DNA from: a virus
IMG/VR virus record: IMGVR_UViG_3300034152_000126
Coordinates: 1-28,585 of that record
DNA: 28,585 bases
Direction: 5' to 3' (one strand)
Part shown: positions 1 through 28,585 of the stretch, in pieces
Position numbering within the stretch: the first letter of the stretch is position 1
How the letters are laid out: each line of letters begins with the position of its first letter
The notes under the pieces: model-generated
Told to the model about the DNA's origin: nothing
Databases searched by the model: none
Seen by the model: the letters and a program-made list of their open reading frames with translations, nothing else
Position numbers and translations under genes: made by a program

Positions 1-119
1 CAGAAGCAGATGCGTTTTTGCGGGCATTTGAGGAGTTTGTTAATGCTAATGGAGGATGGTAGAGGAGGAGAGTAAGATGATCCACACCGGCGCGGGACTT
101 GTTTTCCGAAATGCCCAAC
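1..119 (+). repeat. 119-bp direct repeat, left copy
   Basis: Bases 1-119 are identical to 1689-1807 (offset 1688); identity stops at base 120 (a versus g). The left copy starts at the window edge, so the repeat may extend further. It carries the tail of a small phage-type gene, an AGGAGGAG ribosome-binding site, an ATG at 77, and ends on GCCCAAC, the complement of the integron core box GTTGGGC. In this copy the ATG at 77 runs in frame into the gene that starts at 194; in the right copy the equivalent ATG at 1765 opens only 21 codons, ending at 1830. Confidence 0.97.
3..62 (+). pseudogene. 3' end of a small phage-type gene, cut by the window edge
   Basis: The frame starting at 3 encodes a 19-residue end beginning EADAFLRAFEE and finishing NANGGW before a TAG at 60-62. 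The same residues end the frameshifted gene at 1632-1750, so this is a second copy of at least its last third. I do not recognise the family. Its real start lies outside the window, and whether the upstream part is intact cannot be seen. Confidence 0.5.
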
Positions 120-173
120 AAAGAGGTCAGACTTTGACGCGAAGCGGCAATAGGCTGGACCGTTTGGTTCGAC
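113..173 (-). other. attC-like integron recombination site
   Basis: On the - strand this reads R'' GTCGAAC (one mismatch to RYYYAAC), a short A-rich spacer, an arm GGTCCAG, a central loop, the opposing arm CTGACC, and R' GTTGGGC (perfect GTTRRRY). The R''-side arm carries one extra C, as expected for the extrahelical base of an attC site. The 119-bp repeat ends on this R' box. The paired arms are short, so this is the weakest of the three sites in stem strength. Confidence 0.5.
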
Positions 174-193
174 GCACTCCGCGCAGGATGCCG

Positions 194-370
194 ATGAACT
201 GCTACAAGTGCGGTCGGTTCATCGGATCGGATGGCGACCCCAACGTGTGCGAGGTAGACATTGGAGTGTACGAGGCTGGCTATCCGACGTGTGGCCGGTG
301 CCTGAAACGTGATGCGTCGAACGACCCGGCTCACCGGACTCCGGGGGCTGGATCAACCGAGGAGGATTGA
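194..370 (+). CDS. Small Cys-rich protein, possible zinc-binding
   Basis: Unrecognised 58-residue protein. It begins MNCYKCGRF and carries a second pair in TCGRCLKR, so it has two CxxC motifs about 30 residues apart with one further Cys between them; this fits a small zinc ribbon. The ATG at 194 is chosen because AGG at 185-187 is well placed; ATG 188 is possible, and the frame is open back to an ATG at 77 with a strong ribosome-binding site inside the repeat. It is followed by a GGAGG site and the next gene three bases later. Base composition is balanced, unlike the genome to the right of 2076. Function unknown. Confidence 0.6.
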   Translation: MNCYKCGRFIGSDGDPNVCEVDIGVYEAGYPTCGRCLKRDASNDPAHRTPGAGSTEED

Positions 371-372
371 CT

Positions 373-648
373 ATGACAGAGACCAATGCACAACCGAAAC
401 GCGCCCCCGGAGGTACGTGTGAAGCCGATTGTTCGCCTTCCCCGGCCCCAGGGCAGGTGTGGGACGGAAGTCACGGTGCTCGATTCATCATTAACACGGT
501 AGACTCGAACGGCGTGGTCTCGGGATACTATGTCAACGACGCACCGACCAACTTTTTCCCCGCCGAATACTTCAAGACGCACTACACGATTGATCCGTAC
601 TACAGACGCAAGCCGAACCCGCGGAGGTCAGCAGCAAATGAGCGATAG
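373..648 (+). CDS. Hypothetical phage-type protein
   Basis: A 91-residue protein starting at ATG 373, seven bases after GGAGG (361-365). After a Pro/Cys-rich first 30 residues it contains GQVWDGSHGARF, then a stretch like that of short phage proteins in which a GQVW segment precedes a small beta-rich core. No enzyme motif, signal peptide or membrane segment is visible. Its last 11 bases overlap the start of the next gene at 638, suggesting coupling. Family membership is a guess from resemblance only. Confidence 0.6.
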   Translation: MTETNAQPKRAPGGTCEADCSPSPAPGQVWDGSHGARFIINTVDSNGVVSGYYVNDAPTNFFPAEYFKTHYTIDPYYRRKPNPRRSAANER

Positions 649-1321
649 CGAATGCAGTCTGCTGGACCGTCTTGTTGTGCTTTTCGTCGAACCGGACAGC
701 ATCTACAAGCGCATGGGCCTGGACTGCTATGACCAGGCCAGGGACGCACGTACTTACCAGGGATTCGATCCGGTGATAGCACACCCGCCGTGTCAACGAT
801 GGGGGGCAATGGCCGCAGTCAACTTCGCACGGTGGGGCGGCGAACATAACAGACCCGGCAACGATGGAGGGTTGTTCCGGTTCGCGCTAGACACGGTGAA
901 CCGTTGCGGAGGTGTACTGGAACATCCGGCCAAGACTCGAGCATGGGCCGCGCATGGATTGACCAAGCCAGCGGGAATCGGGTGGCAACCTTGTGGTCAG
1001 GGCTGGACGTGTGAAGTTTGGCAAAGCGCATACGGGCACCGCGCCAACAAGGCCACATGGCTGTATCTCGTCGGTGATCCGCTACCGTTGCGGTGGGAAC
1101 GACCGACCGGGACGCATCAGGTCGGATTCCACGATCAGCGGGGAAAAGCGCGAAACAAGCCGACGCTGGGCCGCAAAGAAGCGCGAGCCACGCCTCCGGA
1201 TTTCGCCGCTGCGCTGGTAAACTTGGCGCGCGGATGTAGCAAGCACAACGCCCCGGATGAGCGGCGCAGTCCGCTCGATCCGATGGTTGGGCAATCTGAA
1301 ACGAAAGGAGACAAGCAATGA
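638..1321 (+). CDS. Phage DNA-methyltransferase-like protein (AHPPC family)
   Basis: This 227-residue protein contains VIAHPPCQRWG at about residues 46-56. That motif resembles the PPC catalytic segment of cytosine-C5 methyltransferases and occurs in a family of short phage proteins often labelled methylase-like. Later stretches GGVLEHPA, YGHRANKATWLYLVG and PPDFAAALVNLA fit that family. It lacks the glycine-rich SAM-binding segment expected at the N-terminus of a full methyltransferase, so activity is doubtful. The start at 638 has GGAGG at 621-625; an in-frame start at 530 is less likely. The last 25 or so codons run through the attC-like stem-loop at 1243-1292, so the C-terminus may be a recombination by-product. 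It overlaps the next gene by ATGA. Confidence 0.6.
   Translation: MSDSECSLLDRLVVLFVEPDSIYKRMGLDCYDQARDARTYQGFDPVIAHPPCQRWGAMAAVNFARWGGEHNRPGNDGGLFRFALDTVNRCGGVLEHPAKTRAWAAHGLTKPAGIGWQPCGQGWTCEVWQSAYGHRANKATWLYLVGDPLPLRWERPTGTHQVGFHDQRGKARNKPTLGRKEARATPPDFAAALVNLARGCSKHNAPDERRSPLDPMVGQSETKGDKQ
1243..1292 (-). other. attC-like integron recombination site
   Basis: On the - strand this reads R'' GCCCAAC (perfect RYYYAAC), arm CGGATCGAGCGG, a short loop, arm CCGCTCATCCG, then R' GTTGTGC (one mismatch to GTTRRRY). The arms pair over 11 bases with one unpaired C on the R''-side arm, the expected position of an attC extrahelical base. Read on the + strand, the rightmost box GTTGGGC is perfect and the left box GCACAAC has one mismatch. 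The site lies inside the 3' end of the gene above. Confidence 0.6.
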
Positions 1322-1611
1322 AGTACAGAAAAAAGCCAGTAGTAATTGAAGCCGTTCAATGGACTGGCGACAACCTAAAAGAAGTGATTGACTTCACGGG
1401 CCTTCATTCGTCCGCAGAGAAATGGACGTGGGAAGAATATGAAGCAGTTGTGGAGAAAGACGGTCTCAAGATATTCACGCTTGAGGGCCCGTTGAAGGCA
1501 TCGGTTCTCGACTGGATCATCAAGGGGGTGAAGGGCGAGTTTTACCCATGCAGATCCGACATTTTCGAGGCCACATATGAGCCTGTGGAAGACATTGCCA
1601 ACGAAACATAA
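1318..1611 (+). CDS. Phage 'MKYRKKP' family protein
   Basis: A 97-residue protein opening MKYRKKPVVIEAVQW. This N-terminus, and the ending with IIKGVKGEFYPC and DIFEATYEPV, are typical of a widespread small phage and prophage protein family of unknown function. AAAGGAG lies about nine bases upstream of the ATG, which overlaps the previous stop as ATGA. The length is normal for the family. It lies between two attC-like sites and ends before a frameshifted small gene. Composition is balanced and A-richer than the structural genes. Confidence 0.85.
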   Translation: MKYRKKPVVIEAVQWTGDNLKEVIDFTGLHSSAEKWTWEEYEAVVEKDGLKIFTLEGPLKASVLDWIIKGVKGEFYPCRSDIFEATYEPVEDIANET

Positions 1612-1631
1612 ACCACTAGGGGAAAAAGAAT

Positions 1632-1750
1632 ATGATTAGCACAATCAAAGAGCTGCAAGACTTTCGGATGATTATATCGTGCCTGGGCCAGAAGCAGATG
1701 CGTTTTTGCGGGCATTTGAGGAGTTTGTTAATGCTAATGGAGGATGGTAG
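1632..1750 (+). pseudogene. Small phage-type gene broken by a frameshift
   Basis: ATG 1632 encodes MISTIKELQDF in one frame; the continuation DDYIVPGPEADAF and onward to NGGW, ending with TAG at 1748-1750, lies in the frame one base earlier. A one-base loss near 1667-1669 would explain this, for example a CTG GAT reduced to CG GAT. Read straight through, the first frame gives an unconvincing 43-residue product ending at 1763. The second half lies within the 119-bp repeat. It could be a true pseudogene, a sequencing error or a recoding site; the family is not recognised. Confidence 0.5.
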
Positions 1751-1807
1751 AGGAGGAGAGTAAGATGATCCACACCGGCGCGGGACTTGTTTTCCGAAAT
1801 GCCCAAC
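1689..1807 (+). repeat. 119-bp direct repeat, right copy
   Basis: Identical to 1-119. The identity ends exactly on GCCCAAC (1801-1807), which on the - strand is the GTTGGGC box of the attC-like site at 1801-1857. Downstream of the box the two copies are unrelated. This is the pattern expected when the same cassette end sits next to two different attC sites. The small frame 1765-1830 starts here with a strong ribosome-binding site but stops inside the stem-loop. Confidence 0.97.
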
Positions 1808-1857
1808 GCCAAGCATCAGGCGCGCTGTAAAGCGTCGCCTGAATGCTCTTGTTAGTC
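1801..1857 (-). other. attC-like integron recombination site (best of three)
   Basis: On the - strand: R'' GACTAAC (one mismatch), arm AGCATTCAGGCGACGCT, loop TTAC, arm AGCGCGCCTGATGCT, and R' GTTGGGC (perfect). The arms pair along their whole length apart from two unpaired bases, both on the R''-side arm, as expected for extrahelical bases that guide integrase strand choice. Length is 57 bp, normal for attC. On the + strand a gene with SD and ATG starts a few bases beyond 1857, so gene direction argues for the opposite orientation; the stem features argue for the - strand. Confidence 0.72.
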
Positions 1858-1869
1858 ATGGAGGTCACG

Positions 1870-2079
1870 ATGGACAAAAAACGATGTAGAACATGCGGCG
1901 GCGAAGGTGCGCTAAAACGTGGATGGACGAACAGCCTGTATTGCTCCGAGTCGTGCGAACGATCACACGTTAGCGCAGTGCATGCGAGCATGCCTGGCGG
2001 AAGACTGCCGCGCCCGAACTGGGTGCCGCATCACATCGGGTTGGAAATACAGCGCAGATGGAAGGGGGTGAGATCGTGA
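1870..2079 (+). CDS. Small zinc-ribbon-like protein
   Basis: A 69-residue protein starting at ATG 1870 (an ATG at 1858 is out of frame; GGAGGT at 1859-1864 is the ribosome-binding site). The N-terminus holds two Cys pairs, RCRTCGGEG and YCSESCERS, about 18 residues apart, a compact zinc ribbon. The C-terminal half ends EIQRRWKG. I recall similar small phage proteins with a Cys-rich head and an HI..EI.RRW tail, but not a named function. The last codons mark the switch to purine-rich DNA. It overlaps the next start as GTGA. Confidence 0.6.
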   Translation: MDKKRCRTCGGEGALKRGWTNSLYCSESCERSHVSAVHASMPGGRLPRPNWVPHHIGLEIQRRWKGVRS

Positions 2080-2279
2080 AGGTGAAGGTGTTGAACATCG
2101 GCAGCTTCGAGGTGATCTTCAACGCCGATGCAGTTACCGAGGATGTGTGGACAGCCGTTCAGGAAGCAGCCGCAGGGTGTGAAGGGGTGTTGAGGGTGAC
2201 GGGGACGCAGGGGCAGGTTCGGGATGCCCTTCCGGAAGAGATCGAGGTGTTGCAGAGGAATGGGGTGATCCCGGGATGA
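2076..2279 (+). CDS. Hypothetical protein
   Basis: A 67-residue acidic protein starting with GTG 2076, which overlaps the previous stop; GGGGG at 2064-2068 supplies the ribosome-binding site. An in-frame ATG at 2058 is the alternative. It is mostly hydrophilic, with segments KVKVLNIGSFEVIF and EVLQRNGVIPG, and shows no recognisable domain. It is the first gene with the strong G-rich coding-strand bias that characterises the rest of the window. Confidence 0.5.
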   Translation: MKVKVLNIGSFEVIFNADAVTEDVWTAVQEAAAGCEGVLRVTGTQGQVRDALPEEIEVLQRNGVIPG

Positions 2280-2334
2280 GATCGATGGAAGACATCCTTT
2301 GAGGTGAGACGAAAGGGGGAGATCGGAGAAGGGC

Positions 2335-2649
2335 GTGGACGAACTCGACAGGCTGTTCAGGGAAGGAACGCCGAAGTGCTTTGAGAGGGTTCGGTTGACC
2401 CCGGCTGATCTCCTGATGGAAGTGTTGAGCCCCCGCCAGTGTGTGGGGGTTCTCCTTTTCTACGTCCATGGGATGGGATACCACCATATCGCCAAGACCT
2501 TCGGGGTTGAGGTGAGTTCGGTGAGGCAGTTGCTGAAGAGGGCGAGAAGGAAGTTGAGGGGAAGGGATGATGTGGTGCGGAAGTTGGTGGATGAGATGAG
2601 GTGTACCTACAGGTACAAGTCGGAAGTGCTTGATTTACCTACCGAGTGA
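2335..2649 (+). CDS. Sigma-70 region 4-like DNA-binding protein
   Basis: A 104-residue protein starting with GTG 2335 after GGAGAAGG. Residues about 32-75 read LSPRQCVGVLLFY, then GMGYHHIAKTFGV, then SSVRQLLKRARRKL. This is the layout of a sigma-factor region 4 helix-turn-helix, where the first helix opens with LSPRQ and the recognition helix is followed by a basic RARRKL. There is no region 2, so it is not a complete sigma factor. Phages carry such proteins as transcription regulators or DNA-binding adaptors. It lies upstream of the ParB-like gene and is preceded by the recurring CGAAAGGGGG leader element. Confidence 0.65.
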   Translation: MDELDRLFREGTPKCFERVRLTPADLLMEVLSPRQCVGVLLFYVHGMGYHHIAKTFGVEVSSVRQLLKRARRKLRGRDDVVRKLVDEMRCTYRYKSEVLDLPTE

Positions 2650-2715
2650 GAAGTTCCCCCGGATGAGATGACCCCCAAAAACACTATTAGGGTGAGAGGA
2701 CGAAAGGGGGTACAC

Positions 2716-3408
2716 GTGGAAGAGACCGCCGCCAAGATCATCGAGATCAAGGTGGAAGACTGCAAGTTGAAACCCATCGAAGAGTTCAAGAGGTTCCAGG
2801 GTGAGTTGAAGACAATCACACGGCCGGACATGGAGTTGCTGAAGGAGAGCATCAGGAAGTCGGGGTTCACAGCCCCGATTTTGCTTTGGAGTGGGAAGGA
2901 CTTCATCCTCGATGGTCACCAGAGGTTGAAGGCAGTGATGGAGTTGAGGGCTGAGGGGTGGGTGGTGAGGGATGGGGTGTTGCCTTACGTGGAGATAATG
3001 GCAGACACGGAGAAGGAAGCACGAGAGATGGTGTTGGCCTTCAACAGCCAATATGGCAGGGTGACATCGAAGGGATTGAGGGACTTCATCGGAGAGGATT
3101 TTGAGGAAGAGATCGGTGACCTCAAGGGGTTCCTGAAGATACCTCACATCGACCTCGAGGCCATGGAGAGGGAGATCAGGGATCAGGGATCGGATGATCC
3201 GGAGATCGAGTTCGCAGAAGAGTTGAGTGAGGAACATCAATACGTGGTGCTGTACTTCCGGAATGAGATGGACTGGCTGCACGCCTTGACGGTGTTGGGC
3301 TTAAAGTCGGTGAAGCCCCTTCATGCGAAGCCGGGGTTCCAGAGCCGAAGTGTCGGGAGAGTGATCGATGGGGTGACCGCCATGTCCAAGATCAGGGAGA
3401 ACCGATGA
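2716..3408 (+). CDS. ParB-like nuclease-domain protein
   Basis: A 230-residue protein. Residues about 10-95 form a ParB/Srx-like N-terminal domain: a KPIEEF strand early on, then PILLW, and FILDGHQRLKAV with the DGHQR box at 66-70, the hallmark nucleotide-binding motif. The remainder has a helical part and a C-terminal region with YVVLYF and VGRVIDGVTAM seen in phage ParB-like proteins. GTG 2716 is chosen because AAAGGGGG precedes it at normal spacing; ATG 2668 in frame has a weak site. The gene overlaps the glycosyltransferase-like gene by ATGA. In phages such proteins often neighbour DNA-modifying enzymes; a CTP-switch or nuclease role is unproven. Confidence 0.8.
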   Translation: MEETAAKIIEIKVEDCKLKPIEEFKRFQGELKTITRPDMELLKESIRKSGFTAPILLWSGKDFILDGHQRLKAVMELRAEGWVVRDGVLPYVEIMADTEKEAREMVLAFNSQYGRVTSKGLRDFIGEDFEEEIGDLKGFLKIPHIDLEAMEREIRDQGSDDPEIEFAEELSEEHQYVVLYFRNEMDWLHALTVLGLKSVKPLHAKPGFQSRSVGRVIDGVTAMSKIRENR

Positions 3409-4181
3409 GGATCAGCCTGTGCGCCCCAAGTTGGAAGAGATCGGGCATGTGTGAGACCCATCACTATCTCCCCTTCGTGAAGTACTATGTTGACCCCTCC
3501 CAATTCGAGGCCTACCGAGAGAAGTTGCCCCCGGAGATCACCGTGATCAAGTGTGATGAGGGAGTACAGGGAAACCTTTGCAGAGTGCGGAATTGGATCA
3601 TGCTGCAGGAGTTCGGGAGTGGGGTGGATGTGGTGGTGTTGGTGGATGATGATCTCAAGGGGATGTACAGGTGGGAGAAGTGTGTGAGGAAGAGGATCGA
3701 CCCCGGTGACTTCCTGTGGTGGGTTGAGAGGACATCGATGTTGGCGAAGGATTGGGGAGCATGGTTTTGGGGGGTCAACGTCAATCAGGATAAACAGGTG
3801 TATCGGGAAGCAACACCCTTCTCGACCCTGTCCTACATCGGTGGGCCATTCCAGGTGTTCCTGAAGGGGAATGATTGCTGGTACGATGAGAGACTTCCGT
3901 TGAAGGAAGACTATGACATGACCCTCCAACACCTGAACAAGCACCGGATTGCCCTGAGGTTGAACGGGGTGTTCTACGTCAGCCGGCAGGTGGAACAGGC
4001 CGGGGGATGTGCAGACTTCCGGAATCGGGAGAGGGAGATCGAGCAGTTCAATCTTCTCCAACGGAAGTGGGGCCCAGACATCGTGAAGAGGGATCGGAAC
4101 CCAAGATCGCATTCATCGAGGAAGGCCAAGAGCCACGATGACATCAACCCACTGATCAAGGTTCCGATCAAGGGAGTGTGA
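3405..4181 (+). CDS. Glycosyltransferase-like protein, possibly TET-associated (TAGT-like)
   Basis: A 258-residue protein with GT-A-type features. After a beta-strand opening (MRISLCAPSWKR) there is GVQGNLCRVRNWI, then VVVLVDDDLKGMYRW with a DDD at 81-83, the usual metal/sugar-nucleotide site, and later YIGGPFQVFLKG and PLKEDYDMTLQHL. This arrangement resembles the TAGT family, glycosyltransferases linked in phages to TET/JBP-type oxygenases that build sugar-modified bases. No oxygenase or complete base methyltransferase lies in the window, so the substrate is unknown. It is coupled to the ParB-like gene upstream and the tiny membrane protein downstream. A non-DNA glycosyl acceptor is possible. 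Confidence 0.65.
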   Translation: MRISLCAPSWKRSGMCETHHYLPFVKYYVDPSQFEAYREKLPPEITVIKCDEGVQGNLCRVRNWIMLQEFGSGVDVVVLVDDDLKGMYRWEKCVRKRIDPGDFLWWVERTSMLAKDWGAWFWGVNVNQDKQVYREATPFSTLSYIGGPFQVFLKGNDCWYDERLPLKEDYDMTLQHLNKHRIALRLNGVFYVSRQVEQAGGCADFRNREREIEQFNLLQRKWGPDIVKRDRNPRSHSSRKAKSHDDINPLIKVPIKGV

Positions 4182-4303
4182 TGAGATGGATGGTGCTGAG
4201 AGTGATCTTCGGCCTGATATGGTACCAAGGGAAGGTCCGCATTGTGATCATCGGATTGATCCTTGTGGTGAGAGATCGAATGAGGGGGAGAGAGGAAACC
4301 TAA
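4181..4303 (+). CDS. Tiny membrane protein
   Basis: A 40-residue frame whose ATG overlaps the glycosyltransferase stop (TGATG), implying coupled translation. Two short hydrophobic stretches, VLRVIFGLIWY and VRIVIIGLILVV, could form one bent or two short membrane segments; the tail is basic (RDRMRGREE). No family is recognised. Coupling and hydrophobicity support a real product, but its size makes this uncertain. Confidence 0.45.
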   Translation: MRWMVLRVIFGLIWYQGKVRIVIIGLILVVRDRMRGREET

Positions 4304-4314
4304 AGGAAGGAGAG

Positions 4315-4353
4315 AGGGGGAGAAGAAGCAGTTGGATGCTTCTTCCACCCCCT
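4315..4353 (+). terminator. Stem-loop before the packaging genes
   Basis: GAAGAAGCA pairs with TGCTTCTTC around the loop GTTGGA, extended outward by GGGG/CCCC across one mismatch. There is no T-run after it, so a classical intrinsic terminator is not shown. Its place between the modification-type genes and terminase suggests a boundary or mRNA-stability element. Confidence 0.4.
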
Positions 4354-4391
4354 CTGGATGGGTGAACTGGAGAGAGATCGAGGTGAGTTGA

Positions 4392-4814
4392 ATGGGAAGA
4401 AGAGTGAAGCTGGATGATGAGTTGCAGAAGAACGCTGTTGACCTGATCTCAATCGGTGTTCCTGAATCCGCGGTGTGTGATGCTGTAGGTATATCAGAAC
4501 AAACGTTTTACAGATGGATGCGTTATGGGGAACAGGGGAAATCACCAGCGTATCGATCATTCTTTGAGGCTATAAAAAAGGGGAGAGCCCGGGCAATCTC
4601 CATGAGGGTGTCGAGAATTTACAAGGCAGGGAAGGAACAGTGGACAGCGAATGCGTGGTGGTTGGAGAGGGTTCGACCTGATCTCTTCGGAAGGATGGAC
4701 AGGCTGGATGCTCAGGTGAGGGGATCGATGAATATCAAGGTGGTGTTCGGGAAGTCGGGCTCGAAGAAGGGACGGCCCCGGAGAGGGGCAGGGAAGCCCT
4801 CAGGGAAGAGTTGA
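4392..4814 (+). CDS. terS: Terminase small subunit (putative)
   Basis: A 140-residue basic protein directly upstream of the large terminase. Residues about 10-45 form a helix-turn-helix: DLISIGVPESAVCDAVGIS then EQTFYRWMRYGEQGKS, followed by a long helix EAIKKGRARA. This HTH plus RW..GE..K..Y..F..A...A layout is typical of phage small terminase subunits, which bind the packaging site on phage DNA and regulate the large subunit. The C-terminus is rich in Gly, Lys and Arg (KKGRPRRGAGK). GAGGTGA lies about six bases before the ATG. Confidence 0.7.
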   Translation: MGRRVKLDDELQKNAVDLISIGVPESAVCDAVGISEQTFYRWMRYGEQGKSPAYRSFFEAIKKGRARAISMRVSRIYKAGKEQWTANAWWLERVRPDLFGRMDRLDAQVRGSMNIKVVFGKSGSKKGRPRRGAGKPSGKS

Positions 4815-5005
4815 TTCCAGTTGAGGGGGAGTACGGGGGGACAGGTGAGATCGTGGCTGTGAGACGGCAGGGGAAGACAGAGTTACAAGGGGTTGAGGGA
4901 TCGATCTTGAGCAGACGCTATCCTGATGGCGACTCACAGGTTCACATAACTGCCCATAATAGGTATTATGTAAACTTGCAAAGGCATTATGATCAAACAA
5001 CTTAG
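4811..5005 (+). CDS. Doubtful small ORF between terminase genes
   Basis: A 64-codon frame from TTG 4811, overlapping the small-terminase stop. The first half has phage-like codon use, but the second half (after about 4930) is AT-richer and contains an inverted repeat at 4955-4970. No domain is visible. It may be noncoding sequence, perhaps packaging-site DNA, that happens to be open. Confidence 0.25.
   Translation: MIPVEGEYGGTGEIVAVRRQGKTELQGVEGSILSRRYPDGDSQVHITAHNRYYVNLQRHYDQTT
4955..4970. repeat. Perfect inverted repeat CATAATA-GG-TATTATG
   Basis: Seven-base arms flank GG within an AT-rich island in an otherwise G-rich genome, between the terminase genes. This could be an operator or part of a packaging signal; the sequence does not decide. 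Confidence 0.5.
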
Positions 5006-5150
5006 GAGTGACGTGTGGATAACCGGAGAGGTGTGATGATCAGGATCGGAGGGGGATGGTGACTTGGATCAGCCTCGAAGGATCGGGTGGTGACAGGGGT
5101 TCGACTTCCACCTGGATCGGTGACCGAAGGGAAGGCTGAGGGGAAGATCG
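5006..5150. other. GATC-dense noncoding stretch before terL
   Basis: No convincing gene is seen here. GATC occurs at 5038, 5044, 5067, 5081, 5115 and 5146 and continues into the first codons of terL at 5170, 5188 and 5193: nine in 159 bases, against under one expected by chance in even composition. Its location between small and large terminase genes makes a packaging-recognition region conceivable. Confidence 0.5.
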
Positions 5151-6500
5151 ATGGGGAAGAAGTTGAGAGGATCGAAGAGGGGAAGAGGATCGGATCGGGG
5201 GGGGAGTGGTTCGGCTGGGAATATGGGGGAACGGGTGGTGGCGATCGGCTATGATCCATATCCGTTACAGCGTTTGTTTCATGACGGGGTTGACTCACAC
5301 CTCCTGAGTGCGTTCATCGGGGGGATCGGATCGGGGAAGACAACGAGTGGTTGTGCACAGGCCTTGAAGTTCGCATTGGAGCATGAAGAGAGTGTAGGGT
5401 TGATTGCAGCGCCGACCTACCCGATGTTGAGGGATTCGACCCAATATGAGTTCTTCCGAATGTGTCCTCCGGAGTTGATCATGGATTGGAACAAGACGGA
5501 GAACAAGGTGACGTTGGTGAATGATGCTGTGATCCTGTTCAGGTCAACGGAACATCCTGATCGGTTGAGGAACTTGAACTTGTGGTGGTGGTGGATCGAT
5601 GAGGGTGGGTTGGTTGCGAAGATGGGGTTTTTGATTTTGCTTGGAAGGTTGAGGATGGGTGGGAGTTCGAGAAGGGGATGGGTTACGGGTACTCCGAAGG
5701 GGTTGGGTTGGCTGTTCCATGAGTTCGGGAAGGACAACAAGCCGAACCGGTTCATGGTGAATGCCTCATCGAGAGATAACCCTTACCTGCCTGATGATTA
5801 CGTGGACATTCTGGAAGAGACATACGCGGGGGTGTTCAGGGATCAGGAGATTGATGGGAAGTTCGTGCAGTTCGAGGGATTGATCTACGGGATGTTGGAG
5901 CAGTGGGAAGAGAGGTACATTCAGGAGATCGGGAGAGGTGTGTTCGTGGACTTCTTCGGGGGGATTGATTGGGGATGGACGAACCCCGCGGCTTTTGGAG
6001 TTGTGGGGGTGACGCAGGATGGAAGGTGTGCTCATGTGTTCGAGGAAGAGTACCGGAGTCACATGAGCTTGGACGATATCGTGGATCGGGTTCGGGTGAT
6101 GTCGAGGGAGTGGGGGGTTACGAAGTGGTGGTGTGGGCATGAAGAGCCGGGGAACATCGAGAGGTTGGTGAATGAGGGGATCGCGGCGGAGAGGGCGGAT
6201 ACCTCGATCAAGGGTGGGATTAGTGATGTGACGCACATGATCCAGACCGAGATCGAGGATGAGGGAGTGCTGAGGGCAGTGGTTGAAGGGGGAAGGATGG
6301 TCCCGGGGTTGACGTGGAGTCCAGCGTGTCCGCACAGCTTTGCGGATTGCAAGACCTACACCTGGGAGTTGGGGAAGGATGGGGAGAGTACGGGGAAGCC
6401 GGCGAAGGGGCAGAGAGATCATGGTGCGGATTGGATTCGGTATGTGGTGAGAGGGATCAAGTCGCAGGTACATTCAAGACCGAGGGTGGTTGTGCTATGA
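5151..6500 (+). CDS. terL: Terminase large subunit (ATPase-nuclease)
   Basis: A 449-residue packaging motor. Walker A is GGIGSGKTT at residues 57-65; Walker B is WWWWIDE with D150-E151; a GTPKGLGW coupling segment follows. The nuclease domain opens with GGIDWGWTNPAAFG, with the likely metal-binding Asp at 273, and ends near DHGADWIRY. The protein pumps DNA into the prohead and cuts it. The first 24 residues are a low-complexity basic stretch, so ATG 5223 is an alternative start; ATG 5151 has GAGGGGA at good spacing. The four tandem Trp before Walker B are unusual. It overlaps the portal gene by ATGA. Confidence 0.96.
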   Translation: MGKKLRGSKRGRGSDRGGSGSAGNMGERVVAIGYDPYPLQRLFHDGVDSHLLSAFIGGIGSGKTTSGCAQALKFALEHEESVGLIAAPTYPMLRDSTQYEFFRMCPPELIMDWNKTENKVTLVNDAVILFRSTEHPDRLRNLNLWWWWIDEGGLVAKMGFLILLGRLRMGGSSRRGWVTGTPKGLGWLFHEFGKDNKPNRFMVNASSRDNPYLPDDYVDILEETYAGVFRDQEIDGKFVQFEGLIYGMLEQWEERYIQEIGRGVFVDFFGGIDWGWTNPAAFGVVGVTQDGRCAHVFEEEYRSHMSLDDIVDRVRVMSREWGVTKWWCGHEEPGNIERLVNEGIAAERADTSIKGGISDVTHMIQTEIEDEGVLRAVVEGGRMVPGLTWSPACPHSFADCKTYTWELGKDGESTGKPAKGQRDHGADWIRYVVRGIKSQVHSRPRVVVL

Positions 6501-8731
6501 GAATCTATTGGGGACAGCGTGAATTGCTGAGGCTTCCGGATAACAGTGTTCGGGGATGGTTAGGCGAACACCTGCTATCGGTGTTGGGAGCGCGGAAGGT
6601 TCAGTTGGGGGCGTTCTCAGAGATGGAGTTCGACAGTGGTGCCGATCCGATCTTGGATGTGGACGATCTCCACCGGAGATACTTCAGCGAGGTGCAGTGG
6701 GTTTACGCTTGCACCCATGTGATCTCTCAATTCGGATCGAGCATTCCGTTCAGGGTGTATGAGATACCGAAGGGGAAGAGGTTCGATCAGAAGGTTCCGC
6801 TCCCTGAGGATCACCCGGCATGTGTGTTGATGAGAGAGGTGAACCCGGCGCACACGTGGTTCGACCTGTGGGAGAATACATTCGGTGGGTTGGAGTTGAA
6901 TGGCAATGCGTATTGGTTGGTGGTTGAGGGTGAGGGGGGGTTGCCTGTCCAGTTGTGGGTGTTGGATCCAACGAAGATGAAGGTGGTTCCGGGCAGGTCG
7001 CAGTTCATCCAGGGTTACCTGTACCAGCCGGGATCGGGATCGAAGAAGTATGCTCTGCGTCCGGATCAGGTGATCCATTTCAAGACCTTCAATCCGTACG
7101 ATCCGCTTTATGGGCAGAGTACCGTCCGGGCAGCCATGAGAGCAGTGAATGCAGATGTCGGCGCGGCGAAGTACAACGAGGCGTTTATTGCGAATCAGGC
7201 AAGACCCGGGGGGTTCCTCGTGTCGAAGCACACGATGAATGATGATCAGTTGAGACTGTTGAGGAAGGAGTGGGAGAAGGCGCATCGAGGGGTGACGAAC
7301 GCAGGTAAAACAGCCCTGATGTTCGGGGAGATCGACTGGAAGGATATGGGGCTGTCGCAGAAGGACATGGAGTTCCTTGCCCTGAGGAAGATGAATCGGG
7401 AAGAGATACTTGCGGTTTTCAACGTTCCCCCGGTGATGGTGTCCCTGCTTGAGCATGTGAACTATGCCACGGCTGAGACACAGAGAAGGCAGTTCGCCGT
7501 GTACACGATGATGCCGAAGTTGAAGAAGGTGGAAGCGGTGGCGAATCAATTCCTCTTCCGGAGGTTCGGAGAGAACATCGTGGGCCAGTTCGATGTGACC
7601 GAGGTTGAGGCATTCAGGGAGAACGAGAAGGACAAGGCGGCGGTGACAGTACAGTTGGCATCGAAGGGGATTCTCACGATCAACGAGATCAGGCAGAAGT
7701 ATTACGGGGAAGAGAAGGTTGCGTGGGGTGACACCTGGATGGTCCCGATGTCGATGATCACAGCCGAGAGTGCAATGGGTGGTGGAAGCCCTGTCCCGAA
7801 GAAGGATGGAGAGGGTGGAGAGAAGACGAGGGTGGAGTACACGGTGAAGCAGGTGCGCCGGCTGAGGATGTATCACAGGCGGTTGGATGTTACGGAGAGA
7901 AGGGTTCGGGGGTTGCTGTTCGAGATGTTGGAAGAGCAGAAGAAGGGGATGATCAAGAGGTTGAAGGCGCGGGGTGATGGTGGAGAGGTGAGGGGTGTGG
8001 ATGACTTCATCGATCCGAGTGAGATGGAAGAGTTGGCAAGGGAAGCCTCACGTGCGAGCCTCGTGGTTGCAGTGAAGGAAGGGATCAAGCATGGGAAGGA
8101 ATCGGTGCCGATAGACATCCAGTTCGGGATCGACAATCCGAAGGTTCAGAACTTCATGCAGACTCAATCGATGCAGATGGTGACTAACCTGAACGGGACA
8201 ACCTTGAAGATGGTGGATGAGGCCACTTTCAAGGCGTTGCAGGAAGCCACGTCCGCAGGGTTGAGTGAAGGTGCGAAACTAAGGGAGATCGAGAAGGCCA
8301 TTGATCAAGTGTTCCTTCATCGAAGACACAACGTGAAGACGATTGCCCGGACAGAGGTGGTTCAGGCAGTTCAACACACGCAGATGGATGTGTGGGAAGA
8401 GAGTGGTGTGGTGGAGATGAAGGAGTGGTTGGCATCGATGGATGATGACACGAGACAGGAACATGGTGAGTTGCATGAGAGGCAGGTTCCGTTGAGTGAT
8501 CCCTTCCCGATCCTTCACATAATGTACCCCGGAGATCAGAGTGGAGACCCGGGGGATACGATAAACTGTCGGTGTGACATGATTGCGGTTGTGTCACAGA
8601 AGGCCATTCTGGAACGGGTGACAACGAAGTGGGAGAGGGAGTTCTACCCGTCCGGTGGGAAGGGGACAGAATCATGGCAGAGAAAACAGGAAGCCCTCAA
8701 GGCACTCGAACGAATGACGATGGAGCAGTGA
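6497..8731 (+). CDS. Portal protein fused to a MuF-like minor head domain
   Basis: A 744-residue protein, about 300 residues longer than a typical HK97-type portal. Residues 1-420 are portal-like: WVYACTHVISQFGSSIPFRVYE, GNAYWLV, QVIHFKTFNPYDPLYGQS, then NVPPVMV and YATAETQRRQF. A Gly/Lys-rich linker near 426-445 leads to helices and a MuF-like domain with TIARTEVVQAVQ at about 614 and an ending PGDQSGDPGDTINCRC near 690. The portal forms the dodecameric DNA gate; MuF-type proteins are minor head components injected or held inside the capsid. ATG 6497 overlaps the terL stop; the open frame upstream to 6314 is antiphase with terL. Confidence 0.92.
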   Translation: MRIYWGQRELLRLPDNSVRGWLGEHLLSVLGARKVQLGAFSEMEFDSGADPILDVDDLHRRYFSEVQWVYACTHVISQFGSSIPFRVYEIPKGKRFDQKVPLPEDHPACVLMREVNPAHTWFDLWENTFGGLELNGNAYWLVVEGEGGLPVQLWVLDPTKMKVVPGRSQFIQGYLYQPGSGSKKYALRPDQVIHFKTFNPYDPLYGQSTVRAAMRAVNADVGAAKYNEAFIANQARPGGFLVSKHTMNDDQLRLLRKEWEKAHRGVTNAGKTALMFGEIDWKDMGLSQKDMEFLALRKMNREEILAVFNVPPVMVSLLEHVNYATAETQRRQFAVYTMMPKLKKVEAVANQFLFRRFGENIVGQFDVTEVEAFRENEKDKAAVTVQLASKGILTINEIRQKYYGEEKVAWGDTWMVPMSMITAESAMGGGSPVPKKDGEGGEKTRVEYTVKQVRRLRMYHRRLDVTERRVRGLLFEMLEEQKKGMIKRLKARGDGGEVRGVDDFIDPSEMEELAREASRASLVVAVKEGIKHGKESVPIDIQFGIDNPKVQNFMQTQSMQMVTNLNGTTLKMVDEATFKALQEATSAGLSEGAKLREIEKAIDQVFLHRRHNVKTIARTEVVQAVQHTQMDVWEESGVVEMKEWLASMDDDTRQEHGELHERQVPLSDPFPILHIMYPGDQSGDPGDTINCRCDMIAVVSQKAILERVTTKWEREFYPSGGKGTESWQRKQEALKALERMTMEQ

Positions 8732-9960
8732 AGGATCGGGTCCTGAAGTTCATGGCGTGTCGAGAAGCGGAAGGGAAGTATAAGCCCGACCTCGAGAATT
8801 ACAGGTTGTGGTTCAAGGCGAGTACCAATGCGTTGTGTGATGACGGGATCATGATCGAACCCACCGCATGGAAGAAACACATGCCGACGTACATGGAGAA
8901 CCCGGTGTTCCTCGATGCTCACAATTACAGTTCGGTGTTCAAGAGCCTCGGACATGCCGTGGATTGGGAGATCGTGGAAGATGGGTTGATGGTGCAGTAC
9001 GAGTTTGCGGTTGGAAGGAACCCGTGGGCGATCTTCGCATGGGATATGTACATGGCGAAAGACCTCTCCGCGGTGAGTGTTGGGTGGAAAACCTTGAAGT
9101 ATGAGAGGGTTGAGCCCGAGGAAGAGAAGAAGGGGTTCCTGAGAGTGCTTGAGGCAAGGTTGCTTGAGACATCGGCTGTTCCGGTACCGATGGACAGTGG
9201 TGCATTGGTGGAGAGGATGATGGAGTTCAGCCTGAGCGATCCGCAGGGAGTGTTGGTTCGGGCAATGAGAGAGTTCGTTTACCTGGAAGAGGCCTCGATG
9301 CGGCCGGGGTGGGAAGACACCAACGAGGATGATGCGAAGAAGGGGCAGATCAGGTATCAGATCAAGCCACCGGAAGCGTTCAACGAGAAGACCTTTGTGA
9401 TCCTGACCTTCGATGTGAAGGGGAAGAAGGATGTGCAGATCGTGAGGGGGAAGTACCCGGGGAAGAAGGACGATGGGAAGCTTCACGCACAGTCGATCCA
9501 TTTCAACAAGAAGGATGGTTGGGGGATGGCTGGTGCGAAGAAGTGGTGGAACGATCACAAAGAGGAACTTGCGAAGGGGTTGAAGATCGAGGGCACCGAT
9601 GTGAGGTTCCCGATTGAGGGGCTTGATGAAGTGTTGGGGATCGAGAGGGAGTTGGGGTTGGACTGGACGGAGAAGACCGCAGGTGCAGCCCCTGAGGAAC
9701 AGGAAGATCGGTTGGGGAAGGTGATCTCAGCGAAGAACATGAAGATCGTGGATGCAGCGATCAACGCTTGCAGGGTTACAGTTCGGGCCTTGAATGCGTT
9801 GAAGTCGGCAGGATCTACGTCCGAGGGTGAGAAGGGTGATGAGGATGGGGAGTGGGGTGAGGTGGATGAGCAGTTGAGGGACTTGGTTGCTCTCACAGAG
9901 GGCTTGAGTGATAGAGAGTTGGATGAGGGGATCAGGGAGTTGATACCGAGAGAGGATTAG
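8674..9960 (+). CDS. Prohead maturation protease with extra C-terminal domains
   Basis: A 428-residue protein. The N-terminal 185 residues fit the S78-type prohead protease: DAHNYSSV with the candidate catalytic His, SLGHAVDWEI, DLSAVSVGW with the candidate Ser, and the closing LLETSAVPVPMDSGAL. Such proteases are about 200 residues; here a second domain follows at about 222-300 (IRYQIKPPEAF, IVRGKYPGKK, WGMAGAKKWWNDHKEEL), then an acidic helical tail that may act as scaffold. It cleaves capsid and internal proteins during head maturation. ATG 8674, with AAGGGGA upstream, is preferred to 8629; the start overlaps the portal gene. Confidence 0.85.
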   Translation: MAEKTGSPQGTRTNDDGAVKDRVLKFMACREAEGKYKPDLENYRLWFKASTNALCDDGIMIEPTAWKKHMPTYMENPVFLDAHNYSSVFKSLGHAVDWEIVEDGLMVQYEFAVGRNPWAIFAWDMYMAKDLSAVSVGWKTLKYERVEPEEEKKGFLRVLEARLLETSAVPVPMDSGALVERMMEFSLSDPQGVLVRAMREFVYLEEASMRPGWEDTNEDDAKKGQIRYQIKPPEAFNEKTFVILTFDVKGKKDVQIVRGKYPGKKDDGKLHAQSIHFNKKDGWGMAGAKKWWNDHKEELAKGLKIEGTDVRFPIEGLDEVLGIERELGLDWTEKTAGAAPEEQEDRLGKVISAKNMKIVDAAINACRVTVRALNALKSAGSTSEGEKGDEDGEWGEVDEQLRDLVALTEGLSDRELDEGIRELIPRED

Positions 9961-9963
9961 GCT

Positions 9964-9984
9964 GAACCCCGGAGTGTGGGGTTC
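9964..9984 (+). terminator. GAACCCC/GGGGTTC stem-loop between protease and capsid genes
   Basis: Seven perfect base pairs around the 7-base loop GGAGTGT, starting four bases after the protease stop and ending about six bases before the AAGGAGGAG site of the capsid gene. No T-run follows. It may stabilise or process the abundant capsid mRNA rather than terminate. Confidence 0.45.
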
Positions 9985-10002
9985 GAGAAGGAGGAGAAGA
10001 TC

Positions 10003-11490
10003 ATGGCTGATACACGCGAGATGCTTGATGATGTCAAGCGTGAGCAGAAGGAGATGAAACAGGCTGTGGTCGCCTTGAAGGACATGGCGAAGGAGAGCAA
10101 GGGTGATCTCTCGAAGGTGAGGGAGAAGGTGGATGCTGTCCAGGCTGATCTCGCCAAGTTCAGGGTGAACTCGCAGTTGCCCCCGGCAATGCTGAGGGTG
10201 GATGACGAAGAGTGGAACGATGTGGATTCCATTCTGGATGATCAGTTCGATCCGGTGAAGAGGTGCATGAGTTCCACGCGGTGGATGAAGAGGATGGAGA
10301 AGGGCACGGAGCGTCCCGAGGATGAGTTGATGGAGATGTACCAGAAGGCGCATACCGCCCTCCTCATCTGCGGGATGATCGCAAGATCGAAGGACAAGGG
10401 AGCCTTCACGGGATGGAACAAGGAGTGGTTGGACAAGGCAACACCCCGGACATCGAAGAGGTATTGGCATTTTGTCGAGCAGGTGAGAAGGCACATCCTG
10501 AGAGCCGATGAGGTGATGGACGCGGGTGGGGATGTGTCGAGTTGGGTTCCCACGCAGTACGCGGGAAGGATGTATGAGAAGGTGAGGATTGCCCTCAAGG
10601 TCGCCAACCTGTTCGAGGCAATCACGATGCCGACTCCGACGTACACCCTGCCGCTTGAGGGAACCGACCTTGTGGCATACCTGGGTGGTGAGCTGGCCGA
10701 TGATCCGGGGGATGGATCACAGAGCTGGACGATCTCGAAGTCCACGGTGGCGAACAAGTCCCTCACCGCCAAGAAGAGTGTGTGTCGGACGGTGGTCGCA
10801 GATGAGGCAACCGAGGACACGATCATCCCCGTGATCCCGTATGTGGAGAGGTTGCAGACACTCGCCCATGCTGTCGCCCTTGAGAATGTCCTGATCAACG
10901 GACAGGCCACGACTGCGATGGATTTGGAGATCGGTGGTGGTGCGATCGCAGCGAATGATTACCGGAAGGCTATGGATGGGTTGAGGTATATCGCCAAAGA
11001 GGTGAAGACCGCAGCCACGCTCGACATGGGAACCTTCTCGGAGACAACGCTTCGATCCCTGCTCGCCCTGATGGGCATCTACGCGGGGGACATCGGCAAG
11101 TTGGTGTTCGTCACATCTCTCGCAGGGTTCTTCAAGTTCCTCGAGCTTGCCAACATATGGACGTTGGATAAGTACGGTCCGAACGCGGTGATCCTGAAGG
11201 GAGAGCTTGGGAAGTGGATGAACATCCCCATCGTGGTAAGCGAGTACTTCCCTGCCAATCTCAACGCATCGGGTGTCTACGATGATGTGACAACCACGAA
11301 GACCGGGCTCCTGTGCGCCAGGAAGGATTGCTTCGTGAGAGGGATCAGACACGGGTTCGAGTTGAAGATTCTGCAGGAAGTCTATGCGGCCAGTGGTGGG
11401 ATCGGGATCGTGAGTTACCAGAGGAATGCGTTCATCGATCTCTGGGGTGCTGGTGACAACGATGTGGTGTACGGGTACAACATAGGGTGA
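10003..11490 (+). CDS. Major capsid protein, HK97 fold
   Basis: A 495-residue protein. Residues 1-60 form a charged coiled coil (EMLDDVKREQKEMKQAVVALKD), like the delta domain removed by the maturation protease, or one half of a scaffold. The core from about 175 onward has HK97-like segments: SSWVPTQYAGRMYEKVR, ANLFEAITMPTPTYTLPLEG, then LTAKKSVCRTVVADEATED, ALENVLINGQ and a C-terminal GFELKILQEVYAASGGIGI followed by RNAFIDLW. It follows the protease, as expected. AAGGAGGAG precedes ATG 10003. It forms the icosahedral shell. Confidence 0.93.
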   Translation: MADTREMLDDVKREQKEMKQAVVALKDMAKESKGDLSKVREKVDAVQADLAKFRVNSQLPPAMLRVDDEEWNDVDSILDDQFDPVKRCMSSTRWMKRMEKGTERPEDELMEMYQKAHTALLICGMIARSKDKGAFTGWNKEWLDKATPRTSKRYWHFVEQVRRHILRADEVMDAGGDVSSWVPTQYAGRMYEKVRIALKVANLFEAITMPTPTYTLPLEGTDLVAYLGGELADDPGDGSQSWTISKSTVANKSLTAKKSVCRTVVADEATEDTIIPVIPYVERLQTLAHAVALENVLINGQATTAMDLEIGGGAIAANDYRKAMDGLRYIAKEVKTAATLDMGTFSETTLRSLLALMGIYAGDIGKLVFVTSLAGFFKFLELANIWTLDKYGPNAVILKGELGKWMNIPIVVSEYFPANLNASGVYDDVTTTKTGLLCARKDCFVRGIRHGFELKILQEVYAASGGIGIVSYQRNAFIDLWGAGDNDVVYGYNIG

Positions 11491-11519
11491 TCCTGTGCAG
11501 CCCCGGCCTCAGGAAGGGG

Positions 11520-11542
11520 GGGGAGAGCCGTCCACTCTCCCC
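11520..11542 (+). terminator. GGGGAGAG/CTCTCCCC stem-loop after the capsid gene
   Basis: Eight perfect pairs around loop CCGTCCA, 30 bases after the capsid stop, without a T-run. The arm sequence recurs in stem-loops at 25790 and 27185. A role as partial terminator or mRNA 3' end of the capsid message is plausible. Confidence 0.5.
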
Positions 11543-11609
11543 TCCACCTGGGGGGATCGGGATGGGAGAAGGGAGTGGAGAGAAGAGGCATTAGCAAAGG
11601 GGGTTCGAG

Positions 11610-11870
11610 ATGCCGAAGGACGGAGAGAAGAAGAAGAAGGGGTTCATGAAGTTCGAGCTGTTGAAGGGGAAGAAGGGTCACCTTGGGTTGACGAGCTACA
11701 ACGATGGGGTGTTCATGTTCCTTCCTGATCAGGTGAAGGAGATCGGTGTGGAGATCACCCCGGAGAAGGCGAAGGAGTTGAAGGCAGCGTACCCGAAGCA
11801 GTTCAAGTACGTCGACTCCAAGGGGAAGAAGGCAGAGGGAGAGGATGAAGAAGATCAGGGTGGGGGGTGA
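11610..11870 (+). CDS. Small charged head-region protein, unknown
   Basis: An 86-residue protein very rich in Lys and Glu: KDGEKKKKGFMKFELLKGKK at the N-terminus, DQVKEIGVEITPEKAKEL in the middle and an acidic Gly-ended tail. CAAAGGGGG precedes the ATG. It lies between the capsid and head-tail connector genes, a slot often held by capsid decoration or head-completion proteins, but no fold is recognisable. Confidence 0.65.
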   Translation: MPKDGEKKKKGFMKFELLKGKKGHLGLTSYNDGVFMFLPDQVKEIGVEITPEKAKELKAAYPKQFKYVDSKGKKAEGEDEEDQGGG

Positions 11871-11871
11871 T

Positions 11872-11943
11872 GTGATAAGATCAGAAGACATGCCTCAGTT
11901 TGATCGCATGATGCGCAGACCGCCGATGAAGAGGGTGAGATGA
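11872..11943 (+). CDS. Possible 23-residue ORF
   Basis: GTG 11872 opens 23 codons with an Arg/Met-rich product (FDRMMRRPPMKRVR) filling the gap between its neighbours. There is no independent support beyond position and a nearby G-rich site; it may be leader sequence. Confidence 0.2.
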   Translation: MIRSEDMPQFDRMMRRPPMKRVR

Positions 11944-11944
11944 C

Positions 11945-12553
11945 ATGGCCGTAACCCTGCACGCTTATGCATTCGTGACAGAGGATGAGGTGAAGGAGTG
12001 GATCGGGGGGAAGATCACAGAGGTCGCAGACTATGATGATTGGGTTCGCACCCTGATCAATCGGGTCACCGATTACATGGAGAACAGCCTGTGTTATCGC
12101 CGCATCCTGGTTCGGAGTACCGCCGAGGAAGAGGTGAGGGATGGGGATGGATCACAGGAGATGAGGCTGTGGCATCCTCCGATCAACGACCTGTCCCTGA
12201 TCGAGATCAAGTACGAGTCGGACATAGATGCCACGGCGATTGCTGATGAGGAACAGGTGAGGATGGATGCAGCGATCGCTGAGGTGAGGTTGATGCAACG
12301 CATCTTCACGAGAGGGTATCGGAACATCACGTTCACCTACAAGGGTGGGTTCGCCGCAGGGGAGATCAAGGATCACTGGAAGCAGGCGTGTGTGATGATC
12401 GTGAAGAGGTTGTACAAGATGCAGTCGAGATCGAATGAGACACTTGCATCGATCTCTCGAAGTGGTGAGACGATGAACTTCCTGATTGAGAAGGTGATCG
12501 ATCAGGACATCATGCGGTTGGTGTCGGACTTGATCAGGCCACGGGTGGGTTAA
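11945..12553 (+). CDS. Head-tail connector (adaptor) protein
   Basis: A 202-residue protein. The opening FVTEDEVKEWIG, the helical WVRTLINRVTDYMENSLCYR, a beta stretch MRLWHPPINDLSLIEIKY, then YRNITFTYKGGFA and HWKQACVMIVKRLYKM are the sequence order of HK97 gp6-like adaptors, which dock under the portal as a ring. Length and position just after the capsid gene match. GAGGGTGA lies upstream of the ATG. It is separated by one base from the next gene. Confidence 0.78.
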   Translation: MAVTLHAYAFVTEDEVKEWIGGKITEVADYDDWVRTLINRVTDYMENSLCYRRILVRSTAEEEVRDGDGSQEMRLWHPPINDLSLIEIKYESDIDATAIADEEQVRMDAAIAEVRLMQRIFTRGYRNITFTYKGGFAAGEIKDHWKQACVMIVKRLYKMQSRSNETLASISRSGETMNFLIEKVIDQDIMRLVSDLIRPRVG

Positions 12554-12554
12554 C

Positions 12555-13067
12555 ATGATCGATGTGACGTGGGAAGGCCTCCCGGAGTTACAGGGGAAGA
12601 TGAAGAAGGCCAGACAGTTCATCGACCCGGGGAAGATCATGCTCCGGGAGTGCATCATGTTCACCGGACACGTGAAGAAGGAACATTTCGGAAGGGTGAG
12701 CAAGGGTACAGCCCCGGTTCCGGGGAAGCTCACGATGAGAAGTGGAAGTGCGGGGTTGGGTGGATCGATCAAACATGAGGTGTTGCACAAGGGTGGATCG
12801 GTGGATGGAGTGGTTGGTGTGCCGAAACAGAGTACCGCAGCGAAGTACGCGGAGATGCATGAGAGGCCAGCGAGCACGATGATACTTCCGAAGAAGGCGA
12901 AGGTGTTGAGGATAACACTGTGGAGTGGTGAGGTGATATTCCGACCCTTCGCCATCGTGCCCGGGAGACCGTATTTCGCTCCGAGCAAAAGGGAGTTCGG
13001 CCCGATCATGACGAAGGATTGGAACAATCAAGTCCACCTGGGGCTGAGGAAGGCAGGGTTGCTGTGA
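12555..13067 (+). CDS. HK97 gp10-like neck/tail-completion protein
   Basis: A 170-residue protein. It has an N-terminal helix region ELQGKMKKARQFIDPGKIMLRE, a HVKKEHF segment, then TMRSGSAGLGGSI, a beta stretch with KYAEMHERPAS, and PGRPYFAPSKREF near the C-terminus. This order (helix, L..S, Y....E.G, RP...P) is typical of the gp10-like family that joins head and tail. Its stop overlaps the next GTG start (GTGA). Confidence 0.75.
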   Translation: MIDVTWEGLPELQGKMKKARQFIDPGKIMLRECIMFTGHVKKEHFGRVSKGTAPVPGKLTMRSGSAGLGGSIKHEVLHKGGSVDGVVGVPKQSTAAKYAEMHERPASTMILPKKAKVLRITLWSGEVIFRPFAIVPGRPYFAPSKREFGPIMTKDWNNQVHLGLRKAGLL

Positions 13068-14140
13068 AGCTGTTCCCGGTACACGATGATTACCTGAGAG
13101 CAGCCAGTGGGGTGAGTTGGTTGAACGTGGTGACGAGGGTGGATTTTGATCTCGCAGAGAGTGGTGAAGAGGATTATGGGGATACCGACAACCTCCAATG
13201 GGGGAAGGGATATTGGATCGATCCGAAGTGGGGATCACCGAATTGGATGTGGTCGCAGTGTTTCATGAGGTTCGACATGACGAACATGGTGAGGTTCGCA
13301 GATGACAGGCTCACCACGGTGAAGTTGAGGATGAGGATATGGGATGATCAGTCAACCCCTCAAATATACCAGATGGGGATTCTCGCCACGCCGTTCACGA
13401 TCCCGCTGGATGGATCACAGTGGGTGGACAGCACAAGTGAGTTCACAGCGTGGCAGCAATCGAGGTTCAGGGCAGACATGTATTCGGATGATGTCGGGGG
13501 CTATTGGGAGTTGGAGTTCGATGAGTCAATGAAAGCAGCGATCCCGAGGACAGGGACTTTCGATATAAACCTGATGGTGAAGGCATCACATCCACCTCCG
13601 AACATGAGGTGGTTGATGGGCTATTCGGGTGATTACGGAACGGTATCGCTCCGTCCATACTTGAAGGTGGTGATTGACGATATGAGAGAGCAGATCATCG
13701 AGGCGTTGGTGACGAGGTTGAATGAGATCGATGAGACAGCAGGTTACAACCTGACTGTGAAGTCGGTGATCCGGAGACCGACACCGATTGATCAGTTGGA
13801 TGAGCCTGAGTTCCCCTTGATCGTGGTGTACGGGGCAGAAGAGGATCGGGAGAGACAGGCATCGTACACGGACGAAGCCCTGTGGAGAGTTCGGGTGGCA
13901 TTGTGTGTGTTCGCTGATCCCGATGATCAGACGACAGAACTCAATCGATTTATTGCCGACATCGAGAGGGCGGTTGATGAAGACAATCAAACAGGACTCC
14001 CTCCGTTGGAGTTGGATGGATTGCTCGAGTGTTGGGTGAAGAGGGTGGAGTGGAGCATCGAGGGAGTGTTGGACTCGAATCGGGCAATGGCGTTCGTGGA
14101 CATAGCGTGTGCGTATCATCACATCACGCTCACGACATGA
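13064..14140 (+). CDS. Tail terminator fused to an N-terminal adhesion-like beta domain
   Basis: A 358-residue protein starting with GTG 13064. The C-terminal 152 residues, from M207 (MREQIIEALVTRLNEID), look like a tail terminator: VIRRPTPIDQL, PLIVVYGAEEDRER, ALWRVRVALCVFADPD, ELNRFIADIERAV. That family caps the tail tube at the head-proximal end. Residues 1-200 are a beta-rich module, with FMRFDMTNM, TTVKLRMRIWDD, WELEFDESMKAAI and SLRPYLKVVID, recalling secreted DNRLRE/carbohydrate-binding-like domains. Internal ATG 13682 could give a free terminator, though only weak SD sequence precedes it. The fusion is unusual. Confidence 0.75.
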   Translation: MKLFPVHDDYLRAASGVSWLNVVTRVDFDLAESGEEDYGDTDNLQWGKGYWIDPKWGSPNWMWSQCFMRFDMTNMVRFADDRLTTVKLRMRIWDDQSTPQIYQMGILATPFTIPLDGSQWVDSTSEFTAWQQSRFRADMYSDDVGGYWELEFDESMKAAIPRTGTFDINLMVKASHPPPNMRWLMGYSGDYGTVSLRPYLKVVIDDMREQIIEALVTRLNEIDETAGYNLTVKSVIRRPTPIDQLDEPEFPLIVVYGAEEDRERQASYTDEALWRVRVALCVFADPDDQTTELNRFIADIERAVDEDNQTGLPPLELDGLLECWVKRVEWSIEGVLDSNRAMAFVDIACAYHHITLTT

Positions 14141-14155
14141 TGAAGGGGAGAGATC

Positions 14156-15127
14156 ATGGCGAAGATGACAGGTAGCAAAGGTTTCATCGGGATCGGACAG
14201 GAGTCCACGTACGGAACCAAGGTTGCGTCCACGGACTTCGTCCGGATCATGAATGAGTCCCTCGACCTTGAGATCCCTCAGGATTTCGAGGATCAGTTGG
14301 TGGATGCATATTACAGGACATCACCTTACGAGGGGTTGAAGAAGGTGAGTGGTGACATCGTCACCAAGCTCCATTTCGAGGGGATGGAGAGGTTTTGGTA
14401 CAACCTGTTGGGAAGCCACTCGATTGACACCGGAGAGTCAGGGGTGGGGAAGCATACGTTCAAGAAGGCGAGTGATGGAACGCTCCCCTTGGGAATGTCG
14501 ATCCATGCGAATCGGGACATCAAGGACTTCGCGTACATGGGTTGCAAGTTCAACACGTGTGAGATCAGGTACGTTGCGGGGAAGCCGATTGAGGCCACCT
14601 GGGGGGTGTTGGGATCGGATGGAGATACCCCGGCATCGACGGAGACACCGACCTTCCCTGCGCACACGCCGATCCTCGCGAGTTATGGGTTGATCGAGAT
14701 TGATGATACGGATCGGTGTGCCATGGTGAGGAATGTGAACCTCACGTTCAACAATCTTCTCGAAGAGGACAGTTACACGATATGTGACAATGTGATCGTG
14801 GAACCGGATCGACAGGGGCCGACCCAGATAAGTGGCACGATGGAGACGTGGGTGGATCAGGCGATTCTCACAGCACTCCATGACAAGTTCCGCGCCGGCA
14901 CGAGCTTCAAGTTGGAGTTGATCCATAACGGTCCGATCATCACCGGAGCAATTCAGTACCTCTTCCAGATCGTGGTTCCGTACAACATCATCACGCCTTC
15001 GGGTGATCCGAAGATCGCTGATGGTGGAGTGGTGAAACAGACGTGGGCTTTTGAGGGATACAAGGGGAACGCAGAAGAGCCGTTCCAGGTTGACATCTGG
15101 AACAGTGATCAGGCATGGGCACCCTGA
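14156..15127 (+). CDS. Major tail tube protein
   Basis: A 323-residue protein. The opening GSKGFIGIGQESTYGTKVAS is typical of phage tail tube proteins, followed by LDLEIPQDFEDQLVD, a GMERFWYNLLGSH stretch, and repeated beta segments including RNVNLTFNNLLEE and QTWAFEGYKG near the end. It stacks as rings to form the DNA channel of the tail. It is 15 bases downstream of the terminator gene, with GGGGAGA as ribosome-binding site. It is longer than a single-domain tube protein, so an added Ig-like or second beta domain is possible. Confidence 0.85.
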   Translation: MAKMTGSKGFIGIGQESTYGTKVASTDFVRIMNESLDLEIPQDFEDQLVDAYYRTSPYEGLKKVSGDIVTKLHFEGMERFWYNLLGSHSIDTGESGVGKHTFKKASDGTLPLGMSIHANRDIKDFAYMGCKFNTCEIRYVAGKPIEATWGVLGSDGDTPASTETPTFPAHTPILASYGLIEIDDTDRCAMVRNVNLTFNNLLEEDSYTICDNVIVEPDRQGPTQISGTMETWVDQAILTALHDKFRAGTSFKLELIHNGPIITGAIQYLFQIVVPYNIITPSGDPKIADGGVVKQTWAFEGYKGNAEEPFQVDIWNSDQAWAP

Positions 15128-15155
15128 GATCGGGGTGAACGAAAGGGGGTTGAAG

Positions 15156-15740
15156 GTGGATCAGGTGAAGAAGGAAAAGTGGATGGAAGAGGTGACACCA
15201 GCCTCGGAGATCCACAAGGTAACCCGGAAGATCGTGACGCTACCGACCTATGGTTGGAAGCTTCCGATCAGGGCGTTGGGGCCATTCGATTTCGCCAAGT
15301 TCGGGGAGATACCCTTGAAGAAGGATGCACTCGAAGCACAGGCGATCCTCGATCAGGTTCCGGATGTGGTGATGGAGAAGATCAAGGGGAAGGGTGGCGA
15401 GGAAGGGGAGAGTGTCGAGGAAGAGGAAGAGTTCGATGTGTTGAGCATGATCCCCGATGATGTGAAGAGGGGGAACATCAGGAAGAACCTCGATTGGAGT
15501 GAGGATTGCGTGGTTGCGGCTGTGATCCCTACACCGCAGTTGATGTTGGTGAAGACAGGTGAACCGTGTCCTCCGAATGGGATATGGGCTTCCGAGGTGA
15601 AGAAGGATTGGCAGTTCCTTGTGGATGAGGTGTTGGCGTTGAGTGACCTCGGAACGGAGAATGAGAGTCCCTTTCGCAAAGAGGCAGAGCCTGATGATAG
15701 TGGATCAGATGGCAAAGAGGTACAGCCGTCTGCCCCATGA
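15156..15740 (+). CDS. Tail assembly chaperone, upstream frame
   Basis: A 194-residue acidic protein between tail tube and tape measure, the usual place of the G-type assembly chaperone that coats the tape measure during tail building. It has a beta-type opening KIVTLPTYGWKLPIRAL and FDFAKFGEIPL, a Glu-rich stretch at about 85-95, and LVDEVLAL near the end. GTG 15156 is chosen because AAAGGGGG lies six bases upstream; TTG 15150 is too close. Its last 32 bases overlap a second frame, as in chaperone pairs made by frameshifting. Confidence 0.65.
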   Translation: MDQVKKEKWMEEVTPASEIHKVTRKIVTLPTYGWKLPIRALGPFDFAKFGEIPLKKDALEAQAILDQVPDVVMEKIKGKGGEEGESVEEEEEFDVLSMIPDDVKRGNIRKNLDWSEDCVVAAVIPTPQLMLVKTGEPCPPNGIWASEVKKDWQFLVDEVLALSDLGTENESPFRKEAEPDDSGSDGKEVQPSAP

Positions 15741-15855
15741 AGTGGCTCAGGTGTCGGGTGAGAATTGGCAGTTCAACCTTGCAACGTTCGCGTGGGGGTT
15801 GGAGTTGGATCGGATCATAACAGAGAAGATCGAACAGGAGAGGAAACGTGGCTAA
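15709..15855 (+). CDS. Tail assembly chaperone, downstream frame
   Basis: A 48-residue frame from ATG 15709 with KRYSRLPHEVAQVSGENW and LATFAWGLELDR. The pattern (R)Y..LP.EV followed by a helical F..A...L.LD is typical of the T part of G/T chaperones. It may be made alone, from a weak GGAT site, or as an extension of the upstream protein: the frame is +1 (equal to -2) relative to it and is open from 15643. No classical -1 slippery heptamer is seen. Its end overlaps the tape-measure start by eight bases. Confidence 0.6.
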   Translation: MAKRYSRLPHEVAQVSGENWQFNLATFAWGLELDRIITEKIEQERKRG

Positions 15856-17869
15856 CGTCGTACAGGTGATCCTGCGGGCGAAGAATGAGATGAGTGGGGA
15901 GTTCGACAAGGCCTCGAAGAAGATGGCGAGTGTCAACAAGAACCTCCTGATGGTTGGTGCGGCCGCAGGTGCCATGAGTGCGGCGATCATCATGCCGATC
16001 AAGAAGACGATGAGTGAGATGAGTGAGTTCGGTGATCGGATGGCGAAGACATCGGCACGGACAGGGATTGCCACGGATACGCTCACGCAGTTGTCCTTTG
16101 TCGCAGATCGAGTGGGAACCGATTTCACAAAGCTCACGATGGGGTTGAAGAAACTCGCCCAGAATGCCTTTGATGCGAATGATGGGTTGAAGATGAGCCA
16201 AGACCTCTTCGACAAGTTGGGTATGAGTGTGACGAAGACTGATGGATCACTGAAGTCGATGGAAGAGTTGCTTTTCGAGGTGAGTGATTCCATGAGCCAG
16301 ATGGACAACCAAACGGAGAAGTTGGGGATCGCGGTGAAGCTGTTCGGAAGGAGTGGGATGGAACTGATGCCGATCTTGAATCAGGGGAAGGAAGGGTTCC
16401 AAGACCTGATGAAGGAAGCGAAAGCATTGGGGTTCACGATGTCGCAGGAACAGGGGGCAATGTGGGAAGAGTACGTTGACCGGATGACAGATGCGAAAGC
16501 GGCGACTGATGGAGTGAAGATACAGATTGCCATGGCACTTGCCCCCGCGATCATCTCACTGATGGAGAAGGTGTCGAAGGCCACCGCATCCTTCGGGAAG
16601 TGGATTCAGGAACACCCGAAGTTGACGAAGGTGGTGTTGGGTGTGCTGTCGGCGATTGCGGGGGCAGGTGGGTTGATCGCTGCCCTGTCGGGCATCATAG
16701 CCATTGCGGGGCCAGTAGGTGCAGCCTTCACGTTGATGACAGGGCCTGTGGGGTTGATCATCATGGCAATCGGTGCTGTGACAGTCGTGGTGATCAAGTT
16801 CAGGAAGGAGATCGCAGAGGCAATGGTGAAAGCTGCCGACGCTGTCCTGTCGGGTGTCCAGAAGATGCTTGAGGGGTTGGGGTGGTTGCTCGACAAGCTG
16901 GGAGTGGATTGGTTGGATGGTGCGATCGAGGGGATTGAGAAAGCACGGAACGAGTTGAGCGAGTTGGATGATTCCATGGACGAAGTCGCCGAGGCCACCG
17001 ATGAAGCCGCAAAAGAGGTTGGATGGGGATTGGGTGGTGCAATGGAAGAGGCTGCAGAGGGAGCGGAGAAGACCCGTGATCTCCTGAGGGATGTCCAGGA
17101 GGAGATGAAGAGGATCGAAGAGGGTGAGTACGACAAGAAGGTGAAGGCTATCGCAGCTTCATGGTCGGAACTGGACACGAAGATCAGGAAGGTTGAGCTG
17201 AGGAGAAGGCCAGAGGTGATTGGGCCCGCGGCGCCGACAACCCCGTGGGAAGAGAAGGGGTTGACGATGGCAGGGCCAGAGGAAGAGCAGCCCTTCGGGC
17301 CAGAGGTTCCTGAGTTGTGGCCTTACGAAGAGTGGGCAGTTGGGATCGGGGAGATCATGAGTGAGGCAGGTGCCGACATGATGGGGTTGGGGGATCGGTT
17401 CGGGGATGTGTTCGGACAGAGGATGGCACAGAGCCTGGTGCATGGTGAGAACTTTGCCAAGGGGTTCGCAGCGGCAGTGAAACAGATGGCGAAGGCCGTG
17501 GTCGCTGAGTTGGTGAAGATCATTGCGAAGATGCTGATCATAAAAGCGTTGAAGACCTTAATGGGATTGCCCTTCGAGGAAGGTGGAGAAGTGCCGAGAG
17601 GTTACCAGACTGGCGGTCTGGTCACGGGAGCGTTGGGAAGAGATCGTGTCCTGGCTCGGCTGACAGCCGGAGAGATGGTGTTGCCGAAGAGCCTCGTGGA
17701 TTTTATGAGAAGGGAGTTGAAGGGTTCCACCGGAACGGGGTGGGGTGGGAGACCCACCGTGATCGAGAGACACTACCACTTGAGCGGGATTGATTCGGAG
17801 AGTATCAGGGAAGCGTTGAGGTATGGCTCGCTCGGGCAGGAGATGGAATACGCTGATGAGGTGAGATGA
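15848..17869 (+). CDS. Tail tape measure protein
   Basis: A 673-residue protein starting at GTG 15848. It opens with VVQVILRAKNEMSGEFDKAS and a short hydrophobic AAAGAMSAAIIM, then a helical part with TGIATDTLTQLSFVADRVG and MELMPILNQG typical of tape measures. Residues about 256-315 are strongly hydrophobic (GLIAALSGIIAIAGPVGAAF, GLIIMAIGAVTVVVI), candidate membrane-penetrating segments, followed by coiled-coil-rich sequence. The C-terminus has a Gly-rich GYQTGGLVTGALGRDRVLA segment common in the family. It fixes tail length and enters the cell envelope during DNA delivery. At about 1.5 angstrom per residue the tail would be near 100 nm. Confidence 0.92.
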   Translation: MANVVQVILRAKNEMSGEFDKASKKMASVNKNLLMVGAAAGAMSAAIIMPIKKTMSEMSEFGDRMAKTSARTGIATDTLTQLSFVADRVGTDFTKLTMGLKKLAQNAFDANDGLKMSQDLFDKLGMSVTKTDGSLKSMEELLFEVSDSMSQMDNQTEKLGIAVKLFGRSGMELMPILNQGKEGFQDLMKEAKALGFTMSQEQGAMWEEYVDRMTDAKAATDGVKIQIAMALAPAIISLMEKVSKATASFGKWIQEHPKLTKVVLGVLSAIAGAGGLIAALSGIIAIAGPVGAAFTLMTGPVGLIIMAIGAVTVVVIKFRKEIAEAMVKAADAVLSGVQKMLEGLGWLLDKLGVDWLDGAIEGIEKARNELSELDDSMDEVAEATDEAAKEVGWGLGGAMEEAAEGAEKTRDLLRDVQEEMKRIEEGEYDKKVKAIAASWSELDTKIRKVELRRRPEVIGPAAPTTPWEEKGLTMAGPEEEQPFGPEVPELWPYEEWAVGIGEIMSEAGADMMGLGDRFGDVFGQRMAQSLVHGENFAKGFAAAVKQMAKAVVAELVKIIAKMLIIKALKTLMGLPFEEGGEVPRGYQTGGLVTGALGRDRVLARLTAGEMVLPKSLVDFMRRELKGSTGTGWGGRPTVIERHYHLSGIDSESIREALRYGSLGQEMEYADEVR

Positions 17870-18705
17870 TGGGAATCTATTCAGGGAAGGAAAACGCCAT
17901 TGTTCACATCCTGTACCGGGATGCCCTGCTCGTGAAGGCAGGATCGGTCACCGTCACGTGTTCTCATTCTCTCTCGAAGGGGAACCTTGACAACCTGTTG
18001 GATGGATCACGGCATTCCTATATCAGGACTGTCGACCCCGGAACCGGAGTGGATGTGTGGGTGCAGTTCGATTTCGGAGCATCGGGGCCATACGAGGTGA
18101 TCAGGGGTTGGGCGATCTGCAATCACAATACCTCGGACTGCGGAGCGGCCACCGTATATTTCGAGTACAGCTCCAATGGTTCCAACTGGGCGAATGTGGG
18201 TGGTGCGTATGGTGAGAGTGAGATCGGGAATGCGGATTTCTTCATCCGAAACATCTCGACGCCGCAGACAAGGTATGTGAGGGTGAGGTGGACAGGGGTG
18301 GATGATGAGTTACAGATCGGAAGGGTATACCTCGCCACGCAGGCAATCAACGTGAACGCTCCGAAGATTCCGGTGAGCCGTGGTTGGAAGTCGGTGACGG
18401 ATGTGAACCAGACACTGGCAGGGTACGAACACCGGAATCCTCGAGGGGAGTGCCCGAATGTCTTCTCCTGGTTGATCAGGAATCCATCGATGAGTGCGGT
18501 GAGGACGGAGACGGAGAGGATGATCCTTTACCAAGGGTTGGATGCCAAGACGTTGATCATCTCTGACCTTTACGGAATCGACATCGATCACGTGAACACG
18601 ATGGGGAAGGCATGGCATGTGAAGTGGAACACGAGGGAGTGGAGATACGATGTCCTTCAACAGTCCCAAACCCTGATCCCTTATGAGTTCATCGAGGTTC
18701 GCTGA
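17866..18705 (+). CDS. Distal tail protein with discoidin (F5/8 type C) domain
   Basis: A 279-residue protein. Residues about 25-165 match a discoidin fold: NLLDGSRHSYIRT, DVWVQFDFGA, VIRGWAICNHNT, then YFEYSSNGSNWANVG and TRYVRVRWTG. Such domains bind sugars or lipids. The C-terminal third (NPRGECPNVFSWLIRN, EWRYDVLQQSQTLIPYEFIEV) is of the type seen in distal tail proteins. It sits between the tape measure and the large tail-tip protein, where receptor-contacting tail proteins are found. ATG 17866 overlaps the previous stop; ATG 17869 is equally possible. Confidence 0.75.
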   Translation: MMGIYSGKENAIVHILYRDALLVKAGSVTVTCSHSLSKGNLDNLLDGSRHSYIRTVDPGTGVDVWVQFDFGASGPYEVIRGWAICNHNTSDCGAATVYFEYSSNGSNWANVGGAYGESEIGNADFFIRNISTPQTRYVRVRWTGVDDELQIGRVYLATQAINVNAPKIPVSRGWKSVTDVNQTLAGYEHRNPRGECPNVFSWLIRNPSMSAVRTETERMILYQGLDAKTLIISDLYGIDIDHVNTMGKAWHVKWNTREWRYDVLQQSQTLIPYEFIEVR

Positions 18706-20951
18706 TGGCTGGATCCTTCGCTTCCGCAATCAAGAAACCGGGAACCAAGAAGACGTATGGGTTCTACGTTGGCTTGGGGGGGAAATCATTCTACGCATCC
18801 ACGGAACCCGTTTTTATTAGTGGGGGGAGCAATTACGGATATGGTCCCTTCGTGAAGTCACACTCGGACATCACCTTCAGGATGGAGTGGGGGAACCCGG
18901 TGTTCGAGATCAGTGATATCACCGTGACGTTCATCAACGATCGGATGTACCCGTGGGATGATCAGTACAACTACATGGACATGATGGCTGATGTGTGGGT
19001 TCATGGTGTCGAGTTGAGGGCGTACATATTGGTTCAGGACACGGATGGCACGTGGTACGAGAAGAGGATATGGGATGGGGTGGTGGTGGATTGCTTTTGG
19101 CAGGAACCGGAGAACACGGTGGTGATGAGGGCGAAGCCGCTGTTGGAGTTGGAGAAGTATGTCCCGGTGAGGAAGTTCTATACCGGCGCACCGGACAGGT
19201 GCAGGAATGAGTACGAGCCGATCGTGTTCGGGGATTACACCACGAATCCCACGAACAAAGAGAGAGAGCGGATGGGCCTGTTCGATCCCACGTACACGGG
19301 GCCATTGGCTTGCGAGTACACCTACCAGACGGGGAATGCCCATTCGACCTTCACAGCAGCAAGGCATCGGTGGAAGGAGTTCGGGACTCAGTCAACGAAG
19401 AGGGGGGTGTACCTCAAGGGGCAGGATGAGGATGTGTTGATCTTCGAGGATGATACGTTGTACCAGAACAACTCAGCCAATCCGGAAGCCTGGACAGCAT
19501 CTCCGCAGATTTCACCGAATTGGGATTGCCAAGCCATGTTGCCGATGATCCCTGAAACGTATTCATCGAACAACACCGCCACCGATCCGATGAAGGCATG
19601 TGACAAGGACATCACCACGTATGCCACGGTTGATCAATCGAACCTGATGCTGGCTCTTCCGTTGAAGAGGCCTTACGACTATGGTGAGTTGATCTACAAT
19701 GGGGGTGGGGTGTCGATCAAGGTTCAGGCCATGTTCCTTGTGGACTCGGTTCTCACCGGGGGAGCTGCCATCACCTTCGGGCTTTATGATCTCGACAATT
19801 CGCAGTGGTTCCTTACCACGAGCACAACCCTCTCTTCTTCACAGACGAATTTTATGGTGACGAGGAATTACTCAACCGGGGTCACCAACGTGAGCGATCT
19901 TCCGGAGAACATGGAGTTGAGAGCGCAGATGACCGGGGCGAGTGGAGATGATTACGGACACATAAAGGCTTGCTGCCTGTGCTGTGCATTCCAGTTGAAT
20001 GAGAGGGTGATGACAGACATGGTCAACACTCCGTGGAAGAAGATGTTCGTGCAGGGGAAGGGATTCAACGATGACAATGCAGGGCAGTACACCGGAACCA
20101 CCAATGCCCTGATCGAGTTGCCGAGTTCGGTGATTCACATGATGCTGAAGAGATCACAGTGGGCAAATGTGAGATCCACGAGGATCGAGGCCGGCACGGG
20201 GAACCATGGGAACTTCGTGGATGTGAGAAGTGATCTCTCCGGGGACAATGTGAAGATCGCGCATTGGATGTCTAAGCAGAGATCGGTGCGACAGGTGATC
20301 CTCGATGTGTGCAGGAACACCGGGACAGCGTTGGTGATCAATCAAGATCGGAAGTTCGGGATCGTCTATTGGGGATCACCCCGGTCACGGAATGCATACT
20401 CACCCACGATCACCGGGACAGACATCTTCAAGATCAAGTGTGGTTACACTCCATGTGATAAGGTGAGGAACAACATCTACGTGAAGTATGCCTTCTCACA
20501 CCTTTACGGGAAGTTCATGAAAGAGGCCTTCTGCACCGGAACGAGTTCGGATGATGGAGAGGGCACGGATGATTACACGGAGAAGACCAAGCTGTCCGTA
20601 AGTGAGAGCGCCTTCGGGGTGAAGCCGTTCACCCTGACCGCCACCTGGATCAGAGAGAAGGATGCAGCGGTTGCGGTTCGGAACATGATGGCTGATCTCT
20701 GGTATCAACCCCGGTGTTGGGTTCAGGTGTTACTGCCGTTGAGGTATTACGACATCGAGATGGGGAAGATCGTGGCGTTCGACAATGAGACAATGCAAGA
20801 GGTGGGGTTGAAGCATCCGAATTACTTGGATGCCACGAGGGGCTTGTGGGAAGGTGCCACGCAGAAGAGATACTTTTGGGTGATGAGGGTGTCCTTCAAG
20901 GCGAACTCGATGGTGGAGTTGTACCTTCTCGAATCGGACTATCTCACGTAG
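18705..20951 (+). CDS. Large tail-tip / baseplate hub protein (putative)
   Basis: A 748-residue protein, coupled to the previous gene (TGATG). The first 160 residues contain a beta-rich start (FYVGLGGKSFYAS), DITVTFINDRMYPW and KPLLELEKYVPVR, as in tail hub proteins whose N-terminus forms a ring. The middle is beta-rich and Thr/Asn-rich, and could hold a receptor-facing insertion (about 255-470). The C-terminal part has SVRQVILDVCRNTG, FGIVYWGSPRS and a closing MVELYLLESDYLT, consistent with a hub fold. No catalytic motif is seen. Position and size are the main evidence. Confidence 0.65.
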   Translation: MAGSFASAIKKPGTKKTYGFYVGLGGKSFYASTEPVFISGGSNYGYGPFVKSHSDITFRMEWGNPVFEISDITVTFINDRMYPWDDQYNYMDMMADVWVHGVELRAYILVQDTDGTWYEKRIWDGVVVDCFWQEPENTVVMRAKPLLELEKYVPVRKFYTGAPDRCRNEYEPIVFGDYTTNPTNKERERMGLFDPTYTGPLACEYTYQTGNAHSTFTAARHRWKEFGTQSTKRGVYLKGQDEDVLIFEDDTLYQNNSANPEAWTASPQISPNWDCQAMLPMIPETYSSNNTATDPMKACDKDITTYATVDQSNLMLALPLKRPYDYGELIYNGGGVSIKVQAMFLVDSVLTGGAAITFGLYDLDNSQWFLTTSTTLSSSQTNFMVTRNYSTGVTNVSDLPENMELRAQMTGASGDDYGHIKACCLCCAFQLNERVMTDMVNTPWKKMFVQGKGFNDDNAGQYTGTTNALIELPSSVIHMMLKRSQWANVRSTRIEAGTGNHGNFVDVRSDLSGDNVKIAHWMSKQRSVRQVILDVCRNTGTALVINQDRKFGIVYWGSPRSRNAYSPTITGTDIFKIKCGYTPCDKVRNNIYVKYAFSHLYGKFMKEAFCTGTSSDDGEGTDDYTEKTKLSVSESAFGVKPFTLTATWIREKDAAVAVRNMMADLWYQPRCWVQVLLPLRYYDIEMGKIVAFDNETMQEVGLKHPNYLDATRGLWEGATQKRYFWVMRVSFKANSMVELYLLESDYLT

Positions 20952-20960
20952 GGGGAGAGG

Positions 20961-21260
20961 ATGGACAACTTTGCGGAGTACGGGGTGGTGGGGGTGGTGA
21001 TCTTCATTCTGATCCGGGAGATGTTCGCTTACCTGAGATCGAGTGATGCAGCGAAGGGGAACCCGGGGGGTGGTAACTCGAAGAGTGCGTTCCTGTGTCG
21101 AGAGGTTGACCGAATCCAGGGTTGGACGGAAGGACAGGAGAAGAGGTTGAGGATGCTTGAGGTGGGAAGAGAGGGATGCCTGAAGACCTTCGAGACGATG
21201 GAGAAGAACCAACAGGAGATGAAGACACTCCTGAAGGAGATCGCAGGGAAGGTGGGGTGA
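20961..21260 (+). CDS. Small membrane-anchored coiled-coil protein (lysis-associated?)
   Basis: A 99-residue protein with one hydrophobic segment near the N-terminus (YGVVGVVIFILIREMFAYL) and a charged helical C-terminus (EKRLRMLEVGREG, ETMEKNQQEMKTLLKEIAGK) likely to form a coiled coil. This layout resembles the XhlA-like hemolysin/holin accessory type, though reversed order forms exist. It lies just before the lysin gene, nine bases after the tail-tip stop, with GGGGAG as ribosome-binding site. Confidence 0.6.
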   Translation: MDNFAEYGVVGVVIFILIREMFAYLRSSDAAKGNPGGGNSKSAFLCREVDRIQGWTEGQEKRLRMLEVGREGCLKTFETMEKNQQEMKTLLKEIAGKVG

Positions 21261-21266
21261 TCGGAG

Positions 21267-21728
21267 ATGTGTGGATTGAGGACAACAGCGTTCAGGATCG
21301 CTCAGAGGTTTGTGGGGATGAAAGAAGTGAATGGACTGACAGCGAACCCGATGATCCTTGCCATGCTTAGGCTGGATGCCAAGTGGCCTGAGGATGATGA
21401 GGTTCCATGGTGTTCGGCATTCGTGAATTACGTTGCGTGGCTGTTGAGGTTACCCCGGAGCAAGAGCCTGAGAGCCAGATCGTGGTTGAAGGTGGGGAAT
21501 GCTGTCCACCTGGATGATGCGAGACCGGGGTTCGATGTGGTGATCCTGTGGAGAGGGAAGGAACCACAGCCGGGGCCGCAGGTGATCGATGCCCCCGGCC
21601 ACGTGGGGTTCTACGCGGGAAGGACTGATGATGAGGTGTTCCTGTTGGGTGGCAATCAGGGTGATGAGGTGAGGGTGAGCCCCTATTCCACCAGACGGAT
21701 CCTTGGGATCAGGAGATTGAGAGAATGA
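21267..21728 (+). CDS. Endolysin, CHAP/NlpC-P60-like (TIGR02594-like)
   Basis: A 153-residue protein. EVPWCSAFVNYVAWLL places a candidate catalytic Cys at residue 49; APGHVGFYAG places the His at 112; and VFLLGGNQGDEV follows. This Cys/His/GGNQ arrangement is characteristic of the TIGR02594-type cysteine peptidases or amidases used by phages to cut peptidoglycan. The start RIAQRFVGMKEVNG is also typical. No signal peptide or cell-wall-binding domain is visible, which fits holin-dependent lysis. The GGAG site lies very close to ATG 21267. Confidence 0.85.
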   Translation: MCGLRTTAFRIAQRFVGMKEVNGLTANPMILAMLRLDAKWPEDDEVPWCSAFVNYVAWLLRLPRSKSLRARSWLKVGNAVHLDDARPGFDVVILWRGKEPQPGPQVIDAPGHVGFYAGRTDDEVFLLGGNQGDEVRVSPYSTRRILGIRRLRE

Positions 21729-21811
21729 GGCGATTTTGGGCCTGTTATTGGACGATCTCTCCGAACAGGACTCAGGAGTCGGGTTGAAGGGAGATCGTGG
21801 CTTGAGCGTCG

Positions 21812-21852
21812 CCTGAGGGGCTGAGAATCGGCCTGAGAGGTGACCTGAGAGG
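21812..21852 (+). repeat. Three CCTGAGRGG repeats in a gene gap
   Basis: CCTGAGGGG at 21812 and CCTGAGAGG at 21832 and 21844 lie between the lysin and holin-like genes, all in the same direction. The rest of 21729-21863 holds no convincing gene, only a 20-codon frame from ATG 21725. A binding-site array is possible. Confidence 0.4.
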
Positions 21853-21863
21853 GGGTTTTGGAC

Positions 21864-22142
21864 ATGGCTGTGGAAATCAAGCCCTTCATCGTGGGATCGA
21901 AGAAGGCCACAAGTGCCCTGATCGGTGGGATCACGGGGGGGGTGTTCGGGTTCGCAGTGTTCATCGTGTGCATCAAGTGGTTGGGGTTACCCTTCGGAGA
22001 TGCGTTGAAGGTGGCCGGCGCCATGGCAGCACTCACAGGGGGATCAGGAACAGCCCTCTACCCGCTGCTTGAGGGGATTCGAGACATAGCAGGTAAAGCA
22101 AGAGAGAGAGGTGAAGAGAGAGAGAGAGAGAGAGAGAGATGA
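21864..22142 (+). CDS. Holin-like membrane protein
   Basis: A 92-residue protein with two hydrophobic segments: LIGGITGGVFGFAVFIVCIKWL at about 17-40, then KVAGAMAALTGGSGTALYPLL at about 48-68. A very charged C-terminal tail ends in repeated Arg-Glu. Two membrane segments, small size and placement after the lysin suggest a class II-like holin. The tail is encoded by a GA dinucleotide tract, so repeat slippage would change the end of the protein. ATG 21864 is chosen; a TTG at 21858 is possible. Confidence 0.55.
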   Translation: MAVEIKPFIVGSKKATSALIGGITGGVFGFAVFIVCIKWLGLPFGDALKVAGAMAALTGGSGTALYPLLEGIRDIAGKARERGEERERERER

Positions 22143-22188
22143 GAAGAGAGAAGAGAGAGGGGGGGGGTATGGGGGGGGGAGAGGGAAA
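22084..22188 (+). repeat. Long polypurine tract with GA microsatellite and G-runs
   Basis: Almost pure purine for about 100 bases. It holds an uninterrupted AG run of 25 bases at 22115-22139 and two runs of nine G at 22159-22167 and 22171-22179. It spans the end of the holin-like gene and the gap after it. Such DNA can form triplex or quadruplex structures and slips in replication. Confidence 0.9.
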
Positions 22189-22198
22189 CAATTCTCCC
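22177..22198 (+). terminator. GGGAGA/TCTCCC stem-loop
   Basis: Six pairs around a 10-base A-rich loop, at the end of the polypurine tract and about 100 bases before the secreted-protein gene. No T-run. The G-rich arm resembles other stem-loops of this genome. Confidence 0.35.
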
Positions 22199-22301
22199 TA
22201 GGTGGCAGGGAGATTACCCAACCCCGGAAGAATCGAGTGGACAGATGAGATGGATCGGGAACTACGAGGTTGATCGGGGGGTTCCTGAGGAAGGGGGAAA
22301 C

Positions 22302-22811
22302 ATGAAGAGATTTGTGTGGTTGGTGATGGTGATCCTGATCCTGATGGTGGGGATCGGGAGAGGTGAGGATGCCACGCCCTCGAACACCAGCTTCAACGGT
22401 GGGACAGGGGGCATATTCAGCTTCGATGATGAGGGAAGGGTGAGAGGTTGGGGTTACCCGATTGGAGCAACCTATCGCCCGGACATCATCGATGAGGAAG
22501 AGGGTACGTTAACCGCCGAAGTGAGCAGGTTGATCTTCTTCACAGATCAGGTGATCAGAGATGGGTTACCGGATCTTAACTTCACAGGGATGGGAGTGTC
22601 GATCATCCGGTGGAGTGGAGTGGAGTTCATCGGAGAAGGTGCAGCGATCTTCAACGGATTCCCCGATGATGAGGTGTACGTGGGAGCGTATGGTGGTTTA
22701 CGAATGCCCTTCAGGGTGATGAAGCAGAAGTTCCAGTTCAAGGTCGGTGGTGGATGGGATGGACAGAATCCAATCCTCGTGACGACCTTCAACTTTGTGA
22801 CAGGTTGGTGA
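22302..22811 (+). CDS. Secreted protein, outer-membrane-like
   Basis: A 169-residue protein with a clear signal peptide: MKRF, then WLVMVILILMVGIG, with cleavage probably near residue 21-23. The mature part is rich in Gly and aromatic residues, with alternating strands (YVGAYGGLRMPF, FQFKVGGGWDG) and ends TTFNFVTGW, the aromatic-terminated strand typical of outer-membrane beta proteins. That suggests a periplasmic or outer-membrane product in a Gram-negative host, possibly for exclusion of other phages or for lysis. No family is recognised. GAAGGGGG precedes ATG 22302. Confidence 0.6.
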   Translation: MKRFVWLVMVILILMVGIGRGEDATPSNTSFNGGTGGIFSFDDEGRVRGWGYPIGATYRPDIIDEEEGTLTAEVSRLIFFTDQVIRDGLPDLNFTGMGVSIIRWSGVEFIGEGAAIFNGFPDDEVYVGAYGGLRMPFRVMKQKFQFKVGGGWDGQNPILVTTFNFVTGW

Positions 22812-22902
22812 GGCCGTGGGGATCACTGGAACGATCTTCGGGCTTGGGAACCCCCTTTCATCGAGGACGTGAGGTGGTCCCCGCATCCACCTGGGAGATG
22901 TG

Positions 22903-23211
22903 ATGAGTGAGAACAGAGAGTGGGCGAAAGCGCATCACTGGTATTGGGGAGTGATCATGCTCTTCATCGGGTTCATCGGGATATGGGAGACAAGTGGTTG
23001 GTGGTTCCTGATTCCGACCGTGATCGGATTCCACTGGATCGGGGATGACATTTACCAACACGTGAGACATACGAGAGATGGGTGGTGGGGGAAGGCAGAC
23101 CCGACATACGAGAGTTGGGTTCATCGTGCATACTGGAATGTGATGGTGTGGTTGAGGGATCACACGAGTGGCAGGTTGAATGAGGTGATCAGGTGGTTGA
23201 TGTCGGTGTGA
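22903..23211 (+). CDS. Trp/His-rich small membrane protein
   Basis: A 102-residue protein with two membrane segments, YWGVIMLFIGFIGIW and WWFLIPTVIGFHWIG, each flanked by Trp and His, then a soluble tail beginning DDIYQHVRHTRD. The AHHWYWG opening and DDIYQH motif recall a small phage membrane protein family of unknown function that often sits near lysis genes. GGGAG precedes ATG 22903. It closes the late-gene block; AT-rich regulatory DNA follows. Confidence 0.6.
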   Translation: MSENREWAKAHHWYWGVIMLFIGFIGIWETSGWWFLIPTVIGFHWIGDDIYQHVRHTRDGWWGKADPTYESWVHRAYWNVMVWLRDHTSGRLNEVIRWLMSV

Positions 23212-23312
23212 CCCCTCCGTGAGCCACACGGTGATTCTCGAAGGTATAAACCCCAAAAAAAGTACAAAAAAGTTACCCTCCTAAGTCCGTGTAGCATATA
23301 AGGTTCCCCCTC

Positions 23313-23327
23313 ACTATAATGTATAGT
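23313..23327. promoter_or_regulatory. Inverted repeat ACTATA-ATG-TATAGT over a TATAAT box
   Basis: Six-base perfect arms in an AT-rich gap. A TATAAT hexamer (23315-23320) lies inside it, but the hexamer 17 bases upstream is a poor -35. It may be an operator for a repressor controlling the promoter just downstream. Confidence 0.45.
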
Positions 23328-23339
23328 ATCTATTGGACG

Positions 23340-23368
23340 TTGACATTCCTCAAGGTATACGGTACTAT
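23340..23368 (+). promoter_or_regulatory. Sigma-70-type promoter TTGACA-N17-TACTAT
   Basis: A perfect -35 TTGACA (23340-23345), an ideal 17-base spacer and TACTAT (23363-23368, four of six to TATAAT) lie in the only strongly AT-rich gap of the right half. Transcription would begin near 23375 and run into the ArdC-like gene and the replication/recombination genes. Two A-rich runs lie at about 23255-23272 upstream. Confidence 0.75.
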
Positions 23369-23375
23369 TGTCGAC

Positions 23376-23471
23376 ATGATGAACATGAGAGTTGAAGAGG
23401 CCAAGAGAGAGGATTCAGGGTTGGGAGATGTGTTCAGGGTGACACGTGGGTTCAGAAGAGGGAGAAGGTGA
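23376..23471 (+). CDS. Possible leaderless 31-residue peptide
   Basis: ATG 23376 (then ATG 23379) opens 31 codons ending in TGA at 23469-23471, two bases before the ArdC-like ATG. The ATG lies about where the promoter above would start RNA, so there is no room for a ribosome-binding site. The product is charged, with a basic tail (RGFRRGRR). It could be a short leader peptide or just the untranslated leader of the next gene. Confidence 0.3.
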   Translation: MMNMRVEEAKREDSGLGDVFRVTRGFRRGRR

Positions 23472-23472
23472 C

Positions 23473-24378
23473 ATGACTGGACAGGAGAAGATTTACCAGA
23501 TGGTCACGGATCGGATCATCGAAGAGTTGGAGAAGGGAACGGTACCGTGGCACAAGCCTTGGCTGAGTGGACAGTTCGCCCCGGCGAATCTACTGAGTGG
23601 AAGGCCGTACCGGGGAATCAACATCATCCTGACGGGGATGCAGGGATATGAGTGCCCCTACTGGCTCAGCTTCAAGCAGGTGAATGAGTTGGGTGGTAGA
23701 GTGAAGAAGGATGAGAAGGGAACGGTGATCATATTTTGGAGATGGGTTGAGAAGAAGGACAAGGACGCCGGAGAGGTGATCGACACCTTCCCGATTCTCC
23801 GCTACTACAAGGTGTGGAATGTGGAACAGTGTGAGGGGTTGGATCACAAGAGGATCACCGAGTGGAAGAAGGCGCAGGAAGAGGGGAACGGGAACCATGT
23901 GATCGAGAGGTGTGAAGAGATCGTGTCGGGGATGCCGAATCCCCCGGTGATCAAGTGGGGTGGTGGGAGAGCGTGTTACTCCCCGGCCTTGGATGAGGTG
24001 AGGATGCCGAAGAGGGAGACATTCGAGAGTTCGGAGACGGTGTACTCGGCAGAGTTCCACGAGTTGGTTCACTCGACAGGCCATCCGGATCGGTTGGATC
24101 GGAAGGATGGGATGGCTGAGTTGGGCCAGCCGAAGAGTGAGTATGCGAAGGAAGAGTTGGTGGCTGAGATGGGAGCAGCCTTCCTCTGTAACATCACCGG
24201 GATCGGGCAGAAGGTGATCGAGAATCAAGCCGCGTACATTCAGAATTGGCTCGGAGCGTTGAAGGATGACAGTAAGATGGTGGTTGCGGCGGCGGGGAGA
24301 GCGCAGAAGGCAGTGGATTACATGATGAAGGTTGAGAAGGGTGATCCGGAACAGAATGGGAATGGGGGATCGAAGTGA
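23473..24378 (+). CDS. ArdC-like antirestriction protein with zinc metallopeptidase domain
   Basis: A 301-residue protein. Residues 1-120 match the ArdC-type N-terminal ssDNA-binding domain: IIEELEKGTVPWHKPW, GRPYRGINIILTG, YWLSFKQVNELGGRVKKDEKG, then YKVWNVEQCEGL. Residues about 170-290 form a zincin-like peptidase with HELVHSTGH at 196-204 (zinc ligands H196, H200; catalytic E197) and a downstream YAKEELVAEMGAAFLC. Related plasmid and phage proteins protect incoming DNA from host restriction. Length and domain order are normal. It lies first after a strong promoter, which fits early expression. Confidence 0.92.
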   Translation: MTGQEKIYQMVTDRIIEELEKGTVPWHKPWLSGQFAPANLLSGRPYRGINIILTGMQGYECPYWLSFKQVNELGGRVKKDEKGTVIIFWRWVEKKDKDAGEVIDTFPILRYYKVWNVEQCEGLDHKRITEWKKAQEEGNGNHVIERCEEIVSGMPNPPVIKWGGGRACYSPALDEVRMPKRETFESSETVYSAEFHELVHSTGHPDRLDRKDGMAELGQPKSEYAKEELVAEMGAAFLCNITGIGQKVIENQAAYIQNWLGALKDDSKMVVAAAGRAQKAVDYMMKVEKGDPEQNGNGGSK

Positions 24379-24478
24379 GGAATCACGAGGGACAGGAGAG
24401 AGGGTTCCACCTGCTGTTGCTGTACGGAGTGCTGAGGGTGTGGATCGCAACGAAGTGATGAGAGAAGGGGGTGATGGA

Positions 24479-24781
24479 GTGCTGAGTTACCGGGAAGCCA
24501 TCTCAGCATCGGAGCAGGTTGGTTGGATCAAGGTTGAGGGTCCGACTGTGGTGTTCCACCTGCTGGATGAGATCGGGATGGGTGTGGACTTGCCTGTGGT
24601 TGAGGGTGACACCTGGATGGTGAGAGTGATGACAGAGAACCGCCGTCCGGTCAAGGTTGAGATATGCCAGATCACCCCGGATCGGAAGGATGAGTTCCGG
24701 AGATCGGTGAGCCTTATCGGGACAGAGATCGACTCGAAGAAAACCCTTGACGCTGTTATGCGTTTGCGTATAGGATCGTGA
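24479..24781 (+). CDS. Hypothetical protein
   Basis: A 100-residue protein. GTG 24479 is preferred because AAGGGGG lies seven bases upstream; ATG 24458 in the same frame is the alternative. It has a mixed sequence with VVFHLLDEIGMGVDL, DTWMVRVMTENRRPVKVEIC and SKKTLDAVMRLR, suggesting a small alpha-beta domain; no motif is known to me. It ends 31 bases before a strong terminator. Bases 24379-24457 show no gene. Confidence 0.55.
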   Translation: MLSYREAISASEQVGWIKVEGPTVVFHLLDEIGMGVDLPVVEGDTWMVRVMTENRRPVKVEICQITPDRKDEFRRSVSLIGTEIDSKKTLDAVMRLRIGS

Positions 24782-24812
24782 GGTCCAAGTGAGGGAAGAG
24801 ATGAAAGAGAGA

Positions 24813-24883
24813 GGGAAGGATCGGATGAACCCGCCTGTTGACTCAACCCGACAGGAATCCCTCAACCGATCCTTCCCCGTTTT
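24813..24883 (+). terminator. Intrinsic terminator with 12-bp stem and T-run
   Basis: GGGAAGGATCGG pairs perfectly with CCGATCCTTCCC (24866-24877), followed by TTTT at 24880-24883. The 41-base loop contains nested pairs: CCTGT/ACAGG and a GTTGA/TCAAC core. This is the best terminator in the window and separates the ArdC-like unit from the next gene, which starts only 21 bases later. Confidence 0.7.
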
Positions 24884-24904
24884 CATGTGGAAGGAGATCG
24901 GGTG

Positions 24905-25753
24905 ATGGCAACGATTCGTCAGGTTCCAGTGATGAAGAGAGGGTGTGGGTTCCGCATGGCAGGTGCGATCTACTTGGTTGGTGACGCGCCGGCGCACGTG
25001 TGTGGGAAGTTACCCCTCAAGTTGGATCGATGCCCCACGTGTGATCATGGGATCAAGTTCAGCAGGGGTTGGACGTGGATCGATCCCGTGGAGTTGTGGG
25101 GAGAGAGGAAGTGCAGGTTCACAGACTCGGGTGGGATCGAGGATGGCCTGTGCAAGAATCGGTGTCCGTTCTACGATGTGGAGAATCGGATCGGAAGGAA
25201 GATGGGGTTGCTGTGGATCGGGAAGGCATCGTACACGGTTGATGAGTTCGGGCAGGAGATGGAAGACATGGGGTTCTCCCGGAAGATCAAGACTGTGCCG
25301 AGAGGATTCGAGGTGGGGAAGAGTTGGGTTGCGTTCGCTCACCTTGAGGTGATCAGGGAGATCGACAAAGAGGTGGAGATACAGAAGGGATCGATGGTTC
25401 ATGTGAACCTCCCCACGTTGACCCATTGTGACATCGAAGTGCAGAAGGTGAAGGAAGATGAGCCTTGCATCCTTGTCCACCTGGATGAAGAGAAGGTGTG
25501 GGTGAGGACGAGTGAGGTGACATACCTCGGAACCCCGGTGAAGAGAGCAGCCATCTTCTCCGTGGTGAGACCCCAACGGATCGAGTATGTGGTGAAGGGG
25601 GATGAGACAATCGAAGAACTGGATGCCCTTGAGAAGAGGGGGTTCACGTTGGTGAAGGATGTGGTGGTTGAAGATTTGAAGAAGGCGTGGGAAGACTTGG
25701 GCAGGGGTGGCGCGGAAGAGGGGGAGTTGACCGAGGCACACACTGAACAGTAG
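24905..25753 (+). CDS. Cys-rich phage protein of unknown function
   Basis: A 282-residue protein. The N-terminal 95 residues hold at least eight Cys: RGCGFRM, HVCGKLP, RCPTCDHG, RKCRF and GLCKNRCPFY, likely two zinc or metal sites. A conserved-looking central part reads MGLLWIGKASYTVDEF, GFSRKIKTVPRGFEVGKSW. A helical acidic end follows. I recall similar proteins in environmental phage genomes, uncharacterised, with the same WIG...Y...F..E....G.SR.I..VP.GF.VG pattern. AAGGAG lies eight bases before ATG 24905. A nucleic-acid-binding role is only an inference from the Cys clusters. Confidence 0.7.
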   Translation: MATIRQVPVMKRGCGFRMAGAIYLVGDAPAHVCGKLPLKLDRCPTCDHGIKFSRGWTWIDPVELWGERKCRFTDSGGIEDGLCKNRCPFYDVENRIGRKMGLLWIGKASYTVDEFGQEMEDMGFSRKIKTVPRGFEVGKSWVAFAHLEVIREIDKEVEIQKGSMVHVNLPTLTHCDIEVQKVKEDEPCILVHLDEEKVWVRTSEVTYLGTPVKRAAIFSVVRPQRIEYVVKGDETIEELDALEKRGFTLVKDVVVEDLKKAWEDLGRGGAEEGELTEAHTEQ

Positions 25754-25789
25754 GGGCTGAAGTGCGATCGAGGATCGGTTATCAGGTGA

Positions 25790-25818
25790 GGGGGAGAGTT
25801 GAAGGTGGACTCTCCCCC
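25790..25818 (+). terminator. GGGGGAGAG/CTCTCCCCC stem-loop
   Basis: Nine perfect pairs around an 11-base loop, 37 bases after the previous stop, with no T-run. The right arm is repeated at 25879-25887, so the left arm could pair with either copy. Confidence 0.55.
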
Positions 25819-25825
25819 GCCATAA
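25805..25825 (+). repeat. 21-bp direct repeat, copy 1
   Basis: Starts GTGGACTCTCCCCC and ends GCCATAA; identical to 25874-25894, 69 bases downstream. It contains the right arm of the stem-loop at 25790-25818. Confidence 0.9.
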
Positions 25826-25873
25826 CGAGAGAGGGGGTTGCCTATGCGAACTGTGGTGTGAACAACAAGCCTT

Positions 25874-25894
25874 GTGGACTCTCCCCCGCCATAA
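25874..25894 (+). repeat. 21-bp direct repeat, copy 2
   Basis: Identical to 25805-25825. Its CTCTCCCCC can pair with GGGGGAGAG at 25790-25798, giving a longer-loop alternative structure. The 221-base gap 25754-25974 holds no gene. Confidence 0.9.
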
Positions 25895-25914
25895 GGTGAG
25901 TGTGAGATGAAGAA

Positions 25915-25941
25915 GGGGGGGCTGAGGATTCAACCCCCCCC
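25915..25941 (+). terminator. G7/C7 stem-loop
   Basis: Seven G at 25915-25921 face eight C at 25934-25941 across a 12-base loop. A second small hairpin, TCTCTC/GAGAGA, follows at about 25946-25962, directly before the AAAGGAG site of the next gene. There is no T-run. Confidence 0.5.
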
Positions 25942-25974
25942 GACCTCTCTCAAGATGAGAGAAAGGAGATCGAA

Positions 25975-26283
25975 GTGAGTGAAACACCGGACATGAAAGT
26001 TGTCAAGCAGAAAGTGAAGGAGATGAATGAGAGGATGATTACCGCCATCGTGACAGCGGAGAAGGAGTTCCGGGAAGTCGGGAAGTTGGGTGAGCAGTTG
26101 GTTCACCTTACGGACACCCATGTTCCGAGTGTGGATGGTGGTTTGGTTGCACCTCTCGCTGGGGGGGTGGTGAGGAAGTGTGAGGTGCAGAAGTTGGAGT
26201 TACAGAGATTGATCGCATGGCTGAGTGGACAGGAAGGAGAAGAAGAAGATGGTGGAGAGGTCGGGGGACGTAACAGTGGTTGA
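25975..26283 (+). CDS. Hypothetical helical protein
   Basis: A 102-residue protein from GTG 25975 with AAAGGAG six bases upstream. It is mostly helical and charged (VVKQKVKEMNERMITAIVTAEKEFREVG), then QLVHLTDTHVP, and ends in a Gly/Glu-rich tail. No motif is recognised. It overlaps the next gene by 35 bases, implying coupled expression with the recombination-type genes. Confidence 0.6.
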   Translation: MSETPDMKVVKQKVKEMNERMITAIVTAEKEFREVGKLGEQLVHLTDTHVPSVDGGLVAPLAGGVVRKCEVQKLELQRLIAWLSGQEGEEEDGGEVGGRNSG

Positions 26284-27172
26284 TGGACAGTTCGAGATCG
26301 AGAAGAGCAAGCAAGAGTTGGACATGTGGAAGAATGTGCTTGCCATCGCCACCGCCCGGGATCAGTACGTGGAGAAGGCCATCGAGATTGCGTTGAAGAG
26401 TACCAATCACAAGGATTGGAGCAACTTCGGTGGGAACCCGTGGTTGGAAGCTTCAGGTGTGGAGAAGATCGCTCGCAGGTTCGGGATCACCTTCGGAAGA
26501 TATGAGTGGAAGAAGGTGACCGATGAGGATTCACAGGGGAGCTTCTACACGGTGGTGGTTGAAGGTCCGATCTACCTGACGGAGAGGGATTCGCTGTGGG
26601 CCACCGGAACCGCAGGATCGAGAGACAAATTCTTCGTGGCCATGGCTGAGAAGCATGATGGTGTGGTGGACTTCGATGACATCCTGAAGAAGGCGATCTC
26701 GAATTGGGAAGTGAATGGTGTGACCCGACTCCTTGGGTTGAGATCGTGCACCTGGGAGATGGTGTCGGATGCAGGTGTGCAGGTTGGGTTGATCGAGGGT
26801 GTCGAGTTCGAGGGGAAGGAGAAGAGGGAAGAGAAGAAGAAGAGTGGTGAGATGAAGTCGGCCCCGGACATGAGGGTGGACATCGTGAACACCTTGAAGG
26901 AGAACCATCGGGTGACGGATGGTGACAAGATCGGCCTCATCCTTGAGAAGGTCACCGAGTTCAAGGCGAAGGATCGGAAGACAGGTGAGGACAAGATCGT
27001 GCCCGGCCTTCGTGACATCTCGATGCTTGGTGGGAAGAGGCTGTTTGTGGTGTGGCAGATCGTCACCGAGGGGAAGTATCAACTGCCTGAAGGTTTTCTC
27101 GCTGGCATCGGCGTAGAGCCTGAGAGCGGTGGTGGTGACCCCGGTGAGGCTGAGGATCAGGGGAAGGAGTAA
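26249..27172 (+). CDS. Putative phage recombination-associated protein
   Basis: A 307-residue protein from ATG 26249 (GAAGGAGAAG upstream). Its first half has AIATARDQYVEKAIEIALK, then HKDWSNFGGNPWLEASGVEKIARRFGITF. The 'W...GG.P.L..SG.EKIAR.FGI' pattern occurs in uncharacterised phage proteins often encoded beside recombination nucleases. A middle charged linker (KEKREEKKKSGE) separates a second part ending LFVVWQIVTEGKYQLP. The next gene is a Cas4-like nuclease, so a single-strand annealing or DNA-binding partner is plausible but not shown by a known motif. Confidence 0.55.
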   Translation: MVERSGDVTVVDGQFEIEKSKQELDMWKNVLAIATARDQYVEKAIEIALKSTNHKDWSNFGGNPWLEASGVEKIARRFGITFGRYEWKKVTDEDSQGSFYTVVVEGPIYLTERDSLWATGTAGSRDKFFVAMAEKHDGVVDFDDILKKAISNWEVNGVTRLLGLRSCTWEMVSDAGVQVGLIEGVEFEGKEKREEKKKSGEMKSAPDMRVDIVNTLKENHRVTDGDKIGLILEKVTEFKAKDRKTGEDKIVPGLRDISMLGGKRLFVVWQIVTEGKYQLPEGFLAGIGVEPESGGGDPGEAEDQGKE

Positions 27173-27184
27173 GTGTTGAGGATC

Positions 27185-27258
27185 GGGGGAGAGAGGTTGA
27201 GGAAGAGTGAAGAATCGTGCCGCTTTGCTCGCGTCCCGTGTGTGGGCCTCTCTCCCCC
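27185..27258 (+). other. 12-bp stem with a 50-base loop upstream of the nuclease gene
   Basis: GGGGGAGAGAGG (27185-27196) pairs perfectly with CCTCTCTCCCCC (27247-27258). The 50-base loop is less purine-rich than its surroundings, with a C/T-containing core. It ends 28 bases before the nuclease start. It could be a regulatory leader or a processed small RNA; no known riboswitch is recognised. Confidence 0.55.
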
Positions 27259-27286
27259 TCCGGTACGAGGAAGGGGTTGAGGGGAC

Positions 27287-28279
27287 ATGACAGAAGGTGG
27301 AACCCGTGAAGTCCCTCTCGATGTGAATGAGATGATAAAGAGGGTGGATGAGGGGTGGATCAAGGCGAAGAAGAGGGAGAAGTGGGAACCGTCCTTCCAT
27401 TGGGCAGGGAACATCGGACATCCGTGTGCGTTTTGGCTGTGGGCTCAGAGAGTGCATTGGAAACAGGTGAAGCAGCTCACTGAGGATGCAACGATGTGTT
27501 CTCTTCTCGATGGAGGAGAGATGGTTCAGGAACAGGCAGAGAGGGAGTTGAAGCAAGCTGGGTTCGAGGTGGTGGAGACAGAGTTGGGGATGAGGGACAA
27601 GAGCCTCGGGATCAGCGGCAGGTTGGATTTCAAGGTGAAGGGTGCGAGTGGCGTGAGGGTGCCATGTGAGGTGAAGGGGTTGAACCACTTTGATTGGGAA
27701 GCACTCAACACGATCCAGGACTTCCTCGATGCCCGGAAGATATGGTTGGTGAAGTATCCAGCGCAGCTCCTGACATACCTGTGGTTGCATGGTGAACCGT
27801 GGGGGCTGTTTTGGATCAAGTCGAAGTTGACGTTCAGGGGGAAGCCGATCCTGGTGAACTTCGAGGACTTCACCGATTACATGGATGAGGTGTTCAAGAG
27901 GGTTCAGCATGTCAACATGTGCTTGGAGATGGATGAGACCCCGGTGCCGATTCCGTACACACCGTGGATGTGTGACAAGTGTGACATGTTGAAGCTGTGT
28001 CCGAATGAGAAGAAGATGGGTGAGCCTTTGGAGATCGAGACATCGGATCAGTTGAAGGCTCTACTCGATGAGAGGGGTGATATACAGGATCAGTTGAAGC
28101 CTCTGAACAAGAGGTTCAAGTTCCTCGATGGTGAGGTGAAGGGTTACATCAACGAGGATCGGCCTCACGTGGCTTGTGGGGATTGGGAGTTGAAGAGAAG
28201 GGTTTCGCAGAGGAAGGGTTACACGGTGGACCCGACTGAAGTGGTTCAGGTGTCGGTGAAGAAGATCAAGGTGAAGTGA
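27287..28279 (+). CDS. Cas4-like PD-(D/E)XK nuclease with Fe-S cluster
   Basis: A 330-residue RecB-family nuclease. The active-site elements are GRLDFKVKG with D114 and CEVKGL with E128 and K130, the PD-(D/E)XK signature. Four cysteines, C47 (GHPCAFW) and C229, C232, C238 (CDKCDMLKLCP), sit where Cas4/AddB-type enzymes hold a 4Fe-4S cluster. An N-terminal helix region and a C-terminal helical tail complete it. In phages such enzymes resect DNA ends for recombination. There are no CRISPR arrays or cas1/cas2 nearby, so a CRISPR role is not indicated. The preceding gene may be its partner. Confidence 0.88.
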   Translation: MTEGGTREVPLDVNEMIKRVDEGWIKAKKREKWEPSFHWAGNIGHPCAFWLWAQRVHWKQVKQLTEDATMCSLLDGGEMVQEQAERELKQAGFEVVETELGMRDKSLGISGRLDFKVKGASGVRVPCEVKGLNHFDWEALNTIQDFLDARKIWLVKYPAQLLTYLWLHGEPWGLFWIKSKLTFRGKPILVNFEDFTDYMDEVFKRVQHVNMCLEMDETPVPIPYTPWMCDKCDMLKLCPNEKKMGEPLEIETSDQLKALLDERGDIQDQLKPLNKRFKFLDGEVKGYINEDRPHVACGDWELKRRVSQRKGYTVDPTEVVQVSVKKIKVK

Positions 28280-28285
28280 GGTGAG

Positions 28286-28522
28286 ATGACAGTGAGGACA
28301 ACCCGGGAGAGGTTCGAGGAGGGCAGGCTCAAGAGATATTCGGTGAGGGTGTACAGGATTCGGGAGATGTGTGAGATCACGGTGGAGACGTGGAACGCGA
28401 AGACAGCCAGAGAGATCGCCATGAAGGAGAAGAATCGATCCACCTGGAGATCACCCGATACGAAGTACATCTCCGAGGTTCATGAACTTCCCCGGGTTGC
28501 GCCTCGGGTGAAGGAGAAGTGA
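28286..28522 (+). CDS. Hypothetical small basic protein
   Basis: A 78-residue protein six bases after the nuclease stop. It has a beta-like stretch YSVRVYRIREMCEITVETW and AKTAREIAMKEK, a layout seen in small phage proteins where residues after a 'V.A.T..EA' helix repeat a strand; function unknown. The stop overlaps the next ATG (TGATG). Confidence 0.6.
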   Translation: MTVRTTRERFEEGRLKRYSVRVYRIREMCEITVETWNAKTAREIAMKEKNRSTWRSPDTKYISEVHELPRVAPRVKEK

Positions 28523-28585
28523 TGGAGATCGGAGAAGTTATCAACCTCCTGATGCAGCACCAGAACAAAGCGGCCGGCGCCTTGG
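28522..28585 (+). CDS. Start of a gene cut by the window end
   Basis: ATG 28522 overlaps the previous stop and AAGGAGAAG lies just upstream. The 21 visible codons begin MEIGEVINLLMQHQNKAAG and run off the edge, so the product cannot be identified. Confidence 0.5.
   Translation, partial: MEIGEVINLLMQHQNKAAGAL

Follow-up and report, generated by a model that had tools for sequence, protein, structure and literature searches.

Does the cluster of hairpins at the left end of a virus contig belong to a genuine integron-type cassette array carried by a phage and, if so, why do its genes point against the attC sites? We address this question in virus record IMGVR_UViG_3300034152_000126, a genome fragment of 28,585 bp, the whole of which is referred to here as the window. 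A preliminary description, made from the sequence alone, had noted three stem-loops and read them as a cluster of attC sites lacking an integrase, with phage-type genes between them that point the opposite way to the inferred attC direction. Clusters of attC sites without an integrase (CALINs) are already known from phages: Qi et al. 2023 (PMC9892861) found 17 of them, and reported that IntI1 recombined attC sites of TJE1, PH101 and P12002L, the bottom strand better than the top; recombination with attI1 in E. coli was shown for the bottom strands of the PH101 sites. Strand choice is described as orienting captured cassettes toward expression from Pc (PMC11023631, PMC8946536). What appears to be new, within the open-access literature that we searched, is an inversion of gene relative to attC as a rule. 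No report of such a rule was found in that literature, in which preprints and subscription journals were not covered, and in the text of PMC9892861, its figures and supplements aside, we saw inverted polarity mentioned nowhere.

The window derives from a tailed phage that bears a CALIN. In addition to the terminase, portal and head genes in Table 1, tape measure and tail lysozyme genes are present (PHROG matches). A search of the whole 28.6-kb record with IntI1 gave no relative, with the reservation that the record is a fragment; the definition of a complete integron (intI plus attI) is hence not met, whereas that of a CALIN without a nearby integron integrase is met within the record. An Rfam scan and a tRNA scan of the window were both empty. 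GC skew is ~0.1 in the left ~2 kb against ~0.33 in the phage backbone, with a change of composition near 2080. Two observations stand apart from this. Across positions 2000-28585, G strongly and steadily outnumbers C on the coding strand, which is not so in the cassette part. The window also encodes a TET-associated-type glycosyltransferase (3405-4181) and a member of an anti-restriction protein family (23446-24378), which point to modified phage DNA.

To score attC sites we used a home-made covariance model, R1, made from 27 attC from arrays beside bacterial intI genes and from class 1 integrons, which was run on the window unfiltered with both strands scored. Its E-values are rough because calibration was shortened. 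The five top matches all lie on the - strand within the first 1.9 kb (6.5%) of the contig, and the top background score elsewhere in the window (~26.7 kb, either strand) is 10.6 bits. For scale, the attC sites of the published phage TJE1 score 33.4 and 27.0 bits. The sites at 1243, 1801 and 113 stand above background (36.5, 29.6 and 18.7 bits). Their end boxes (RYYYAAC / GTTRRRY) depart from the consensus by at most one position each, and on the - strand the hairpin is imperfect, its extrahelical bases being in the R''-L'' arm. At 1801-1857, folding of the + strand gives single-base bulges on the R'' arm. The bounds of the site at 612-680 beyond 620-674 were extended by eye and its boxes were read from the sequence. 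With five sites in 1.9 kb, all on the - strand, the cluster satisfies the definition of a CALIN (two or more attC of one polarity, with neighbours within 4 kb). The window sites are thus real attC that exceed chance by sequence and covariance model, although no recombination has been observed for this phage.

Table 1 Features of the cassette array and phage backbone in the window (strand. = not assigned).
Positions	Strand	Feature	Evidence and details
1-119	.	Repeat copy 1; end of cassette X, here joined to the cassette starting at 119	100% identical to 1689-1807
77-370	+	ORF from cassette X' through site 113-173; CxxC pairs, zinc-ribbon-like	Sequence
113-173	-	attC site, moderate	R1 18.7 bits, E 0.0067; R' GTTGGGC (113-119); cut 118/119
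316-437	-	Possible long attC site, weak	R1 16.1 bits, E 0.031; single long hairpin fold
373-648	+	Cassette gene, unknown; stop ~30 nt beyond R' cut of site 612-680	ORF
612-680	-	attC site	R1 16.4 bits over 620-674; R'' GCACAAC, L'' TCCAGCAGAC, R' GTTCGGC (one mismatch)
638-1321	+	Cassette gene, phrog_12600	PHROG E 9e-65
1243-1292	-	attC site	R1 36.5 bits, E 1.9e-7; R'' GCCCAAC, L'' TCGAGCGGAC, R' GTTGTGC; cut 1248/1249
1249-1806	.	Inferred cassette X, 558 bp, cut to cut	R' boxes of sites 1243 and 1801
1318-1611	+	Cassette X gene, phrog_419, function unknown	PHROG E 5e-35
1632-1763	+	Short ORF of 43 aa in cassette X	Plausible ribosome-binding site; no family match
1689-1807	.	Repeat copy 2; end of cassette X, here joined to the cassette with gene 1870-2079	100% identical to 1-119
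1801-1857	-	attC site	R1 29.6 bits, E 1.1e-5; R'' GACTAAC (1851-1857), R' GTTGGGC (1801-1807); cut 1806/1807
1870-2079	+	Gene of the rightmost cassette; Cys-rich, weak HNH-type match	phrog_1271 E 2e-4
4392-14140	+	Terminases (small, large), portal, head protease, major head protein, connectors	PHROG matches

Several claims of the preliminary description can be judged from these results. Its three stem-loops (113-173, 1243-1292 and 1801-1857) held at those coordinates, as did its statement that each end box has at most one mismatch and that the R'' arm has unpaired bases on the - strand. Its count of three held only in part: there are about five sites, the one at 612-680 having been missed and that at 316-437 being weak. 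It had also overlooked the 119-bp exact repeat that ends at an R' box. The covariance-model check it proposed was run with R1 and not with the model of IntegronFinder, and did not refute the sites.

One alternative is that the resemblance to attC is accidental and the hairpins are terminators or other common intergenic structures. In its favour, the hairpins come after gene ends, and attC sites are themselves thought to be weak terminators (PMC9892861). Against it, the scores are specific to strand, boxes and extrahelical bases, with the remainder of the window reaching no more than 10.6 bits, and both the repeat and the cassettes shared with other contigs (see below) end at attC cut points. 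We regard this explanation as very unlikely.

The repeat gives direct information on cassette edges. Both copies close in the R' box (GCCCAAC on the + strand), their identity stopping 1 nt past the cut AA^C, and the paths diverge after it, one copy leading into the cassette at 119 and the other into the cassette at 1807. The cut is exactly where the two joins of cassette X part, as a cassette duplication or an excised circle in the sample would produce. The repeat starts where the contig starts, so its length says little and may reflect the assembly. That cassettes end at the R' cut (G^TTRRRY) is seen to within 1 nt in the repeat and also in two cassettes shared by other contigs. The arrangement of a typical cassette, with the gene parallel to attC, is not found: the genes lie on the + strand and the attC sites on the - strand.

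The cassette genes of the window include phage families. The phrog_12600 gene (638-1321) has 41 relatives in IMG/VR and a weak DNA methyltransferase similarity (phrog_757, E 7e-5); its homology stops near residue 204, at the start of attC 1243-1292, and the ORF continues through the site. The ORF at 77-370 has no Pfam or PHROG match, and ATG 194 is a possible start of a cassette gene of its own. GenBank phages searched with the DNA of 1-2100 gave nothing beyond short matches to the phrog_419 gene.

We surveyed gene direction against attC polarity in a viral sample, obtained by scanning IMG/VR with two exact attC-core patterns, which are blind to genes, and by collecting relatives of the window gene at 638-1321. 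This sample, drawn through a single gene family and two attC cores, falls short of a census. The pattern scans yielded 47 contigs, the majority of which have between 2 and 14 attC sites in an array. To assign direction we relied on codon usage and ribosome-binding sites, alike for phage arrays and for bacterial intI-linked arrays; the bacterial controls were mostly IntI1 relatives. In the phage contigs, 137 cassettes were antiparallel, 1 was parallel and 15 were undecided (41 contigs antiparallel, none parallel), whereas the bacterial intI-linked arrays had 33 parallel, 7 antiparallel and 16 undecided cassettes (17 contigs parallel, 2 antiparallel). The seven antiparallel bacterial calls could be errors, their stop offsets being scattered. 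Two IMG/VR contigs, L252 and L216, were tallied as bacterial, and dropping both from both sets leaves the contrast unchanged. L252 (G046) has the sole full IntI (489 bits) among the 47 attC-bearing viral contigs, and its array is parallel. As for other traces of the integrase, L216 (G011) contains IntI in broken pieces together with near-identical cassettes repeated in tandem at a spacing of 316 bp, with uncertain gene direction, and L263 has an N-terminal IntI-like fragment (G032:18420-18620, 63.7 bits) near a 9-site antiparallel array.

Evidence independent of codon usage points the same way. Antiparallel ORFs matched the Pfam families N6_N4_Mtase (five), C5 methylase (one) and a helicase, and PHROG families of a further DNA methyltransferase and a Mom-like protein; these matches fix the coding strand for those genes. 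DNA methyltransferases are often encoded in the sampled phage cassettes. In antiparallel genes the stop codons are concentrated at the R' cut (RYYTAA^C), and in bacterial genes in the R'' box. By GenBank annotation, MW202573 has attC (around 2069-3738) on the - strand and genes on the +, and PH101 (NC_029094, 76529-77987) has attC on the + strand and genes on the -, so both are antiparallel. L206 1-9100, from one of the contigs reached through relatives of the 638-1321 gene, is a prophage fragment adjoining host folD with 12 attC on one strand and genes on the other. Its cassette genes have their stop just beyond the R' box, and many of the encoded proteins therefore finish with PNA or PNADS. 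A phage-type tyrosine integrase was observed beside this array. The exceptions are TJE1, which is parallel, and IMG/VR contig L212, which appears to be. A GenBank phage search with one phage attC returned only a P1 integron record, and the P12002L attC went undetected by R1, probably because the model was made from proteobacterial sites. Inverted polarity is likely a general property of the phage-borne arrays sampled, and we claim it for this sample only.

The remaining claims of the preliminary description fare as follows. An attC cluster without integrase joined to a phage genome is supported by the R1 scores, the IntI search and the phage genes, and phage-type genes do lie between the sites (phrog_12600, phrog_419). 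The opposition of genes to attC direction held, and it extends to the phage contigs sampled (137:1), PH101 and MW202573. Reading of a gene through a site, which had been listed as unexplained, needs no special explanation and was dropped as a problem, given that genes of phage arrays commonly terminate 20-48 nt beyond the cut. Cassette-type variation in phages, named as a possible refutation if absent, was checked in part: among the contigs recovered by the pattern scans, different phage contigs have cassettes in common that are bounded by the cut points.

A further alternative is chimerism: assembly may have fused part of a bacterial integron array to a phage genome. It is favoured by the composition shift near 2080, by a contig that begins inside a repeat and by the lack of backbone relatives: none was confirmed in IMG/VR via the ParB-like and portal proteins. 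IMG/VR moreover includes at least one bacterial integron contig (L252/G046). Because of the composition shift and the missing relatives, the junction of array and phage in the window has no independent backing, and chimerism of this contig cannot be ruled out. However, its array is antiparallel, as in phages and not as in bacteria, its cassette genes belong to phage families (phrog_12600, phrog_419), and the same kind of array occurs in the complete annotated phage MW202573 and the isolate PH101, which makes a chimera unlikely.

Signs of mobility come from other contigs. A whole cassette is common to L226:8531-8926 and L260:10477-10872 (396 nt, 90%), and another to L243:2821-3163 and L257:6036-6376 (343 nt, 96%), in both cases with edges at the R' cuts; each pair consists of otherwise unrelated phage contigs whose neighbouring sequences differ. 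Near-identical 57-nt attC hairpins accompany differing genes in L224, L225, L236, L238, L251 and L259. Several array contigs have terminase, portal or tail genes on the same contig. Of 39 cases, 10 have the array no more than 500 nt from a contig end, where 1.6 would be expected, with array spans hand-compiled from match tables; breaks of the assembly at variable arrays would give such an excess.

These data bear on the possibility of a fossil array, derived from attC, captured once and now inherited without recombination. The absence of an integrase from the phage and the degraded state of sites 113-173 and 316-437 would agree with it. Against it stand the two assembly paths that split at a cut point, the excess of arrays near contig ends, as for variable regions, and the near-identical attC attached to different genes; we consider a fossil improbable. 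Alternatively, a recombinase other than IntI, phage-borne or Xer-like, could move the cassettes, with the reversed polarity reflecting that enzyme. Antiparallel arrays are nearly all without IntI, and a phage-type integrase does lie beside the L206 array, but the boxes, extrahelical bases and cut position fit IntI-type attC, and IntI1 recombines PH101 sites (PMC9892861). Other tyrosine recombinases were not systematically surveyed, and we consider this explanation unlikely as well.

The reading we prefer, and consider likely overall, is an orientation-inverted integron-type cassette array in a tailed phage, swapped by a host integrase. The data show the attC sites, their polarity, the orientation statistics and the phage context, and in a few cases that cassettes end at cut points; which enzyme acts, whether cassettes move today and why the polarity is inverted are matters of inference. 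On this reading a tailed phage without an integrase of its own would carry, at positions 1 to ~2080, a row of integron-type gene cassettes. The recombining (bottom) strand of the window attC would be the + strand, that is, the coding strand of the cassette genes, and a phage cassette would run, in gene direction, as C, attC hairpin, ribosome-binding site, gene and RYYYAA (cut). In bacterial cassettes the site faces the opposite way, with the cut on the hairpin side away from the gene. The phage array may serve as an exchangeable collection of accessory genes, of which many act in DNA modification, expressed by phage transcription. The integron integrase of an infected or lysogenised host probably exchanges the cassettes by attC x attC recombination, this enzyme being inferred, and the inverted polarity would mark a phage cassette pool distinct from the bacterial pool.

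Two reasons for the inversion can be envisaged. A likely one is that, by the inversion, the strand that recombines comes to be the displaced coding strand and the lagging-strand template, which would favour folding and exchange; in bacterial work, a bottom strand on the lagging template is linked to more excision (PMC11023631). This argument assumes that transcription follows replication, and the direction of replication is itself assumed. Equally possible is that genes captured at the attI of a host, being turned against Pc, would remain silent. The data do not separate these options, and any reason for the inversion remains an inference. A bolder reading, which may as easily prove wrong as right, is a worldwide phage pool of reversed-polarity cassettes, swapped by host integrases and read with phage operons instead of from Pc, such that the phage and bacterial pools share one enzyme but are mutually silent.

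The bacterial orientation rule, by which a gene faces the host promoter, is broken almost without exception by the phage arrays sampled. If this is general, host integrons would be a shuffling machine for phage DNA-modification and other anti-defence genes, and the phage cassette pool would be separate, its genes silent in a host array. Polarity offers a simple marker for telling phage-derived from bacterial CALINs, whether in genomes or in metagenomes. It also becomes possible to ask by direct comparison why all bacterial cassettes are oriented alike.

Among the closest known systems, the phage CALINs of Qi et al. (PMC9892861) share with the window attC clusters without an integrase, small ORFs and DNA methyltransferases. 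Their text describes TJE1 and PH101 cassettes as lying in one direction with the typical bacterial structure, whereas we find the PH101 genes antiparallel to attC. Sedentary chromosomal and mobile integrons share with the window the attC boxes, extrahelical bases and cut position, and about one gene per cassette with its stop in the gene-end box; chromosomal integrons likewise have uniform attC, as do the phage contigs with 57-nt hairpins. The phage array differs from both in lacking intI within the record, with attI and Pc presumed absent too, and in having the gene inverted relative to attC, and insertion at attI would therefore set the gene against Pc. The inverted V. cholerae integron (PMC11023631) has in common with the window that the recombining strand lies on the other replication template. 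There, however, the whole array was flipped in the laboratory, whereas in the phage the relation of gene to attC is reversed within each cassette.
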